Below, piece after piece: positions 1-64,000 of a DNA stretch of 64,000 nucleotides. Position numbers and translations under genes: made by a program. The notes below the pieces were generated by a model that was not told where the DNA came from, ran no database searches, and saw nothing but the letters and a program-made list of their open reading frames with translations. The stretch is taken from assembly GCA_947853665.1 (NCBI GenBank), contig CANTXF010000053.1, forward strand, positions 1 through 64,000. The letters run 5' to 3'. This DNA comes from an uncultured Deferribacterales bacterium. Lineage in GTDB: Bacteria > Chrysiogenota > Deferribacteres > Deferribacterales > Mucispirillaceae. The first letter of the stretch is position 1. Each line of letters starts with the position of its first letter.

Positions 1-46
1 GCGGCTCCCGCTTTTGTCGCGCGTCGTTTTCTGTCCACCAAACCGG
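1..46 (+). repeat. Dispersed element A, copy 1 (truncated by window edge)
   Basis: Carries the family core (cgtcgttttctgtccaccaa) seen again at 5904-5957, 13709-13763 and in several intergenic regions. Read in the frame of the next gene it encodes RASFSVHQTG, almost the same peptide as in the copy at 5904-5957, with no stop before the ATG at 69. The next gene may therefore start further upstream, outside the window, or this may be the end of another coding region. Confidence 0.7.
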
Positions 47-68
47 CGAACGGTTTCCACCACGACGC

Positions 69-536
69 ATGAAACTGCCTGAAAACGTGAAGGTAAGCGA
101 CGGCAGAAGCCTGGTGGAGCTTGTTAAGGATAAGCTGAAGCTGTCCGACGAGGATTACGAAATCGGCTTTTTCCCGGAAGCAAAATACTCTGACGGCACT
201 CCGGTGGCGCAGGTGGCCTACTGGAATGAAAACGGCACATACCATTCCGATAGGGTTCCCCCGTACCGTGTGCCGCCCCGCCCTTTTATGGAGCCTGCGG
301 TGGAAAAATATATAGGCAAGGCGATGGATACGGCGGCGCTGGCAATAGCGAACGAAATGGGAGAAGACAAGGCTATGCAAATGGCGGCGGGATTTCTTAA
401 AGATAAAATAAAAGACGAAATATCGGCTTTCGACAGCACGCCAAACGCTCCGTCGACGATTTATCTGAAGGGAAACTCCCACCCGCTGATAGATACGGGA
501 AAAATGTTTCGCAGCGTAAAGTATAAAAGGACATAA
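69..536 (+). CDS. Phage tail completion / HK97 gp10-like morphogenesis protein
   Basis: 155 aa, small and soluble, first of a co-directional run of late phage genes. The layout with a central VPPRPFMEPAV stretch and a C-terminal HPLIDTGKMFRSV stretch is typical of HK97 gp10-like and Mu/P2-type virion morphogenesis proteins, which join the tail to the head; I recognise it by these motifs and by position just before connector, sheath and tube genes. ATG 69 is the first start visible, but the frame is open upstream through a dispersed element, so the true N-terminus is uncertain. A purine-rich stretch near its 3' end (aaagga, about 526-531) is the likely Shine-Dalgarno site for the leader ORF at 539. 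Confidence 0.6.
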   Translation: MKLPENVKVSDGRSLVELVKDKLKLSDEDYEIGFFPEAKYSDGTPVAQVAYWNENGTYHSDRVPPYRVPPRPFMEPAVEKYIGKAMDTAALAIANEMGEDKAMQMAAGFLKDKIKDEISAFDSTPNAPSTIYLKGNSHPLIDTGKMFRSVKYKRT

Positions 537-538
537 AA

Positions 539-664
539 ATGATTGCTGATTTAGTTAATTCCCCGTGCCCGCGCAGCGCGGCGTGTACGTGTGCGGCGGG
601 CAACCTTACGCGGGAAGGGGGAGTCGGGAGGGGGAACCGGCGAACGGTTCCCACAACAAGTTGA
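539..664 (+). CDS. Leader ORF formed by element B, copy 1
   Basis: 41-codon ORF starting at an ATG just after the upstream stop, with a plausible purine-rich site before it. The first seven codons (MIADLVN) look like the original start of the next gene; the rest is translated from the repeat element and includes RSAACTCAAG and REGG, motifs shared with the leader ORFs at 7688 and 11782. The TGA at 662-664 overlaps the TTG at 661-663 that probably starts the next gene, so translation could couple through the overlap. Expression of the peptide is inference. Confidence 0.4.
   Translation: MIADLVNSPCPRSAACTCAAGNLTREGGVGRGNRRTVPTTS
567..659 (+). repeat. Dispersed element B, copy 1 (GGGAACCG hairpin)
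   Basis: About 93 bp, closely matching 7728-7823 and 11810-11897, with reverse-oriented copies at 8755-8846 and (short) 4743-4768. Its right end is a perfect hairpin, GGGAACCG (632-639) with CGGTTCCC (645-652), preceded by a GGGAGG run that resembles a Shine-Dalgarno site. The next start codon lies 8 nt after the hairpin. Confidence 0.85.
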
Positions 665-1053
665 ACCTGCTTTCCGTGGCAAGCCGTGCTGTGGGCGGCC
701 TTAACGCAAATATTAAAGTAACTTTAATAAGGCGGGACGCGGTCTGGACGGACGGCGTGGCCGGCTATGAGGAAACCGGGCTAGACGTTTTTGCCCAGGT
801 GCAGCCCGTAAAGGCGGAAGTGGCCGCCAAAGACACATACCTTCAAGGTGTGGACGCCAGGAACTTCTGGATAACGGGCAAAAAGGCGGATGTCGCCAAC
901 TTTTTTGAATCTGCCACCAAAACAAACACGCTGGTGCTTTACCGGGGAAAAATCTGGACCGTTTATCATATGGACGACTGGAACGGTAACGGGTGGATAA
1001 AGATAACGGGAGTATTAAGCGATAGCGAGCCGCAACAGCCGGAGGAAGCGTGA
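661..1053 (+). CDS. Phage head-tail connector/neck protein (hypothetical)
   Basis: About 130 aa from TTG 661. A longer reading from 565 would be entirely element B sequence up to residue 32, so I prefer the TTG, which overlaps the stop of the leader ORF (TTGA) and lies 8 nt after the hairpin. Joining the leader start codons (MIADLVN) to the sequence after the element would give a continuous N-terminus (MIADLVNLLSVAS), suggesting the element split the original gene. The body is a small alpha/beta protein without a motif I can name. Its position between a tail-completion gene and a terminator-like gene suggests a head-tail connector. Its stop overlaps the next start (GTGA). Confidence 0.55.
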   Translation: MNLLSVASRAVGGLNANIKVTLIRRDAVWTDGVAGYEETGLDVFAQVQPVKAEVAAKDTYLQGVDARNFWITGKKADVANFFESATKTNTLVLYRGKIWTVYHMDDWNGNGWIKITGVLSDSEPQQPEEA

Positions 1054-1622
1054 ATATTTACACAGCTTTAGAGCAGATATTAAAACCTGTTGCGGGAATT
1101 TATGCCGTGTGTTTACCGTTTCAATCCGCTCCGGTGGATTTGAAAAACGGCTATATATCTTTTTTCGAGATAAACCGGCGCAATATCGTTGGCAGATCGG
1201 AAGAGCTTACAGACGAAGGGATGCTCGAAACCTCCATGACGGAGGAAGTGACCGTTCAGATCGACGTTGTAAAGCTCATAGACAACGGGAGCGCAATACT
1301 GAAGCCAAGGGCGCAGGAAGCGCCCGGCTTATCGCGGTCTTACAGGACAGTAAGACCGGGCGTATCCACAGAACAGTCGGCAAGGGAAACGGCCGCGCGT
1401 CTTAAAACGTACCTTTCCACACGGGAAGCGATGGAAGCCTTTTACGCTTTGGGCTGGGAGCTTGCCCCCGTGTGGGAGGAGATCCGCACGGACGGCTGGT
1501 TCGGCGAGCTTAAACGGTGGCAGGAACGGTCTTTTTTCCGGCTGAAATTTTATCGCGAAAGCACCTTTACTGCTCCCGACGCGCCGTTAAAAAACTTTAA
1601 GGTAGACGTTAAATCCGTCTAA
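1050..1622 (+). CDS. Phage neck/tail terminator-like protein
   Basis: 190 aa, GTG start overlapping the previous stop, with GGAGG 4 nt upstream. Placed immediately before the sheath gene, where contractile-tail phages keep the tail terminator (neck gp12-like) protein; the C-terminal part with FFRLKFYR is compatible, but I assign it mainly from context. Residues about 85-110 (KPRAQEAPG to VSTEQS) are encoded by an in-frame copy of dispersed element C (1302-1377), so a piece of the protein appears to be element-derived and tolerated. Confidence 0.5.
   Translation: MNIYTALEQILKPVAGIYAVCLPFQSAPVDLKNGYISFFEINRRNIVGRSEELTDEGMLETSMTEEVTVQIDVVKLIDNGSAILKPRAQEAPGLSRSYRTVRPGVSTEQSARETAARLKTYLSTREAMEAFYALGWELAPVWEEIRTDGWFGELKRWQERSFFRLKFYRESTFTAPDAPLKNFKVDVKSV
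1302..1377 (+). repeat. Dispersed element C, in-frame copy inside a phage gene
   Basis: Aligns with 9767-9838 and partly with 4190-4260. It contains two consecutive hairpins with AGGA in the loop: GGGCGC-aggaa-GCGCCC and GTCTTAC-aggaca-GTAAGAC. Stem bases differ between copies but pairing is kept. Confidence 0.65.
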
Positions 1623-1637
1623 ACACAGGAGGTATTG

Positions 1638-4055
1638 ATGCCCATATCAACGGTTATACCGTTTTCGCATTTTGTAAAGGTAACGTCCACGGGAGTATCG
1701 GCCACATTTACGTTTAACCGGCTGAACGCCCTTGTGATGTCGAATCCGTCCGTCCCCCAGAGCCTTGTAAGCGAATATCTTACGCTTGAGGCGGTGGGCA
1801 AGGCTTACGGGCTTCAAAGCCCGGAGTATAAATACGCGGCCGCTTTTTTCGGCTATATAAGCAAAACGGCCGCTACTCCGGAAAGGATTTCTTTTTACCG
1901 GTGGGTTCCTGAGGGCGCGCCGGCTGCTCTTAAAGGCGCGGCAATTCCTGATATTGCGGCAATAAAGCAGTCGGGCGGATTTATCGTGGAGATAGACGGC
2001 AAGGAGCAGGAAGTCAATGTGGATTTAAGCGCGGTTACCAGTTTTGCTGAAGCGGCTCAAGCTATCACTTCGGCCCTGTCCGGCTCCGCCGTATGCGCTT
2101 ACGATAATGTTTCCGGCGGTTTTATAATATCCGTTCCCGAAAAGGGAGCGGCCCATACCATAGGGTACGCTTCCTCCCCGGCCGGGAGCGGAGGCGGGCC
2201 GCGTCCCATTGGTTTATATGGCGGTTCTCTCGGCGCGCTGGACGCCATTAAGAAGTCCGGCGGGTTCAAACTGCCCTACACAGCCCCGGCAACCGCGGCG
2301 ACTTACGCAACGTCGAAAGTCCGCAGTAAAACGGTAAAAACAGCCGTTTACAGCGAAGGCGATCCGACAGACAGCACCCTTGACGTTACCGTTGACTTAT
2401 CAGCGGCCACAGACTTTGAAAACGCCGCCACCCTTTTGACTGCGGCTTTAAAAACGCCCGATACGCCGGAAGTGCCAGGAACGCCGGAGAAAATAACATA
2501 CAGTGCGGCCACCTGTATCAACACCGTTAAAGGCGGCACGCAAGTGTCAGCCGGACCAATCCAGACGGACACGCAGAGTTATATCCTTTTGGAAGATGGA
2601 ACGCAAGTAAAAGGGAAAACCGCAGGAAGTGCAATCCAAGGCAACGCGCAGTTTCTCTGCGAACAGCTTACCGCGAAATTTGAGGGTTATACTTTTTCAT
2701 TAGTGGAGAATAAGGTCAAAATCACAGCCAACAATAAGGTTGAGGAGGGGAAAAATATAATAGCCTTCGTTTCGCCTTCCACTATTTTAGCAAACACGAA
2801 TGATGTTTGGATAGAGCTGTTTGGATTGCCCGCTTATAGCGAGAGTAAAAACTGGACGGTTGATAACTGGAAGGCTATCTTTACCCCCACGCCTCAAGAA
2901 GTAACGCCTGCGGTGCCCGGAACGCCTGCCATACCCGGAAAGCAGATAGCCACGGCGGTTTATAAAACGGACGCCGCGTCTTTCGTTCTCAGCCCCGCTG
3001 CGGGTGTAACCAGCCTCGGCCTTGCCTCCGCCCCCGCTTCCGGAACGGATTTATCCGCGCCGCTGTGCCTTACGGCGGAGACCGGAGCCGTGGCCGTAAA
3101 ATCCGCCCCGTCCCCGGACATATCCTCCGTTCTGGGCCTTTCTCAAAGCGCGGGGGCTTCCGTAATAGAAGGGCTTGACGCCAGGACCTTTGCGGAAGCT
3201 TTAAACGATATATCCATGATAAACGGCAACTGGGTATCTGTATCGAGCCTTACGGAACTTACCCCGGCTACGGATTTCGAAACCGCCTCCAAATGGACTG
3301 CCGCATCAGAGGGGCGCTATTGCTTTGTAGCAAACGACCCGTCCCCGGCGCTTAAAACCTCCGCCATACAGTATGAAAGCCTTTTCGGAAACGACGGTTT
3401 TATAGGCAACGCCACAGCCGATACGAACATGAACGCCTTTACTCAGGCGGCTATCGCTTCCGTAGACTTTTCCGCCGTAAACGGGGCTATGAATTTTAAC
3501 TTCATCGAGGCGGACGCTTTTGCTGATAACGCCGTCGGCACGGCGGAGGAGCTTGAAGCGATAAACGCCCAGCGGTTCAACTGCGCTTATATTATGGGCG
3601 GCTACGGACAGGCTCAGACACTGTACGGCGAAGGAAACATATTCGGCGGCACGTTCTCGGATATTTCCGCCTTTGCGGGAAATACCTGGCTCAAGGCCCA
3701 GCTTGAAATATACGGAGCCAACGCTTTGATAGCCCTGCCCCTTATCTCTTTAAGAGGCGCGGGGCGGAGCGTGCTGCTTACGGCGCTTCAGGAGCCTGTG
3801 AACCTTGCCAAAACCGGCGGAATAATTGTGCCGGTTGGCATCGGGGAGCTTACGGCCATTGAAAGGACGGCGCTAATCACTGCTGCGGGAGACCCGGACA
3901 CTCCGGAGATCGTGGAGCAGAACGGCTATTACATGGCGGTTCAGCCGCTTACGGCAGAGGATATAAGCATTAAACGGGTAAGGCTGCTGCTTATATATAC
4001 CCGTAACGTCCCTGTAAACCGGGTGGTTATACAAAACTATGTATTAGGCGCATAG
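1638..4055 (+). CDS. Phage tail sheath protein, DUF3383-type, enlarged
   Basis: About 805 aa. The strong AGGAGG at 1627-1632 favours ATG 1638 over TTG 1635. The N-terminal 200 residues (tail-sheath start, then a GGFIVEIDGK unit followed by VDLSAVTSF) match the DUF3383 sheath family of contractile phage tails, and the C-terminal third (QRFNCAYIMGGYG, GAGRSVLLTAL, NRVVIQNYVLGA) is the conserved sheath core that packs around the tube. The family is usually shorter. Here the middle repeats the GGF...VDLSA unit and holds a stretch of about 135 residues bracketed by proline-rich linkers (PEVPGTPE near residue 280 and PAVPGTPAIPG near 425), which looks like an inserted surface domain. Tube gene follows after a 220-bp repeat region. 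Confidence 0.88.
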   Translation: MPISTVIPFSHFVKVTSTGVSATFTFNRLNALVMSNPSVPQSLVSEYLTLEAVGKAYGLQSPEYKYAAAFFGYISKTAATPERISFYRWVPEGAPAALKGAAIPDIAAIKQSGGFIVEIDGKEQEVNVDLSAVTSFAEAAQAITSALSGSAVCAYDNVSGGFIISVPEKGAAHTIGYASSPAGSGGGPRPIGLYGGSLGALDAIKKSGGFKLPYTAPATAATYATSKVRSKTVKTAVYSEGDPTDSTLDVTVDLSAATDFENAATLLTAALKTPDTPEVPGTPEKITYSAATCINTVKGGTQVSAGPIQTDTQSYILLEDGTQVKGKTAGSAIQGNAQFLCEQLTAKFEGYTFSLVENKVKITANNKVEEGKNIIAFVSPSTILANTNDVWIELFGLPAYSESKNWTVDNWKAIFTPTPQEVTPAVPGTPAIPGKQIATAVYKTDAASFVLSPAAGVTSLGLASAPASGTDLSAPLCLTAETGAVAVKSAPSPDISSVLGLSQSAGASVIEGLDARTFAEALNDISMINGNWVSVSSLTELTPATDFETASKWTAASEGRYCFVANDPSPALKTSAIQYESLFGNDGFIGNATADTNMNAFTQAAIASVDFSAVNGAMNFNFIEADAFADNAVGTAEELEAINAQRFNCAYIMGGYGQAQTLYGEGNIFGGTFSDISAFAGNTWLKAQLEIYGANALIALPLISLRGAGRSVLLTALQEPVNLAKTGGIIVPVGIGELTAIERTALITAAGDPDTPEIVEQNGYYMAVQPLTAEDISIKRVRLLLIYTRNVPVNRVVIQNYVLGA

Positions 4056-4061
4056 CGTATA

Positions 4062-4091
4062 TCGGCGATGGAACCGTTCGCCGGTTCGGCA
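4062..4091 (-). repeat. Element B fragment (reverse)
   Basis: The core GAACCG-ttcgc-CGGTTC at 4071-4087 is the reverse-oriented hairpin of element B, here with shorter arms. It follows the sheath stop codon and abuts a tandem repeat. Confidence 0.6.
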
Positions 4092-4097
4092 GCTTAC

Positions 4098-4225
4098 CGG
4101 CAATATTAAAAATCGAAGCGCAGGATATACGAAAGCTTATCGGCAATTTTAAAGACCGAAGCACAGGATATACGAAAGCTTATCGATAGTTTTAAAGACC
4201 GAAGTACAGGATGTACTTCGCTTAT
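4098..4225 (+). repeat. Three tandem 42-43 bp units (element C related)
   Basis: Units at 4098-4140, 4141-4183 and 4184-4225 share the pattern cggcaattttaaagaccgaag...caggatatac...gcttat. Each has AGGA placed between short complementary arms; the third is a perfect hairpin, CGAAGTAC-aggat-GTACTTCG. A further AGGA-loop hairpin (CCCGTT...AACGGG) follows at about 4231-4250, and the tube gene starts at 4277. The whole array lies between the sheath and tube genes. Confidence 0.85.
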
Positions 4226-4276
4226 CGGCGCCCGTTCAGGACGAAACGGGGCCGCGATTCATATAACAGGTGATTT

Positions 4277-4735
4277 ATGAGTAAAAATAAGGGAGCCATA
4301 GGCTCCAACGCGGTAGAGATAGCCGTATCCATATTGCCCCTTTATCCGGCGGGCGTGGTGGAGAGTTTCGCCACTGATTCCGACGTGTGGGCCCCGGACG
4401 ACGTGGAAACTGCGGACGCGGTCAAGACCGTGGACGGCTACGTCTACAAATGGGGTAAAAATACCATGAAGGGCGGCACGCTTACCCTGGCTCCGTATTC
4501 TGCCATAAGGAAATTTTTAAATATCGCCCTGCTTGCCCAGGAGCGCAACGGGCCGGAAGTGGCCGAGCCTTTTACGGTAAACATGACCATAACCCATAAA
4601 CACGCGGGTTGGAGGTCTGTATACGCCGACGGCGTGATCGCTTCCGGCGGAGTGGACGAGCAGATAGGCTCCGAAAGACTTGCGGACAGAAGCTATACCC
4701 TGCGCTTCGGAACACTGATTAAAAAAGATATATAA
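4277..4735 (+). CDS. Phage tail tube protein
   Basis: 152 aa with ATG 4277 and aggt upstream. Size, position directly after the sheath and a beta-rich composition (ending RSYTLRFGTLIKKDI) match the major tail tube proteins of contractile phages, which stack into the inner tube through which DNA is delivered. No motif is diagnostic, so the call rests on gene order and size. A reverse element B hairpin (4748-4768) separates it from the first toxin-like gene. Confidence 0.75.
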   Translation: MSKNKGAIGSNAVEIAVSILPLYPAGVVESFATDSDVWAPDDVETADAVKTVDGYVYKWGKNTMKGGTLTLAPYSAIRKFLNIALLAQERNGPEVAEPFTVNMTITHKHAGWRSVYADGVIASGGVDEQIGSERLADRSYTLRFGTLIKKDI

Positions 4736-4742
4736 AACAATC

Positions 4743-4768
4743 GGTGAGGGAACCGTTCGCCGGTTCCC
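4743..4768 (-). repeat. Element B short copy (reverse hairpin)
   Basis: Perfect stem GGGAACCG (4748-4755) with CGGTTCCC (4761-4768), reverse complement of the hairpin at 632-652. It lies just upstream of the gene at 4787, followed by its own aaggga ribosome site. Confidence 0.8.
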
Positions 4769-4786
4769 TTAACAAGGGATTATTAA

Positions 4787-5392
4787 ATGTCTGTATTCAT
4801 AGACGAACAACGCAAGGCGGGGCGGTTGGTTCTGGCGGTTGTCAGAGCGTTTGCTGAAGCTTACGGCTACCCAACATTTGACTACGACCCAAATCAGAAG
4901 CGGGATAACGACGGCAGATTTGCCACGGAAGAGGGAAGCGGGGCGGAAGAACCAGCGACAACGGACGAGATAAAAGCGTTTGTCAATTACGCAATCTCTA
5001 ACCCGAAAGGCTCAGGAGAATTATATGTTGGCAGAGCCAATGAAAGGCTTATAAAAGAAGCCGTAAAGGCGGGCAGAGATTTAAGAGGCTACGAACATTT
5101 TATAGATTTTGGCGGGGTTAGACACTCGAACAAGGGACACGGGGAAGGCAACGAGAAAGACGAACATCAAATCCCCTTAACACCTGATGACTTTGCAAAA
5201 ATACCGGATATTGTTGATAACTTTGATAACGTTAAATTTAACACCCGCACAGACCATAGAGGGACAAGGGAGGCTGCTGTTTATACTAAAAAATATCCGA
5301 AAGACGGGACAATAAGATACATTGAGCAAATTGTTCAAGGCGGGAAACTTATAACAAAGACCATGTATAAAAAAGAAATTAAGAAAAAATAA
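4787..5392 (+). CDS. Phage-encoded PBECR-type nuclease toxin 1 with shared N-terminal module
   Basis: 201 aa. Residues about 1-50 form a module shared with the proteins at 9854 and 13770: a helix (VVRAFAEAYGYPT) followed by DYDPNQKRDNDGRF. The C-terminal half is homologous along its length to that of the 9854 protein: VGxA, LI, GY.H, G.RH....HG, IP.I, VYTK, DGT and TMYKK recur in order. The HG/RH signature and ending resemble phage barnase-EndoU-colicin E5-RelE-like (PBECR) domains, RNases found at the C-termini of phage polyvalent proteins. Activity is inferred. No separate immunity protein is visible. It sits between the tube and chaperone genes, where tail operons normally have nothing. 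Confidence 0.6.
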   Translation: MSVFIDEQRKAGRLVLAVVRAFAEAYGYPTFDYDPNQKRDNDGRFATEEGSGAEEPATTDEIKAFVNYAISNPKGSGELYVGRANERLIKEAVKAGRDLRGYEHFIDFGGVRHSNKGHGEGNEKDEHQIPLTPDDFAKIPDIVDNFDNVKFNTRTDHRGTREAAVYTKKYPKDGTIRYIEQIVQGGKLITKTMYKKEIKKK

Positions 5393-5475
5393 GGCGTTAA
5401 AAGGGCTGCTTCATTTAACGCCTGTAGCCCTTTACTTAAAAAGGGGGCAACCCCTACTGGCTTTGTCGTAACGCC
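5393..5475 (+). other. Inverted-repeat-bracketed segment after toxin 1
   Basis: Starts at the base after the toxin stop. GGCGTTAAA (5393-5401) pairs perfectly with TTTAACGCC (5414-5422), and its first seven bases pair alternatively with TAACGCC at 5469-5475. A second stem, AGGGCT (5402-5407) with AGCCCT (5426-5431), competes with the first, and GGGG-caa-CCCC lies at 5444-5454. Similar arrangements follow the other two toxin genes. Could be an RNA structure, a terminator-like element or a cassette boundary. Confidence 0.65.
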
Positions 5476-5537
5476 TTATAATAAATATATCCCCTTAAAG
5501 GGTTTATGTCAAGGAAAAAACAAGGAGATGTTTAAAG

Positions 5538-5891
5538 ATGAAGCGTTTTAACAGAACCTTTGAACTTACGGACGGCGAGACCACGCGCCTTGCCTGCTTT
5601 AAAATCCCCAGCGCGGAAACGGCCCTTGAAATGGCCGACTACTTTAAAGACTCTCTTACCGGAGAACAGGCTAAAGGCTTTGCGGGTCTTGCCGCAAGGC
5701 ACCTCGTACTGCTGCCTTCGGGGGATGTAAAAGAGGAGCAGGAAATAAGAAGCCTTGACGAGCTTACGTATATTTTTGACGACCCTTTTATCGGGTTCCA
5801 GCTGATAGGGCAATTCCAGGAGGATATAGCCCCTTTATTGACACGCTCGATGAAATACTTGCGGCGATCGGGCGGAGGAATGCCGCAGTAA
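5538..5891 (+). CDS. Tail assembly chaperone, short form (G-like)
   Basis: 117 aa, ATG 5538 with aaggag upstream. Position directly before the tape measure gene, size and acidic helical composition fit the first tail assembly chaperone of long-tailed phages, which coats the tape measure during tail building. The in-frame C-terminus after residue 100 (TRSMKYLRRSGGG) is basic and unlike the rest, whereas the -1 frame gives IDTLDEILAAIGRRN. This and a CCCTTTA heptamer at 5831-5837 indicate a programmed frameshift that makes the longer form. Confidence 0.75.
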   Translation: MKRFNRTFELTDGETTRLACFKIPSAETALEMADYFKDSLTGEQAKGFAGLAARHLVLLPSGDVKEEQEIRSLDELTYIFDDPFIGFQLIGQFQEDIAPLLTRSMKYLRRSGGGMPQ

Positions 5892-6109
5892 AAACAAACG
5901 GCAAAAGCGGGACGCGCAATATTGGCCGCGCGTCGCTTTCTGTCCACCAAACCGGAGGCGTAAAACCTCCGGCGGTCAAATACCCCGTAAACTCTCTTAT
6001 CGGCACGCTGGTTGGCGCGCGTTACGGGGATTACAACACGGTGGCGGCTATGGATTTCAGGAATTTTGTTTATACCTTCGGCTGCTTCGCGGCTTACAGG
6101 TTGGGATAA
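5538..6109 (+). CDS. Tail assembly chaperone, -1 frameshift form (GT-like)
   Basis: Slip at C CCT TTA (5831-5837, zero-frame codons CCT TTA, the X XXY YYZ arrangement) continues in the -1 frame to TAA 6107-6109, giving about 190 aa. The -1 frame is closed just upstream (TGA at 5777) and open across the slip site, and its end (VAAMDFRNFVYTFGCFAAYRLG) is a hydrophobic tail typical of the second chaperone domain that contacts the tape measure protein. Part of the extension (KSGTRNIGRASLSVHQTG) is an in-frame copy of dispersed element A. The tape measure gene follows within 4 nt. Confidence 0.7.
5831..5837 (+). promoter_or_regulatory. Programmed -1 ribosomal frameshift heptamer CCCTTTA
   Basis: Exact X XXY YYZ heptanucleotide in phase with the chaperone frame, inside the only window where both frames are open (5780-5891). 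This matches the well-known frameshift in long-tailed phage chaperone genes. Confidence 0.7.
5904..5957 (+). repeat. Dispersed element A, copy 2, in frame in the chaperone extension
   Basis: Palindromic part GACGCGC (5911-5917) with GCGCGTC (5928-5934), then the core cgctttctgtccaccaaa. In the -1 frame it encodes RASLSVHQTG. Confidence 0.8.
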
Positions 6110-6112
6110 GAA

Positions 6113-7687
6113 GTGAAGTTAAAAAAATATGTGATCGGTCTCGGCTCCGATAATTCGGGGCTGATAAAAGGTCTCGGCGCGGCTGACAGCCAGATAACGG
6201 CTTTCGTCTCGAAGGCTGGAAAGCTCCTCTCCGGTCTGGGAGCCGGGGCCGGTTTCGCAAAATTGATAAAGGATTTTACGGGTATAGGCTCGGAGCTGAA
6301 GACTTTTTCCGACAGCACAGGCCTTGCCGTGGAGGACGTTTCCCGGCTGGGGCTTGCTCTGGAGCAGTTCGGCGGCGATACGGCCGACGCGGCGGCGGCT
6401 CTTAACGGCTTGCAGGATAGCATAAGGCAGGCGGTAGACTGGGGACAGGGGCCGCTGATCGACGTTATGGGCCGTTACCGCGTGGAGCTGCAGAACTCTA
6501 ACGGCAAAATCAAGACAGCAACGGAGCTTTATTATGACCTTGCGGATGTTATGCAGGGGTTGAACAAGTCCCAGCAGCGCGACCTGGCCTCATCTCTGGG
6601 GCTTGATGAAAGCTCCGTCCGTCTGCTCCAGCAGGGCCGTGATGGAGTGGAGGAGCTTCTTGCCTCACGCAGCGATATGGCCGTAATGACGAAAGAGGAC
6701 GCGGAAGCCGCCAGAGAATGGGATTTGGCGGCAAAAGAGCTGAAGCAGACGCTTACGGGGATGGGCCGCGATCTTATACGAACCTTAACCCCCGCAATAA
6801 AAGCGTTCGGCAAAATTTTAGAGGGGATAACAAACTTTTTCAAAGAACATAAAGTATTAATAGCGGCTGTGGCGGGTCTGCTCATGACAACTCTTGTCCC
6901 CGCGTTTGTTTCCGCTGGAATTTCAATGGCAGCCGCAATGGCTCCCCTTCTGGCAGCGCTGGCCCCGCTGGCGGCGATAGCTCTTTTAATCGAGGATATA
7001 GCGGTCTTCATGCAGGGCGGGAACTCTCTGCTGGGAGATCTGCTGGGAGATAACGGCGATGTGGTGCGTGAAATGCTGGGCAACGTTTTCAGCGGACTGG
7101 GAGGGATACTGACGAAAGTCCTCTCCGGTGATTTCGCAGGCGCCTTCGAGGAGGCCAAAAAGCTGTGGAATGACACCCTCGTGCCGGTATTTAAAGGGCT
7201 TGGCGGAATTATCGTGGAAGGTCTGGACGTTTTATGGAATTGGTTTAAAGGACTTGCGGCAGACATGGGGAACTGGTTAAAAGAAGCGGTTTTTCTCATG
7301 ATAGATGAACTTGCTATGGCTTTTGGCAATACCAAACTGGGCCGCGCGTTGGGTTTCGGCTATGGGGATTACGAGTTTAAATCCCAAGCCTATAAAGAGA
7401 AGGAAAAGGAAATACAGGAAGCCACGGGAACGGCCAAAAAACACAATATGGACGTCGGGACCTATTGGGAGAGAATGCGGGAAATGAAGGAAGGCGAGCT
7501 AATCCACGGCATATCCGGTTCCACAACAAACAACGCCTCCAGTACGAATAATATAGTCGTAAACCAGACCTTTAACGGTCAGACAGACCCGAACGCTGTA
7601 AAGAGAGCGGCGCAAAGCGGCGTGGAACAAGGCGCGGAAAATCTTTCCTATAACGACGCGCTGGCGTTTGTGGGAGGAGGAAATTAA
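6113..7687 (+). CDS. Phage tail tape measure protein
   Basis: 524 aa from GTG 6113. Residues about 10-245 are helical and Ala/Gly/Leu-rich, two or more hydrophobic segments lie at about 245-305 (VLIAAVAGLLMTTLVPAF and AAAMAPLLAALAPLAAIALLI), and the C-terminus is Asn/Gln/Thr-rich (TNNIVVNQTFNGQTD). This is the usual build of tape measure proteins, which set tail length and are expelled into the host envelope ahead of the DNA. It directly follows the chaperone pair, as in nearly all long-tailed phages. The short length implies a rather short tail. Confidence 0.88.
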   Translation: MKLKKYVIGLGSDNSGLIKGLGAADSQITAFVSKAGKLLSGLGAGAGFAKLIKDFTGIGSELKTFSDSTGLAVEDVSRLGLALEQFGGDTADAAAALNGLQDSIRQAVDWGQGPLIDVMGRYRVELQNSNGKIKTATELYYDLADVMQGLNKSQQRDLASSLGLDESSVRLLQQGRDGVEELLASRSDMAVMTKEDAEAAREWDLAAKELKQTLTGMGRDLIRTLTPAIKAFGKILEGITNFFKEHKVLIAAVAGLLMTTLVPAFVSAGISMAAAMAPLLAALAPLAAIALLIEDIAVFMQGGNSLLGDLLGDNGDVVREMLGNVFSGLGGILTKVLSGDFAGAFEEAKKLWNDTLVPVFKGLGGIIVEGLDVLWNWFKGLAADMGNWLKEAVFLMIDELAMAFGNTKLGRALGFGYGDYEFKSQAYKEKEKEIQEATGTAKKHNMDVGTYWERMREMKEGELIHGISGSTTNNASSTNNIVVNQTFNGQTDPNAVKRAAQSGVEQGAENLSYNDALAFVGGGN

Positions 7688-7828
7688 ATGTTTAAAACAT
7701 TTCCTTTCGTCTTTTTAATCAATCCCAGCCGCCAGCGCAGCGCGGCGTGTACGTGCGCAGCGGGCATCCCTGCGCGGGAAGGGGGAGTTGGGAGGGGGAA
7801 CCGGCGAACGGTTCCCACAACAATATAA
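7688..7828 (+). CDS. Leader ORF formed by element B, copy 2
   Basis: 46 codons from ATG 7688, which has a strong GGAGG 8 nt upstream and directly follows the tape measure stop. The N-terminus (MFKTFPFVFLIN) is unique; the remainder, including RSAACTCAAG and REGGVGRGN, is translated from element B. It ends TAA at 7826-7828, overlapping ATG 7828 (TAATG), a classic coupling arrangement. The best ribosome site here belongs to this leader rather than to the structural gene. Confidence 0.45.
   Translation: MFKTFPFVFLINPSRQRSAACTCAAGIPAREGGVGRGNRRTVPTTI
7728..7823 (+). repeat. Dispersed element B, copy 2
   Basis: Near-identical to 567-659. Hairpin at 7796-7816, GGGAGG just before it, and the next start codon 11 nt after it. 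Confidence 0.85.
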
Positions 7829-8460
7829 TGTTTACCCTGCCGTCTTTCACGCTGGGCGATATCCTTACCTTTTATAAGGTTATCAGAATAAAGACTGAAG
7901 CCGGAGCGGAGCTTCCTTTTATCTGCGTAAATAATCGGGAAAGCCGGTCGTGGAAAAGCCCCGAACACCCCACAGATAGAAATACCGTAATATCCGATAC
8001 ACTATGGACGGAGCCTAAAACCTTAAGCCTTACCGGGCACGTGCCCGTTAAAAGCTGGGAAAGGTTCCGGCAGCTCGTGGAAGGGTCTGCGGAGAAGGGA
8101 AGCCGCGGGATAAGCGGCTACCTGCAAAACGTCAGGAACAACATTCTTGGCGGCTCCGCGGGAGACCCGGGAGCCATCGGGTTATACACGGTAACGCTTT
8201 TGGGCGGCGTATATAAGGATATGGCCCTTATAAGCCTTACGAGAACGGAAAGCCCGGAAGAAAACTCCGGCTATGCCGTTACGCTGGAGTTCCGGCAGGT
8301 ATTAAAGGCCGAAAGCGCCACCCATGCCATGACAAAGGAGAATGTAGCAAGCGCAGGGTATGCCGATACGATAGAAAGAGGAAAAACCAGCCTGAAAAAC
8401 ACAAGCCTCCTTAAAAAAGGAGTGGACGCCACAAAAGGTTATATTGGCGGTTTTCAATGA
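7828..8460 (+). CDS. Phage baseplate/tail protein (Dit- or gpN-like position)
   Basis: 210 aa from ATG 7828; the longer reading from 7747 lies in the repeat. The protein begins MFTLPSFTLGDILTF, continues with LSLTGHVPVKSWERF and GLYTVTLLGGVYKDMALISLTR, and has a beta-rich middle ending in VTLEFRQVL, a pattern typical of distal-tail/baseplate proteins coded just after the tape measure in contractile phages. In Mu this slot holds the N protein. Stop and next start overlap (ATGA). The specific family is uncertain. Confidence 0.6.
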   Translation: MFTLPSFTLGDILTFYKVIRIKTEAGAELPFICVNNRESRSWKSPEHPTDRNTVISDTLWTEPKTLSLTGHVPVKSWERFRQLVEGSAEKGSRGISGYLQNVRNNILGGSAGDPGAIGLYTVTLLGGVYKDMALISLTRTESPEENSGYAVTLEFRQVLKAESATHAMTKENVASAGYADTIERGKTSLKNTSLLKKGVDATKGYIGGFQ

Positions 8461-8750
8461 CATATTACGAGATACCTGTAAATCCGCAGCCTGCCCAAGC
8501 ATTCAGCTTCATAAACGGGGATAATGAATTCGTTATAAGGCTGAAAACCTCCGGGAATGTCCTATATATGGACTTAACCGTTAACGGGGACATTATATTC
8601 GAGGGCCTGCGCTGCGACGCGCAGGCGGATATGCTCGAGCTTTTCGCTTATAAAGAAATACCCGGAAGGCTGTTCTTTTTAACCGAAAACGGCCTGCCCC
8701 CTTACTGGGAAAGGTTGGGAACCGAGGATAAGCTTTATTATGCAATATAA
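8457..8750 (+). CDS. Baseplate plug protein (DUF6983-like)
   Basis: 97 aa, ATG overlapping the previous stop by 4 nt. The pattern starting YYEIPVNPQPAQAFSF, with a middle LYMDLTVNGDIIFEGLRC and an ending LFFLTENGLPPYWERLGTE..LYYA, is the small all-beta phage baseplate plug family that closes the tail tube near the hub. Recognised from motif pattern and position between the tail protein at 7828 and the hub. Confidence 0.65.
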   Translation: MTYYEIPVNPQPAQAFSFINGDNEFVIRLKTSGNVLYMDLTVNGDIIFEGLRCDAQADMLELFAYKEIPGRLFFLTENGLPPYWERLGTEDKLYYAI

Positions 8751-8754
8751 TATT

Positions 8755-8846
8755 GGTGAGGGAACCGTTCGCCGGTTCCCTCTCCCAAGCCTCCTTCCCG
8801 CGCAAAGATGATTGCTGCGCAGAAGCGCGGTTCTGCTCCGCAATCA
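8755..8846 (-). repeat. Dispersed element B, copy 3 (reverse orientation)
   Basis: Hairpin GGGAACCG...CGGTTCCC at 8760-8780 followed by the reverse complement of the element body (cctccttcccgcgca). It fills most of the gap between the plug and hub genes. Confidence 0.8.
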
Positions 8847-8905
8847 CCAGGAATTGTTAAGAATGCGGGCAGCTCAGAAAATTATAAGATTCGGAGTACG
8901 CTCAA

Positions 8906-9769
8906 TTGAATACGTTATATAAACGCAGATTTAAACTTACTGTACAGGTCGGAACGGGGACGGCTCTTACATGGAGTTCCGACGACCGGGGCGGCACCGC
9001 TTTAAAGGTAGATTTCAGCGTCAGAAAAACAATGGGCGGCATCGGAGAACAGGCGGACGTTGCCATAACAGGGCTTTCTCTTAAAACCATACAGTATCTC
9101 TGTACGGTAATGCGGCCTCCCAAAGACAAGCCCCTGCCCAGGAATTATGTTCAGCTTGAAGCGGGATACGGTGACGATTACGGAGTAATTTTTGAGGGCG
9201 GTATATTCAGGGCGGCTCCCTCGGTGGATACCCCGGATATGAGCGTCAAACTCCAATGCACGGCGGGATTCCAGAACGATAACAGCGGCCCTTTTCAGTA
9301 CGCCGGTAAGGACGTGCTTTTTGCGGATGTGGCCTCCGCTCTGGCGGCAAATCTTAAAGTGCCTTTAAAAATGAAGTCGGAGGCGGCGCAGACGAACCGT
9401 GTTGCCAGCGTCAGTCTGGACTGTACCGGCTTGCAGGCCATGCGGGCTTTAAGGGAGTATTTTCCCGGAGTGATAAACGTTTATATGAGCGGCGGAGCGC
9501 TGTACGTTACAGACGGACGGGTAGCGGAGGCAGGCAGCATTATAAAACTCTCCGGAGAAAGCGGCCTTATAGGAACGCCGGAGCCTACTATTCCGGGCAT
9601 GAACTGCAAAAGCCTTCTGCGTCCCTCCCTTGAAGCGGGCGGCTTTGTTATGGTGGAAAGCGTTAAGCTGCCGGATATTACCGGCGTGTACCGCATAGTG
9701 AACCTTACCCATTCCGGCTCCAACAGAGGGGATGAGTTTTACAGCAACATTGAAGGGGTGAGATTTTGA
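8906..9769 (+). CDS. Baseplate hub protein
   Basis: 287 aa. TTG 8906 is chosen because GGAG lies 9 nt upstream and no in-frame ATG exists nearby. Features: FKLTVQVGTGTALTW start, VDFSVRKTMGGIGEQADVAITGLS, then VQLEAGYGDDYGVIFEGGI, a pattern seen in hub proteins of contractile phages and related injection machines, which hold the spike. It is followed by toxin 2 and then the spike gene. The stop is at 9767-9769, where element C begins. Confidence 0.65.
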   Translation: MNTLYKRRFKLTVQVGTGTALTWSSDDRGGTALKVDFSVRKTMGGIGEQADVAITGLSLKTIQYLCTVMRPPKDKPLPRNYVQLEAGYGDDYGVIFEGGIFRAAPSVDTPDMSVKLQCTAGFQNDNSGPFQYAGKDVLFADVASALAANLKVPLKMKSEAAQTNRVASVSLDCTGLQAMRALREYFPGVINVYMSGGALYVTDGRVAEAGSIIKLSGESGLIGTPEPTIPGMNCKSLLRPSLEAGGFVMVESVKLPDITGVYRIVNLTHSGSNRGDEFYSNIEGVRF

Positions 9770-9838
9770 AGACCGAAGCGCAGGAGGCGCTTCGTTCATC
9801 GCGGCCTTGAAGGACAGCCGGGCGCTTTCACAGAACAG
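9767..9838 (+). repeat. Dispersed element C, copy upstream of toxin 2
   Basis: Hairpin CGAAGCGC-aggag-GCGCTTCG, then a second AGGAC motif and the tail gggcg...cacagaacag, matching 1302-1377. Compared with CGAAGTAC-aggat-GTACTTCG at 4200-4220, the stem differs at paired positions that stay complementary. Confidence 0.75.
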
Positions 9839-9853
9839 AGATGAGATTTTAAG

Positions 9854-10510
9854 ATGACTTTATCGCAGAAAAAAGAGCTTTTGCATTTATGGCTGGTGTT
9901 TGTCCGGGCCTTTAACGCTTATCTGAAAGAACGCGGGCTGCCGACGGTAGACTACGACCCGGACCAGAAAAGGGATAAGGACGGGAAATTCTCAAAAATT
10001 GGAACCGTCTCAGTTAATGCGACTCGTTTTCTATCCCCCAAAGAAAATGAAACGGGTACTAAAAGAAGAACGGAAGCCTTAAAAAAGGAGCTTTCAGAGG
10101 CAATAAAAATGGCTCGTAATTTTCCTAACGAAAGACGGAAGGTTGTCGTTGGAAACGCAAGCACCGAGCTTATTTCCAAGGCTAAAAAGGCAGGCATAGA
10201 TATTGCGGGTTATGTCCATGACGTGGATGTTTCGGGTATAAGGCACGCCATAATACAACATGGAAATAGAAAAACAGAAATACCGCGCGGACAACTGGCT
10301 ATTACTGACGACGACATACTCAAGATACCGGAAATTATAGGCAGCTATGATAATGTGGATTTTCCAGGCAAAAACAGGAGCGGGCTGGACACTGTTGTAT
10401 ACACAAAAAGCATGGATGACGGAACCGTTTATTTTTACGAAGAAATCAGAACAGGAAAAAAGACCCTGACATTTTTAACAATGTATAAAAAGCAGAAAAA
10501 TGAAAGCTGA
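9854..10510 (+). CDS. Phage-encoded PBECR-type nuclease toxin 2 with shared N-terminal module
   Basis: 218 aa. Residues 1-50 carry the shared module WLVFVRAFNAYLKERGLPT then DYDPDQKRDKDGKF. About 109 of 121 bases (9871-9991) equal the matching part of toxin 3 without gaps, after which the two genes are unrelated, indicating recent domain exchange. The C-terminal domain aligns with toxin 1 instead (VVVGNAS, GYVHDVD, GIRH....HG, IPEII, VVYTK, DDGT, TMYKK). It lies between hub and spike genes. Nuclease activity is inferred from PBECR-like features; no partner immunity gene is seen. Confidence 0.62.
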   Translation: MTLSQKKELLHLWLVFVRAFNAYLKERGLPTVDYDPDQKRDKDGKFSKIGTVSVNATRFLSPKENETGTKRRTEALKKELSEAIKMARNFPNERRKVVVGNASTELISKAKKAGIDIAGYVHDVDVSGIRHAIIQHGNRKTEIPRGQLAITDDDILKIPEIIGSYDNVDFPGKNRSGLDTVVYTKSMDDGTVYFYEEIRTGKKTLTFLTMYKKQKNES

Positions 10511-10598
10511 AACGGATGGACGGTTAATCCCATCATCGCTGACAACTATTATGATAGCTGCGCGGCGGCTCTTCCCGATTTCCCGCAACGTTTCAGCT
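10505..10598 (+). other. Inverted-repeat-bracketed segment after toxin 2
   Basis: AGCTGAAACG (10505-10514), which contains the toxin stop codon, pairs perfectly with CGTTTCAGCT (10589-10598) around 74 nt. The position relative to the stop and the overall length parallel the segments after toxins 1 and 3, although the sequences are unrelated. Confidence 0.65.
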
Positions 10599-10635
10599 AT
10601 TAAAAATATATCCAATCAAGAGGGTTTTGTCAATT

Positions 10636-11466
10636 ATGAAGCAGTTAAATCTTGAGGATTTAGGCAGCCCCGGTGCGGAGCTGCTGGCAATTATAAGGCA
10701 GTATCTGCGCAATTTCATTTCTACCGCCTTTCTTGCGGAAGTTACCGCCGTATATGACGATAACGGCTCCGCTCGGGTGGATGTTGAAGCGGTAAACAGG
10801 TTTAAAGGTGACAACGGGCAGGAGCTCCCGGGCAAAAAGGTTTTAAACCTGATGGTCGGCGTTATAGGCGGCTCCGGATGGACGGTATCTTATCCAATAG
10901 CAGTAGGCGATACGGGACTTTGCATAACCAGCAAGTACGACCTTACCTCTTTCCTGGAAACGGGAGCGGCGGGAGTTACGAAACTGTCCCGCACTTTCGA
11001 CGGAGCAGACAGCGTTTTTATCCCCCTCGCCCTGTTCCTCCAGCCCGCCGTTACGGCTGACCTGGAAATAAAGAGCAGTAATGAAAAAACCGTCGTAACC
11101 ATTACCCCGGAAGGCAATATCGCCATAAAGAATGAGGGGAATATAAGCGTTGCCAACAAAGGCGACATGACGGCCACGGTGGAGGGAAGCATAACCGCAG
11201 AGGCAAAAGGGCCGGTAACTATATCCTCAGACGACAAGGCCGCCATAGAATGCAGCGAAGCGGAGATAAGGGCCCAAAGCAAAGCCCGCGTAAAATGTTC
11301 CTCCGTGGAAATTGGAGCCGGAGCTTTGGAAAGCGTCATAAAAGGCGAAACGTTTATGACTTTCTTTAACGCCCACACCCATACGGGCAATATGGGAAGC
11401 CCGACAAGCCCTCCTGTCGTACCCATGACGGGGGCGCAGCTATCTGCGGAGGTTAAAGCAAGCTGA
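10636..11466 (+). CDS. Gp138-like membrane-puncturing spike protein
   Basis: 276 aa from ATG 10636 (an upstream TTG at 10627 is less likely). The N-terminal 150 residues (AEVTAVYDDNGSARVDVEA, GVIGGSGWTVSYPIAVGDTGLCI) match the OB-fold part of Gp138-type spikes. The C-terminal part is a run of short beta repeats (VTITPEGNIAIKNEGNISVA) as in spike needles, and HTHTG near the end is the kind of His motif that can bind iron at a spike tip. It pierces the target membrane when the sheath contracts. TGATG overlap with the next gene. Confidence 0.8.
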   Translation: MKQLNLEDLGSPGAELLAIIRQYLRNFISTAFLAEVTAVYDDNGSARVDVEAVNRFKGDNGQELPGKKVLNLMVGVIGGSGWTVSYPIAVGDTGLCITSKYDLTSFLETGAAGVTKLSRTFDGADSVFIPLALFLQPAVTADLEIKSSNEKTVVTITPEGNIAIKNEGNISVANKGDMTATVEGSITAEAKGPVTISSDDKAAIECSEAEIRAQSKARVKCSSVEIGAGALESVIKGETFMTFFNAHTHTGNMGSPTSPPVVPMTGAQLSAEVKAS

Positions 11467-11795
11467 TGAAAAGTTTTAAACTTGATAAGAATAACAACCT
11501 TGTCGTCGGTTCGGACTTCCTTACGGTAACCGGCCGCGAAGCGTTAGCCCAGGACATAAAAACGTCTCTTTCCATGTGGAAGGGCGAATATCCTTTTAAC
11601 ACTGCCCTCGGTATTGACTATATGGGTTTTTTCCGCAGCCAGGATAAACAGGCCCTGCTTGCCGCCATATCGGCCCGTATAACGGTGGACGCCAGAGTGG
11701 CCACGGCGGATCTGGACAGAGCGCAGTCCGGCAGAAGCCTTGCAGTTACAATAAAGACAACGGCAGGCGAGGAGGTAACTTTTGAACTTGATTAA
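11466..11795 (+). CDS. Baseplate wedge protein (gp25/W-like)
   Basis: 109 aa. The pattern FLTVTGREALAQDIKTSLSMWKGE, then FNTALGIDY, followed by helices and a short beta end is that of the gp25/W lysozyme-like wedge family, which links the sheath to the baseplate. It lies between the spike and J genes as in P2, Mu and T6SS-like loci. Its last codons overlap the start of the leader ORF at 11782. Confidence 0.78.
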   Translation: MKSFKLDKNNNLVVGSDFLTVTGREALAQDIKTSLSMWKGEYPFNTALGIDYMGFFRSQDKQALLAAISARITVDARVATADLDRAQSGRSLAVTIKTTAGEEVTFELD

Positions 11796-11907
11796 AATTA
11801 ATTATCTGCACCCGCGCAGCTCGGCGTGTACGTGCGCAGCGGGCATCCCTGCGCGGGAAGGGGGCTCGGGAGGGGGAACCGGCGGACGGTTCCCACACCG
11901 GTCATGA
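11782..11907 (+). CDS. Leader ORF formed by element B, copy 3
   Basis: 41 codons from TTG 11782 with GGAGGT 5 nt before it. After the unique start MNLIKINYL it reads the element: RSSACTCAAGIPAREGG, as in the other two leaders. A small difference in the element changes the frame afterwards, yet it still ends with TGA 11905-11907 overlapping ATG 11904 (ATGA). Three of three forward copies therefore end in a stop/start overlap. Confidence 0.4.
   Translation: MNLIKINYLHPRSSACTCAAGIPAREGGSGGGTGGRFPHRS
11810..11897 (+). repeat. Dispersed element B, copy 4
   Basis: Hairpin GGGAACCG...CGGTTCCC at 11874-11894, GGGAGG immediately before it, and the J start codon 9 nt after it. Slightly shorter than the copies at 567 and 7728. 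Confidence 0.85.
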
Positions 11908-13064
11908 GCTGGATTAAAACGTCTACCGGGGTAGCCATTGCCGATACCTCGGAAATATTAAACGACGTGCGGCAGGTTTTTACCGACGCTTTTCCGAACC
12001 TGAATACGGAGCCGTCCACTCCGCAGGGGCAGATAATCGCTTATCTGGCGCAGATAATAACGGAAGCCGCGGCGGACGTGGCCTCTTTCGGCGGCGTATG
12101 GGAGAATGGCGGCAGCGGCACATGGCTTGACGTAAGAAACAGAACCTTATACGGCATAACACGCAAGGCCGTCGCTCCAGGCTCCGTAACCGCCGCTGTT
12201 ACGGGCGTTCCAGGCACTGTTATACCGGCAGGCTTTACCGCTTCCGGAGACGGCCATAATTTTACGACCCGCGACGTTTACGTTATCGGCGCGGAGGGTA
12301 GCGTTAGCGCGGAACTTTTTGCAGACGCGGACGGGGATTTTCAGATACAGGCCGGAACCCTTACGGAGATAATTACGCCTGTCAGCGGCGTGGAAAGGAT
12401 AACCAACGCCCTGCCGTCTGTTCCCGGGCAGGACGCGGAAACGGACGCGGCTTTCAGGCTCCGGGCGGAGGAAAGCGTTTACTTTAACGCTTCGGCTCTT
12501 TTTGCAGGCCTGCTTGCGAAGCTCCTTCAGCTTCCGGGAGTGGAAGCCGTGGGAGGTTATGAAAACACCGGGAACGAAGCCGTAACATGGAAAGGCACCC
12601 TTATGCAGCCCCATTCCATAAACACCATAGTAAAAGGCGGCGACATTAAACAGATAGGCGAGGTCATGCTTTCCTGCAAAAATCCCGGCTGCTATGTGGG
12701 CGGCAATATTAACGTAAGCGTTCTGGAGCCCGTTTCCTCTCAGATTTACACCATGCGTTTTTACAGGCCCGCGGAAGCGCCCCTGACCGCCCTGGTACAG
12801 GTAAAAATCGGTGAAAACGTCAGCCAGGACTATGTTTCGCAGGTCGCCTCACAGTTGCAGGCATATATAAGCGCTTTGAAGTTTGGGGCGGAGATATACC
12901 CTTTTCAGGTCGTGTCGGCCATAAACGTAGCCGATCTGGAGGTGGTCGATTTTAAGCTGGGCCGCAAAGGAGGCTCGCCGGGATACGGCATACTGGCCCT
13001 TGATTTTCTTGAGGAGCCTATGATCTCCCCCGAAAATATACAGGTAACGGTCTATGCCGGGTAA
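11904..13064 (+). CDS. Baseplate assembly protein J
   Basis: About 386 aa from ATG 11904. VFTDAFPNLNTEPSTPQGQII, then LDVRNRTLYGITRKAV, and PGQDAETDAAFRLRAEES are hallmark segments of the baseplate J/gp47 family, the wedge protein that surrounds the hub. The C-terminal part ends LDFLEEPMISPENIQV. The 11826 GTG would add residues translated from element B and is rejected. The 3' end overlaps the next gene by 11 nt. Confidence 0.88.
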   Translation: MSWIKTSTGVAIADTSEILNDVRQVFTDAFPNLNTEPSTPQGQIIAYLAQIITEAAADVASFGGVWENGGSGTWLDVRNRTLYGITRKAVAPGSVTAAVTGVPGTVIPAGFTASGDGHNFTTRDVYVIGAEGSVSAELFADADGDFQIQAGTLTEIITPVSGVERITNALPSVPGQDAETDAAFRLRAEESVYFNASALFAGLLAKLLQLPGVEAVGGYENTGNEAVTWKGTLMQPHSINTIVKGGDIKQIGEVMLSCKNPGCYVGGNINVSVLEPVSSQIYTMRFYRPAEAPLTALVQVKIGENVSQDYVSQVASQLQAYISALKFGAEIYPFQVVSAINVADLEVVDFKLGRKGGSPGYGILALDFLEEPMISPENIQVTVYAG

Positions 13065-13773
13065 AATACAGAGCCAGTACGAAGGCACCAATATTCAAAC
13101 CCTTTTAACGGGGCTTGATAAGGTTTTTAAGAAATATACGGCAAAGCCTTTAGCGGACTTCCTTAATAATATATACGACCTGGACACGGCCGCAGGCATT
13201 GGGCTTGACCTGTGGGGCGCAGTCCTTAATTTCCCTCGGGTCATTAAGGGCTTGGAACCGGATGAGTTTTTTACGCTTACGGACGACCAGTATCGCATCA
13301 TCTTAAAGCTGCTGGCTCTTCAGACTAAAGCCGGCCTTACCATACCGGAGATAAACGCCCGGCTGGCACAGCTTTTTGCAGGCTTCGGCAGCGCGTCATA
13401 CGCCATCGATAAGCAGGATATGACGTATGTCAACTATGTATTTGTCTGGGAAATTCCCGACTGGCTCCGGGCGGCCTTCGCAAACTACAAACTGCTGCCT
13501 TCTCCTATGGGGGTCGGCGCAACTTTCGAAGCGGCTCTCCATAATTATATCGGCTTCGAAGGGCAGAACCTTACTAACTTCTACCGGGCGATATTCAACA
13601 TAAACCCACGGCTTGACTATCTGCCCATAGGCTTTGAGGGGCAGGATCTGGGCAACTTTGAGAACTCCATATTCATAAATAACGGGGAGAATACCGCTCC
13701 CCGCAGGAAAAGCGGGAGCGGGCTTATCTGTCCCCGCTCGCTTTCTGTCCACCAAAGCGGGACGCGCAAATGA
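13054..13773 (+). CDS. DUF2612-like tail/baseplate protein with element-derived C-terminus
   Basis: 239 aa. GIGLDLWGAVLNFPR, DEFFTLTDDQYRIILKLLAL and MTYVNYVFVWEIPDW are typical of the DUF2612 family coded between baseplate J and the tail fibre, in the place of P2 gpI. Two GFEGQ.L.NF repeats follow near residues 169 and 191. The last 25 or so residues (KSGSGLICPRSLSVHQSG) are encoded by element A (13709-13763), so the normal C-terminus seems to have been replaced or extended. Stop overlaps the toxin 3 start (ATGA). Confidence 0.7.
   Translation: MPGKIQSQYEGTNIQTLLTGLDKVFKKYTAKPLADFLNNIYDLDTAAGIGLDLWGAVLNFPRVIKGLEPDEFFTLTDDQYRIILKLLALQTKAGLTIPEINARLAQLFAGFGSASYAIDKQDMTYVNYVFVWEIPDWLRAAFANYKLLPSPMGVGATFEAALHNYIGFEGQNLTNFYRAIFNINPRLDYLPIGFEGQDLGNFENSIFINNGENTAPRRKSGSGLICPRSLSVHQSGTRK
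13709..13763 (+). repeat. Dispersed element A, copy 3, in frame at a gene's 3' end
   Basis: agcgggagcgggcttatctg, then cgctttctgtccaccaaagc. It encodes PRSLSVHQSG in the tail protein, in the same element frame as copies 1 and 2. Full-length relatives lie at 27297-27350 and 27580-27722. Confidence 0.8.
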
Positions 13774-14315
13774 CGGCACAGCGGAGAAAAGAGCTTTTGC
13801 TTGCCTGGCTGGTGTTTGTCCGGGCCTTTAACGCTTATCTGTGTGAGCGCGGGCTGCCGACGGTAGACTACGACCCGGACCAGAAAAGGGACAAAAACGG
13901 AAAATTCGCCAGGGAAGGCGGAGGAAAGGACGCAGAATATGGCGAAGCGTTTCCTCAATTCAAAGGCAAGCCGAAAAAGGCCATCGAGCATTTATTAAAA
14001 GTACGGCGCGGTTATGTGCCCGGAGCATTTTACCGCAAAGACCTGGGTCATATCGACCTTGTATGGGGCAATAGACACTTTGGATTGCGCCATATAGAGA
14101 AACGAAGGTTGGAAACCGGGCAGGATTTTAAAGCCTTGATGAAAGACCTGCCGGAAATCATAGAAAAGGGAGAGCTGCTGGATGACGGCGAGAATAAAGA
14201 TATGAAGATAATTATGCACAAAGGCAAGAGGGCAATTATAAAGCTGATATGGGAACCGAAATACGGAAAAAGGACTGACAGAAACTGGCTGTTTACAGCG
14301 TATTATGAATATTGA
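13770..14315 (+). CDS. Phage-encoded barnase/colicin E5-like endoribonuclease toxin 3
   Basis: 181 aa. Residues 1-50 are the shared module (WLVFVRAFNAYL.ERGLPT, DYDPDQKRDKNGKF). Residues about 85-181 are a different C-terminal domain: HIDLVWG, FGLRHIEKRR, GQDFKALMKDLPEIIEKG, then RAIIKLIW and WLFTAYYEY. That order (DLVWG...HI..R....LP.II..G...NW..T.YE) is the one I know from phage barnase/colicin E5-family endoribonucleases (PBECR group). Likely an RNase; the target is unknown. It follows the DUF2612-like gene by an ATGA overlap and precedes the fibre gene. No immunity gene is seen. Confidence 0.72.
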   Translation: MTAQRRKELLLAWLVFVRAFNAYLCERGLPTVDYDPDQKRDKNGKFAREGGGKDAEYGEAFPQFKGKPKKAIEHLLKVRRGYVPGAFYRKDLGHIDLVWGNRHFGLRHIEKRRLETGQDFKALMKDLPEIIEKGELLDDGENKDMKIIMHKGKRAIIKLIWEPKYGKRTDRNWLFTAYYEY

Positions 14316-14407
14316 TACCTGCGGCGCATATCCACACTGCCCTTCAATGCCTTGCGTCTTTCATGATGGCCGCAGCTAACGACACCGCCGAACAAGAACC
14401 GCAGGTA
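14316..14407 (+). other. Inverted-repeat-bracketed segment after toxin 3
   Basis: Begins right after the stop. TACCTGCGG (14316-14324) pairs perfectly with CCGCAGGTA (14399-14407); CTGCGGC (14319-14325) can instead pair with GCCGCAG (14369-14375). As after toxin 1, the 5' arm has an inner and an outer partner. Confidence 0.65.
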
Positions 14408-14464
14408 CTAATGAAATAATACCCCATTACAGGACTTAAGTCAAATATATGACAGGAGGTAAAT

Positions 14465-15292
14465 ATGGCGGCGCCAACTTTTAAGTTTAAAATCACCACG
14501 CCTTTCGCCAAAAACGGCATAAGGCAGACCATCCCGGAAACTTCCGGCACCACGGAGATGAGCTACGACCAGGGTTATACGGCCGCTTACCAGCAGCCCC
14601 CGGCGGAAGGCGGCAGGTTCATTGAAATGCCTAAAATCAACGAAGCGTTTTACAGGGCTTTTGCGGCAGTTCAGGAATTGCAGGAAGTTCTGGCAGAAGG
14701 CAGCTTTACCGTTGCAGAGGCCGTAAAAGCGCAGACAGCCGAGACGGCTGATAAGCTGGCGGGGCTTCTCGGCATAGCGGGAGGCGGCACGGGGGCGGAC
14801 AACGCAAGCCAGGCGCGGGTAAACCTGGGCCTTGGAAACGTAAATAACACTTCCGATATGGATAAGCCTATCTCAACAGCTGTGCAGGCGGCTCTTAACG
14901 GAAAACAGCCCGCGGGCGATTATGCCACCGCCGCCGCATTGAACAGCGGCCTTGCGGGTAAGCAGCCCGCAGGCGATTACGCCACTAAAAGCGATCTGGG
15001 AAAAATATCGTCCTCATTCATAATGCCGAATTATGCCGACAGACGCAGCTATCAGGCCGGTTCCACCACTTATTCCGCTTCCGATTACGCGTATCTTTAT
15101 ATCGGGGGAAATGTTCCCGACGGCTGGAGCATAACGGTTACCATAAACGGATTTCAAATGACCACGGGTGTAAACGGAACAGGCGGAGCGGCTACTCCCA
15201 GCGGTATCGCGTTTCTTCCTATAAAACGCGGGGATGTTATAGAAACGAACGCGGCCTGGACCGCGATTATCGCCTCTAAGGTAACGGCGTGA
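14465..15292 (+). CDS. Tail fibre protein
   Basis: 275 aa, ATG 14465 with AGGAGG upstream. The N-terminal 90 residues would attach to the baseplate. GGGTGADNASQARVNLGLGNVNNTSD is the common phage fibre repeat, followed by two copies of GKQPAGDYAT. The C-terminal 100 residues are beta-rich and probably form the receptor-binding tip (ADRRSYQAGSTTYSASDYAYLYI). Short for a fibre; no separate fibre chaperone gene follows, so this may be the full host-range determinant. Confidence 0.8.
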   Translation: MAAPTFKFKITTPFAKNGIRQTIPETSGTTEMSYDQGYTAAYQQPPAEGGRFIEMPKINEAFYRAFAAVQELQEVLAEGSFTVAEAVKAQTAETADKLAGLLGIAGGGTGADNASQARVNLGLGNVNNTSDMDKPISTAVQAALNGKQPAGDYATAAALNSGLAGKQPAGDYATKSDLGKISSSFIMPNYADRRSYQAGSTTYSASDYAYLYIGGNVPDGWSITVTINGFQMTTGVNGTGGAATPSGIAFLPIKRGDVIETNAAWTAIIASKVTA

Positions 15293-15311
15293 AAAAAAAG
15301 GATAAAAAATT

Positions 15312-15680
15312 ATGACTAAAACGGCTGTTATTGCCGCCTCCGCTCTTATACTGACGGCGGCAGTTTGGATAATTACGCTGAATATAAAGCTGTCCTCCGC
15401 GAAAACGGAAATTCTGACCCTGACCGCGGAGCTTGCCCGAAAAGACACGCGGATAGCGCAGGCGGAGGCCGCTCTTGAGCGTCAGAACGAAGCGGCGGAA
15501 AAATTAAGGGCCGAGGCGGAAACGCGGGCCGAAGCCGCCGAAAAGGAATACGGCCGCCTTAACAGAAAATACGGGCTTGCCATGAAAAAAGCCGCCGAAG
15601 ATCTAGGCTCTTCCCCCGGCTGCGAAGCCCGGCTAAAAGCCATATACGAAGCCCAGGAGGCGTGGTGTTATGAACGATAA
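15312..15680 (+). CDS. Inner-membrane spanin (Rz-like)
   Basis: 122 aa: an N-terminal membrane segment (VIAASALILTAAVWIITLNI) followed by a long Ala/Glu/Lys/Arg-rich coiled coil (residues about 28-100). With the overlapping lipoprotein gene this is the i-spanin/o-spanin arrangement used to fuse inner and outer membranes in the last step of lysis. Assignment is from architecture and position, since spanins share little sequence. Confidence 0.75.
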   Translation: MTKTAVIAASALILTAAVWIITLNIKLSSAKTEILTLTAELARKDTRIAQAEAALERQNEAAEKLRAEAETRAEAAEKEYGRLNRKYGLAMKKAAEDLGSSPGCEARLKAIYEAQEAWCYER

Positions 15681-15933
15681 GGAGCTTATATCGAACGCTT
15701 TAAAATATATCCGCTGGATAATAGGGCTTATTATTTTCTGCGGGGTTTTATCCACCTGGGGCTGCGCCTCTAAAGAGCGGGTCATTACGGAATATAAAAC
15801 CGTAAAGGTGCCGGTCAAGTGCGCCGTCGAGCTTCCACGGAGACCGGAGCCTGCGGCAGACCCGGTGGAAATGAATTTTTTAATACTTCACTACGCGGAG
15901 GAGCTTGAAACCGCCATAAGGAGCTGCCTGTAA
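15670..15933 (+). CDS. Outer-membrane spanin lipoprotein (Rz1-like)
   Basis: 87 aa, overlapping the i-spanin by 11 nt in another frame. Hydrophobic N-terminus ending in a lipobox (LSTWGC followed by ASK), then a short region with prolines (VPVKCAVELPRRPEPAADP). Lipid-anchored to the outer membrane, it would pair with the i-spanin. It implies the host has an outer membrane. Confidence 0.75.
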   Translation: MNDKELISNALKYIRWIIGLIIFCGVLSTWGCASKERVITEYKTVKVPVKCAVELPRRPEPAADPVEMNFLILHYAEELETAIRSCL

Positions 15934-16247
15934 TGGAGGACGTTTTCAAATATCTGTGGATGGCTGTCGTAGCCGCCGTGGGCGGAACGATAGGATTTAT
16001 AAGCAAAATATCGCCAAGGCTTACGGGACAGGCCCTCCACACTAAAATAAGGGCTTACCTGATGGGGCTTGTAACCAGTATGTTCGTCGCCTATATAACT
16101 TATGAAGGCTCTCTTTTCTTTATCCACAGCGAGCGCCTTTCCGTGGCTCTGGCCGGGCTTGCCTCATTTGCGGGGACGGATTTACTGGTAATACTGCAGC
16201 AGAATTTTATTGAAGTTATAAAGCGCAAACTGGGAGGCGTTAAATGA
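15933..16247 (+). CDS. Phage holin
   Basis: 104 aa with three hydrophobic segments (about residues 8-28, 42-62, 70-92) and a short basic tail (KRKLGG), the usual build of class I/III holins. Its start touches the o-spanin stop and its stop overlaps the endolysin start, placing it in the lysis operon. The holin forms membrane lesions that release the endolysin. Confidence 0.75.
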   Translation: MEDVFKYLWMAVVAAVGGTIGFISKISPRLTGQALHTKIRAYLMGLVTSMFVAYITYEGSLFFIHSERLSVALAGLASFAGTDLLVILQQNFIEVIKRKLGGVK

Positions 16248-16582
16248 AACTGGGAGACTATCAGGAAATATTCGGCATCAACGTGGGTAAACTGATAACC
16301 TACTGCGAGGCTCTGGGATACAGGCCCCGCCTGCGGGAATGTCAGCGGACGGAGACACAGCAGGAAATATATATAAAAGAAGGCAAAAGCTGGACGAAAA
16401 ACAGCGCCCACCTTGAATGTCTTGCGATAGATATATATTTTACGAAGGACGGCCGCCTGCTCGAAGGCAAGGATGAGCTGCAAATCCTTGGCGACTACTG
16501 GGAGAGCCTTTACCCGTATAACCGCTGGGGCGGCAACTGGCAAAAGCTGGACTGCCCCCACTTCGAGCTGAAAAAGCCATAA
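16244..16582 (+). CDS. M15-type endolysin (L-alanyl-D-glutamate / D-Ala peptidase)
   Basis: 112 aa. Zinc-site signature of the M15/VanY family: S54-x-H56 in NSAHLECLAIDIY with D63, and H106 in CPHFE; RPRLRECQRT near residue 30 is the usual substrate-site start. It cuts peptide cross-links in the wall. No signal peptide, so release depends on the holin one gene upstream. Last gene of the phage late operon in this window. Confidence 0.85.
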   Translation: MKLGDYQEIFGINVGKLITYCEALGYRPRLRECQRTETQQEIYIKEGKSWTKNSAHLECLAIDIYFTKDGRLLEGKDELQILGDYWESLYPYNRWGGNWQKLDCPHFELKKP

Positions 16583-16702
16583 GATATTGTTAAACGTCAA
16601 TATTATATGTGGAAATAACAAGCTGTCTCAAACCTGCCGTTCAAATAAACGGCGTTTGCCTGATGTAAAATTCGCTCCATTTTAAAAATAGTTTCACAAC
16701 GT

Positions 16703-16747
16703 CCCGCAAAGTCCGTAAAGCTTTGCGGGATTTTGATTTTCACAGGC
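16703..16747 (+). terminator. Terminator-like hairpin, direct-repeat copy 1
   Basis: CCCGCAAAG (16703-16711) pairs with CTTTGCGGG (16721-16729), followed by attttgatttt. It could end the lysis operon. The 38-nt stretch 16710-16747 recurs with one change at 19112-19149. Confidence 0.65.
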
Positions 16748-17238
16748 CACATAATCCCGTTTGCTCTTAAAAAAGCCACCAGAGTACCGACACACAGGAA
16801 AAGTAAAGATCAATACAATAATTTTTTGAAAACACGGGTGCTAACCTCTCTTTTATTTTTCCATTTCAGCCTTATGCTGGATATGAGCGTATTACGTCCG
16901 GGGCAAAATATATAAAAAATTGCAGCAAGAGGTAATTTTATACCGGAAAAAAACAGGCTCGTAGGTATGACGTTTAAAGACAAATTATTCAGAATCAATA
17001 TCACGGTAATTAACTTTTATAGCCGTGATCTTTCGTCAATTCCGGCTGCGCCAGCACAAATAAGGACATATTTAAAAATATAGGCATACAGCGCAGTGCA
17101 ACTCCGTTGCCAATCTAATGAAATACAAATAGTTCATAATGATTGCCTTGATCTTCAATTTTTTGACTGCCTTAATAGGCCATATAAAATTTATCCTAAG
17201 CCTTTTTCAAAAAACAAGTTGTTATCGTACTAAATATA

Positions 17239-17252
17239 GACTAAATTTAGTC
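17239..17252. promoter_or_regulatory. Palindromic operator upstream of the antitoxin gene
   Basis: GACTAAATTTAGTC is a perfect 14-bp palindrome 13 nt before the antitoxin ATG. Phd/YefM-type antitoxins repress their own promoter through such sites. Confidence 0.65.
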
Positions 17253-17264
17253 AGAAGGTGATTT

Positions 17265-17540
17265 ATGAAATATTCGGAGCAAATCGTACCAATCAGTTAT
17301 TTAAAGGATAATGCGGCTAAAATTGCAAAAGAGCTTGACGGTTCGCCGCTTATCGTCACTCAGAATGGCGAAGCTAAATTTGTTGTCCAGGACATACACA
17401 GCTATGAAGAAACCCAGGAAACGCTGGCATTATTAAAGATACTGGCCTTGGGTGAAAAACAGATCCGAAAGGGCAAGACTATGCCTTTGGATGATGCCAT
17501 AGCCAAAATCAAACAAAGCCATAAACAGCATGAATATTGA
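17265..17540 (+). CDS. Phd/YefM-type antitoxin
   Basis: 91 aa. IVPISYLKDNAAKIAKELDGSPLIVTQNGEAKFVVQD is the Phd/YefM N-terminal DNA-binding fold, and the C-terminal helices (about 45-91) would wrap the toxin. It represses the operon together with the toxin, consistent with the palindrome at 17239. Stop overlaps the toxin start by 11 nt. Confidence 0.88.
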   Translation: MKYSEQIVPISYLKDNAAKIAKELDGSPLIVTQNGEAKFVVQDIHSYEETQETLALLKILALGEKQIRKGKTMPLDDAIAKIKQSHKQHEY

Positions 17541-17847
17541 AATAACCAATGACGCTTATGACGATTTACAGAGCATTTACAGCTATATAGCCCGCAATGA
17601 CTCGGTGGAAAGCGCGGATTATGCGATTGATAGTATTCATAAGCAGATAACCGCGCTGTCAAAGTTTCCATTACGCGGCGCAGGGGTAAGGGAATTAGCC
17701 GCTTTAGGGAATAAAAACTATAAGGAAGTGTATTTCAAACCCTATCGCATTATCTATAAAGTCAAAAATAACGTAGTTTATATCGTTATCGTGGGAGACG
17801 GCCGCAGAAATTTCAAGACGCTGCTTGAGAGGCGGCTGTTACGCTGA
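17530..17847 (+). CDS. RelE/ParE-family toxin
   Basis: 105 aa. The sequence starts MNIEITNDAYDDLQSIYSYI, has LSKFPLRGAGVREL in the middle and ends FKPYRIIYKVKNNVVYIVIVGDGRR, the ParE/RelE fold. The ..R..NFKTLLERRLL end is typical of the ParE branch, which poisons gyrase rather than cutting mRNA, though I cannot settle that from sequence. Paired with the overlapping antitoxin gene. Confidence 0.87.
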   Translation: MNIEITNDAYDDLQSIYSYIARNDSVESADYAIDSIHKQITALSKFPLRGAGVRELAALGNKNYKEVYFKPYRIIYKVKNNVVYIVIVGDGRRNFKTLLERRLLR

Positions 17848-17934
17848 ACCTAGATTTACTGAATTAAAAACGTTTTAAAGTTGATAGAACAGCTTATTTT
17901 ACTAGAAGGAAGAGCGATCTGACAGGAGAAGATA

Positions 17935-18939
17935 ATGGATATTTTTTGGAATAAAATTCAAAAGATAGAAGGAGCTAGAAAAAGAATTATTAAGCAAATC
18001 AAAAAGAATGGCAACAATGAGCATGATTATCAATTTTTCTATCGAGGACAAAATGATAAACATGAGTTAGTACCTGCTATTTATGCCCAAAACCTAATTG
18101 AACATGAGCACGAAATGATAAATGATATTTTATCCAGTCATCCTGAAGAATTTATTGATAAACCTTTTATGGTGGATAAACTTGCCATGATGCAGCATTA
18201 CGGCTTACCAACAAGATTGTTGGATATTACTATAAGTCCACTCGTTGCGCTATTCTTCGCTTGTGGAAATAAGAAACTAAATAATAAAATAAAGAAAACC
18301 ATTTATGTTATTGCGATACACAAAACATTGGTAAAGCACTGGAATAGCGACACGGTATCAGTATTGAGCAATTTAGCTTGCATTGACAATGACAAAATAA
18401 AAAAAGATTATATAACTATGAGTAAGTATTACGAAACTGATAAAAGTTTAACGAAAGATACTGGCAACAATTTGAATATAAACAGTGCACGTGTAAAATG
18501 CTATGTACGTTTATTTAATTATCTTAAAAAAAAGTTTAGAAATCTTAAACATAGATTGCAATATTCTAAACCATTGGAAAAATATCAATTTATGGGTTAT
18601 CTTGTAGCCTCCATCAGGAATGAAAAGCCTGCTTTCAGACATATTATTGATATAAAAGACCTACATAAAATCATTTGTGTACTTCCTCGCAATAATAATG
18701 CAAGATTGATCGCACAGAAGGGGGCATTTCTGCTATTTGGTATGAAAGGACAAGATAAATATGAATGCATAGATTTTAAAAAGGCAGCAGGTTTTTATCA
18801 TCGTAAAATTGTCCTAAATTTAAATGAAGGCACCAGAAAAAAATATTTAGAGCAGCTAGGACGTTTGGGAGTGGATGATGCTACTCTATTTCCTGAAATT
18901 GCTAACCGTGCGGAAATGATTAAAAATAAATACACTTAA
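17935..18939 (+). CDS. FRG-domain protein
   Basis: 334 aa. FFYRGQNDKHELVPAIY (residues about 39-55) is the defining FRG motif; MMQHYGLPTRLLDITISPLVALFFAC (about 89-113) is the second conserved block. FRG proteins often occur in defence islands and prophages; their chemistry is not established to my knowledge. The gene is clearly more AT-rich, with many AAA/AAT/ATA codons, than the neighbouring phage and glycan genes, suggesting recent acquisition. ATG 17935 has aggaga upstream. It lies just downstream of the toxin-antitoxin pair. Confidence 0.82.
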   Translation: MDIFWNKIQKIEGARKRIIKQIKKNGNNEHDYQFFYRGQNDKHELVPAIYAQNLIEHEHEMINDILSSHPEEFIDKPFMVDKLAMMQHYGLPTRLLDITISPLVALFFACGNKKLNNKIKKTIYVIAIHKTLVKHWNSDTVSVLSNLACIDNDKIKKDYITMSKYYETDKSLTKDTGNNLNINSARVKCYVRLFNYLKKKFRNLKHRLQYSKPLEKYQFMGYLVASIRNEKPAFRHIIDIKDLHKIICVLPRNNNARLIAQKGAFLLFGMKGQDKYECIDFKKAAGFYHRKIVLNLNEGTRKKYLEQLGRLGVDDATLFPEIANRAEMIKNKYT

Positions 18940-19297
18940 ATATAGCAATCATAAAATCATAATTATATAAGCAGTCTAATAAATATTTCATCAGTATCGG
19001 AACTCTTGTTGATACAGAACAGAGGTGTTAATAAAAATATCGCGTCCATAGGGTATTTTCAGCTTTTATTAAATCCCTTCGCTAATTTCAGAAAATTCCG
19101 TAATCCCGCACAGTCCGTAAAGCTTTGCGGGATTTTGATTTTTACAGGCAAAATCATCTTATAAAACCCTGATACGTACCTGCAATAACCAAAAAAACGC
19201 AAGGCAGCACCTGCGGAAAAACGCCCGAAGCGCAGGAGAACCCTAGGCCGAACTTCGCCAGTACGGGCGACGCGCAAAATTATCCGGCGGTTTCGCC
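18940..19297. other. Gene-free stretch after the FRG gene
   Basis: 358 bp containing the second terminator-like direct repeat (19105-19149) and, at about 19226-19262, a degraded element C relative (cgaagcgcaggag followed later by cttcg). Nothing else recognisable. Confidence 0.6.
19105..19149 (+). terminator. Terminator-like hairpin, direct-repeat copy 2
   Basis: CCCGCA (19105-19110) with TGCGGG (19126-19131), then attttgattttt. Shares a 38-nt block with 16710-16747, so the toxin-antitoxin and FRG genes lie between direct repeats. Confidence 0.6.
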
Positions 19298-19537
19298 CTA
19301 TTGCTTCAGCAGGCTTTCCACATGGGCGGCAAGACCGTTTAACGTGGCTATGCCGTTCAGCTCCGTATTGGCGAAGTCGATTTCTATGCCGAATTCGTCC
19401 TCTATTTCCAGAAGCACATTTACAAACGCCATGGAATCTATAATACCGGAAGTGATAACGGAAGAATCACCGTTAATTTTATCCGCGTCTATGCCCTTTC
19501 TTTTAAGTATGTCTGCTATCCTTTCATATACCGTCAT
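19298..19537 (-). CDS. Acyl/peptidyl carrier protein
   Basis: 79 aa, acidic, helical. SGIIDSMAF carries the Ser that would receive 4'-phosphopantetheine. Resembles DltC and NRPS-type carrier proteins more than fatty-acid AcpP. The adenylation enzyme that probably loads it is encoded 262 bp upstream on the same strand, with a dispersed repeat between. Confidence 0.85.
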   Translation of the reverse strand: MTVYERIADILKRKGIDADKINGDSSVITSGIIDSMAFVNVLLEIEDEFGIEIDFANTELNGIATLNGLAAHVESLLKQ

Positions 19538-19574
19538 ATTTTTTGCTCCGTGTATCTAAAGCGACGCGCCGCGA

Positions 19575-19797
19575 AGGCTCCGAAAGGGAATCGTCCGCCC
19601 CCGGTCTTCCGTCAGCAAATTATGCGCGTCCCGTTTTTCTTTTCCGGGCTTGCTCTAAATCGAGCGGGAACAGGTAAGCCCCTCCCGATTTGGCTCCGCT
19701 TCGCCCCGGGTTCAGAAAACAACGCGCGGCAAAAGCGGGAACCGCCCCGATCAATGCGGCTCGCTTCCTCTCCGCCGATACGCTCTCCCGTTTCTGC
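19575..19797. repeat. Composite copy of element A (divergent)
   Basis: Contains cgggcttgctctaaatcgag followed by cgggaacaggtaagccc and tcccgatttggctccgc, recognisable parts of the intergenic form seen at 27580-27722 and 59560-59735. Confidence 0.6.
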
Positions 19798-19799
19798 TT

Positions 19800-21350
19800 T
19801 CAAGCGTCCAGCAGGCTTTTCAGCCTGTTTCTGTCCACCTTTCCGTTTGAGTTAACGGGAAAATCGTCCGTAATTATAAAATCATCCGGCACCATGTATG
19901 GCGGCAGAAGGTTTTTGAGACGCTCTTTAACTTCCCCGGCAGACAAGCTCTCCTTAGCCAGAACGAAGGCCGTCATGCCGCTGTAATTTACCGCCCCTAC
20001 GGGAACGGGTATGACGACGGCGTCCAGACACCCGTCTATACGGGATATGGCGTTCTCCACCTCGTAAAGCTCCACCCTGTATCCCCTTATCTGGGCCTGA
20101 GAGTCGTTCCTGCCCAGAAAAACGATACCGTCGTCCGTCATTTTGCATAAATCGCCGGTCATATAATAGGTTTTGCAGCCTTTTTTTACGAATTTTCCGG
20201 CGGTTTGCTCCGGGTCGTTCAGATATCCCCCGGCAAGCTGCCTTCCGGAAAGGGCAAGCTCCCCCACGCTTCCGTCGGGAACCGGACGGCCAGCCTCATC
20301 TACGATAACGGCTTCCATTCCGACGTTGGGAGCGCCTATGGGCACGGAACCGCAGTAATCGGCCTTTTCTGTCGCTTCACGGCCGAATTCAAAATATGTG
20401 CAGGCTATGGTGGCTTCCGTCGGGCCGTATATGTTCTCTATTTTAGCTCCGGGCGCCGCCAGAGAGAAAAGCCTGGCGTCATCGAAAGGGAGCGCCTCCC
20501 CGCAGAAAGCGGCGTATTCGAGCGAAGGCATGGCTCCGCTTTTAAGAACGCGCATTTTTCTCATCATGGTAAGCACGGACGGCACAAGCAGCGCATGATT
20601 TATGCCGTGCCTGTTTATAAAAGAAACGGGGTTTATCCTGTCCGCCCTGTCGGGCACATAAAGGCAGCCGCCTTTTAAAAAGCTCAGAAAAACCGAATGG
20701 GCCGACAAATCGAAGGTAAGGTCGTTCATCTGTATCAGCCTGCCGTTTTCATCGGCCCGGTTCCTTTCGCAGAAAGCGGATATATAGCCTGAAAGATTAT
20801 CCCGGCTTATGCGTATGCCCTTGGGCTTTCCTGTGCTGCCGGAAGTAAAGAGAAGATATACGCTGTCCTCTCCCCGGTCCGGGGGAAGTCCGCACCGGCA
20901 AGAATCTGCTCCCGCCCCGTGGAAGCGCCGGCCCGGATAATCGGCGGCAAGCCTTTTGCAGCAAGAAGGGGGAACGATAATTTCATATCCGTCCGATCCG
21001 GCAAAAATATTTTCCCAGCCGGTAAAATCGTCCGGGTCAGCTATTATAAACCTGGCTCCGGAAGCTTTTATGACGCTCATATTCCTTTCCGTTGGGAAAT
21101 TTTCGTTAAGTGGAACGTAATATCCCCCGGCCAGCACGGTTCCGCATAAAGCCGCGTATGTAAAGAAGCTGCCTTTTCCTGCGATTACCGCCGGCTCGTC
21201 CCCCTTCAGCCCCAGCGAAAGCAGGCGGCGGGCCACGCCTTCAGACAGGGCGGCAAGCTCGCCGTAAGTATGGAACCTTCCTCCGGTAAAAAGGGCGTTC
21301 CGACCGCTATGATCCTTGAACGATGAAAGAAGATCACTACTTAGCGACAC
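19800..21350 (-). CDS. AMP-forming adenylation enzyme (amino-acid or acyl activating)
   Basis: 516 aa with the canonical adenylation motifs: LLFTSGSTGKPKGI (P-loop A3), YGPTEATIACTYF (A5), YMTGDLC (A7) and NSNGKVDRNRL (A10, catalytic Lys). The DltA/NRPS-like layout suggests activation of an amino acid or small hydroxy acid to AMP and transfer to the carrier protein encoded downstream. Its start overlaps the end of the acyltransferase-peptidase gene by 14 nt, so both are co-expressed in the glycan-modification operon. Substrate cannot be read by eye. Confidence 0.85.
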   Translation of the reverse strand: MSLSSDLLSSFKDHSGRNALFTGGRFHTYGELAALSEGVARRLLSLGLKGDEPAVIAGKGSFFTYAALCGTVLAGGYYVPLNENFPTERNMSVIKASGARFIIADPDDFTGWENIFAGSDGYEIIVPPSCCKRLAADYPGRRFHGAGADSCRCGLPPDRGEDSVYLLFTSGSTGKPKGIRISRDNLSGYISAFCERNRADENGRLIQMNDLTFDLSAHSVFLSFLKGGCLYVPDRADRINPVSFINRHGINHALLVPSVLTMMRKMRVLKSGAMPSLEYAAFCGEALPFDDARLFSLAAPGAKIENIYGPTEATIACTYFEFGREATEKADYCGSVPIGAPNVGMEAVIVDEAGRPVPDGSVGELALSGRQLAGGYLNDPEQTAGKFVKKGCKTYYMTGDLCKMTDDGIVFLGRNDSQAQIRGYRVELYEVENAISRIDGCLDAVVIPVPVGAVNYSGMTAFVLAKESLSAGEVKERLKNLLPPYMVPDDFIITDDFPVNSNGKVDRNRLKSLLDA

Positions 21351-23433
21351 GGCCGGCCTCCTCGATAAGCCCCCTGTTTTTAAGCTCTTTTGCTACGGAA
21401 TAAATTTCCGGAAAATCCCTGCCCAGGATTTCCGCTATATCGAGAAGGGAGCTTTTCCCGTCCAGATAGGCTATAACGTCCGTAAGGCCGCGGGTGCAGT
21501 CCGCGCTGCCCCGCATGCTTACGGTAGGATAAAGCCCGTATTTGCCCAGACAAGGTTCCCCTACGGTTTTCATGCGGTATTTTCCGTCGTTTTCCAGAAT
21601 GTCTATACATTTTGCAACGAACCGTATACCCCCCCCCAATCCTTTTTTCGATATAAAATTCAAATCGTCGCGCGACGTGTGGTATTCCTTAAAAACGCCG
21701 AATTTGGTTCTGCAAAGGCACACGACGGGAAGGCCCGCGCCGGGGGAGCAGAACTGGCGCTCGTCGCTGCCTCTTTCCAGAAAAGGATACTCCTTAACCG
21801 GGCCGGAAGTATGCCTTAAAACGTGCGAGGCTATCCTGTCGGAATATGTATCGTTATAGGGAGTATGCACGCAGGAGTAATCCCCGTCGTCCCCCATGCA
21901 AGAAAGGACGAACCCGGCCTTTACCCGTTTTTTAAGATTTTCCAGATTCTCTTTCATATAAATAAGGGAGCCGATGGTTTCCGGGATAAATATAAACCTG
22001 TACGTATATCTCCTCTCCGGCAGGGAATAAACGTATTTCGCCGCCTCCGTAGCAACCGCTATGCCGGAGAGGTTGTCGTTGGCCATATCCGGATGGCATA
22101 TATATGTGGATATAAGCACTTCTTCGTCCGAATATCCGTTTATTATAAGCTCGCCGTAGTTTATCACGCCGCCGGAGTTAAAATCCGAATCTATTTTGAC
22201 CCTGTACACGGCTTCCGGCGCGCGGCGAAGCTCCTCTCGCAGCCGGTGAGGTATGCAGAACCCCCAGCGCCTTTTATAATAGGACGTAACGTAAGGCGTC
22301 GCATCCGGGTCGTTTTCAAGGGAATATAAATGGCCGTCCAGCTCGGCAAAGGACATCCGCCTGTCCACAGGCTCCGAATATCCTGCGACATGAAGCGCCC
22401 TGTCCTTAAAATCCGCTATCCTGACGCCATTTTCATTTTCTATATAGGCTTCCCTTATATTCCATTCGGGCGGTACGTTCCAGTCGAAAACGACTCCCCC
22501 GTCCCTGCCGCAGGGGTACTCCATAACGCGAAGCTCTCCCAGGTGGTATTTCTTAATATAGGCTAGGGTCTTCCTGACGCCCTCGCCGGAAATACTGCGG
22601 TTTACGGAAAAAAGAGCGGAGCATATTCCATAGGCCTCTTCTTCCGGAGCGGCTTTTTTATCGTGCTGGCCCCGGTACTGCACCTGCATGGCCGCGTTGT
22701 TTTCAAGAATATCGCGCCGTATTATTTCATAACTATCGAATATATCTATATAAGCTATCGTCGAATCGTTTATTTTTTCTTCCCGGGCGGCGCCTTTTTT
22801 TAAAAATTCCTCGTACAAAGCTCCGGCGTCCCCGCCTACTTCAAGCTCCAGCTTTCTGACGTTCATCATATACCTGCGCTTTTCCCGGGCTCCGTTTTCG
22901 TCTATATAAACGGATTCAAAATATTTGTTATACCTGTAAGGAACGCCCAGGCATTGCTCTACGTGGTGGCAGAAGGTATAATGATTGTTGAAATGAACGT
23001 CTATTACGATATTTTTGGCGCGCTTTTGATAAAGATAATCGAAAACCGTGCCGGGGCCGAAAGAGGAGCGCGTATCTATCCCGTAAAGATACTCCGCGTC
23101 CTTTCCCCAGACGGCGAAAGAATATATGGGATGGCGGGTCCTTATAAAATCCGGCCTTTTTAACGCCGCGTTTCCGAGAAAGCCGGTTTTGCCTCTCGTT
23201 TTTCCGTAGTCGAAAACGCCGCCCCGGCAGAAATCCCAGTTATACACGGGCAGAAGCAGCGTCCCTCCGCCAAGCCTGTTTATAAGAGAATCAAGAAATA
23301 CGTCCGCATCGAAAGTTTCGCCGTCCTCCATAGCGGAATAAGCCATACGGGAAATATCGGAGGAAAGCAGAACGGTATCGTCCGGCAAAATGTCCAGCAT
23401 ACCGGGTATGCCGGCGTAAGAAACGCGGCTCAT
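21337..23433 (-). CDS. AAC(3)-like acyltransferase fused to a DUF4910/M28-like peptidase
   Basis: 698 aa. Residues about 5-260 match the AAC(3) antibiotic N-acetyltransferase family (DTVLLSSDI, LGGGTLLLPVYNWDFC, RTRHPIYSFAVWG, DVHFNNHYTFCHHVE), members of which transfer acyl groups to sugar amines. Residues about 265-640 are a DUF4910-type metallopeptidase (YICHPDMANDNLSG near 445, IFIPETIGS, EYHTSRDD), and the last 60 residues look like a winged helix. Sits between the adenylation and SDR genes; probably adds an activated acyl group to a glycan amine. A run of nine G (21629-21637 on the + strand as C9), encoding LGGG near residue 600, makes the reading frame prone to slippage. Confidence 0.8.
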   Translation of the reverse strand: MSRVSYAGIPGMLDILPDDTVLLSSDISRMAYSAMEDGETFDADVFLDSLINRLGGGTLLLPVYNWDFCRGGVFDYGKTRGKTGFLGNAALKRPDFIRTRHPIYSFAVWGKDAEYLYGIDTRSSFGPGTVFDYLYQKRAKNIVIDVHFNNHYTFCHHVEQCLGVPYRYNKYFESVYIDENGAREKRRYMMNVRKLELEVGGDAGALYEEFLKKGAAREEKINDSTIAYIDIFDSYEIIRRDILENNAAMQVQYRGQHDKKAAPEEEAYGICSALFSVNRSISGEGVRKTLAYIKKYHLGELRVMEYPCGRDGGVVFDWNVPPEWNIREAYIENENGVRIADFKDRALHVAGYSEPVDRRMSFAELDGHLYSLENDPDATPYVTSYYKRRWGFCIPHRLREELRRAPEAVYRVKIDSDFNSGGVINYGELIINGYSDEEVLISTYICHPDMANDNLSGIAVATEAAKYVYSLPERRYTYRFIFIPETIGSLIYMKENLENLKKRVKAGFVLSCMGDDGDYSCVHTPYNDTYSDRIASHVLRHTSGPVKEYPFLERGSDERQFCSPGAGLPVVCLCRTKFGVFKEYHTSRDDLNFISKKGLGGGIRFVAKCIDILENDGKYRMKTVGEPCLGKYGLYPTVSMRGSADCTRGLTDVIAYLDGKSSLLDIAEILGRDFPEIYSVAKELKNRGLIEEAGRVAK
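21629..21637 (-). repeat. G9 homopolymer tract in the acyltransferase-peptidase gene
   Basis: Nine G on the coding strand (TTG GGG GGG GGT), in frame in this sequence. Slippage by one would truncate the peptidase domain. Confidence 0.9.
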
Positions 23434-23436
23434 AAT

Positions 23437-24192
23437 TTATATCATCCCTCCGTTTATTTCAAAAACGGCTCCGGTAATCTTATCCGCCTGCTCAGAAAGC
23501 AGATAGATAATCATATCGGCTATTTCCCTTTTTTCTATAATGCCAAGGGGCTGTACCGACCGCATATCTTCCGCCCTGCCGGTAAGCGTAAGATAGCTTT
23601 CCGCCATATCCGTGTCCGCCATGGCGCTTCTTATAAGATTCACACGCACGGAGCTTTTCAGAGCTTCCTTCGCCAGTATCTTCACGCAGCCCTCCAGGGC
23701 CGCCTTGGAGGAAGCGTAAGCGAGCCTTCCGTTTTCCGGGTGGGTAACGGAAACGGACGACACCGAAACGATACTCCCCCCCCCGGGTTTTGCCTGTTTC
23801 AGATAAAGCCTGGACATTTCCACAAAAGAGAAGAAATTAACGGCGAAGGTCTCCGTCATCACATTTACGGAGGTCTGCCGGACCGGGCGCAGCGGAGCCT
23901 GCCCCGCGCAGTATATAAGGCCGTCGGGAACCCCGCGGTCTTTAACTATATTGCGGAAAAGCTCGGATACGTTTTCCGGGCGGCTTAAATCGCAGGGGTA
24001 AACTCCGCACAGAGCGCAGGAGCCTGAAGCCCCGTATATGGCGCAAATATCTTTCCTGGCTTTCTCCAGCGCTTCCCCGCAGGAAGCCATAAGTATCGTG
24101 CCCGCGCCGCGCTCCGCCAGGCGTTTGGCCGTCTCAAGGCCTATGCCCCGGCTTCCGCCGGTGATTATATAGCTTTTATCCTTAAACATCAT
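23437..24192 (-). CDS. SDR-family ketoreductase (FabG-like)
   Basis: About 251 aa. TGGSRGIG (NADPH site, residues 12-19), the catalytic Ser region SVSSVSV, and YASSK (Tyr/Lys) are all present; the ending ITGAVFEINGGM is typical of 3-oxoacyl-ACP reductases. With the KAS III and carrier protein encoded just upstream it could make a 3-hydroxyacyl-ACP such as 3-hydroxybutyryl. A G9 run (23776-23784) encodes KPGGGS before the active site, so slippage would abolish activity. Confidence 0.85.
   Translation of the reverse strand: MMFKDKSYIITGGSRGIGLETAKRLAERGAGTILMASCGEALEKARKDICAIYGASGSCALCGVYPCDLSRPENVSELFRNIVKDRGVPDGLIYCAGQAPLRPVRQTSVNVMTETFAVNFFSFVEMSRLYLKQAKPGGGSIVSVSSVSVTHPENGRLAYASSKAALEGCVKILAKEALKSSVRVNLIRSAMADTDMAESYLTLTGRAEDMRSVQPLGIIEKREIADMIIYLLSEQADKITGAVFEINGGMI
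23776..23784 (-). repeat. G9 homopolymer tract in the SDR gene
   Basis: Nine G on the coding strand (CCC GGG GGG GGG AGT), residues about 137-139, upstream of the catalytic Ser and Tyr. Confidence 0.9.
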
Positions 24193-24229
24193 ACGAAATT
24201 ACGTCCTTTTACCGGGCCGTCGTCTTTAT

Positions 24230-24445
24230 TCAGCCCATAGCGTCCAGAACGTCCCCAACGGTGACGAATCCGGCGGCCTCCTCAAAAGTGAGCTTTCTGC
24301 CGAATTCGTCCTTAAACATGATTATCAGCGAAAGCCTCGCCATAGAATCCCACACGTCTATGTCGTCCAGCCTGGTATCGGGCGCGACGTCTCCGTTTAT
24401 GGAAAGAGCGTCCTTAAACATATCCAGTTTTTCTTCCTGCGTCAT
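24230..24445 (-). CDS. Acyl carrier protein (second)
   Basis: About 71 aa from the ATG at 24445, which overlaps the KAS III stop (ATGA); a longer start at 24478 lies inside the KAS III gene. DVWDSMARLSL holds the phosphopantetheine Ser, and the acidic helices with a VGDVLDAM end are typical. Likely partner of the KAS III and SDR encoded on either side. Confidence 0.83.
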   Translation of the reverse strand: MTQEEKLDMFKDALSINGDVAPDTRLDDIDVWDSMARLSLIIMFKDEFGRKLTFEEAAGFVTVGDVLDAMG

Positions 24446-25395
24446 AAACCTTCCCGCCATTTTATTATAGTGCCGCACCAGGCAAGCCCGACGCCGAAGC
24501 CCAGAGCGAGCACGTTCATTCCGTCTTTAAGCCTGCCTTCGTTCCTTAAAGCGTCGAGAGCAAGAGGTATGGTGGAAGCCGCCGTGTTGCCGGTTTCCTC
24601 CATATTTATAAAAAACCTGTCGCCGCCGACCTTCAGGCGCTTTTTAATATATTCCAGAATCGTTTTATTCGCCTGGTGAAGCACGATATGGTCTATATCG
24701 TCCAGAACCTTATTATTTTTAGCTAAAATTTCCTCTATCATACGGGGAACTTCGCTTATGGCGAAATAAAACACGTCCATACCCTTCATATAAAGGGAGG
24801 CCCGGCCGTCCGGACCTTCGCCGTTTTTGATTATGATATCCTCATAGCCGCTTCCGTCGGAGCCGTACAGAAATTCGCCCATGCTTTCGGCCGCGGCCCG
24901 GTCGATAAAGCAGGCGGAGGCGGCGTCCCCTATCAGGGTTTTCACGCTCCTGTCCTCGTCGGAGCAGTATTTGGAAAGCACGTCCGCCGTAACGAGAATA
25001 ACCCTTGAAGCCATGCCGGACATTATCATGCTTTTCGCGGTAAAAAGCCCGTAAGTAAAACCGGCGCAGCCCTGATTAATATCGAAAGCGCCGCACGTTT
25101 TGGGCATTCCGGCCATGGCGTGTATTCTGAAAGCGGTGGCGGGGAGCATATTATCAGGGGTTTCCGTAACGCACAGGAGAAAATCAGCCGAAGCCCCGTC
25201 AACGCCGTGCTCCATGAAGAGCTTTTCCAGAGCCTTAAAACCCAGATCGGAGGATTTTTCCTCCGGAGCGGAATAACGGCGTCTCCTTATGCCCGTCTGC
25301 TCGAAAACCCTTTCGGAATCCCAATCGGAAAACACACCGGCGAAATCCTCGTTACTCACGGCCTTATCAGGCAGATACACGGAAAATTTAAGCAT
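24442..25395 (-). CDS. Beta-ketoacyl-ACP synthase III (FabH-like)
   Basis: 317 aa with the FabH catalytic triad: Cys in FDINQGCAGFTYG, His in IVLHQANK and Asn in ETGNTAASTIPLAL. It condenses an acyl-CoA with malonyl-ACP. Lacking a local dehydratase or enoyl reductase, the cluster would stop at a 3-oxo or, with the SDR, 3-hydroxyacyl stage. Probably specialised for the glycan rather than membrane lipid synthesis. Confidence 0.87.
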   Translation of the reverse strand: MLKFSVYLPDKAVSNEDFAGVFSDWDSERVFEQTGIRRRRYSAPEEKSSDLGFKALEKLFMEHGVDGASADFLLCVTETPDNMLPATAFRIHAMAGMPKTCGAFDINQGCAGFTYGLFTAKSMIMSGMASRVILVTADVLSKYCSDEDRSVKTLIGDAASACFIDRAAAESMGEFLYGSDGSGYEDIIIKNGEGPDGRASLYMKGMDVFYFAISEVPRMIEEILAKNNKVLDDIDHIVLHQANKTILEYIKKRLKVGGDRFFINMEETGNTAASTIPLALDALRNEGRLKDGMNVLALGFGVGLAWCGTIIKWREGL

Positions 25396-25443
25396 TTTTC
25401 TCTCTCAATACCGCAAAAAATAGAATTAGAAAACAGGAAGCCG

Positions 25444-26397
25444 TCAAACCGTTAAGAGTCCACGCTCGATATAGCTTTTAACGGCCAGATCAATAGTTTC
25501 CTTACAAGTATATTTAGGTCGATATCCAAGCAATCTTTTTGTCTTTTCTATGCTGAAAACGCCGCTTCTTGCAATGTGGTAATAGGTGTGGGCACATTCT
25601 TCCGCGCTGCCCTCATACTCGCACCATTCGTTCCAGGGCAGAAATTTAATTTTCGGCTCGTGTCCAAAATATCTGTATAAGTGCATCGCAAAGCCATACA
25701 ATGTGATATGGTCTTCCGCTTCGGCGTCAAAACTTTCGCCAAGCGCTTGATTTCTATGCGTTATCGCCTGAAAAAATACCTGCGCTACATCATAACCATG
25801 CACATGATGAAGGATCTCCTGCCCGAAATTAGGCAGGGCGATCTCCTTTCCGTCCGCAATATCCTGAAATACCCGCATGGAAGTATTACCCCAGGGATTT
25901 ATGATCGTCCACCCCGGCCCGGAAATTTGCCCCGGCATAATTACAGTCGCGGGAAACCCGTTCCTGCGATACTGTTCTTTCAGATACATTTCACTTTCAA
26001 ATTTATCTTTTCCGTAATCGTCAAGCGGCGCTTTTCCGATATCGTCGGGATCGAACGGAATACTCTCCGCCATACCGTGCGCCCAGCATGAAGAACAATA
26101 TAAATAATGCGAAAGCTCCGTATCTTTAAAAGCCCCGACTATTTTCTTCGTTTCCTCAATATTAAAATTCACAAGGTCGACAATAATATCGGGCTTCATC
26201 CCCCTGATTTTGTCTATAAATTCCGTTTCGTTATTTCTGTCCAGAAGCACCCGTTTTACCTTATGCCACGCAGGAGCGTCTTCATAAGGCCCGGACATAG
26301 TTCTCGTAATCGCAGCGGTATCGTATCCCGCATTTACAAGCATGGGAATCAAATATGTTCCGATATGTCCAGCCGCGCCGATAACGACCGCTTTCAT
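25444..26397 (-). CDS. NAD-dependent epimerase/dehydratase family protein
   Basis: 317 aa. GAAGHIGTYLIPML (residues 7-20) is the nucleotide-binding loop of extended SDRs. The later part (YCSSCWAHG, DDYGKDKFESEMYL) has the Ser and YxxxK region. Closest in feel to nucleotide-sugar or small-substrate epimerase/reductase relatives; substrate unknown. Its base composition is noticeably more AT-rich than adjacent genes, which hints at a different origin. Confidence 0.75.
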   Translation of the reverse strand: MKAVVIGAAGHIGTYLIPMLVNAGYDTAAITRTMSGPYEDAPAWHKVKRVLLDRNNETEFIDKIRGMKPDIIVDLVNFNIEETKKIVGAFKDTELSHYLYCSSCWAHGMAESIPFDPDDIGKAPLDDYGKDKFESEMYLKEQYRRNGFPATVIMPGQISGPGWTIINPWGNTSMRVFQDIADGKEIALPNFGQEILHHVHGYDVAQVFFQAITHRNQALGESFDAEAEDHITLYGFAMHLYRYFGHEPKIKFLPWNEWCEYEGSAEECAHTYYHIARSGVFSIEKTKRLLGYRPKYTCKETIDLAVKSYIERGLLTV

Positions 26398-26433
26398 TTC
26401 AAACGCCTCCGAACCCCAATCCGCATGCCGGAA

Positions 26434-27180
26434 TTAAAGGCTTATTTTATATTTTTCGGTAAATTTGCCGTAAAGGGCGCTTAATGCTTCGGAGAAAGCG
26501 CCCTTATCTATAAGGGAGCCGCTCAGATATTCCTTTTCCCACCTTTTCCAGAATTCGGGGCCTTTAAGGGAGGCAAGGGAGCTTCCGGATTTAAGGTTTT
26601 GAGTATAATTATCGTGCAGCAAAGCCGCCGCCATAAGATGAAAAAGCACGTAAGGCTCCCTAAGCAGAGCCGCGCCGCCGCCTCCTTCCCGCCACAGGGC
26701 TTTGTATTTATCCTTCATGGATTTTACGAAGCACGGAGTCTCGAACCCGGCGAATTCCGCCGTAACGTCGTAGACGGAAATATATTTGACGTCCGTAAGC
26801 TCCCCGTCCATATCGAAAACCGGCAGGAAAGGATACAGCTTGCAGAAAAGCGAGCGGGAAAAGTCCCTGTTGCAGCCGGAATCGTCGGCGCAGTGCCTGT
26901 AATAAACCCTGACAGGCGGTTTGTCAGCGCCGAAGCGGGCCTCCATCGAATAAGGCGCCGCGTCGGCAACCTTGCCGTAAGCCTTCAGATACGCGTATTC
27001 TTTGGGCAGATAAAAAAGCGTGCCGCCTTTAGGTATTATTCTGAAAGGCATTTCCGGCGTGTCCCACCGGCAGCAGAAGCTGGCGCATTTTTTGTAGCAG
27101 CCCGGCTCCTCTATAAACTCCGACCGGCTCACCTTATCCCAGTAAATGATCTCGCTTTCAGTCAGACCGATATTTTCCAT
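26434..27180 (-). CDS. Cysteine-cluster protein (YkgJ-like, hypothetical)
   Basis: About 248 aa from the ATG at 27180 (MENIGLTES); an upstream start at 27216 is less likely. Cysteines are spaced CYKKCASFCCRW (about residues 27-38), then CADDSGCNRDFSRSLFCKLYPF (about 104-125), a metal-binding pattern like that of YkgJ-type or glycan-associated cysteine-cluster proteins. I cannot name a function. First gene (upstream end) of the minus-strand glycan operon ending at 19298. Confidence 0.65.
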   Translation of the reverse strand: MENIGLTESEIIYWDKVSRSEFIEEPGCYKKCASFCCRWDTPEMPFRIIPKGGTLFYLPKEYAYLKAYGKVADAAPYSMEARFGADKPPVRVYYRHCADDSGCNRDFSRSLFCKLYPFLPVFDMDGELTDVKYISVYDVTAEFAGFETPCFVKSMKDKYKALWREGGGGAALLREPYVLFHLMAAALLHDNYTQNLKSGSSLASLKGPEFWKRWEKEYLSGSLIDKGAFSEALSALYGKFTEKYKISL

Positions 27181-27344
27181 GAAAACAACGCTATATAAAA
27201 ACCGAAAAAATATCAAGAAATTAATATAATAGTTTTATAAAACCCAAAATATATTTTATTGAAACTTAAACGGCCTGCTTTTATTTTTTGCGCCTCCCGT
27301 TTTGGTGGATTGAAAACGAGCGGGTATAGATAAGCCCGCTCCCG

Positions 27345-27566
27345 TTTTTAATGCTGATGCCGGCTGCGGCAAAAGCATTTTTAAAATATGGCTCCGTGCC
27401 GCCATACATAAAGAATCTTTCCCTGCGCGGCAAGTCAAACTCAAGGCGGCAAAGCCCCCTTTCAGACTGCGACTTGCCGAACGCTCCGGGCAATATTCTT
27501 TATTGCCGGACACAAGTCGCCTTATTATAAAAATGCTTTCTCCGCTTTAGCCGATGCGGACGTTTC
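27345..27566 (-). repeat. Left arm of a 220-bp inverted repeat
   Basis: Reverse complement closely matches 31675-31900 (about 8 differences in the 150 bp compared by eye). Contains an ORF of about 60 codons (GLCRLEFDLPRRERFFMYGG, then EPYFKNAFAAAGI) preserved in both arms. Confidence 0.85.
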
Positions 27567-27579
27567 TAATCCGAGCTTG

Positions 27580-27722
27580 CTCTAAAGCGAGGCGCGACAG
27601 ATCATGCGCCTCCCGCTTTGGTGGACAGAAAACATTTGCCTAATTAATGCAAATGTTTCTGTTCCGAGCTTGCTCTAAAGCGAGCGGGGACAGATAAGCC
27701 CGCTCCCGCTTTTGCTGGACAA
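27580..27722 (-). repeat. Element A, composite intergenic copy
   Basis: Contains cctcccgctttggtggacag, an inner hairpin AAACATTTGC...GCAAATGTTT and gagcttgctctaaagcgagc. Reverse orientation relative to the prophage copies. Confidence 0.75.
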
Positions 27723-27780
27723 CTTTAAAGAAATAAATAATAATTTCCTCCGCCTTTATATTTTATACACGGTGAAATAT

Positions 27781-29007
27781 ATGCCATACTGGGCTGTTGT
27801 TTCTATTTTCGCGCTTATTTATCTTTTTATATCCGTTCAGCGGTTCCCTTTCATAAAAATAGACCGTCCGGCGGGAGTGTTCACAGGCGTAACTCTCCTT
27901 GTGCTCTCGAAGGTAATAACCCTGGAAGAAGGCTACGGCTTTATAGACTGGGACGTGATAACCTTCCTTTTAGGCATGATGATAATGATATCCTATCTTC
28001 AGGCTTCGGGTTTTTTCGGCGCTGCCGCCTCTTTCGTAGTAAGGGCCTGCCGTGGGCCTAAAAGCCTGCTGGCCGGGGTGATATTTTCCTCCGCGCTTCT
28101 TTCGGCCCTGTTCGTAAACGACACCGTGTGCCTGCTGATGACGCCTATCGTTGCGGCGGCTGCGGCGGCCGTTAAAATAAACCCTATTCCGTACCTTGCG
28201 GCGCTTGCCCTTTCCTCCAATATAGGAAGCGCCCTTACCGTTACCGGCAACCCCCAGAACATGTATATAGGCATAAGGACGGGCATAGGCTTTCTGCAAT
28301 TTGCTGGAATAACTGCCGTTCCCGTGCTGTTTTCACTGGCGGCGGTTTACGCCGTGCTGCGGGCGGTTTACCGCAAAGAAACGGCCGCCCCCTTTAAAGC
28401 CCCGGCGGAGCTTGCCGGACAGGCGCCGGTAGATCTGCCCCTTGCGGTAAAGAGCCTGGCGGCCCTTTTGCTGACCCTTGTACTTTTCATAAGCGGAGCG
28501 GGCTATCCCTTCGCCGCTCTTGCAGGAGCCACGGTCATAATCATTACGGCAAGAATAAAACCGGCCCTGGCCTTCAAAAGGGTGGACTGGCCAATACTGC
28601 TTTTTTTCGCCGGGCTGTTCGTCGTAATGGGGGCGTTTGAAAAAACAGGCTGTATGGCGGGCCTGATAAGCTCCGCGGCGGGGCTGACGGAAGAAGGCGG
28701 GCTTTATTCGCTGGGTCTCTTTTCCGCAGTGACGGCTTTAATATCCAACGCCGTAAGCAACGTTCCAGCCGTCATACTGATGATGCCCGCGGCAGAAGGC
28801 TCCGATAAAAGCGCCGCCCTTCTGGCCCTTATATCCACTTTCGCCGGAAACCTTACCCTTGTAGGCTCCGTGGCAAACCTTATCGTGGCGGAGAGGGCGG
28901 AGGCCTCCGGAGTATCTTTTTCTTTTGCGGAGCATCTGAAAGCGGGCGTGCCAGTAACGCTTATCTCCTGCGCTGCCGCGGTCTTATGGATATTCCTTTT
29001 ATTGTAG
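27781..29007 (+). CDS. ArsB/NhaD/SLC13-type anion transporter
   Basis: About 408 aa from ATG 27781; the 23 extra residues from 27712 are repeat-derived and rejected. Around ten hydrophobic segments, with the paired hairpin signatures ALSSNIGSALTVTGNPQN and ISNAVSNVPAVIL of the ion transporter superfamily (ArsB, CitM, SLC13). Cytoplasmic-membrane exporter or importer of an anion; substrate not readable. It lies within the inverted-repeat-bounded segment and is unrelated to the flanking glycan genes. Confidence 0.78.
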   Translation: MPYWAVVSIFALIYLFISVQRFPFIKIDRPAGVFTGVTLLVLSKVITLEEGYGFIDWDVITFLLGMMIMISYLQASGFFGAAASFVVRACRGPKSLLAGVIFSSALLSALFVNDTVCLLMTPIVAAAAAAVKINPIPYLAALALSSNIGSALTVTGNPQNMYIGIRTGIGFLQFAGITAVPVLFSLAAVYAVLRAVYRKETAAPFKAPAELAGQAPVDLPLAVKSLAALLLTLVLFISGAGYPFAALAGATVIIITARIKPALAFKRVDWPILLFFAGLFVVMGAFEKTGCMAGLISSAAGLTEEGGLYSLGLFSAVTALISNAVSNVPAVILMMPAAEGSDKSAALLALISTFAGNLTLVGSVANLIVAERAEASGVSFSFAEHLKAGVPVTLISCAAAVLWIFLLL

Positions 29008-29096
29008 CGGGGCGTTTTTCCAATTAATATTTGAAATTTGCCGCGGTTGCGGTTATATTCCAATATTAACGAAAGAACTATACACGGGGAGATATT

Positions 29097-29627
29097 ATGG
29101 GCGATTTCGACAGACCTAAAGCCGATACGGATATTATAGTCGAACAGGGCGAGCTGCGCAGAATGCGCGACCCGCGCACCGGGCAGATAAAGGAAGTCGA
29201 TATGAGCATCGCCGCCCTCTCCCGCACTATGGAGCAGATACGCAAAAGCGCGGAGATAATAAACCAGCCCTCCACCAGCTTCGATATGGCTATGAGCCGT
29301 TTCGAATATATAAAAGAACTGGTGCTGGACCACGCCCAGTTTTCCCCCAAGCTGAAAAACCTCCAGATAAAAATAAACGGCAGAACCATCGAGGTGGTTA
29401 AAGAAATAGAGGAGCTGGACTCCGCCCGGACAAACTACGCCCGCGGCCACTTTATGAACAGGGCCAAGGCGGAGCTTGCCAAAGAAAACAGGGCGAACAG
29501 GGAAGGCCGGAGAAAAGCCGTGGAAAAGGCTCTGGATATTATGAATTCCGGAGCCAGATACCTTGAGGGAGACGGAGAAACGGAAAAATATATAAAAGCC
29601 CTGCGCGAGGAACTGGGAGCTTTATAA
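29097..29627 (+). CDS. Helical hypothetical protein
   Basis: 176 aa, strongly helical and charged: an N-terminal acidic part (PKADTDIIVEQGEL), then repeated heptad-like stretches to residue 165. No signal or membrane segment, and I do not recognise a family. It converges on the maf gene. Its C-terminus encodes a GGGAGC/GCTCCC terminator stem. ATG 29097 follows gggaga. Confidence 0.6.
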   Translation: MGDFDRPKADTDIIVEQGELRRMRDPRTGQIKEVDMSIAALSRTMEQIRKSAEIINQPSTSFDMAMSRFEYIKELVLDHAQFSPKLKNLQIKINGRTIEVVKEIEELDSARTNYARGHFMNRAKAELAKENRANREGRRKAVEKALDIMNSGARYLEGDGETEKYIKALREELGAL

Positions 29628-29641
29628 GGCTCCCGGTTTTA
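29615..29641 (+). terminator. Rho-independent terminator after the 29097 gene
   Basis: GGGAGC (29615-29620) with GCTCCC (29629-29634), followed by ggtttt. The stop codon lies in the loop. Confidence 0.6.
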
Positions 29642-31543
29642 CTGACGCCCCTTTCTTTCCTCCAGCTCTTTTTTAAAGCCTTCAAGCAGCTCTATGGAAG
29701 TTTTGAATTCGTCCACTATCTTATCTATAAGCAGCGCCATAACGGAGTAAAACTCCTTATATTTTTCCGTAAGCATTACGTTCAGCTCAAGAGACGGCGG
29801 GTTTGAAAACCTGTACGCGTTCAGGTCCATAGCGGATTTTATATAGAAGGACTGAACGTAGTGCATAAGTATAAGATAAAAATCGGGAGAGGCGAAAACG
29901 CCGCTTACGGCCGATATTTTATCCATTACGGCGTCAAGCTCGTCCGCTTTGGCGCCTTCCGGCTTACCGCCCGTTTCTTCCATTATTTTATCGAATTCGA
30001 GACAGTGCTCCACGCCCTCGCGCAGCCTGGAAGCCATATCCGTGCAGAACTCAAGGGCGTGGTACAGCTTTTTAAGCACCGTGTTTACCTGAGTGCGTTT
30101 AATTTTTTCCGTAGGATATTTAAGGTTTTTCCTTATGGTTTCAAGAACGTTTATATCTTTAGAAACGTATTTTTCTATGGCCTCGGCAAAGGTCATAAGC
30201 TCCGTGCCGTGGATTTTCGCTCCGCCCTCCGTGGCATTTATTACCCTGCCGGTATGGGTCGCCATATCCCTTTCGTAGTGCTTTAAGAAGCCGTACCAGA
30301 CGGGGGTGGTTTTTACCGTCGGAGCGTAGTTGCCTTCCACGGTAACCGCCCTGGCCGCATTGTTCGTTTCAAAATCCTCCCCGTAGTGGAAGCCGTCGGC
30401 ATGGGATTTATCGTCTTGCCCAAAAGCAAGATCCTGCCCTATTATTATTATCGGGTCGCAGCCTAAAAATTCCAGCAGCTTAAAGGCCATATTGGCGGAG
30501 GAAGGCCCTATTTCCAGTATGCCCTTAGGAATGTCCAGCCATTTGAAGGTGGCGAAGTTTCTGTATATTATTATTTTTTCACCGGGGAAGTTGGCGTATG
30601 TCTCCGGCACCACCACAGGGCAGGCCGCAAGGTAGGAGTCCTTTACGTCCTCCGGCGTAAGCCCCTCGAAAAGTCGGGACGTGGATATTACCCGCTCAAG
30701 GGAGGTTACCATGTGGGCGGGCTTCAGACCGTGCTTTTTAAGAACTTTTACGGAGCCGTCCACCGCCACTATAACGGCTTTGTTATATATGCCTTCGAGA
30801 AGCTTCACATTTTTATTAAGGGAGGGGCCTGTGGCCACGACCACGCCCGGCTTGCCCTTAAACGCGCCTTCAAGCTCCTTTACTCCGGGATAGTCTATTA
30901 TGGTGGAGATGTTGCGCAGAGTGTACTTTATGCCCAGAAGGGAGTCGTAAGGGTCGTTGCCGTAGAGGGACAGGACTCCCCCTATCGCCTCCTTAACGGT
31001 TCTTATGGCCCCGATATAATAGTCCTTATCGGCGGCTATGGCGGCGAAGTTTTCTATAAAATTGACGGATTTGAGAAAAGCCAGATTAAAATTTTTATTA
31101 AAATAATCGAAGGTTTCCGGGTAAAGCAGATTCGGAGCCTTACCTCCCGCTATAAAGAAATACGGGTTTGAAAAAAGCTCTTTAAGGTTCACATGGGACA
31201 TTACCGTTTTTAAAAGCTCCGCGTCCTTCTCGAAAACCAGCACGGACGCGTTTTTAAACCTGGAAAAATACTCCATTGCGTGATACCCGGCCCCGAAGCC
31301 CAGCATTACGGCCACGTTTGGCAGAAGTATTTTTTTGGTGTTAAGCTCCGTTCTAACGGCTATGAGCGGGTCTATGCCGTTATAGTAATTTCTGTTGAAT
31401 TTAAGGTCTATCAGAGCCGGAAGGCCGTCCTTCCTCTGGGAGGGAACGAGCTTGTATCTGCCCGTAACGGGGGCGTTCTCCACGAGGGCGGCAAGCTGAG
31501 GGTTTTTCTTGGCCAGAGCGGCAAGGTTCTGTTTAAACGGCAT
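29639..31543 (-). CDS. maf: Motility-associated (Maf) glycosyltransferase, DUF115
   Basis: 634 aa. The central segment GVVATGPSLNKNVKLL, then VIVAVDGSVKVLKKHGLKPAHMVTSLE, is the DUF115/MptE-like core; PSSANMAFKLLEFLG and IIIGQDLAFGQDDKSHADG are further family marks. Maf proteins transfer nonulosonic acids such as pseudaminic acid to flagellin Ser/Thr residues. The pseudaminic-acid genes next to it on the same strand support this role. Confidence 0.85.
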   Translation of the reverse strand: MPFKQNLAALAKKNPQLAALVENAPVTGRYKLVPSQRKDGLPALIDLKFNRNYYNGIDPLIAVRTELNTKKILLPNVAVMLGFGAGYHAMEYFSRFKNASVLVFEKDAELLKTVMSHVNLKELFSNPYFFIAGGKAPNLLYPETFDYFNKNFNLAFLKSVNFIENFAAIAADKDYYIGAIRTVKEAIGGVLSLYGNDPYDSLLGIKYTLRNISTIIDYPGVKELEGAFKGKPGVVVATGPSLNKNVKLLEGIYNKAVIVAVDGSVKVLKKHGLKPAHMVTSLERVISTSRLFEGLTPEDVKDSYLAACPVVVPETYANFPGEKIIIYRNFATFKWLDIPKGILEIGPSSANMAFKLLEFLGCDPIIIIGQDLAFGQDDKSHADGFHYGEDFETNNAARAVTVEGNYAPTVKTTPVWYGFLKHYERDMATHTGRVINATEGGAKIHGTELMTFAEAIEKYVSKDINVLETIRKNLKYPTEKIKRTQVNTVLKKLYHALEFCTDMASRLREGVEHCLEFDKIMEETGGKPEGAKADELDAVMDKISAVSGVFASPDFYLILMHYVQSFYIKSAMDLNAYRFSNPPSLELNVMLTEKYKEFYSVMALLIDKIVDEFKTSIELLEGFKKELEERKGRQ

Positions 31544-31674
31544 AATATATCGTCCTTATTCCTTTATCGGCGGCTGCTAAGCGGGCAGCCGTCCTTTTAT
31601 TATATTACTGCAAATTTGCCTGAACTTCAAAGCGGGGCGCGCAATACTGGTCGCGCGTCGCCTTCTGTCCGCCA

Positions 31675-31900
31675 ACGTCCGCATAGGCTAAGACGGCAAA
31701 AGCGTTTTTATAATAAGGCGACTTGTGCCCGGCAATAAAGAATATTGCCCGAAGCGTTCGGCAAGTCGCTGTCTGAAAGGGGGCTTTGCCGCCTTGAGTT
31801 CGACTTGCCGCGCAGGGAAAGATTCTTTATGTATGACGGCACGGAGCCATATTTTAAAAATGCTTTCGCCGCAGCCGGCATTAACATTAAAAGCGGGACG
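31675..31900 (+). repeat. Right arm of the 220-bp inverted repeat
   Basis: Matches the reverse complement of 27345-27566. Carries the same ORF from TTG 31745 (EAFGKSLSERGLCRLEF...). The two arms face each other around a 4.1-kb segment with the transporter, the helical protein and maf. Confidence 0.85.
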
Positions 31901-32070
31901 CGCATAATCTGTCGCGCCTCGTTTTAGAGCAAGCTAGGAACAGAAACATCTGCGTAAACAAGGCAGATGTTTTCTGTCCACCAACATTTACATTAATTAG
32001 GCAAATGTTTTCTATCCACAAACCTTCGCATTAATGAAGCGAAGGTTCTCTATACACCAAAAAGACCGGG
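31890..32070 (+). repeat. Element A, composite intergenic copy
   Basis: agcgggacgcgcataatctg, then cctcgttttagagcaagcta, then two hairpin units each followed by a tctgtccacc-like core. Immediately downstream of the pseI stop. Confidence 0.75.
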
Positions 32071-32084
32071 ACGCGCGGGCGGGT

Positions 32085-33140
32085 TCAACCGTCCTCGAAC
32101 ATATCCCGGCTCACCGGCTCGCCTCTTGAAATATCTCTGGCGGCTTTCCTGCCCACAACGCTTTCAAGGTATCTGGGGTGCATACCGCCGGACGGCCGTA
32201 TGGAGCGGATATCAGTATATTCTATTATCTTGCCCTTTTCAATATCCGATACGGCGTAAAGGGAGCGGGAAAACGCCCTGCCTCTCCGGGAAGCCGGCGT
32301 AAGCTCGTAGCGGACGGAGCCTAAAGCGGCTTCCGCCGTGCGCACCGCCTTTACCATGGCGGAAAAATCCTCCGGCGAGGCGGAAAAGGACGCGTCCGGG
32401 GAGTTTATGCTTTTATCAAGTATAAAATGCTTCTCTATTACGGAGGCCCCCAGCACGGCGGCGGCCACGGCCACGGCGTTATCTGTGGTGTGGTCGGAAA
32501 GCCCGGCGGAGACCCCGAACCTTTTAGCCATATCCGGTATGGTGCGCAGGTTGGCCTCCTCCGCGGGAGCGGGGTAGGAGCTGGTGCATTTAAGAAGCAC
32601 TATATCGCAGCATCCGGCTTCACGGCAGGCGGCCACGGCTTCTTCTATATCGGCCTTTTCCGCCACGCCCGTGGATATGAGCACGGGCTTTCCCTTAGAA
32701 GCGGCGTATTTTATAAGCGGAATGTCCGTTATCTCGAAAGAAGCTATCTTGTAGGCTGGCACGTTCATTTTTTCCAGAAAATCCACGGCCGTTTTATCGA
32801 AAGGGGAGGAGAAAAGAACAAGCCCCATTTTACCGGCGGCCTCTTTAAGAACGGGCTGCCACTCCCAGGGAGTATAGGCGGAAGAGTAAAGGTCGTAATA
32901 AGTTTTTCCGTCCCAGATGGAGCCGCCGGATATAGTAAATTCCGGGCGGGAGCATTTTATGGTGAGAGTGTCCGCCGTATAGGTCTGGAGCTTTACCGCG
33001 TCCGCCCCGGCGTTTTTGGCCGCTTCCATGGTTTTCAGAGCGGTCTCAAGGCTTCCTCCGTGGTTGGCGGAAAGCTCGGCTATAATAAAAGCCCTGCCCT
33101 CGTCCAGAGCAAAGCCGCCGATATTTATATTTTTTTTCAT
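32085..33140 (-). CDS. pseI: Pseudaminic acid synthase
   Basis: 351 aa. IIAELSANHGGSLETAL, DAVKLQTYTADT, LFSSPFDKTAVDFL and GLSDHTTD are NeuB-family motifs; the C-terminal SAF domain (residues about 285-345) is present. It condenses a 2,4-diacetamido-altrose type sugar with phosphoenolpyruvate to give pseudaminic acid. PseI rather than NeuB is chosen because PseB and PseC are in the same operon. Last gene of that operon. Confidence 0.87.
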   Translation of the reverse strand: MKKNINIGGFALDEGRAFIIAELSANHGGSLETALKTMEAAKNAGADAVKLQTYTADTLTIKCSRPEFTISGGSIWDGKTYYDLYSSAYTPWEWQPVLKEAAGKMGLVLFSSPFDKTAVDFLEKMNVPAYKIASFEITDIPLIKYAASKGKPVLISTGVAEKADIEEAVAACREAGCCDIVLLKCTSSYPAPAEEANLRTIPDMAKRFGVSAGLSDHTTDNAVAVAAAVLGASVIEKHFILDKSINSPDASFSASPEDFSAMVKAVRTAEAALGSVRYELTPASRRGRAFSRSLYAVSDIEKGKIIEYTDIRSIRPSGGMHPRYLESVVGRKAARDISRGEPVSRDMFEDG

Positions 33141-33146
33141 ACGTCC

Positions 33147-33671
33147 TCATCCTGCGGCGTTTAGCGGAAGCTCCCAGCAGAGCACGGTTACGGTTTCCCC
33201 GTCCCGCGTGAAGAACCGCCTTTTTTCCGCGTTCTCTTTATATCCCGCCCGTTCGATGGATCTTACGGAAGGAACGTTGAAAGAAAAAACCTCCGTCCTC
33301 AGAAGCTTCCACTTACCCCCCCCCACTGCGTAAGCGGCTTTTTCCGCAAGTTTAAGGAGCAGGGCGCCAACGCCTTTTTCGTTTTTTCTATTCCCCGCTT
33401 TATAGTAGCCCACATCCGCCGAAACTCCGTCGATACCCGTAAAGCTGATAACCCCCACGGGCCGCCCGTCCGGGCCGGACACGAGAAAATAGGCTCTGTC
33501 CTTCCTTTGGACGAGGCTTTTCACATAAGAGAAATGACTTTCCCTGTCTATCTCCCCGCAGGAGAAGGAATTGCGCCTTACTTCGGGAGCGTTGCGCCAG
33601 GAAAGCACGGCGGAAAGCTCGCCCTCGCAGCAGTCCGTAAAATTTTTCAGCAGAAATCCGTCTATCGTCAC
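33147..33671 (-). CDS. pseH: PseH-like GNAT N-acetyltransferase
   Basis: 174 aa GNAT fold: WRNAPEVRRNSFS near residue 25, and the acetyl-CoA loop region NRKNEKGVGALLLKLAE. PseH acetylates the C4 amine made by PseC using acetyl-CoA. Start overlaps the formyltransferase gene by 4 nt. A G9 tract (33316-33324) encodes AVGGGKW near residue 117, so the enzyme may switch on and off. Confidence 0.82.
   Translation of the reverse strand: MTIDGFLLKNFTDCCEGELSAVLSWRNAPEVRRNSFSCGEIDRESHFSYVKSLVQRKDRAYFLVSGPDGRPVGVISFTGIDGVSADVGYYKAGNRKNEKGVGALLLKLAEKAAYAVGGGKWKLLRTEVFSFNVPSVRSIERAGYKENAEKRRFFTRDGETVTVLCWELPLNAAG
33316..33324 (-). repeat. G9 homopolymer tract in pseH
   Basis: Nine G on the coding strand (GTG GGG GGG GGT). 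In frame here; a one-base slip truncates PseH at about two thirds. Confidence 0.9.
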
Positions 33672-34228
33672 AGGGCTTTTCCCGCAAGGTTTTCCACAGG
33701 AGTGTCGTAACCCAGACCGGAAAAAAGCCGCAGATATTTATCCTTGTCCTTCAATTTGTGCATTGAACCCTTTTCCCTTTGCGGTTTCCCCTCCAAAGAG
33801 CCTGAAAGCAGCGCCCCGGCGTTGTCGCAAAAAAGGGCGGTTATTTCTTCAATGAGCTTATCATAGCTGGTTTTAAGGGTCTCCCTTTCTCCGAAAACGA
33901 CTTCTTTCTGAATAAGGATCTCCCCGCCGTCCAGCTCCTCCGATACCCGGTGTATGGTAACGCCCTTTCTGGTGTTCTCCAGAAAGCTCCATAAGTTGGG
34001 GTCGGCGCCCTTATTCCACGGCAGAAAGGATATGTGCAGGTTTATTATTCTGCGGCCGTATTTCTCTATAATATCTGCCGGTATTATGTGCCTGTACCCG
34101 AAACTTATTATAAAATCCGCCCCGGAGCAGTCCGTTATCCTGTCCTCCGTTACGGAGCAAACGTGGCCGTCTTTTTCAAGGCGGCTTTCCAGCAGGCGGG
34201 CCTTATTTCCCAAAAGAAGTATATTCAC
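33668..34228 (-). CDS. Formyltransferase-family protein in the pseudaminic-acid operon
   Basis: 186 aa. IINLHISFLPWNKGADPNLW and VTIHRVSEELDGGEIL are the His and Asp blocks of folate-dependent formyltransferases. In sugar operons such enzymes N-formylate amino sugars. It occupies the place where PseG (the UDP-hydrolase) is often coded, and no PseG is visible in the window. Overlaps both neighbours by 4 nt, so it is made with the rest. The substrate is probably a 4-amino sugar or the final nonulosonate. Confidence 0.75.
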   Translation of the reverse strand: MNILLLGNKARLLESRLEKDGHVCSVTEDRITDCSGADFIISFGYRHIIPADIIEKYGRRIINLHISFLPWNKGADPNLWSFLENTRKGVTIHRVSEELDGGEILIQKEVVFGERETLKTSYDKLIEEITALFCDNAGALLSGSLEGKPQREKGSMHKLKDKDKYLRLFSGLGYDTPVENLAGKAL

Positions 34229-35031
34229 CGTTGTTTTCCGTTTTTTATGAGCTTTTCCGCGCGAAACATATTATGCAGTTTCAGCAGGCTGGCGGCTTCC
34301 TTCAGCTCCTCCTTTTCGTCCGTAAAGGCGTTCTTCTGATAAACGCCGTCGTTTATACGGGCAAGCCAGGGCCTTTCCCTGTAAAGGGCCGCAAGCTCCC
34401 GCCAGGAAAACCCGTCGGGCAGCAGATCGAATACGGCAAGAAGCGCCGTATAGTCCTCGTAAGTATCAAGAGTGACCCTTATTCCGGCAGACGGCTCGGA
34501 GGTAATATAATCGGCTTTTCTGTACCCGGCCGAGCGCCTTATATGCAGCGTGACGTGCTCCCTTATTTCGATGCGTTTTTCTTCCCTGTCGCTTCTGAAA
34601 AGGGCTTCGGCGGTAAAGGCCTCGGCGTCAGTCCCGTGGGGGAAGGTCCTTTTCTCCACGTTCGACGCGTAGTCGGAGCGGCTTTTTTCCAAGAGGGCGA
34701 TAACGCCGGATATTATTTCCGGGTCGGAGCAGGGGCAGTCGGACGTTATCCTCACCGCCGCGTCCAGACCGTATTGCCTGACGGCTCCGGCGTAGCGGGA
34801 AAGCACGTCGTCGAGGCTTCCCCTGTAAACGGCGGCTCCGTATTTCTCCGCCTCCCTTACAGTTTCGTCGTCCTCTTTCTCCGTGCTTGTGGCCACTATC
34901 ACAAGGGGCAGAGCTTTTTTACAGCGCTCTATCACGTTTCCCAGCACGGACCTTGTCCCCAGAGGCAGCATGATCTTTCCCGGCAGCCTGGAGGAAGAAA
35001 TGCGGGCCTGTATTATTATACCCGTATTCAT
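34225..35031 (-). CDS. SpsF-like nucleotidyltransferase (PseF role)
   Basis: 268 aa. The N-terminal IIIQARISSSRLPGKIM is the SpsF signature, related to CMP-KDO and CMP-sialate synthetases; ITSDCPCSDPEII is the acidic metal site. Probably activates the nonulosonic acid to a CMP form, replacing a standard NeuA-type PseF. The C-terminal 35 residues are a helical extension. Overlaps pseC and the formyltransferase gene by 4 nt each. Confidence 0.75.
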   Translation of the reverse strand: MNTGIIIQARISSSRLPGKIMLPLGTRSVLGNVIERCKKALPLVIVATSTEKEDDETVREAEKYGAAVYRGSLDDVLSRYAGAVRQYGLDAAVRITSDCPCSDPEIISGVIALLEKSRSDYASNVEKRTFPHGTDAEAFTAEALFRSDREEKRIEIREHVTLHIRRSAGYRKADYITSEPSAGIRVTLDTYEDYTALLAVFDLLPDGFSWRELAALYRERPWLARINDGVYQKNAFTDEKEELKEAASLLKLHNMFRAEKLIKNGKQR

Positions 35032-36179
35032 ATAAGCGCTTCCGCCGCTTCCTTTACGGACCTTACGACGAATTCCGCGTCGCTTTCCGTCATTTTGGGA
35101 TATATGGGGATAGAAAGCTCCCGGCGGTAAAAATCGTAGGCAAGGGGAGTGTCGCCGCGGCTGTAACCCATATTCTCATAATAGGGGTGCCTGTTTACCG
35201 GCATATAATGTATCTGGCATATTACGCCGGTATCTTTTAATATCCTGTAAGCCTTGTCCCTCATTTCCCCCGTTTTGAATATAAGGGGAAAAAGATGATA
35301 AGCGTGGCGGAAGCCTTCCGGCTCCGGCTGCATGGAAAAAGCCTCCTCGCCGCGAAAGCTCTCTCTGTAAAGGGAGGCTATCTCCCTGCGCCTTTCAAGG
35401 AAATCATCCAGGCGGTCAAGCTGGGAAACACCCAGAGCGGCGCTTATTTCCGTCATTCTGTAATTGTTGCCCAGAAAGCGCATTTCATGGTAACAGGGGC
35501 TGTCGGGAACGTCGGCGAAAAAATGTCTGTCGATACCGTGGCTGCGCAGGTTTCCTGCCCGGCGGCGAAGCATAAGGCTCTCCATAGCGACGGCGCCGCC
35601 TTCCCCAGTGGTTATATGCTTTACCGGGTGGAAGCTGAAAACAGCCGCGTCCGAATATTTGCAGGAGCCTATCCTTTCGCCGTCTATGGCCGCCCCGAGA
35701 GCATGGCAGGCGTCCTCCACAACTTTAAGGCCGCGCCTGTCCGCAATGTCCCTAATCGCCTTCATATCGCAGGGAAGCCCGGCGTAATGCACGGGGACTA
35801 TTATCTTTGTTCTGGGCGTTACCGCCGCCTCTATTTTATTTACGTCCATAAGGCCCGTTTCCGGGTCTATATCCACAAACACGGGCTTTGCCCCAGTATA
35901 AAGGGCGGCGTTTGCCGTGGCGGCGAAAGTTATGGGGGTGGTTATTATCTCGTCGCCGGGTTTAAGCTCCATAAGCATATAGGCTATATGCAGGGCCGCA
36001 GTGCCGGAGGAAACGGCCGCGGCGTTTTTCGCCCCCACGGCGGCGGCAAATTTTCTCTCGAATTCGGGGACCGTCTCCCCTTGAGTCAGAAAATCGGATT
36101 TTAACACCCTGACCGCGGCCTCTATATCCGCCTCGTTTATCCACTGCTTTCCGTAGGGGATCGTCTTTTTGCCTTTCAT
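35028..36179 (-). CDS. pseC: PseC aminotransferase (UDP-4-amino-4,6-dideoxy sugar)
   Basis: 383 aa, DegT/DnrJ/EryC1 family. AAVSSGTAALHIAYML, VEDACHALGA and the PLP-Lys site FSFHPVKHITTGEGGA are present. It adds the C4 amine to the 4-keto sugar made by PseB. Length and motifs match PseC. 4-nt overlap with pseB. Confidence 0.9.
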   Translation of the reverse strand: MKGKKTIPYGKQWINEADIEAAVRVLKSDFLTQGETVPEFERKFAAAVGAKNAAAVSSGTAALHIAYMLMELKPGDEIITTPITFAATANAALYTGAKPVFVDIDPETGLMDVNKIEAAVTPRTKIIVPVHYAGLPCDMKAIRDIADRRGLKVVEDACHALGAAIDGERIGSCKYSDAAVFSFHPVKHITTGEGGAVAMESLMLRRRAGNLRSHGIDRHFFADVPDSPCYHEMRFLGNNYRMTEISAALGVSQLDRLDDFLERRREIASLYRESFRGEEAFSMQPEPEGFRHAYHLFPLIFKTGEMRDKAYRILKDTGVICQIHYMPVNRHPYYENMGYSRGDTPLAYDFYRRELSIPIYPKMTESDAEFVVRSVKEAAEALI

Positions 36180-37171
36180 TTGGTTCTCTTGATATATTCC
36201 CTTGCTTCTTCCGCCATTTTAAGCAGGTATTCCGGCGAAAGCCTGTCCGGGTTCGTATCGCTGGAATAGCAGAAGCCTTCGGACAGGGGCCTGCCTTCCT
36301 CCCCGGCGGGATCGCTCCAGGGCAGAAACTCCGGGATTATCCTGTAATGGTCGGAATATTCCAGCGTATGGCGGGCGTCGTCCGAGGGTATCATTATCTC
36401 GTGCATTTTTTCGCCGGGGCGTATGCCTACGATTTTTATCCTGCAGCCGGGGCCTATCGTCTTGGCAAAATCCCCCATAGTCATGGAAGGTATCTTAGGC
36501 ACGAATATTTCCCCGCCGCTCATTCTGTCAAAAGCCTTTATCACAAGCTCTATCGCCTGCTCTATGGTTATCCAGAACCGGGTCATATCCGGGTTTGTGA
36601 TGGTAAGCTCGCCTTTTTCCGCCTCCTCGAGAAAAAGCGGAAGAACGGAGCCGCGGCTTCCCAAAACGTTGCCGTAGCGCACCACGCAGAACCGCGTCGC
36701 CCTGCCTCCGGCGTAGGAATTGCCCGCCACGAACAGCTTATCGGAGGCCAGCTTTGTGGCCCCGTACAGGTTTATTGGGTTTGCCGCCTTATCGGTGGAA
36801 AGGGCCACGACCTTTTTCACGCCGTTATCTATGGCCGCCTCTATCACGTTCTGAGCGCCCATAATATTTGTCTTTATGGCTTCAAAAGGGTTGTATTCCG
36901 CCGCTACCACCTGCTTGGAAGCCGCGGCGTGCACCACGTAATCCACGCCGTAAAAGGCCCGCATGAGCCTGTCCCTGTCTCTTACGTCCCCGATAAACAT
37001 ACGAAGCTGCTTTATATCGGAGCAGTCTCTCGCCATCTGATATTGCTTATATTCGTCTCTGGAAAAAATGATTATTCTGGCCGGGTCGTAATTATCCGCG
37101 AGGAAGCGGACGAATTTTTTTCCGAAAGTGCCGGTGCCGCCCGTTACAAGAACGGATTTTCCGTCGAACAT
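36176..37171 (-). CDS. pseB: PseB UDP-GlcNAc 4,6-dehydratase (5-inverting)
   Basis: 331 aa. TGGTGTFGKKFV (Rossmann loop), IIFSRDEYKQYQM, VVALSTDKAANPINLYGATKLASDKLF (catalytic Asp-Lys and YxxxK) are diagnostic of PseB/FlaA1. First step of pseudaminic-acid synthesis and first gene of a tightly overlapping six-gene operon. Confidence 0.93.
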   Translation of the reverse strand: MFDGKSVLVTGGTGTFGKKFVRFLADNYDPARIIIFSRDEYKQYQMARDCSDIKQLRMFIGDVRDRDRLMRAFYGVDYVVHAAASKQVVAAEYNPFEAIKTNIMGAQNVIEAAIDNGVKKVVALSTDKAANPINLYGATKLASDKLFVAGNSYAGGRATRFCVVRYGNVLGSRGSVLPLFLEEAEKGELTITNPDMTRFWITIEQAIELVIKAFDRMSGGEIFVPKIPSMTMGDFAKTIGPGCRIKIVGIRPGEKMHEIMIPSDDARHTLEYSDHYRIIPEFLPWSDPAGEEGRPLSEGFCYSSDTNPDRLSPEYLLKMAEEAREYIKRTK

Positions 37172-37262
37172 CTTACCTGTCTCCGCGCTCCGCCTTAACG
37201 GCGGGCAAATATTTCCCCCAGTAAGGCATCAACGAGCTGTTAATTATATAAGGAAAGGCCCT

Positions 37263-39407
37263 TCAGCCCTGCCTTACGGATATGACCCCTTTTTCGGAGC
37301 GGATCCTTGCCGTAAGCTGGTCCGCCTGGGCTTTGCCGGTGACCCTTACGGTAAAATCCATCTGGGCTATGCCCGCCCCGTTGCTCTTTACGTTCATCTC
37401 ATATATATTGAGGCCCATATCCTTGATTATCGTAGATATAGCAATAAACATGCCAGGTTTATCTTCCACATAGGTATTATATTTTACCGGCGCCGTGTAC
37501 GCTTTCGTGTCGTCCCAGGCCACGTCCACTATGCGTTCGTCGTTTCTGGCAAGCCTTATAAGGTTAGGGCAGTCCGCCTTGTGAACCACTATGCCGCGGC
37601 CCGTGCTTATATATCCCTTAACCTCGTCGCCGGGCAGAGGGCTGCAGCAGCGGGCGGTCTTCATCATCATGTTGTCTATGCCGCTTATCTTAAAAGGCTC
37701 CGCTTTAGCGCCCTGAGGATGCTTATGGACTTCCTGCTCCGCTCTTTCGTCCCCGGAGCCGTCGAAAAGGTGCAGCACCTTACGGGGCGAGATCTGGCCG
37801 AAGCCCACGTTCGCTATAAGCTCGTCCGAGCTGCGCAGGGTAAATTTTTCAAGGGCTTTTTTAAGGTTTTTATCGTCCTCTAGTATTTTCTCGTAATCAA
37901 GGCCGGACGCCTTAAACTCCTTGGAAAGAAGCTCCCGGCCTGTAAAAACGGCCCTTTCCATATCCTTTTTGCGCAGATAGGCGCTTATGCGCGAGCGGGC
38001 CCGGCTCGTTTTTGCTATATTGAGCCAGTCCTTCCTGGGTTCCTGGGTCTGGGACGTGAGTATTTCCACCTTATCCCCGGAGTGAAGGTGGGCTTTAAGA
38101 GGCACTATCCTGCCGTTTACCTTGGCCCCCACGCAGCGTGAGCCTACCTCCGAATGTATGGCGTAGGCGAAATCTATGGGGGTGGAATCTTCCGGTAGCT
38201 CCACAACGTGGCCTTTAGGCGTAAAAACGTATATCTGCTTCTGGAGTACGTCCTCTTTAAGAGTGTTCACAAAATCCGTGGGGGCCTGGTTGCGTATGTC
38301 GTCCTCAAGTATTTTTCGGAGCCATACGAAGCGCCTGTCCTCCTTGGGGTCGAACACCTTGCCTTCCTTATACCTCCAGTGGGCGGCGATGCCCTCCTCG
38401 GCGATTTTGTGCATTTCCCAGGTGCGTATCTGGAATTCCACCATCATAGCGCCGGGGCCCATTACCGTGGTATGTATGGACTGGTACATATTGGCCTTGG
38501 GGTTTGCTATATAATCCTTTATTTTATGGGGAATAGGCGTCCACAGGGAATGTATGACCCCCAGGGCGGAATAGCAGGAAGCCTTGTCGTCTACTATTAT
38601 GCGCAGAGCCAGAAGGTCATAGAGATCCTCGAAAGTGGTCTGCTTTTTTATCATTTTGGAATATATGCTGTAAAAATGCTTAGGCCTGCCGGATATTTCG
38701 CACTTTATATTGGCCTTTTCAAGGGCGGTCTTGGCGATGTCCTTCACTTCGCTGAGATACTGCTCCCTCTCCGTGCGCTTCATCTTTACTTTCTGATGTA
38801 TTTCGTAATATTCGTCCGGGTTCAGTATGCGGAAGGACCTGTCCTCAAGCTCCCACTTTATCCATGAAATACCGAGCCTGTGGGCAAGGGGGGCGTATAT
38901 GTCCATCGTTTCCCTTGCTATGCGCTTCTGCTTGTCCTCCCGCAGGCTGTCTATCGTGCGCATATTATGCAGCCTGTCCGCCAGCTTTATTATTATGACC
39001 CTTACGTCGTCGCTCATGGATATGAGCATCTTCCTGAAAGATTCGGCCTGCTTCTCCTCTTTGGACTGAAAGGGTATCTTGCTTATCTTTGAAACGGCCT
39101 CCACGAGAAAGGCCACGTCCCGGCCGAACATATCGGCTATAAACTCGTAGGTGGCGTCCGTGTCCTCTATGGTGTCGTGGAGAAGGCCAGCGACGATGGA
39201 ATCCATATCCATGTTCATTTCCGCCAGTATATAGGCCACGTTCAGCGGGTGGGAAAGGTAGGCCTCCCCGCTCTGGCGAAGCTGGCCCCGGTGCTGCTGG
39301 GCGGCGTACACATAGCCCTTATGCAGCTTTTCTATGTTTGCATTGGGGTTGTTTTTAAGTATAAGGTCCTGAATATCCATCAGGCGTATTACTTTCGGTA
39401 TGCTCAT
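37263..39407 (-). CDS. RelA/SpoT bifunctional (p)ppGpp synthetase/hydrolase
   Basis: 714 aa. The HD hydrolase domain is intact (H39, H53, H77-D78 in HDTIEDT), followed by the synthetase domain (YDLLALRIIVDD near 270), TGS domain (VFTPKGHVVELP near 395) and C-terminal ACT domain. An intact HD site argues for a bifunctional Rel/SpoT enzyme setting the stringent-response level. Its start overlaps the recJ stop. Confidence 0.93.
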   Translation of the reverse strand: MSIPKVIRLMDIQDLILKNNPNANIEKLHKGYVYAAQQHRGQLRQSGEAYLSHPLNVAYILAEMNMDMDSIVAGLLHDTIEDTDATYEFIADMFGRDVAFLVEAVSKISKIPFQSKEEKQAESFRKMLISMSDDVRVIIIKLADRLHNMRTIDSLREDKQKRIARETMDIYAPLAHRLGISWIKWELEDRSFRILNPDEYYEIHQKVKMKRTEREQYLSEVKDIAKTALEKANIKCEISGRPKHFYSIYSKMIKKQTTFEDLYDLLALRIIVDDKASCYSALGVIHSLWTPIPHKIKDYIANPKANMYQSIHTTVMGPGAMMVEFQIRTWEMHKIAEEGIAAHWRYKEGKVFDPKEDRRFVWLRKILEDDIRNQAPTDFVNTLKEDVLQKQIYVFTPKGHVVELPEDSTPIDFAYAIHSEVGSRCVGAKVNGRIVPLKAHLHSGDKVEILTSQTQEPRKDWLNIAKTSRARSRISAYLRKKDMERAVFTGRELLSKEFKASGLDYEKILEDDKNLKKALEKFTLRSSDELIANVGFGQISPRKVLHLFDGSGDERAEQEVHKHPQGAKAEPFKISGIDNMMMKTARCCSPLPGDEVKGYISTGRGIVVHKADCPNLIRLARNDERIVDVAWDDTKAYTAPVKYNTYVEDKPGMFIAISTIIKDMGLNIYEMNVKSNGAGIAQMDFTVRVTGKAQADQLTARIRSEKGVISVRQG

Positions 39408-41176
39408 ACGGGTCCGCCGCTTCTTTTTATGTCTTTAAGGCAGAGCTGGACGTTTTCCTCTCCCCGCCATTTGTTTACGGTAAGGGTAAAAGCTATGTCG
39501 AAAGGCCCCTTTTCCGCCATAAGGTCTTTATATTCCTTCATATTGTACCCGATGCTGTCAAAAACTGCGCCGTCCTTCTCAAAACAGCATTTCAGATGGG
39601 CGTTTTCCTTTCCCACAAAGGATTCGCCGCTGTGTTTGCCCACGCCCTTCATAGCGAATACCGGCTCCTTGTTGCCCGCCCCGTAAGGCTCCAGCCGCGA
39701 AAGCCACCCGAGAAGGCCCATATTTATATCTTCCGCGTCCAGAAAGGCGTCTATATTTATTTCCGGTATAAAGTCGTCATCCGTAAGGGCTTCCTTAACC
39801 GTTTCGTCGAACCTGTCCCTCAGCTCCTCTATCCTGTCGGGAGCGACTTTAAGCCCGGCGGCGTATTTATGCCCCCCGAAGGAAAGCAGCGTGTCAGAAA
39901 CGGCCTGAAGCCCGTTATAAAGATGAAAGCAGGGTATGCTCCTTGCGGAGCCTTTATAGGCGTCTCCGTCCGCCGTAAGGATCACCGTGGGCCTGAAATA
40001 CCTGTCCACCACGCGGGAAGCCACTATGCCTATTACTCCGGGATGCCAGTTTTTTGAATACAGCACTATGCCACGCCGCTTTTCCGCAAGGCGGCCGGAA
40101 TCTATCATATCGAAGGTTTCCTTCATTATTTCCCGCTCTATGGCCTGGCGGTATCTGTTTTCGCTGTCCAGCTCCAGAGCCAGCTTTCTGGCTTCCGCCC
40201 TGTCGGAAGTTATGAGCAGGCGCAGGCTCTTGTCGGAGCTTCCCATGCGCCCGACGGCGTTTATTCTGGGCGCAAGCTGAAAGCCGACGTGGGATGTGCG
40301 CATATGCTCCGCGCCCATGCCGGTAACGTTTTTAAGCTCGTCGATGCCGGTGCGTATATTATTTCCCGACATCATGGAAAGCCCGTGGTTCACTATTATC
40401 CTGTTTTCTCCCGTTATGGGCACAACGTCCGCCACGGTGCCGAGGGTGATTATATCGAGAAAGCTCTTTATATTGGGCGGCTCCCCCTTAAAAAAGCCGC
40501 GCTGCCTTAAAACGTACCGCAGGGCCATTATCACTTTAAAAGCGACGCCCACTCCGGAAAGGCTTTTAAACGAATACGTATCGCCCCGCTGCATGGGGTT
40601 TATTATGGCCCATGCTTTTTTGGGTATGTTTTCCGAGGGCTGGTGGTGGTCGGTTATTATAACGTCGAGGCCGCAAGAGGCGGCGGCTTCGACCTCTTTT
40701 TCCGCCCCTATGCCGCAGTCCACCGTCACGAGCAGTTTTACCCCCCGGGAAGCTATATCGGAGACGGCATCATTATTAAGGCCGTAGCCTTCCTCAAGCC
40801 TGTTGGGAATATAATATACGACGTCCGCCCCAAGTTTTTTAAGAAACAGATATAGGGCGGCGGTGGAGGTTATGCCGTCTACGTCGTAATCGCCGTAAAT
40901 ACATATCCTTTCACGCCTCTCCACCGCGTCGGCCAGGCGGGAGGCGGCTTTATCCATGTTCATAAGCCCGAAAGGGTTGAGCAGGGCGCTTAAAGGCATA
41001 TTTAAAAATACCTCCAGCTCCTGCCTGGATTCTATGCCCTTTTTGGCTATGATCTCCGCCACCGGGCGCGGAACGCCGCTCCAGGACGCCACGTCCGCGG
41101 CTTTTCCGCCGTCGGCCGGAACGTATATCCATCTGTATCTGTCGCTTTTAAAAATTTCCCTTTTGTCGGCAATCAT
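39404..41176 (-). CDS. recJ: Single-stranded-DNA exonuclease RecJ
   Basis: About 590 aa from ATG 41176 (an ATG at 41197 is also possible). GDYDVDGITSTAALYLFL, VTVDCGIG and ITDHHQPSENIP are the DHH-family motifs; the DHHA1 part has SFGGHKYAAGL. It degrades 5' ssDNA ends in recombination repair. Paired with rel by a 4-nt overlap. Confidence 0.92.
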   Translation of the reverse strand: MIADKREIFKSDRYRWIYVPADGGKAADVASWSGVPRPVAEIIAKKGIESRQELEVFLNMPLSALLNPFGLMNMDKAASRLADAVERRERICIYGDYDVDGITSTAALYLFLKKLGADVVYYIPNRLEEGYGLNNDAVSDIASRGVKLLVTVDCGIGAEKEVEAAASCGLDVIITDHHQPSENIPKKAWAIINPMQRGDTYSFKSLSGVGVAFKVIMALRYVLRQRGFFKGEPPNIKSFLDIITLGTVADVVPITGENRIIVNHGLSMMSGNNIRTGIDELKNVTGMGAEHMRTSHVGFQLAPRINAVGRMGSSDKSLRLLITSDRAEARKLALELDSENRYRQAIEREIMKETFDMIDSGRLAEKRRGIVLYSKNWHPGVIGIVASRVVDRYFRPTVILTADGDAYKGSARSIPCFHLYNGLQAVSDTLLSFGGHKYAAGLKVAPDRIEELRDRFDETVKEALTDDDFIPEINIDAFLDAEDINMGLLGWLSRLEPYGAGNKEPVFAMKGVGKHSGESFVGKENAHLKCCFEKDGAVFDSIGYNMKEYKDLMAEKGPFDIAFTLTVNKWRGEENVQLCLKDIKRSGGPV

Positions 41177-41248
41177 AATTATCCGTTTATGATACAATGA
41201 TTTTTATAAAAATCGATAGGAAAAAATAAAAAAGACAGGCCCGTATAT

Positions 41249-41282
41249 AATAAAAAAGCCGGGGGCTTTTAACGCCCCCGGC
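41249..41282 (-). terminator. Terminator of the chemoreceptor gene
   Basis: Stem GCCGGGGGC (41258-41266) with GCCCCCGGC (41274-41282); on the - strand it is followed by a T run. Confidence 0.85.
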
Positions 41283-41309
41283 GTCCGGGCCCGCTTAAAG
41301 GCCGGTAAA

Positions 41310-43313
41310 TTAAACGGTAAATCTGCTTATAAGCTCTTTAAGGCTTTCCGTGCGCTGCTGAAGGTGCGATACGGTGCTTGTTACCTCGCTTACGGCAAGG
41401 TTGCTTTCCTCTATGCTTTTGGCTATAAGCTGGGCGCTGTCGGCCACGTCCTGTATGGTGGCGTACTGATTGCGCACGGAGCCGGAAACCTCCTCCGTGT
41501 CCTTGTGAAGCCCAGTAACGCTTTCCACAACGGACACAAAACCGCTGGACGTGCTCTCTATGCTGGACATACCGTGCTCCACGCTCTGAACGGAAAGGTT
41601 CATTTCCTCCGACGCGGATTCCGACTCGCTGCGGAAAGAGCTTACTATCGTTTCTATCTCGCCTGTGGCTTTAGAGGTGCGCTCGGCCAGCTTTCTCACT
41701 TCGTCCGCCACAACGGCGAAGCCTCTGCCCGCTTCCCCGGCTCTTGCAGCCTCTATGGCGGCGTTGAGGGCCAGCAGGTTTGTCTGGTTCGTAATATCGT
41801 TTATAACGGTAAGTATGCCGCCTATCTGGGACGAGCTTTCGCCCAGCCTTACTATGGTGTCGGAAAGGGTGAGCGTCTGCTCCCTTATTTTTTCCATATC
41901 GGTTTTTACCGTTCCGAGCTGCTCGGAGCCTTCGGCGGTTTTTTCCGCAGCCTTGTCCAGAACGCCCATGTTGTTGTCGAGAACGTCCGATGTGGATTTG
42001 GCTATGGAGCGTATAGCGTCCATGCTGTGAACCATCTCCTCTACCTGCTTGGACTGGGAGTCGAAGGTGGCCGAAAGCTCTTCCATAGTGGCGGCAAGCT
42101 GGCTGTTGGCGGAAGCCACCTCGTTGGAGGAGGATTTTACCTCCGCTATTATGGCCTGCACGTTTTCTATAAACCTGTTGAAGTAATGGGCCAGCTCCGC
42201 AAGCTCGTCCTGCCCGTTTACGGGTATGCGCTTCGTAAGGTCTCCGTCCCCGCTTGTAAGGCCCTGCACCATGCCTACGAAATTGCGCATGGGGGCGGAT
42301 ATGGTTTTAGCAAGGAGTATCATTACCATAGCGGCGAAGGCCACGGCCATTATGACAAGGATCACGGAGATCATTTTCGTCCTTACCTGGGTGGCGGCTA
42401 TAAGCTCCGACTGCTCCATAATGTGGTTGTTTATATCAGCGGCGATGGCGTTGGCGCTGTCGCTTACTTTCGGGAAAGTCTCTATCCTGGCGTTCTGAAG
42501 CTCGTTAAACTTTTTGCAAAGCTCTATGAACTTGGCGTATTCCTTTCTGACGTCGGCCATAATGGCGTTTATGCGCTTAGCCAGCTCCACAGTGCGGGGC
42601 AGGGTAACGGCGGAGGTTACCCGGTTGAAATCCTTTTCGAGAACGGCGAAGGATTCCAGCATGGCGTTTATGTCCTTTTCGGACACGCTGCCCTTTATAC
42701 TGCTGCCGATGGCCGTTTCCATCTCATAAAATAAAAGCTTTATTTCCTGGGATACTCCCGTCATTTCGTACATTTTCATAACGGCCGCTTCGTCTCCGGA
42801 GGCGGCGCTTCTGCTCATGACCTGACCGGCGGAGGAAAGCAGGCTCTCGTTAAGCTCCCCCAGCTCTCCGTATTTTTTCAGAAGGGAGTTTCCCGTCTCC
42901 TTCATTTCCTTGGACACGTCGAAAATAGCGAAGTTAATATTTTCCCACGACGTGGTGACTTCCGCCGTGCTGGTTATCATGGAGCCAAGATCGCCGAACT
43001 TTTCGGCGCCGCCGGGCATATCCACGATCTTTCTCATGCTCGATATGTTAGGAACCTGCATATACTCAGAGGCCCTGTTTTTATACATATCGTCTCCCGT
43101 TTCTATATAGCTTAAAACGCTGGAGTTTATAGCTACTACGTTAGACGCGAACCGGCTGGCGTATTTGTTTACTTCCAGATAATCCTTTACAAGCACTTCC
43201 GCCATGGTTATCCCTCTGTCGGCGGCAAAAAACGCGTAAAGCCCGCAAACAATGCCTATAACCGCAAGAATTACGGTAAAAAGATTAATACGGGCCTTGA
43301 TAGTCCACTTCAT
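41310..43313 (-). CDS. Methyl-accepting chemotaxis protein with periplasmic sensor
   Basis: 667 aa. TM1 at about 10-30, a helical periplasmic part to about 315, TM2 about 316-338, a HAMP domain ([21 protein letters not shown]) and the signalling domain with the invariant hairpin tip [19 protein letters not shown]. Signals to CheA/CheW. It has its own strong promoter with an operator-like palindrome (43353-43396) and its own terminator. Confidence 0.92.
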
Positions 43314-43352
43314 CAGAATATCTCCACATTATTATACTTTTGTTCCGTTTGA

Positions 43353-43366
43353 CGGACAATTGTCCG
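43353..43366. promoter_or_regulatory. 14-bp palindromic operator at the chemoreceptor promoter
   Basis: CGGACAATTGTCCG, perfect palindrome starting one base downstream of the -10 box, where a bound repressor would block initiation. The regulator is not identifiable here. Confidence 0.6.
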
Positions 43367-43367
43367 A

Positions 43368-43396
43368 ATTATATTTCATACTATACAAATTGTCAA
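43368..43396 (-). promoter_or_regulatory. Consensus sigma-70 promoter of the chemoreceptor gene
   Basis: On the - strand: TTGACA, 17 bp, TATAAT, both boxes matching the consensus exactly. About 55 bp upstream of the start codon. Confidence 0.8.
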
Positions 43397-43498
43397 ACAT
43401 TTTGGCCGGAAACAGCGCGGACATGGATTTTCCGCAGAAAAACGGCGGCCGTTTCGGGATGACGGCAAAAGCCGCCCCGGGGAAAAAGGGTATTTTTT

Positions 43499-45397
43499 TC
43501 AGAAATAAAAGCGCCAGGCCAGGGATATATCCGTTTTATACACGCCGTGAGACTGGAGCCTTTTATATTCGGCAATTACGGAATTATTGCGCGTAACGGG
43601 AAATATATATTTGGCCGAAGCCGCCCATTCGCTTTTAAGGCCGCTTAAAACGTAGTTTCTGTAATATCCCTCGCCCATTATCTTGCCGTACCGGTAAACG
43701 TAGGAAAGCCCGGCGGAGCCGCCAAGCCCGAGGCCAGCGTAGCTGGAATATCCCGACGAAAAGGAAAGGTCTATATCTGCCGTAAGCCAGAAATAGACGG
43801 AATCGAAAAAGGTAAACGTAAGGCCCGCGCCTCCCCCCAGCCAGGGGACGAACTTTTCGCCGTTATCCTTAAAATATTTGTTCTCGCCGCCTATGCCTAT
43901 TTTCCAGGACAGAGGCTTAAACAGCCTGCTTATGGGGGCATAAGAGGCCACGGAAAGCAGAGTGGCCCTCTGCACTTTAAAATCGCCTTTGGAAGTGTTG
44001 TAGCGCAGGGTAATGTCCGCCACGGTGGCGTCGGAGTTTCTGATATAGCCGTCGTCAATATCGTAAAGGGAGTGAAACCCCAGACGGAACCCGGCCTCCG
44101 TGTAAAAATCCTTTCCGGAAAAACCGGCTCCGGCCGAAACCCGCGTTATATCGTGGCCTTCATGGGGAGGTTTCGGTTTTTCTATCGGATAGCCGGGCTT
44201 TATTTTATATTTGGAGCGGGCGGTAAGGAACTCTATGGTTTTTTTGCGGTAATCCTCCACCTCCTCCTGGCTTTCCGCGCCTTTGGCGACGCTTCCGTAG
44301 CGCAGTATTTCGATGGCGAGGTCGAGCATTCCGGCTTTTATCCTTTCCGGGTAATCGCTTTCAGTTATAACTTTGACGGGCAGATAGCCTTCCCCCACGT
44401 CCCGAGCCGTGTTTACGGCTCTGCCCGGCAGGGTCTCCGCGATGGTTTCTATGGTTTTCGAGTGGGACGGCCTGTAAACCACCCTTTCAGTAAGGCCCGC
44501 GTCGTTTACCCGCTTAACGGTGTCGGAAGGCGCTTCCCACAAAACGCTTTCCGTAAGCCTTAAGGACGGCCTTGCCGCTTCGAGAAGAAAGAGCAGGTTA
44601 TAGGAGCAGTTTTCGTCCATAAAATAATAGTCGGAATAAACGTCGGCAAGCTCCCACAGATGAAGAAACAGAGAATAAGTCTCCGCCTCCGTAAGGTTCA
44701 GGTCGTATTCCCATATATCGCGCCTGTCGATATTGGTGTACTCGAATATGGTCTGATAATATTTTTTAACTGTATACACGCCCGGATACCCTCCGACCAG
44801 GCCCCTGGCGGAATATACAAGCACGTTCACGTCGTCCGGCATAATGGCGTTGAACGTTACCCCGTGCCCTAAAAGCGGGTCGTTATAGCCGTTGTTTATC
44901 CTCAAAAGGGTATGCCCGAACATGGAAACGGGCCTGCTTATATATAAAAAAGGAAACACAAGAGTAACGGATTTAGGGTCTATTTCCTCTTTCATCTTTT
45001 CAAATTCGGAACATTCGAGAGGCGGAAACATGGCCGGGTCTATGCCGAGGCGTTCCGTAAGATACTGCCTCCTCGCGGGAAATTTGCAGTAAGGGTGCTT
45101 ATTTGGGTCGGGATAGCCGCTTTCGGCGAAAAAGCCCCTTATGGTGGCTTCAAGCTCCGCCGCCGGGTCCGTTTTGCCTTTTTCCGAAAGAAAGAATTTC
45201 GGGTCGTCCACAAGGCTGCGCTTTTTTATAAGGAAATTGCCCTTATAATGCATAAGGACTTCCCAGGCGCGCTCCTCGTAAACCTTTTCTTTAAGGGCCT
45301 TTTCCACAAGCATATCCGCATACGGAGCGCCGGAGGCGCAAGGCGCCGCAAAAAAGAAGATCAAAAGGACCGGCACGAAAAAGCGCGAAAAGAGCAT
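43499..45397 (-). CDS. DUF4105 (Lnb-like N-terminal domain) envelope protein
   Basis: 632 aa with a signal peptide (FFVPVLLIFFFAAPCASG). LVFPFLYISRPVSMFGHTLLRIN (residues about 143-165) and NLLFLLEAARP are DUF4105 family marks; the C-terminal 200 residues have alternating beta strands (SVYFWLTADIDLSFSS, MGEGYYRNYVL), suggesting an outer-membrane barrel-like part. Function unknown; likely outer-membrane or periplasmic. Confidence 0.75.
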   Translation of the reverse strand: MLFSRFFVPVLLIFFFAAPCASGAPYADMLVEKALKEKVYEERAWEVLMHYKGNFLIKKRSLVDDPKFFLSEKGKTDPAAELEATIRGFFAESGYPDPNKHPYCKFPARRQYLTERLGIDPAMFPPLECSEFEKMKEEIDPKSVTLVFPFLYISRPVSMFGHTLLRINNGYNDPLLGHGVTFNAIMPDDVNVLVYSARGLVGGYPGVYTVKKYYQTIFEYTNIDRRDIWEYDLNLTEAETYSLFLHLWELADVYSDYYFMDENCSYNLLFLLEAARPSLRLTESVLWEAPSDTVKRVNDAGLTERVVYRPSHSKTIETIAETLPGRAVNTARDVGEGYLPVKVITESDYPERIKAGMLDLAIEILRYGSVAKGAESQEEVEDYRKKTIEFLTARSKYKIKPGYPIEKPKPPHEGHDITRVSAGAGFSGKDFYTEAGFRLGFHSLYDIDDGYIRNSDATVADITLRYNTSKGDFKVQRATLLSVASYAPISRLFKPLSWKIGIGGENKYFKDNGEKFVPWLGGGAGLTFTFFDSVYFWLTADIDLSFSSGYSSYAGLGLGGSAGLSYVYRYGKIMGEGYYRNYVLSGLKSEWAASAKYIFPVTRNNSVIAEYKRLQSHGVYKTDISLAWRFYF

Positions 45398-45431
45398 CAG
45401 AAAACCCGCAGTAAGAAATTAAGACAGGAAA

Positions 45432-45450
45432 GGGAGGCCGAACGCCTCCC
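45432..45450 (-). terminator. Hairpin downstream of the DUF3015 gene
   Basis: GGGAGGC/GCCTCCC stem with a 4-5 nt loop, followed on the - strand by a short pyrimidine stretch (tttcctgtctt). A weak terminator. Confidence 0.5.
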
Positions 45451-45460
45451 GGTAAAAAAA

Positions 45461-45931
45461 TCAGCTGTTTATTTCAACTATTTTAACAAGAACTTCGGCG
45501 GACTGAACGTCGGCGCTGGGGAAAATTTCAGCGAAATGCTCCTGAATATTTTCTCCGAAAGCGGCAACGTCGCTTACTTCAAGCAGAGCGGCCAGAGAGT
45601 TGATGGTCTCGCCGGAGCCCATAGCAGCGTCTTTAGCCAGGTTATCCATGTTGGCGGTAACGAACTCGTATGCTTTTTCAAGACCTACGACCTGGTTTAT
45701 GTTGCCTTTGCAGCCAACGGTACCGGTAGTAACGGAGAAAGTGTTGGAAAGGGAGCCGTTGGTCCAGGAAGCGAGCATCTGGAGAAGCCAGCCGCCGTTG
45801 GATTGGCCGGCGCCTTCAAAAAGCAGGGTGCCTACGCCGCAGCCCACGTTGTCGTGGAGCTTGCCCGCCATCGCGTGGGAAGACACGGAAGCGAAGGCGC
45901 ATACTAAAGCAAGAACTAAAAATTTCCTCAT
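45461..45931 (-). CDS. DUF3015-family periplasmic protein
   Basis: About 156 aa from ATG 45931 (MRKFLVLAL), which has a clear GGAGG site; longer starts add no sensible residues. Signal peptide ends near AMAGK. NVGCGVGTLLFEGAGQSNGGWLLQMLASWTNG and TVGCKGNI (paired cysteines) are typical of DUF3015. Role unknown; exported. Confidence 0.8.
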   Translation of the reverse strand: MRKFLVLALVCAFASVSSHAMAGKLHDNVGCGVGTLLFEGAGQSNGGWLLQMLASWTNGSLSNTFSVTTGTVGCKGNINQVVGLEKAYEFVTANMDNLAKDAAMGSGETINSLAALLEVSDVAAFGENIQEHFAEIFPSADVQSAEVLVKIVEINS

Positions 45932-45985
45932 TATATTAACCTCCATAATAAAGTTGTCTAAAAATATCATAGTGTAAAGCGGGTG

Positions 45986-46843
45986 TCAATTATCCAAATC
46001 AAGCAGGCTGCCGGGTATTTCCAGCGTTTTATCGAAATAATCGGCCACTTTCGGCCTGTTCATGGAGTTATTCATTATTCTGGCGTGGGCCGCGTAGTCG
46101 TATCTGAAAAATTCCTTAGGCTCTTTCGCCAGCTCGAAAAGCTTTTCCGCGTGCTTTATGTTTATCAGCTTGTCGCCGGAGCTGTGTATAATAAGGGTAT
46201 TCTTTATTTTAGACGCGGGAACGTATACTTTGGAGGACATACCGTCCGAATAAAACCAGCTTATGGGATACTGAAAAGGCCAGGTCAAAAATATGGCCGC
46301 TGCCTGGTCTCTCGCTATATCCCGCCAGGAAGTAAAGGTGGAATCAAGAACCAGTATCTTTATTTTATCCGCGTGGGGAGAATTGGCCGCCGTATAGCTG
46401 GCCGCGGCTCCGCCCAGGCTCTGCCCCCACAGTATAACGTTGGTCTTATCAAGGTCTTCTATGCGCATAAAGCCGTCCACGGCTTCCGCCCCGTCCTCCA
46501 TAATGCCTTTTATGGAGGGCTTGCCCTGAGAAAGGCCGTAGCCCCTGTAATCGAATGTGAAAAGGTTGTACCCCTTATCCAGAAGCCACAGCATACTCAG
46601 GCTTTCCGTGCCCATATTGCGGCTGTTGCCGTGCATGAATATAACGGTGCCCTTCGGCTCCGGATAAGGCGTGCGGAAAAGCCACGCGTGGAGGGTAAGG
46701 CCGTCCGTAGTTTCTATGAAGAAATTTTCCGGCCTGCGCTCGCATATATCCGGCTGATAGGGCAGAACGCCCGCAGGATGAAAAAAAAGGCTCTCGCAGC
46801 CCGTTATGAGAAGGGCCGCCGCCAGCAATATTATCTTTTTCAT
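45986..46843 (-). CDS. Alpha/beta hydrolase lipoprotein
   Basis: 285 aa. Lipobox in LLAAALLITGC. Fold and triad visible: VIFMHGNSRNMG (oxyanion), GQSLGG with the nucleophile Ser, SSGDKLI (Asp) and YAAHARIM (His). Resembles the BEM46/YfhR-type hydrolases. Probably anchored in the envelope; substrate unknown. Confidence 0.8.
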   Translation of the reverse strand: MKKIILLAAALLITGCESLFFHPAGVLPYQPDICERRPENFFIETTDGLTLHAWLFRTPYPEPKGTVIFMHGNSRNMGTESLSMLWLLDKGYNLFTFDYRGYGLSQGKPSIKGIMEDGAEAVDGFMRIEDLDKTNVILWGQSLGGAAASYTAANSPHADKIKILVLDSTFTSWRDIARDQAAAIFLTWPFQYPISWFYSDGMSSKVYVPASKIKNTLIIHSSGDKLINIKHAEKLFELAKEPKEFFRYDYAAHARIMNNSMNRPKVADYFDKTLEIPGSLLDLDN

Positions 46844-46857
46844 AAAACCGCCGCGGG

Positions 46858-46896
46858 TAAAAAAAGCCCCGAAAAATACAAAATCCTCCGGGGCTT
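46858..46896 (-). terminator. Terminator after the protoporphyrinogen oxidase gene
   Basis: AAGCCCCG (46864-46871) with CGGGGCTT (46889-46896), and a T run on the - strand. Confidence 0.75.
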
Positions 46897-46915
46897 GCCT
46901 CCGGCGCCTCCCTTT

Positions 46916-48286
46916 TTACATACTTTCCCGTATCTTCCGGGCTATTTCGCCGCTTATTCTCGTGCAGTCGTTAAGGCTTATGCCATAAAGAACGTTGCCG
47001 CCTATATAAAGGCCGTCGTAATTTTTAAGAATTTCCTCTATTTTGGCCGCTTTTACGCTGTGGCCCACATGGTACTGGGGAATGGCCTTTTCATGGCGGA
47101 AGGTCTGTATCATATGGGGCCTGCCCACGATGCCAAGCACGTCGGAAACGTCCCTGATGCATATTTCAAGCAGCTCATCGTCGGACTTTTTCATAAGCTC
47201 GTGGTGCTTGTCGCCGCCGCACATTATACGCAGGAACTTTTTGCCCTCCGGAGCCTGGCTTGGAAACATGGACGAAGTAAAAAGAGCGCCCAGTATCTGG
47301 CGGCCTTCCTTTTCCGGTATCAGGTAGCCGAAGCCGTTTATCGGGTCCGTCATATCCTCCCCGTTGAAACCCAGGCCCGCCACGAACATGGGAGCGTAGG
47401 GAATGGAAGCGAGAGTGCCCGAAAGCTCTCCGTCAAGCTCTTTCAGGAATTTGGCGGACTCATAGGACGGGCAGGTAACGGCCAGCCTGTCGAACTCGTA
47501 AGTCTTGCCGCCCTTAACGGTTACTTTGTATACGCCGCCCTCTTTGGTTACCTTTTCGGCCGGGCATTCTTTTATTATCTCCGCCCCGTTTTTGACGGCG
47601 ACAGCGGCAAGGTCCTCAAGAGCCGAGCCCATGCCGCCCTCATAAGCCGTAAGCACGCCGCCGGGGCCTGCCGGGCCGCTTTTTTTATTGCGCTTTTTAA
47701 GCAGGCCTTTAATAAGGCCGCCGTAAGCGCTTTCAAGGTCCGCTATTACGGGGAAGCTGGATTTAAGGCTCATTTTTTCCGGGTCTCCCGCAAACACGCC
47801 GGAAACCATAGGGCTTATCATATAGTCGAGAGCTTCCTCCCCCAGTCTACGTTTTGCGAAATCCGCAAGGGTCTCGTCCGCTCCGTCCTTTTTCTGTGGC
47901 ACGAAAAATTCTCCCGCAAGGCGCAGCTTCCCGCCCCAGGAAAGCAGCTTGGAGGAAAAAAACATGGACGCGTTCTCCGGCATCCTCTGAAGCCTGGAAT
48001 ATCTCTGTATAAAACGTTTCCTGGCGTTGTCGTTGCTCCTTAAGAGTTTGCCTTCAAGGCCCGCCTCCTTAAAAGTTTCGAGAGTAAACGGCTTGCTGTC
48101 CAGAAAGCCGTTGGTGCCGGACTCTATAACGTACCCGTCCTTAACGACGGACCCCATGGTGCCTCCCAGCCTTGGGGCGGCTTCCAGCAGGGTTATATCA
48201 ATATCTGCGCCTCCGGCTTTCATCAAAGCGAGCTTGCTGGCAAGCGATACCCCGGAGATACCGCCACCAATTATACCGACTTTCAT
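46916..48286 (-). CDS. hemY: Protoporphyrinogen oxidase (HemY/PPOX-type)
   Basis: 456 aa FAD enzyme. GGGISGVSLASKLA is the dinucleotide loop, ESGTNGFLDSKPFTLE the substrate-side segment, and NVLYGISLNDCTRISGEIA the C-terminal FAD motif of the PPOX family. It converts protoporphyrinogen IX to protoporphyrin IX in haem synthesis. Gene stands alone with its own terminator. Confidence 0.85.
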   Translation of the reverse strand: MKVGIIGGGISGVSLASKLALMKAGGADIDITLLEAAPRLGGTMGSVVKDGYVIESGTNGFLDSKPFTLETFKEAGLEGKLLRSNDNARKRFIQRYSRLQRMPENASMFFSSKLLSWGGKLRLAGEFFVPQKKDGADETLADFAKRRLGEEALDYMISPMVSGVFAGDPEKMSLKSSFPVIADLESAYGGLIKGLLKKRNKKSGPAGPGGVLTAYEGGMGSALEDLAAVAVKNGAEIIKECPAEKVTKEGGVYKVTVKGGKTYEFDRLAVTCPSYESAKFLKELDGELSGTLASIPYAPMFVAGLGFNGEDMTDPINGFGYLIPEKEGRQILGALFTSSMFPSQAPEGKKFLRIMCGGDKHHELMKKSDDELLEICIRDVSDVLGIVGRPHMIQTFRHEKAIPQYHVGHSVKAAKIEEILKNYDGLYIGGNVLYGISLNDCTRISGEIARKIRESM

Positions 48287-48384
48287 TTCTTTTCCTCCTT
48301 TATATGTTGCCGACCGAATATTCTCTTTGACTGCTTTCCCTTAATACGGGCGATTACGGGAAATAATTATAATACCCGCTCTCC

Positions 48385-48450
48385 CCGCTTTTATTCCCGC
48401 TCGTTTGAGAGCAGGCTCGGAGCAGAAAAACGGGAGCCGCCAGCCGGGGC
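48385..48450. repeat. Element A relative between housekeeping genes
   Basis: ttattcccgctcgtttgaga followed by caggctcggagcagaaaaacgggagc. Short and diverged, but shows the family is not confined to the prophage or glycan island. Confidence 0.5.
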
Positions 48451-48461
48451 AGGAAGCCCGT

Positions 48462-49637
48462 TTACTTTCCGAAACAGCTTCCGTATATATTTTCGGAAGA
48501 AAACACCGGCACTACGGCTATGCTTACGCCTTCCGTCTTTCTTACCTCGGAGCATACCCGGCCGAACTCGCTCTCCGGCAGCGCCCGGCCGCCTTTTAAA
48601 AAGGAAGCCGTCTGCAATTTCATTATCACCCGAGCGGGCTCACCTTCCGCCGCCGCTGCCGCGGCTTTAGCTATATCGCCTATAAAGGCGGCGGTTTTTT
48701 CCGGCCCTCCGCCAAGCTCCGCCTCTATCTGCTCGTGATAGCCCATAACAGCCAGATAATCGGCCCCGGCCGCCATAAGAGCCTGTATGGACTGGGAATA
48801 CCAGGCAAGCCCCTGCTCGGGATAAACCGGGGTCTCGTAATATATGTTGGCGGCAAAGGCAAGCTCCGGGTTTACAGACCTAGCCGCTTCTTTAAGGGCG
48901 GAAAAGAACTTCGCCATGTGCAGGGCCTTCCAGCCGGCCCAGATGTAAAATTCGTCCTTAAGGCCTGTGAATGTCTTTTTGCCGTTATACTCCTTAACGC
49001 CTCTGAAAAAGGTTTCGGGAGCGGCTTTTATGCCGGTTTCCGCCAGAAAAAGAGCCTTTGCCTCAGCGTCCGCCCCTTCCGTATATTTTATTATAAAATC
49101 GTCCTGAAAAAGTATGCCGTCTATATCGTAGGCAGCCAGGTCCTTAAAAAGCCTTATAAGGGCGGAGCGCACCTCCGGGCGGAACACGTTGGCCCCGTAG
49201 CCCAGGGTAACGGAGCCGTCCGGCGAAAAAGCCTCGGACATATTATCCTCGCTTTTAAGCTGGGTAAGGCTTCTCGTAGCCATCCAGGCGTATATCTTAA
49301 CGCCGCTACGGCGTGCCGCCTCCGCAACCGGCCCCAGAGCGTCGTTTACGGTGCATAGAACGTCCGTCTTAAAATACACCCCCGACGGGCAGGCGGGCGC
49401 TATGCCGAAATGGGGCCTGTCCCCCGCGTTGTGGAACACCCGGAAAAAAACGGTGTCCACGCCTTTAGCCTTGGCCTGGCGGAAAAAAGCGCCTATATCG
49501 TTCTTATAAGCCCCGTCCATAACGAATACCTGAGCGCCGTTCAGGGCGGGCCTTTCTATTTTCTTTACGCCCGTTCCGGCTTCGGCGGGCGCAGCCATAC
49601 ACAATACCGCAAAAAGCAGGGCGGCGGTTTTTGCCAT
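48462..49637 (-). CDS. GHL13/PgaB C-terminal-like glycoside hydrolase family protein
   Basis: 391 aa with a signal peptide ending near AEAG. QVFVMDGAYKND, VFFRVFHNAGDRP, VNDALGPVAEAARRSGVKIYAWMATRSL and DGILFQDDFI form the TIM-barrel pattern of the GHL13 domain at the C-terminus of PgaB, which acts on poly-N-acetylglucosamine. Here the deacetylase half is absent. Probably a periplasmic polysaccharide-binding or -cleaving protein. Confidence 0.7.
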   Translation of the reverse strand: MAKTAALLFAVLCMAAPAEAGTGVKKIERPALNGAQVFVMDGAYKNDIGAFFRQAKAKGVDTVFFRVFHNAGDRPHFGIAPACPSGVYFKTDVLCTVNDALGPVAEAARRSGVKIYAWMATRSLTQLKSEDNMSEAFSPDGSVTLGYGANVFRPEVRSALIRLFKDLAAYDIDGILFQDDFIIKYTEGADAEAKALFLAETGIKAAPETFFRGVKEYNGKKTFTGLKDEFYIWAGWKALHMAKFFSALKEAARSVNPELAFAANIYYETPVYPEQGLAWYSQSIQALMAAGADYLAVMGYHEQIEAELGGGPEKTAAFIGDIAKAAAAAAEGEPARVIMKLQTASFLKGGRALPESEFGRVCSEVRKTEGVSIAVVPVFSSENIYGSCFGK

Positions 49638-50401
49638 TATCTGTTGCCCACGACCTGAGGGGATATGCCTTTATACCTGGAGGAGAGCATATCTCTCGTG
49701 CGGGCGGCCTGCTCCTTGGAATCCGTCGCCCCGCAGCGCACCCTGTACCACACGCCCTTGCTTCCCAGATCCGCCTTCTGCACGAAAACGTCCGGGCAGG
49801 AATTTTTAAACCGGGCGGCTTCCTTTTCCGCGTCCTTTATGCTCGTAAGAGCCATTATCTGCACAACGTAGGCGCCTTTGGCCTCCTTAGCGGCAGCGGC
49901 CGGTTTCGCGGCAGCCGCGGGCTTTGCCGGAGCGGCCTGTTTGGCCGGGGTCTGGGGTTTAGGAGCCGCAGCTTCCTGCCTTGCAGCGGGTTTTGCGGCC
50001 GGAGCGGGACGCGGCTTTTCCGTTTTGGCAGGTTCCGCCGGAGCAGGCTCCGAAGGCCGCCTTTCTGCGGAATATTGCTGCGTTCTTACGGGAGCGGGCT
50101 TTTCCTTTACCTGCCCGGTTTCTTCCCCTTCCGGCTCCGCGGGAGGTATTACGGCGGCGCTTTCAGCCTCTTCCGGGGATGTTTCCGGCCTGGAGCTGAA
50201 AGTCAGTATATCCCCCTCCTCCGGGTCCGTCGTAACGGCGGGGGCCCTTATCTTGGCTATTTCGATTTTTTCTTCGCTGCTGAACACCTTGCCCGTCAGA
50301 TAGACGATGCCGTATATGGTAAGCCCGAAGCATATCAGAACTACGAATATGATAAGTATCATATCCCTGAAAGAGTTTTTTTTCTTTTCCGTGTCTGCCA
50401 T
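49637..50401 (-). CDS. SPOR-domain membrane protein
   Basis: About 254 aa from ATG 50401, which directly follows the argS stop; a longer start reads into argS. Short cytoplasmic start, TM (ILIIFVVLICFGLTIYGIVYL), long Ala/Pro/Lys-rich linker, and a C-terminal SPOR domain (residues about 175-254: YVVQIMALTSIKDAEKEAARF, GVWYRVRCG). SPOR domains bind denuded septal peptidoglycan, so a division role is likely. Confidence 0.83.
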   Translation of the reverse strand: MADTEKKKNSFRDMILIIFVVLICFGLTIYGIVYLTGKVFSSEEKIEIAKIRAPAVTTDPEEGDILTFSSRPETSPEEAESAAVIPPAEPEGEETGQVKEKPAPVRTQQYSAERRPSEPAPAEPAKTEKPRPAPAAKPAARQEAAAPKPQTPAKQAAPAKPAAAAKPAAAAKEAKGAYVVQIMALTSIKDAEKEAARFKNSCPDVFVQKADLGSKGVWYRVRCGATDSKEQAARTRDMLSSRYKGISPQVVGNR

Positions 50402-50403
50402 AG

Positions 50404-52053
50404 CTACATTCTCTCCGGAGCGGAAACGCCCAGCAGGGCGAGACCGTATCTGATAGTTGCCGCGACGGCTTCGCAAAGGGTAAGCCGCGCGTCCGTAAGC
50501 TCGCTGTCGGAGCTTATGATCTGGTTAGCGTAATAATACGAATGGAAGGCGGCCGCAAGCTCCTGAAGATGGTAGGCTATCCTGTGGGGCTCAAGATGGA
50601 GAGCCGCCGTCTCTATTACATATTTAAGCCTTATCATATCCTTTATGAGCTGTATCTCCGCCCGGCCCTGCAGCTTTTCCATTCCGGCGCCCCGTTTATA
50701 GACGTGGCCTTTTTCGGCGGCGTTGGAAAGCAGGCTGAACACCCTTGCGTGGGCGTACTGTATATAATATACCGGGTTGTCCGACGAGCGGGATTTTGCC
50801 AGGTCTATATCGAAATCGAACTGGGCGTCGTGGCTGCGCATATTGTAGAAAAATCTGGCCGCGTCAGTCCCCACCTCGTCTATAAGCCAGGACATGGGTA
50901 TAAACGAGCCGGACCTTGTGGACATGCTTACCTTTTCGCCGTCCTTTATAAGGTTTACCATCTGTATCAGGGACGCTTCAAAGGTTTCCGGCCTGCGGCC
51001 CATAGCCTCTATGGCGCAGGTCATGCGTTTGACGTATCCGTGGTGATCCGCCCCCCATACGTCTATAAGCATATCGAAGCCTCTGGCGTATTTGTCGGCG
51101 TGGTAGGCTATATCGGGGGCGAAATATGTATATTCGCCGGTGGATTTTTTAAGCACCCTGTCTTTATCGTCCCCCATTTTTTCCGTGGCGAGCCAGAGAG
51201 CGCCGTCTTTTTCGTAAACGCTTCCCCGCTCTTTAAGCAGGTTTATGGTTTTTTCCACAGCGCCGGAAGCGTAGAGGCTCTTTTCGCTGAACCAGCCGTC
51301 GAACTCCACGCGGAATTTTTCAAGGTCGCTTTTTATGCCGCCGCTTATTACCGATACCGCTTTATCGAGGCATATTTTAAGGGCTTCCTCCTCCGGCATG
51401 GTAAGTATGTCCTTATGAGATGTAGCGACTTCCCCGGCGATTTCCTTTATATAGCCGCCCCTGTACCCGTTTTCCGGAAATTCGAAAGGCTTTCCCGCGT
51501 CCTCCAGTATGCGGCAGTAAACGCTCATGGCCAGATTGTTCATCTGGTTTCCCGCGTCGTTTACGTAATATTCTTTTTTTACCCGGTAGCCGGAGGCGGA
51601 CAGCACCCTTGCAAGAGAGTCCCCGTAAGCCGCCCCTCTGCCGTGGCCTATATGGAGAGGACCGGTAGGGTTGGCGCTTACAAATTCCACAAGTACCTTC
51701 CTGCCCCCGCCTTGGCCGTTTTCAAAAAAATCCGGCTCGTTTATTATCTTTAACGCGGTTTTATAAAACCATTCGCGGGAAAGGGTAAAGTTTATAAAGC
51801 CCGGCCCTGCCGTCTCCGCCGCGATACTGCCGCCGGACTCCTCCGCCACGCGCCCGGCTATTTCCTCCGCTATGGCTTTGGGGTTTTTTCTCAGCGGTTT
51901 GGCGAGCTGCATGGCCGCGTTGGTGGAAAAATCCCCGTGGGCCGGGTCCTCCGGTATCACTACGGAGAAATTGGGCGCCGGCTCGGCCGAGCCCTCCCTG
52001 CGCAGCATATCCTTTACTATGGCGGTCAATTTTTCCGAAAGTTCGTCTCTCAA
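50404..52053 (-). CDS. argS: Arginyl-tRNA synthetase
   Basis: 549 aa class I enzyme. SANPTGPLHIGHGRGAAYG holds the HIGH motif; EKVSMSTRSG is the KMSKS region. The N-terminal ArgS domain and C-terminal DALR anticodon-binding domain (SSDSELTDARLTLCEA) are intact. Charges tRNA-Arg. Confidence 0.95.
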   Translation of the reverse strand: MRDELSEKLTAIVKDMLRREGSAEPAPNFSVVIPEDPAHGDFSTNAAMQLAKPLRKNPKAIAEEIAGRVAEESGGSIAAETAGPGFINFTLSREWFYKTALKIINEPDFFENGQGGGRKVLVEFVSANPTGPLHIGHGRGAAYGDSLARVLSASGYRVKKEYYVNDAGNQMNNLAMSVYCRILEDAGKPFEFPENGYRGGYIKEIAGEVATSHKDILTMPEEEALKICLDKAVSVISGGIKSDLEKFRVEFDGWFSEKSLYASGAVEKTINLLKERGSVYEKDGALWLATEKMGDDKDRVLKKSTGEYTYFAPDIAYHADKYARGFDMLIDVWGADHHGYVKRMTCAIEAMGRRPETFEASLIQMVNLIKDGEKVSMSTRSGSFIPMSWLIDEVGTDAARFFYNMRSHDAQFDFDIDLAKSRSSDNPVYYIQYAHARVFSLLSNAAEKGHVYKRGAGMEKLQGRAEIQLIKDMIRLKYVIETAALHLEPHRIAYHLQELAAAFHSYYYANQIISSDSELTDARLTLCEAVAATIRYGLALLGVSAPERM

Positions 52054-52134
52054 CGTTAAAACCTCTTAAATTATAAAAACGCGGGCAAAACGCGCCTGCC
52101 TGCTCAAAAATAAAACTTAACCTTTAAAGTAGCA

Positions 52135-53625
52135 TTATTTTAAATACTCTTCAACGTCAATTCCCGCTTCCCTGTACTCGTTCAGTTTATTGCGCAGGGT
52201 GCGGACGGTAACGCCCAGCAGCTCGGACGCCCTGGTTCTGTTTCCGCCCACCTCTTTTAAGGTGTTCAGTATAAGCTCCTGCTCCATGTCGGCGATAGTG
52301 CGGCCGACGGCGGGAACGCTCACGGCTTCATGGGGGCTTTCGGGAGAGTTTTTTTCAGGAACGTCAGACGCTTCCTCCGTTTCCTCCGGCTCCCGCGCAG
52401 GCTCCGGAACCTGCTCCGTTCTCAGAGCCGGGGCTTCGGCCTCCGGCGGAGTTTCCGAAAAGCCGTCCACGGTTATGCCGTGGAGAAACAGGTCTCCCGA
52501 CGTTACGGCATTGGTTCTGGAAAGAACCACCGCCCTTTCTATGGTATGCTCAAGCTCCCGCACGTTGCCGGGCCATTCGTAATCCCGCAGGGTTTCGAGG
52601 GCTTTTTCGGACAGGGGCTTAACGGGTTTTTTATTTAACGAGGAATATTTCTTTATAAAAAATTCCGCAAGGTCCGCTATATCTTCCCGCCGCCTGCGCA
52701 GAGGGGGAAGCTCCACGCTTATCACGTTAAGCCGGTAATAAAGGTCCTCCCTGAAAGCGCCTTCCTCCGACATGGTTTTAAGGTTGCGGTTCGTGGTGGC
52801 GAGTATCCTTGTGTTTATCTTGGCGGGCTTAAGGCCCCCCAGCCTTTCCACCTCTTTCTCCTGGAGGACGCGCAGCAGCTTCGCCTGCAAATGCAGGGGG
52901 ATCTCGCCGATTTCGTCCAGAAGCAATGTCCCGCCGTCGGCGGCCTCGAACTTGCCTATTTTCCTGTTTACCGCTCCGGTGAACGCTCCTTTTTCGTAGC
53001 CGAAAAGCTCGCTTTCCATTAAATTTTCCGGTATGGCGGCGCAGTTTACGGCAACGAAAGGCCCGGAAGCGCAGCATGAATTTTCGTGGATGAAGCGGGC
53101 AAGCACTTCCTTGCCGGTGCCCGATTCCCCGGTTATGAGAACGGTAGCCTGACTGCCCGCCACCTCCTTCGCCAGAGAAAACACCCGGGCCATATAGGCG
53201 CTTTTATATACGGTGGGCTTTTCGCTTACGGCTCCGCCGTCCTTTTTCACCGCGTCCGTAAGGGCGAAGGTCCTGCGGATAAGCTCCTCTATCACCTCCG
53301 GCGAAAAGGGTTTCAGTATATAATCGTAAGCGCCTATTTTAAGGGCTTCCACCGCTCCCGTTACGGAGCCGTAGGCCGTTACGAAGCACACGGGCGTCTT
53401 TATGCCGGTGGCTTTAAGCATTTCAAACATGGCAAGGCCGTCTATATCGGGCATACGCATATCGCTTATTATCAGATCGTAAAGGCGGGAGGTGGCTTTT
53501 TCGTAGCCCTTTCTGCCGTTTTCGGCCACGTCCACGGCAACGCCCATACGGCTTACCGTTTCCTTCATGGCCTCCCGCATATTGTCGTCGTCGTCGACGA
53601 TGAGTATCTTTTTATCAGCGTTCAT
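52135..53625 (-). CDS. NtrC-type sigma-54 response regulator
   Basis: 496 aa: receiver domain (residues 5-118; phospho-acceptor Asp in LIISDMRMPD), AAA+ domain with GESGTGKE, GYEKGAFTGA (the sigma-54 contact loop) and GGTLLLDEIGE, a variable linker, and a Fis-type HTH at the C-terminus (NRTRASELLGVTVRTLRNKL). Activates sigma-54 promoters. Overlaps the kinase gene by 4 nt; the cytoplasmic kinase partner and motility context suggest a FlgR/FlrC-like flagellar regulator. Confidence 0.92.
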   Translation of the reverse strand: MNADKKILIVDDDDNMREAMKETVSRMGVAVDVAENGRKGYEKATSRLYDLIISDMRMPDIDGLAMFEMLKATGIKTPVCFVTAYGSVTGAVEALKIGAYDYILKPFSPEVIEELIRRTFALTDAVKKDGGAVSEKPTVYKSAYMARVFSLAKEVAGSQATVLITGESGTGKEVLARFIHENSCCASGPFVAVNCAAIPENLMESELFGYEKGAFTGAVNRKIGKFEAADGGTLLLDEIGEIPLHLQAKLLRVLQEKEVERLGGLKPAKINTRILATTNRNLKTMSEEGAFREDLYYRLNVISVELPPLRRRREDIADLAEFFIKKYSSLNKKPVKPLSEKALETLRDYEWPGNVRELEHTIERAVVLSRTNAVTSGDLFLHGITVDGFSETPPEAEAPALRTEQVPEPAREPEETEEASDVPEKNSPESPHEAVSVPAVGRTIADMEQELILNTLKEVGGNRTRASELLGVTVRTLRNKLNEYREAGIDVEEYLK

Positions 53626-54740
53626 AATAGAGCCTCTTGTTCCGGCCGTTTCGTCCCGGGCACGGTTATGGTGAACCGGGTGTAATCCTTGCCGTTGCTT
53701 TCGGCGGAAATATCCCCGCCGTGGGCCTTTATTATCTTATAGGCTATGGAAAGGCCCAGCCCCGTGCCTTTGGCCTTGGTAGTCTGAAAAGGCATAAAAA
53801 GGCGGGAGAGCATATCCTTATCTATGCCGGAGCCATTATCGGTTATGGAAAGGGAGGTGGTCTCCCCGTTCATGGAGGAAGTCGCCTCTATAAGGCCGCC
53901 CTCCTTAACAGCGTCCACAGAGTTGCCTATCAGGTTCATGACCACCTGTTTATACATATCGGCGTCGCACAGTATGGTGTGGTTTTCGTCCAGCCTGTTT
54001 ACGAAACGCACCTTTTTCTCCCTTATTATATGCTGGAGATAAAGCACCACCTCGTCCACAATGTCCGACAGCACATATTTGCTCGGGTTCACCTTGATTT
54101 CCTTGGCGAAAAGCAGGGTGTTGGATATTACCGCGTTTATGGTGCGCACGCCCTTTATTATGGAAACGGCCAGCCGCTTTTTCTCCGCGTCCTTTTCCAG
54201 GTCCCTGGAAAGCAGGGAGGCGTAAAGCTCTATGGAGCCCAGCGGGTTGCGAACCTCGTGGGCTATGTTCGCGGCCATTTCGCCCATAAGCTGGAGCTTT
54301 TCGTTGCGCAGCCTTTCGTTCTCCAGCCGTTTGAGCCTTGTTATGTCGTCCATAACGTAAACGAAGCCGTCGCTTTCGTCCGACTGGAGGGCGCTTACGC
54401 TGAGGCGGAAATAACGCTTGCTTTCCGCGTCCCCGTAGTCGTGAACGCCGGGGGAGGTCATTTCCGCAAGGATGCGGAATATTTTTTCCTCCCCCATTTC
54501 CCCGATAAGCTCTTTAGCCCGGCGGTTTTTAAGGAACACGCCCTTTTTGCCGTCGCAGGCTATTATGGCGGAGTTTGTGTTGTCCAGCACGGAATCTAAA
54601 AGCTCCTGAGTCTGCTCCAGCTTTTTCTGGAGTATATCGTAGGAGGATTTCAGGCTTTCGGTGGTTCTGTTTACCGCCTCGAAAACTTCGTTAAGCAGGT
54701 TTATATCAAGGGGCTGCCCCCCTTTGCTGTCGCCGTCCAC
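53622..54740 (-). CDS. Cytoplasmic PAS sensor histidine kinase
   Basis: 372 aa without membrane segments. Coiled coil (about 10-50), PAS-like domain (LDSVLDNTNSAIIACD), HisKA with NIAHEVRNPLGSIELY (His in H box), and an HATPase with NGSGIDKDMLS and GTGLGLSIAYKI. The partner of the overlapping NtrC-type regulator. The soluble layout is like FlgS/FlrB, kinases that act on flagellar assembly state. Confidence 0.88.
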   Translation of the reverse strand: MDGDSKGGQPLDINLLNEVFEAVNRTTESLKSSYDILQKKLEQTQELLDSVLDNTNSAIIACDGKKGVFLKNRRAKELIGEMGEEKIFRILAEMTSPGVHDYGDAESKRYFRLSVSALQSDESDGFVYVMDDITRLKRLENERLRNEKLQLMGEMAANIAHEVRNPLGSIELYASLLSRDLEKDAEKKRLAVSIIKGVRTINAVISNTLLFAKEIKVNPSKYVLSDIVDEVVLYLQHIIREKKVRFVNRLDENHTILCDADMYKQVVMNLIGNSVDAVKEGGLIEATSSMNGETTSLSITDNGSGIDKDMLSRLFMPFQTTKAKGTGLGLSIAYKIIKAHGGDISAESNGKDYTRFTITVPGTKRPEQEALL

Positions 54741-54752
54741 TTATATACCGCC

Positions 54753-57380
54753 TTAAAACCTGTTCAGGTTCTTTTTCCAGCTGTCCTCGTCCATCTCGCT
54801 TTTGGCGATGCCCGCGTAAATGGATTCGGGCATGGTCTCTATTATCTCGTTATAATACTGAAAACCCCTCTGGGCGTCGTTCATGCCTATAAAGGATTTT
54901 CCCATATAGTAAAGGGCTTCCGCCCGCTTGTCGTCCTTTTCCTTATGCATATCCGTATATTGCTTGAGAGGCACCACCGCTCCCTTAAAATCGTTTTTGC
55001 GGTAATAAAGCAGGCCTATGTCCAGATAAACGTCCTGACTGCCCTCGAACCTGGCGGAGGGGTTGGAGGTTATGGTGTCGTAAACGTCCATAAGAAGCTC
55101 CTGCCTGCGGGCGTCTCCCGGCGTGTTTTTAGCTATGCCGTATTCAAGAGAGGCCGCGAGCTTCATATCCCTCGTGTACCTTTTAAGCAGGGCCACGGCC
55201 GCTTCCGGGTCCATTTGCTCCACTTCTCCGGCAACGTATCTGAAAGTGTCGCCGTCAAAGGCGTTTACGTCGAAATTTTTTGTTTTGTCCCCCAGCACGA
55301 GGCCGAGTATGGCGTAATCGGTAGAGTTGTCCGGCGTTATTTCCGAATATAATCCCCTGGCTTTCGCGGGAGAGCCCATACGGTAAACGGAAAGGGCCGC
55401 AAGGGTCGCCGCCCTGTCCTTAAAGCTTTTGCCGGGCCAGCCGTTCACCCAGTCCCGGTTGGCTTCGTAAAGGCGTATCACCCCGTTGTAGTCGCCTTTT
55501 TTATAAGCGTCCTCAAGGGGAGAGATAAGGGATTTTTCCAGTATCTCCCTTACGGCTTTAACGTGCCTGCCGTCCGGATGGGACGTAAGGTACTGGCGGG
55601 AAGCCACTCTCGCCCCCGGCCAGTCCCCCGACGCGAAAGTTATGGAAAGATCCCGGTAACGGGCGTTATCGAGCATATCGAACCAGCGGGCAAGCTCCCG
55701 GCTGTCGGGATTTGCGGCAATATGGTTTTCCGCGCGGGACATTACGTCTTTATATTTGCCGTCCTCGTAAGCCTGCTGCGCCTTGGAAAATTCTATATCG
55801 AGCAGCATGCTTTTTACTCTGGGCCCGTAGGCAGATTCGGGGTATTCGGCCTCAAAGCCCGCGAGCATAGGCTCGGCCTTCTGATAGTCGCCTCCGTTGA
55901 AAACTCCGGAAGCCTTGGCGAACATGAAATCCTCCCGCATTTTATCAAGCTCCTGCCTGTGGGGGGAATCCGGGTATTCGTTCAGAAAGGAGGCCACGCC
56001 GTTTATAGTGCCGTCTATATTATTTTCCCTGTGCATGGTTTTAAGAAGCATATACAGGGCTTCCTGGCGGAAGCCGAAATCGTCCGGCCGGGAAAGCAGA
56101 TCGCTGAAAAATTCGTTCCAGTAGGAATAAGGCTTTGTGTTAAGGTATTTTGCGGCGTATTCCACGGTGGCCTGCTGGCCCGTCATCCTGTCGGGGAAAA
56201 GCTGCTTCAGCTTAAGCAGGAGCCTGTCCGCCTCTCCGTTGCGGCCCGTTGTCTCCAGTATGGAGGCGGAGCTGAATATGGCGTCGTTTGCCTGGGGCGC
56301 GTCGGGAAATTTCTCATACACGGCGGTATAAAGTTTAAGAGCGTTGTCGTATTTCTTTTTAAGCTCCATATTCCTTGCTATGGAGTAAAGCCGCTTTACG
56401 TCCGTTTTCGGGTCCCGTATTACCTTGTCCAGATCCAGCAGGGAAAAATACTCGTAGGCCATGTCCATTTCCTTCTGGTCGTAGTATATCTGGCCTATGC
56501 TGGCGTTTATTTCGTCCCGGTCGGCCTGGAACCTGTCGAGATAAGTCTGGTAAATACGGATGGCTTTATCAAGCTGGCCCACGGTAACGTAAAGCTCCGC
56601 CATTTTCGTAAGGGCCTGCCGCTTGGTTTCCGGGTCGGACACGGTGTCGTATATCTTTTCGTAGGTAAAGGCGGCTTCAAAAAGCTGGTTGGCCTTTTCC
56701 TTGGCCTCGGCGGATTTCATCATGGCGTCGGCCGCCCGGAAGTTATCCGGGTACAGCTTCACGAAATCGTCGAAGGTGTTGTATGCGTCCATAAGGTACT
56801 GGTCGTTATACTGGGCCATCAGCAGGTAGGTCTGCCCCAGCTTGTAAAAAGCCTCCTGGCGGTAAAAATCGTTTTTGGAGGTTTTTATTATGCCGTCAAG
56901 CTCGGCGGCGCCTTCGGAAAACCTTTTGCCGGCGATAAGGGCGTCCGCCCTGTTAAGGGCCTCCTCCTGGGCTTTATCCTCCGTGCTGTCCCTTGAAAGC
57001 ATGGGGCTGCCTATGCCGTAGCTTGAAAGTATGTCGGAATTGGTTTTCTTTTTGGTGGCGACGATCTTTATGCCGGAAAGGTCGTTTACCACGGTAAATT
57101 CCGCCCCGGGCTTGAAGAAAACCGTAAAAACGTTGTCTCTTGCGGATACGGAGGATATGAACTGGTCGTCGAAAGTTTTTGAAAAGGGCGAGCGCAGGTT
57201 TTTAAGGAAAAATATGTCCACGGAATCTCTGCCTTTATCCACGGATTTTATTTCCGAAGCGTCCAGCTTGAGATATAATTCCGTAAAGTATTTGTCGTTT
57301 CTGACAAAAAGCTCCTGAGCCCACGAAACGCGGGCGAGCAGGCACAAAAGTATTGCCGCCAGACATGATTTTTTCATCAT
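54753..57380 (-). CDS. Large secreted TPR-repeat protein
   Basis: 875 aa with a signal peptide (CLAAILLCLLARVSWA). An N-terminal beta domain of about 110 residues is followed by many TPR-like helical pairs through the rest (e.g. AFYKLGQTYLLMAQYND, ALYMLLKTMHRENN). A periplasmic scaffold, possibly linked to the adjacent kinase/regulator pair or the flagellar system; I cannot name a partner. One of the longest genes in the window. Confidence 0.75.
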   Translation of the reverse strand: MMKKSCLAAILLCLLARVSWAQELFVRNDKYFTELYLKLDASEIKSVDKGRDSVDIFFLKNLRSPFSKTFDDQFISSVSARDNVFTVFFKPGAEFTVVNDLSGIKIVATKKKTNSDILSSYGIGSPMLSRDSTEDKAQEEALNRADALIAGKRFSEGAAELDGIIKTSKNDFYRQEAFYKLGQTYLLMAQYNDQYLMDAYNTFDDFVKLYPDNFRAADAMMKSAEAKEKANQLFEAAFTYEKIYDTVSDPETKRQALTKMAELYVTVGQLDKAIRIYQTYLDRFQADRDEINASIGQIYYDQKEMDMAYEYFSLLDLDKVIRDPKTDVKRLYSIARNMELKKKYDNALKLYTAVYEKFPDAPQANDAIFSSASILETTGRNGEADRLLLKLKQLFPDRMTGQQATVEYAAKYLNTKPYSYWNEFFSDLLSRPDDFGFRQEALYMLLKTMHRENNIDGTINGVASFLNEYPDSPHRQELDKMREDFMFAKASGVFNGGDYQKAEPMLAGFEAEYPESAYGPRVKSMLLDIEFSKAQQAYEDGKYKDVMSRAENHIAANPDSRELARWFDMLDNARYRDLSITFASGDWPGARVASRQYLTSHPDGRHVKAVREILEKSLISPLEDAYKKGDYNGVIRLYEANRDWVNGWPGKSFKDRAATLAALSVYRMGSPAKARGLYSEITPDNSTDYAILGLVLGDKTKNFDVNAFDGDTFRYVAGEVEQMDPEAAVALLKRYTRDMKLAASLEYGIAKNTPGDARRQELLMDVYDTITSNPSARFEGSQDVYLDIGLLYYRKNDFKGAVVPLKQYTDMHKEKDDKRAEALYYMGKSFIGMNDAQRGFQYYNEIIETMPESIYAGIAKSEMDEDSWKKNLNRF

Positions 57381-57635
57381 AAATGGGATACTAGCTATTT
57401 TATATAATAATTACAACAAAAAATGATATAAGGAAGGGACGAGCATTTACGCTTTGAAATAATCCGCCAGATGGGTTATATATCCCTGAACGCGCGGCGT
57501 TTTCAGCCGGTACGGGAAAGGCCCCGTTCCGCCGCCTGGCGGGAGCCTGCGGATAATAACGCGCGCACGCCGCAAGCCGCGCTTGCAAAAACACGCCGAC
57601 TGTGCTATCAAAAAGTGTATTTCAGGGAGAGGCAT

Positions 57636-58538
57636 ATGTCTTTAAATCATAACATTTTGCTTGAATCGGGCACTAACGAGTTCGAAATTGTGGAGTTTAT
57701 AGTAAACGGGGATAAGCCGTACAACTTCTGCATAAACGTGGCCAAGGTAAGGGAGGTCATAGTTTTTCCGGAGGTGGTGCAGGTTCCCGACGCTCACCCG
57801 TGTATAATAGGCACGGCCAACATACGCCAGTCCCTTGTTCCGATAATAAACCTGGGCCAGTGGCTGGGCATAAAAGGGCCGGGCACAGAGGAGGAAATGA
57901 AAGCCGCCAAGGTTATCGTAACGTATTTTAACGGCGCGGCAAACGGCTTCCTTGTAGACGAGGTCGTCCGCATACACCGCATAACCTGGGCCGATATAAA
58001 GGACTACTCCTCCATGACCGATATGCAGCTTGTGGACACGGTGCTGGGCGTGGTGAATATAGGCGACAAGCTCGTGCAGCTTCTGGACTTTGAAAGGATA
58101 GTGGCCGATATAAACCCCACCACCATGACGAAGGAAGAAGCGAGCATCGATATGACCCGGGTAAACGAAAGGCTTGGCAAGCGCGTTTTTCTGGCGGAGG
58201 ACTCCCCCACCATCAGAAAGCTGCTCGACGCCAATTTTTCAAAAGCGGGCTACACCATATCCGCCTTCGACAACGGCGGAGACCTGCTCAAGCGTATGCG
58301 CACGGTACGCCCCAACATAATAATAACGGACCTTGAAATGCCCGGCACCAGCGGGGACTACGTAGTGCGCAAGGTTCGCGAAAACCCGGAATACAACAAT
58401 ATTCCCATAATAGTTTTTTCCTCCATGGCCAGCGAGGAAAACGAAAGAAAGCTGAAATCCATCGGAGCCAGCCTGTTTATAGGCAAGCCCGAACTGAATT
58501 TTCTTATAAAATCCGTCGACAGCTATATGCTGGATTAA
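57636..58538 (+). CDS. cheV: CheV chemotaxis coupling protein
   Basis: 300 aa from ATG 57636 (AGGGAGAGG upstream); starts further upstream read through unrelated DNA. Residues about 1-160 are a CheW-like domain (NKVREV-type start FCINVAKVREVI, TANIRQSLVPIINLGQWLG), and about 180-300 a receiver domain (VFLAEDSPTIRKLL, IIITDLEMP with the Asp). It couples receptors to CheA and adapts by phosphorylation. Confidence 0.93.
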   Translation: MSLNHNILLESGTNEFEIVEFIVNGDKPYNFCINVAKVREVIVFPEVVQVPDAHPCIIGTANIRQSLVPIINLGQWLGIKGPGTEEEMKAAKVIVTYFNGAANGFLVDEVVRIHRITWADIKDYSSMTDMQLVDTVLGVVNIGDKLVQLLDFERIVADINPTTMTKEEASIDMTRVNERLGKRVFLAEDSPTIRKLLDANFSKAGYTISAFDNGGDLLKRMRTVRPNIIITDLEMPGTSGDYVVRKVRENPEYNNIPIIVFSSMASEENERKLKSIGASLFIGKPELNFLIKSVDSYMLD

Positions 58539-58554
58539 TTTAGCGAGGTCTTTA

Positions 58555-59358
58555 ATGAAAAAAATCATTCCCGTACTTGCGGCTATGGCCGCCGTTTCCT
58601 GCGTAGGCGGAAACGACGAAGCGGTAAAAAAGAGCATCACCAACATCAACGAAGAGCTTGTGGTGATACAGAAATCCATAACGGACAACCAGATGAGCAT
58701 AGAGGATCTTAAAGCCTCCTCATCCTCCGCCGGAGCCGATATTTCCGCCAACACGGACGCTATCGCGGAGCTGCGTTCCGAAATAGCCTATCTGAACAAC
58801 GAAATAATGATGATCAAAAGCAAGGGCGGCTCCGTTTCCTCCCCGATGTCCCAGGATAACGCTACGGCTTCCGGAAGCGATTTTTCATCGGACAATTCAT
58901 CCGGCGCGATGACCGTAACGGTGGACGAATCCCTGCCCGCCGACGATCAGCAGATAATCATAATAGAAGATTCCTCCGCCGCTAAAAACAGCGTGTATTC
59001 CTACGCCATAGAGCTGAACAGGCAGAGGAAATACCCGGAGGCGAGGGCAAAATTCCAGGAATTTCTTGAAAAATACCCTAACGACGAGCTTGCGGGCAAC
59101 GCCCAATACTGGATAGGCGAAACCTACTACTCCGTGGATGAAATGCCCGCTGCGCTTGCGGCTTTTCAGGACGTGATCAAAAAATACCCCAAATCCAACA
59201 AGGTGCCCGACGCCATGCTGAAAATAGCCTACGTCTATGACAAGCAGGGAGACAGGCAGAAAGCCGTTAAAGACCTTAAAGAGCTTGTCGCCAAATACCC
59301 GAAAACAAGGCCCGCGTCGCTGGCCTCCCAAAAGCTGAAAAGCTGGGGAACGAATTAA
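58555..59358 (+). CDS. CpoB/YbgF-like lipoprotein with coiled coil and TPRs
   Basis: 267 aa. Lipobox-like MAAVSC near residue 20, coiled coil about 25-95, a Ser/Gly-rich linker, and TPR repeats from about 140 (SYAIELNRQRKYPEARAKFQEFL, NAQYWIGETYYSVDEMPAAL). This matches YbgF/CpoB, which works with Tol-Pal and PBP1B during division. Usual YbgF is periplasmic; the lipid anchor here is unusual. No tol genes are in view. Confidence 0.78.
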   Translation: MKKIIPVLAAMAAVSCVGGNDEAVKKSITNINEELVVIQKSITDNQMSIEDLKASSSSAGADISANTDAIAELRSEIAYLNNEIMMIKSKGGSVSSPMSQDNATASGSDFSSDNSSGAMTVTVDESLPADDQQIIIIEDSSAAKNSVYSYAIELNRQRKYPEARAKFQEFLEKYPNDELAGNAQYWIGETYYSVDEMPAALAAFQDVIKKYPKSNKVPDAMLKIAYVYDKQGDRQKAVKDLKELVAKYPKTRPASLASQKLKSWGTN

Positions 59359-59392
59359 AAACCTCTCCCGCATTAAGGGAAGCGATATATCA

Positions 59393-59426
59393 AAAGCCGC
59401 GCATTTATAAGCGCGGCTTTTATTTT
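59393..59426 (+). terminator. Rho-independent terminator after the CpoB-like gene
   Basis: AAGCCGCGC (about 59394-59402) with GCGCGGCTT (59411-59419), followed by ttattttg. Confidence 0.85.
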
Positions 59427-59559
59427 GGCGTTATTTCATTATTATCCGGGCAGAAGGCATAAAACTGTGATAAAGGGAAGTATTTTTTAAAGAATATAAA
59501 ATAAATCGGTTATTTTTTAGCGCGGGCAGCAGGCTTTGCCGCGCCCGGAACGGGACGCG

Positions 59560-59735
59560 CATGATTACGGAATAAAGCGGTCGGAGGGGGGCAGACGATA
59601 CCGCTCCCGTTTTGGCCTTCGGAAAGCCTTCGCTTCATTAATGCGAAGATTGGTGGATAGAAAACCTTCGCCTTATTAATGCGAAGGTTTCTGTTCCGAG
59701 CTTGCTCTAAAACATTTGCCTTATTTACTGCGGAG
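59560..59735. repeat. Element A, composite intergenic copy
   Basis: gggacgcgcatgattacgga, then cgctcccgttttggcc, then two cttcgc hairpin units and gagcttgctctaaaac. Same module order as at 31890-32070. Confidence 0.7.
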
Positions 59736-59963
59736 GTTTTCCGGTTAAGCGGGCAAAGCGTTCATACCGTGCCAGGCGGCAATTTGCCGGATTCCGGCAA
59801 ATACAGGAATAGGGTTTTGAATAAAATAAACGAAAAAACTGCCTGCAAGAAAGCGGCGCGGCCGGAGGGCGAAAACAAAACCGCCAAAAAATTTCAAAGG
59901 AATTACAACTCCGTCTTTAAGCCGAAGCCTGTAAAGAGAAGCCCGAAAAGGGCGCTGAAATCT

Positions 59964-60146
59964 TTAAATTTCCCCGGCTTTACTCATTCCGGAAACTATC
60001 GCCGCAAGGTCTCTGAAATCCGGCATTCTGCCACCGAGGATTTTATTTATTTTTCTTTTCTTCACGCCGGAACGCCTGGCAAGCTCACGCACGCTCAAGC
60101 TGCGGCAATGCATAAGATATTTAAGCTTTCGGTCCAAACCGCCCAT
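59964..60146 (-). CDS. Small XRE-type HTH protein
   Basis: 60 aa. LMHCRSLSVRELARRSGVKKRKINKILGG is a good helix-turn-helix of the XRE/Cro type; the rest is short. ATG 60146 has gggag 8 nt before it. Essentially only a DNA-binding domain. Divergently placed to the XRE gene at 60445, 298 bp apart, a repressor/antirepressor-like layout, but the genes could be unrelated orphans. Confidence 0.6.
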   Translation of the reverse strand: MGGLDRKLKYLMHCRSLSVRELARRSGVKKRKINKILGGRMPDFRDLAAIVSGMSKAGEI

Positions 60147-60444
60147 AAACAGCTCCCGGAAAACGCAATAACCCTTGATATGCGCGCTCCGTTTGTATTA
60201 TATTAACGCTGGATAATTATGTATTTTTAATGTAGAAATATCAGTGTATTATCCATTTTATGCTGGGATACGAAAATAGTCCGTACCAATACTGCTGAAA
60301 AAATATTGATAAAACCCACATTCATGTTGTTATTACAGCCGTTTATCATATTTTTAGCATATTATGGTTATTTATACTGCTAGTCTATGCAGATGTCAAT
60401 AAAAAAATATCAGTGAATATGCAGATATACACACAAGAGGACTT
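60147..60444. promoter_or_regulatory. AT-rich divergent control region with direct repeats
   Basis: Contains AAATATCAGTG at 60235-60245 and again at 60405-60415, and ATGCAGAT at 60387-60394 and 60419-60426. Repeated words near both divergent HTH genes are candidate operator sites. Confidence 0.4.
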
Positions 60445-60795
60445 ATGTTAAAAGACAGGATACTTGCGATACTGCGTCATTTTGGCCTGTCCCAAGCAGG
60501 TTTTGCGGCTAAAATCAAAGTAAACCCGCACTCTGTAAGTTTATGGATAAAAGGCAGGTCAAACGTGCAGAACAAGTCATTGGCAAAAATAGAGCGGGCT
60601 TTTAATATAAACCCGGACTGGCTGAGAAACGGAAACGGCGATATGTTTTTGAGTATAAATAACGAAAACGACGATTTAGATAAAATAATCGCGTGGCTGA
60701 ACGGCCTGTCCAGAGAGAAAAAGATCTGGATAAAATTTGAAATGAGAAACAGATTCCCCGAATACAGGGAATGGCTGCAAAAAATGACCGACTGA
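60445..60795 (+). CDS. XRE/CI-like transcriptional regulator
   Basis: 116 aa, ATG 60445 after agagg. Residues 1-60 hold an HTH (LSQAGFAAKIKVNPHSVSLWIKGRSNVQNKSLAKIERAF), followed by NPDWLRNGNGDMFL, the linker typical of CI/HTH-3 phage repressors. The C-terminal 45 residues (DDLDKIIAWLNGLSREKKIW) are helical, probably for dimerisation. Stand-alone; no integrase or other phage gene is near, so it may be a remnant or a host regulator. Confidence 0.8.
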   Translation: MLKDRILAILRHFGLSQAGFAAKIKVNPHSVSLWIKGRSNVQNKSLAKIERAFNINPDWLRNGNGDMFLSINNENDDLDKIIAWLNGLSREKKIWIKFEMRNRFPEYREWLQKMTD

Positions 60796-61088
60796 CACAG
60801 CGCCCGGCCAAAGGCTTTCAGCCTTATTATTCATTGCCCCGGAGTAAGCCGCCCTATTATAAATATTGCCCGCAGCTTTATTAATATTAATCTGCCGTAA
60901 AGGTATAGCTGCAAAGAAAATTAACGGCCGCAAGCCGATACCGGCCGGTATCGGGCCGGGGATCGCCCATACGCGCAAGCAAGCTCTCCGGAATATGGCG
61001 GCAGATTACCGGCCCCACGGCCCGGAAACGCTCAAAAAAAACCTCCGCCATAAAGGCGGAGGCTGGGCTTTTAAGAAAAAAATATTCC
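60796..61088. other. Gene-free stretch
   Basis: 293 bp between convergent genes; holds the terminator at 61033-61062 and no recognisable gene. Confidence 0.6.
61033..61062 (-). terminator. Terminator of the hemerythrin chemoreceptor gene
   Basis: CCTCCGCC (61042-61049) with GGCGGAGG (61055-61062); on the - strand it is followed by eight T. Confidence 0.85.
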
Positions 61089-62630
61089 TTAGCCCTTTTG
61101 CAGGCCCTTTTCTATTAAAAATTTAGCCAGCACCTTATCGGTTTTCATTATGTGGCTGGCAAGCCAGTCCTTGAGAAAATCCATAACGTTTACGCCCATA
61201 ATATTTTCGCCGGAATTAAACCGTTTCCGCAGATCCTCCACCTCCGACACGAACTTGCGGTGTATGGCCATGTGCCCCTCGGTGGCTCCGTATCCCAGCT
61301 TGCGCATAAGGTCGTTTTCATATTCGAAGTGCCATTCGGTATAGGACACCAGCTCGTCCAGCACCCTGCCGATAGAGGCCCTGCCGCCGGACTTGCTGAA
61401 AGCGGTATAAAGATCGTTTATAAGGTCTATAAGTTTTTTATGCTGGTTATCCTGCTCGTGAAAGCCCGTATGCAGCTCGTCCGTAAATTCCATGAAAACG
61501 GAGCCGTGGGCGGCGAAGGCCCTGCTTTTTTCCTCCATTTCCCGGCCGATGTTTGTAAGAGCGTCCCCCAGTTTCAGGCTGTCCTCCGTAAGGACGGCGG
61601 CCGCGTCCGTCTCCCCGTTTACTTCGGATATCTGCCCGGCCATTTCCACGGTTTTGCCGTTCTGCCTTTCCATGGCGGAAAAGGTCTCGTTTACCATATC
61701 TAGGATAGACCGGGTCTGCCCCCTTATCTCCTCTATCATATCCCCGGCGCTCTGGGTGGAGACAACGGCGGCTTTCACCGCTTCCGCGTTTTCGTTCACC
61801 TGGGCGGACATGGACTCCGTCCTTAAATGCAGGGTATCCACTACCTTTTCTATCTCTCCCGTAAAGGTAGTGGTCTTTTCCGCCAGCTTGCGCACCTCGT
61901 CCGCAACTACGGCGAAGCCTCTGCCGGATTCTCCCGCCCGGGCGGCCTCTATGGCCGCGTTAAGGGCCAGCAGGTTGGTCTGGTCGGCAATTTCCTTTAT
62001 GCCGGTGATGCTTTCCTTAATGGCGCCGGAGTATGTCATAAAATCCGCCATGGCGTGCACTATGCTCTCCACCGCCGTGCCGATGGAATTCATCTTGCCG
62101 ATATTTTCCTTCATGGCGGAGCCGCACTCAACGCTTTTATCCAAACAGCTCTCGGCAGAGGATTTGGAGTTGCCGCACATTTCCGCCACCTGGGAAGAGA
62201 TCTCCTTAAGCTCCTCCACATCAGAAGATATCCGGCGCAGGCCGTTTACCACGTTGCTGACGTTGGCGCTCAGGCTGCTCTGGGCGGAAGCAAGGTCGTC
62301 GGCGGAGGAGCATATACTCACCTGAGCCCTGACATAATCGGCGGAAAGGGCCTTTAACTTGCCGTAGGTTTTATTCAAAAGAACGCCTATGGCGCCGAAA
62401 ACGCCTTCGGAGCCGAGATTCGCCCTGCCCGGGTCCCTGTCCTCGCACAGCTCCTTCAAAAACTTTTCCGCCTCGGCAGCCTGCTTTTTAACGGCCCCCG
62501 CGTAAAACCACCCCATGATAAAGGCGGCGGCGAAAGCGGCTGCTCCGCAGGCGGCGCCCTGCCATCCGGCGGCAAAATAGAATAACGCTATGAAAATAAG
62601 CGATATCAATGGAAAAATAACACGCTTCAT
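61089..62630 (-). CDS. Chemoreceptor with C-terminal bacteriohemerythrin domain
   Basis: 513 aa. Two N-terminal TM segments (residues about 4-20 and 24-45) with almost no periplasmic loop, then the MCP signalling domain with [20 protein letters not shown], then a hemerythrin domain from about 375 with di-iron ligands [26 protein letters not shown] and SHIMKTD. Such receptors sense oxygen through the di-iron site, here inside the cell. Likely aerotaxis. Confidence 0.9.
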
Positions 62631-62656
62631 ACTGTAAGCCTCTCCGTGATGAAAAT

Positions 62657-63064
62657 CTAAATATCTATAGCAGTAACGCTCACGGACGCGAGTTTTATAC
62701 CTTTGAGAGCTTTGATACGGTGGTAAAGGCTCCGTATTCCTTCCGCAGGCCCCCTTACCGCCAGAATTTCAAGGCAGTTGTTGTGGTCCAGATGGATATG
62801 CTGCATGGAAAGAACAGAATCGTGCACCTCGTGCTGTATCTCCAGCAGCTTCGACACCATATCCTTATTGTGGTGGTCGTAAAGGAAGGAAATCGCCCCG
62901 GCCACCGTTCCGCCGCCCTCTATAACGTCCGCGCTGACATATTCCTTTATAAGGTCCGCAATGGCCTTCGACCTGGTTTCGTAGGACTGCTCCTTTATAC
63001 GCTTATCGAAAACTTTAAGAAGCTCCTGCTCGATAGATACTCCGAACCTGGTAAGCCCCGCCAT
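62657..63064 (-). CDS. nikR: NikR nickel-responsive regulator
   Basis: About 135 aa from ATG 63064, which has AAGGAGG 5-6 nt upstream; the longer start at 63082 lacks one. Ribbon-helix-helix start ([17 protein letters not shown]), then an ACT-like metal domain with [18 protein letters not shown] holding the His-x-His and Cys nickel ligands, and a further His in [10 protein letters not shown]. Represses nickel uptake when nickel is sufficient; no nickel transporter is in view. Confidence 0.92.
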
Positions 63065-63197
63065 CTGTACCTCCTTACGCAAAATAGGTTTACATATCGG
63101 ACCGAAATGGGATAATAATTAGTCAGTATAGCAGAACCAAAAAATAAATGGAACATCTTAAAAACTGATAACCATACATACTTAAACGGAGCGATTA

Positions 63198-64000
63198 ATG
63201 CTTAAAAAGTTTCTCTTATTTCTGGTATTGTTAGGAGTCGCCTGCGGAGCGGAGGCCGCCGAAACCTACGACGCGGCCGTAAACGTGGATACGGAGGCCC
63301 GTATGATCACGGGCACCCTTACCGTAACCGCCGATAAAAAATCGGAAATCTCCGTAAACGTGGACGGCTTTCACGATATAGCCATAGACGGCGCCCCGCT
63401 GCGCATAAAAGCGGGAACGGTGGAGCTGTCCCTTGAAAAAGACGTGAAGAAAACCGTGTCCTTTAAAAAATCCCCGGGAGAAAGCGACATCATATCAGGG
63501 GATTTCATATCGGTTCACGAGATCGTGCCCGCAATAACAGGCGGCAGCGACGCGGGGTCGGTATTTTCCGTCACCCTGCCCAAAGGGTTTGAAGCCGTCT
63601 CTTCCGGCGAAACGGTAAAAAAGACGGAAAAACGCGCCTGGAACGAATTTGTATTTACCATGACTAAGCCCGTTGAGACTTTCAGCCTCATAGCCTCGTC
63701 GAACTACGCCGTAAGCACGGCCAAAGCAGGCGGCGTGGAAATAGCCGCCTATTTCTTTAAGGAGGATAAAGGCCTTGCGGGAGCTTATCTTGAAAAAGCG
63801 GCAGAATATATAAAAAGATACGAGGAGCTTTTACGGTCGGAGTTTCCCTATAAACGCTTTTCCATAGTGGAGCATAAGGTCCCTTACGGATACGCTTCAC
63901 CCACCTATACCGTCATGGGTTCCTCCGTAATACGCCTGCCCTTTATACTCTCCACCTCTCTCGGCCACGAAATACTGCACCAGTGGTTCGGCTCCGCCAT
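63198..64000 (+). CDS. M1-type zinc metallopeptidase (partial, cut by the window end)
   Basis: Starts at ATG 63198 and runs open to the end (267 codons so far). Signal peptide FLLFLVLLGVACGAEAAE. The N-terminal half is beta-rich, as in M1 aminopeptidases; near the cut end GHEILHQWFG is the HExxH zinc motif of the M1 family (usually HEhxHxW). A periplasmic or outer-membrane peptidase; the substrate is unknown. Divergent from nikR. Confidence 0.8.
   Translation, partial: MLKKFLLFLVLLGVACGAEAAETYDAAVNVDTEARMITGTLTVTADKKSEISVNVDGFHDIAIDGAPLRIKAGTVELSLEKDVKKTVSFKKSPGESDIISGDFISVHEIVPAITGGSDAGSVFSVTLPKGFEAVSSGETVKKTEKRAWNEFVFTMTKPVETFSLIASSNYAVSTAKAGGVEIAAYFFKEDKGLAGAYLEKAAEYIKRYEELLRSEFPYKRFSIVEHKVPYGYASPTYTVMGSSVIRLPFILSTSLGHEILHQWFGSA

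Follow-up and report, generated by a model that had tools for sequence, protein, structure and literature searches.

Fusion of an AAC(3)-fold acyltransferase with DUF4910

What might a protein do in which an AAC(3)-fold acyltransferase and a DUF4910 domain share one polypeptide, and is such a union real? The question is raised by a gene in the window, i.e. the whole 64,000-nucleotide stretch of Deferribacterales DNA analyzed here, which comes from a gut relative of Mucispirillum. A sequence-only reading had placed both domains in a single protein of 698 aa. This was borne out by an intact open reading frame starting with ATG and free of internal stops, by Pfam and by full-length homologues in the same family. 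The frame runs on the minus strand, from 23433 to 21337; the earlier reading had not specified the strand. On the plus strand, the same interval is interrupted by several stops. All four Pfam domains of the protein were matched above the gathering score. The Antibiotic_NAT match spans residues 43-238 (89.7 bits for a cut-off of 25), and DUF4910, DUF2172 and HTH_47 are present in that order, each above its curated cut-off. DUF2172 and the C-terminal HTH_47 come in addition to the two domains first described. The AlphaFold model of the 698-aa fusion, obtained from an alignment of 89 sequences, was confident throughout (mean pLDDT 93.7, pTM 0.90); an input of 7 sequences reached a pLDDT of 50.8 only. 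Of 51 genomes examined in the phylum, that of the window and 6 others of the same family (Mucispirillum) have the full-length fusion, with 58-61% identity. These 7 collinear full-length proteins rule out a chance or assembly join. The features are listed in Table 1.

Table 1. Features of the fusion gene, its neighbours and the pseudaminic acid (Pse) genes of the window
Feature	Position	Strand	Basis
Fusion gene, Antibiotic_NAT + DUF4910(DUF2172) + HTH_47	21337..23433	-	ORF, Pfam, AlphaFold model
AAC(3)-fold acyltransferase half, residues ~1-245	22699..23433	-	Pfam PF02522, 89.7 bits; Foldseek
AAC active-site His156-x2-Glu159	22957..22968	-	aligns with His183/Glu186 of BA2930
DUF4910 M28-like metallo-domain, residues 268-616	21586..22632	-	Pfam 291 bits; phmmer 3k9t E 4e-89; Foldseek 3k9t E 7e-51
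DUF2172 insert domain, residues 323-416, nested in DUF4910	22186..22467	-	Pfam 111 bits
HPDMANDN metal segment, residues 447-454, Asp449 unique	22072..22095	-	alignment of 82 sequences
HTH_47 circularly permuted winged helix, residues 621-691	21361..21573	-	Pfam 66 bits; PMC4000134
Stand-alone adenylation enzyme, DltA-like, predicted amino-acid activating; downstream	19800..21350	-	profile matches; 14-base overlap with fusion end
FabG-like 3-oxoacyl reductase; upstream	23437..24192	-	profile matches; Ser-Tyr-Lys by inspection
Acyl carrier protein (ACP), DSM phosphopantetheine site; upstream	24230..24478	-	profile matches; DSM serine by inspection
FabH-like KAS III; upstream	24442..25395	-	profile matches; Cys-His-Asn by inspection
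NAD-dependent epimerase-like protein; membership in unit uncertain	25444..26397	-	Pfam
Cys-rich protein	26434..27216	-	no Pfam match; homologue directly downstream of fusion in Mucispirillum loci
Maf/PseD-like motility accessory factor	29639..31543	-	profile match
PseI pseudaminic acid synthase	32085..33140	-	equivalog 488.9 bits, cut-off 340.25
PseH-like GNAT N-acetyltransferase	33147..33671	-	Pfam only
Short formyltransferase-domain protein	33668..34228	-	profile match
PseF-like cytidylyltransferase	34225..35031	-	Pfam only
PseC-like aminotransferase	35028..36179	-	Pfam only
PseB-like dehydratase/epimerase	36176..37171	-	Pfam only

Gene neighbourhood

The fusion gene is flanked by the adenylation enzyme on one side and by the FabG, ACP and FabH genes on the other, all on the minus strand. 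The adenylation/carrier/KAS III cluster of the sequence-only reading is therefore real, and the FabG-like gene is to be added to it. A Pse operon is located about 8 kb from this unit, on the same strand. For the UDP-sugar hydrolase PseG, no TIGR03590 match was found in the genome (97% complete, 68 contigs). The flagellins are carried by three other contigs of this genome, which has one DUF4910 gene; in Mucispirillum L033 a flagellin gene adjoins the fusion unit.

Active sites of the two halves

Foldseek matches of the N-terminal half are AAC(3)-Xa, AAC-IIIb, YokD, BA2930 and FrbF (E ~1e-13 to 1e-15, TM-score by target ~0.68-0.75). The two residues aligned with the BA2930 active site are well conserved, His156 being kept in 82 and Glu159 in 81 of 83 sequences. 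The window's half thus has the fold and the His/Glu active site in common with AAC(3), FrbF and YokD, but only 16-20% identity across the fold. It differs from them in being joined to DUF4910 and in belonging to no resistance-enzyme equivalog (20 bits for the AAC(3) model NF033082 of NCBIfam, whose cut-off is 270). Its acyl donor is probably acyl-ACP, a further difference from these enzymes.

The C-terminal part of the model superposes on nearly the whole of 3k9t (TM-score 0.93 by target, Foldseek), and the M28 aminopeptidases are the next matches. 3k9t is CA_C2195 of Clostridium acetobutylicum, which has the same DUF4910-DUF2172-HTH_47 layout and matches residues 265-682 of the window protein (E 4e-89 by phmmer, 39% identity by Foldseek). 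CA_C2195 is a stand-alone gene without an AAC half, located near genes for an aminosugar N-acetyltransferase, an ACP, a NeuB-type synthase and a Maf-like protein (PMC4000134). The Zn ligands of 3k9t (His189, Asp195 and His324) correspond to H447, D453 and H585 of the fusion, all present, and H447, E485, D557, E558, H585 and D589 are kept in all 82 aligned sequences. The M28 aminopeptidases BSAP (6hc6) and Aneurinibacillus AM-1 (2ek8) share the fold and part of the metal-ligand layout, but the fusion has a DUF2172 insert instead of their PA domain, and Pro484 in place of the general-base Glu (position taken from PMC4000134). Pro is found at this position in 80 of the 82 aligned sequences. Position 449, that of the M28 catalytic Asp two residues past the first His ligand, is Ser in 75 of the 82 sequences (Ser191 in CA_C2195) and Asp, with codon GAT, solely in the window protein; Asp449 by itself does not restore the M28 catalytic pair. 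The segment HPDMANDNLSG had been called intact, which holds for the metal ligands H447 and D453 and overlooks how exceptional Asp449 is.

The label of peptidase given by the sequence-only reading is not supported, the general-base Glu being Pro484, and its second option, a loss of peptidase activity in favour of another role, fits better. Das et al. report that CA_C2195, a trimer with a single Zn, has lost both M28 catalytic residues, the Asp and the Glu; instead of a peptidase, they argue for a protein of modified carbohydrate biosynthesis, with transacylation as a possible activity (PMC4000134). The Pro at the catalytic Glu and their argument leave an active M28 peptidase unsupported.

Distribution of fused and separate genes

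In other members of the order, within the same 51 genomes, DUF4910 is present alone or adjoins a separate AAC gene. A pattern scan of named genomes with the AAC half gave matches in Mucispirillum, Lachnospiraceae, Erysipelotrichaceae, Gastranaerophilales and others. The 80 loci retained are distributed as follows: 32 have a single ORF with both halves, 40 have both genes separate and 8 have the AAC gene only. The fusion is consequently not unique to the window. As the loci were picked by their AAC half, the fractions cannot be carried over to DUF4910 as a whole: among 250 Bacillota genomes there were 5 strong full-length DUF4910 matches, and only that of the seed genome was in a fusion-length frame. 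The fusion is a minority form of DUF4910 in unbiased samples. The separate genes lie within 150 bp of each other in 27 of 40 cases (21 with AAC first, 6 with DUF4910 first). A quick tree of DUF4910 shows 11 switches between fused and separate; well-supported branches force at least 6 of them, which indicates repeated fusion or fission.

ACP, adenylation or FabH genes were found near 27 of the 32 fusions and near 29 of the 48 other loci. Within the flank examined, Pse genes were near 23 of the 48 non-fused loci and 3 of the 32 fused ones. Many or most of the Lachnospiraceae fusions adjoin ACP, MaoC and adenylation genes and have no Pse genes in reach; the substrate may therefore differ between lineages, and another sugar is possible. 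The earlier reading had asked whether the fusion was already common and characterized, or split in other assemblies. It is indeed recurrent, and many relatives have its halves as separate genes; the literature read yielded no biochemical characterization of either version. On a characterized AAC-DUF4910 fusion, this literature gave nothing beyond the unspecified "in some cases gene fusions" in the text of PMC4000134, and no measured activity of such a fusion. We regard the fusion as a recurrent but apparently uncharacterized union of two known families.

Precedents in Campylobacter and Pseudomonas

The C5 nitrogen of Pse bears an acetyl group coming from GlcNAc, and swapping the acyl group there requires deacylation. 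In C. jejuni, the appearance of Pse5(di-O-methylglyceroyl)7Ac in place of Pse5Ac7Ac (m/z 391 vs 317) depends on the DUF2172/M28-like protein Cj1295, and Hitchen et al. propose that this protein cleaves the C5 acetamido group; evidence for this C5 exchange consists of Cj1295 genetics and mass spectrometry (PMC3068675). The adjoining Cj1296/Cj1297 are annotated as AAC(3)-type N-acetyltransferase (PMC3025981, PMC5135748); both of the flagellin variants that were analyzed had them out of frame (PMC3068675). As in the fusion, a DUF2172/M28-like protein thus stands beside an AAC(3)-family protein, here in a locus of Pse flagellin glycosylation (PMC3068675, PMC3025981, PMC5135748, PMC6321876). Unlike in the fusion, the two proteins are encoded separately, and each gene has a phase-variable G tract of its own; the acyl group is di-O-methylglyceroyl, and the locus also has legionaminic genes. 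The kinship of Cj1295 to the window protein is by the DUF2172/DUF4910 family given in the literature rather than by direct alignment. A further parallel is the pilin sugar of P. aeruginosa 1244, a 5-N-hydroxybutyryl-7-N-formyl-Pse (PMC6222762): the window has FabH, FabG and ACP genes together with a formyltransferase-domain gene.

A possible N-acyl exchange and its alternatives

By analogy with these systems, there is about an even chance that the fusion is a bifunctional N-acyl exchanger of flagellar Pse, whose DUF4910 half would remove the N-acetyl group and whose AAC half would re-acylate from ACP. The M28-like, metal-dependent amidohydrolase fold, probably a peptidase no more, would take the acetyl off Pse or a CMP- or UDP-linked precursor, presumably, as in C. 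jejuni, at C5 where it is inherited from GlcNAc. Next, a different acyl would be put on the freed amine by the AAC(3)-fold half, from the adjacent ACP. FabH and FabG could make a 3-hydroxyacyl group, most simply 3-hydroxybutyryl; alternatively, an amino or hydroxy acid may be loaded by the adenylation enzyme. With a little less confidence, we suggest a two-step enzyme in which one polypeptide would swap the N-acyl of a nonulosonic acid for an ACP-borne one; DUF4910, with its degenerate aminopeptidase fold, would then be a metal-dependent sugar N-deacylase of a new class. The fusion, its recurrence, both folds, the catalytic residues of the AAC half and the gene context are observed here, and the part of Cj1295 in C5 acyl replacement comes from the literature, whereas we infer the deacylase chemistry, the order of steps, the substrate, which acyl is added and how the labour is divided. 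Consecutive action is the simplest reading because the window fuses the two protein types corresponding to Cj1295 and Cj1296/7, and the fusion with the 27 immediate-neighbour pairs (Rosetta stone) suggests consecutive steps on one group. The exchange is further favoured by the conserved His156 and Glu159, by the confident model with two known folds, by the ACP, adenylation, FabH and Pse genes near the fused or separate loci, by the Pse operon of the window and the flagellin gene in Mucispirillum L033, and by the chemistry of the P. aeruginosa 1244 sugar. Several points weigh against the exchange. Since the general-base Glu is Pro484, hydrolysis by DUF4910 would need another base; Cj1296/7 were out of frame in the variants studied, so that another acyltransferase may carry out the second step in C. 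jejuni; and the rarity of Pse genes at fused loci and the missing PseG also argue against it.

Alternatively, DUF4910 might itself be a transacylase, replacing the acetyl by an ACP- or peptide-borne acyl, with the AAC half acylating another position of the same sugar; the fusion would then do no more than couple two decorations. The transacylation suggested by Das et al. (PMC4000134), the Pro at the hydrolytic Glu and the C5 swap seen in C. jejuni in spite of the frame of Cj1296/7 (PMC3068675) are in its favour, but we hold it to be unlikely given that the fusion and tight pairing suggest consecutive steps and that the AAC half is, by fold and by its conserved catalytic residues, a dedicated acyl transferase. 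Still less probable is an aminoacyl system, the first option of the sequence-only reading, in which the adenylation enzyme would load ACP, the AAC half transfer the residue to an amino sugar and DUF4910 trim or edit it. The adenylation enzyme does match amino-acid adenylation models best (307 bits, and 280 bits for DltA, both below cut-off) and has by inspection a DltA-like FDLS / FCGE pattern; however, the M28 catalytic pair lacks its Glu, the scheme leaves FabH and FabG without a role, and the Cj1295 product bears a hydroxy-acid group and no amino acid (PMC3068675).

About as doubtful is a non-catalytic DUF4910, acting through its trimer, lid and HTH_47 contacts as a binding or oligomerizing scaffold which would present the AAC half with the sugar or ACP. 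Such a role would agree with the missing M28 catalytic residues and the single-Zn trimer of 3k9t, but not with six metal-site and pocket residues kept throughout the alignment, nor with the individual requirement for Cj1295 in the acyl swap (PMC3068675). Finally, as a member of the Antibiotic_NAT family the protein might be taken for an enzyme of aminoglycoside resistance to which an accessory domain has been added; the equivalog score far below cut-off and the embedding of the AAC/DUF4910 pair in sugar/ACP clusters of several phyla make this highly improbable.

G tracts and significance

One G9 tract lies within the fusion gene (21629-21637), another in FabG (23776-23784). Phase variation through these tracts was considered, Cj1295 being phase-variable, and was rejected: the G8 runs of the window are not above dinucleotide shuffles. 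There are about 64 G9 runs genome-wide, the island count of 3 corresponding to a post-hoc Poisson p of ~0.011, and residues around the tract of the fusion vary in the Mucispirillum homologues.

For DUF4910 proteins such as Cj1295 and CA_C2195, the question of their biochemical function dates back to 2010-2014. The recurrent natural fusion with AAC names a partner, and turns the deacylate-then-re-acylate hypothesis into a one-protein assay. Acyl groups of flagellar nonulosonic acids differ from strain to strain and undergo phase variation in Campylobacter, so an enzyme which sets them would be of general interest, being relevant both to variation of the flagellar surface and to the enzymatic making of Pse analogues.

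Neighbouring genes and paralogues

In Mucispirillum the FabH-ACP-FabG-fusion-adenylation unit adjoins a gene for an 806-aa flagellin (locus L033), and a Cys-rich protein occupies a conserved place directly downstream of the fusion (L032-L034, L097). The window's copy of this protein contains KKCASFCC and has no Pfam match. A citrate/arsenite-type transporter gene separates the Maf gene from the fusion cluster, and the intergenic stretches on either side of it look similar.

The short formyltransferase-domain gene adjoins PseH and PseI; this domain and PseI form a single ORF in two Lachnospiraceae loci (L090, L093). No recognisable PseG was found in the window's genome. The same genome carries a second, unfused Antibiotic_NAT paralogue (38-41% against the AAC half of the window's fusion); a gene for an AMP-binding enzyme and one for a Fur-family regulator lie near it.

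At one rumen Lachnospiraceae locus (L040), genes for an ACP and a MaoC-like dehydratase come after the fusion, which suggests that the acyl group differs there.

Homopolymer tracts

G9 tracts lie in the fusion, FabG and PseH-like genes. Although they recall Campylobacter phase variation, their enrichment is weak; a change of tract length in the fusion or FabG gene would leave the protein with a truncated or scrambled end.

Coordinates of the features described
Feature	Sequence	Position	Strand
G9, fusion gene	window	21629-21637	
G9, FabG gene	window	23776-23784	
G9, PseH-like gene	window	33316-33324	
Cys-rich protein	window	26434-27216	
Transporter	window	27712-29007	+
Intergenic stretches	window	near 27500-27700, 31650-32000	
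Formyltransferase-domain gene	window	33668-34228	
Antibiotic_NAT paralogue	L115 (genome contig C44)	7903-8754	
Flagellin gene	L033	4099-6516	
Stretch within the fusion-ACP-MaoC locus	L040	11286-11711
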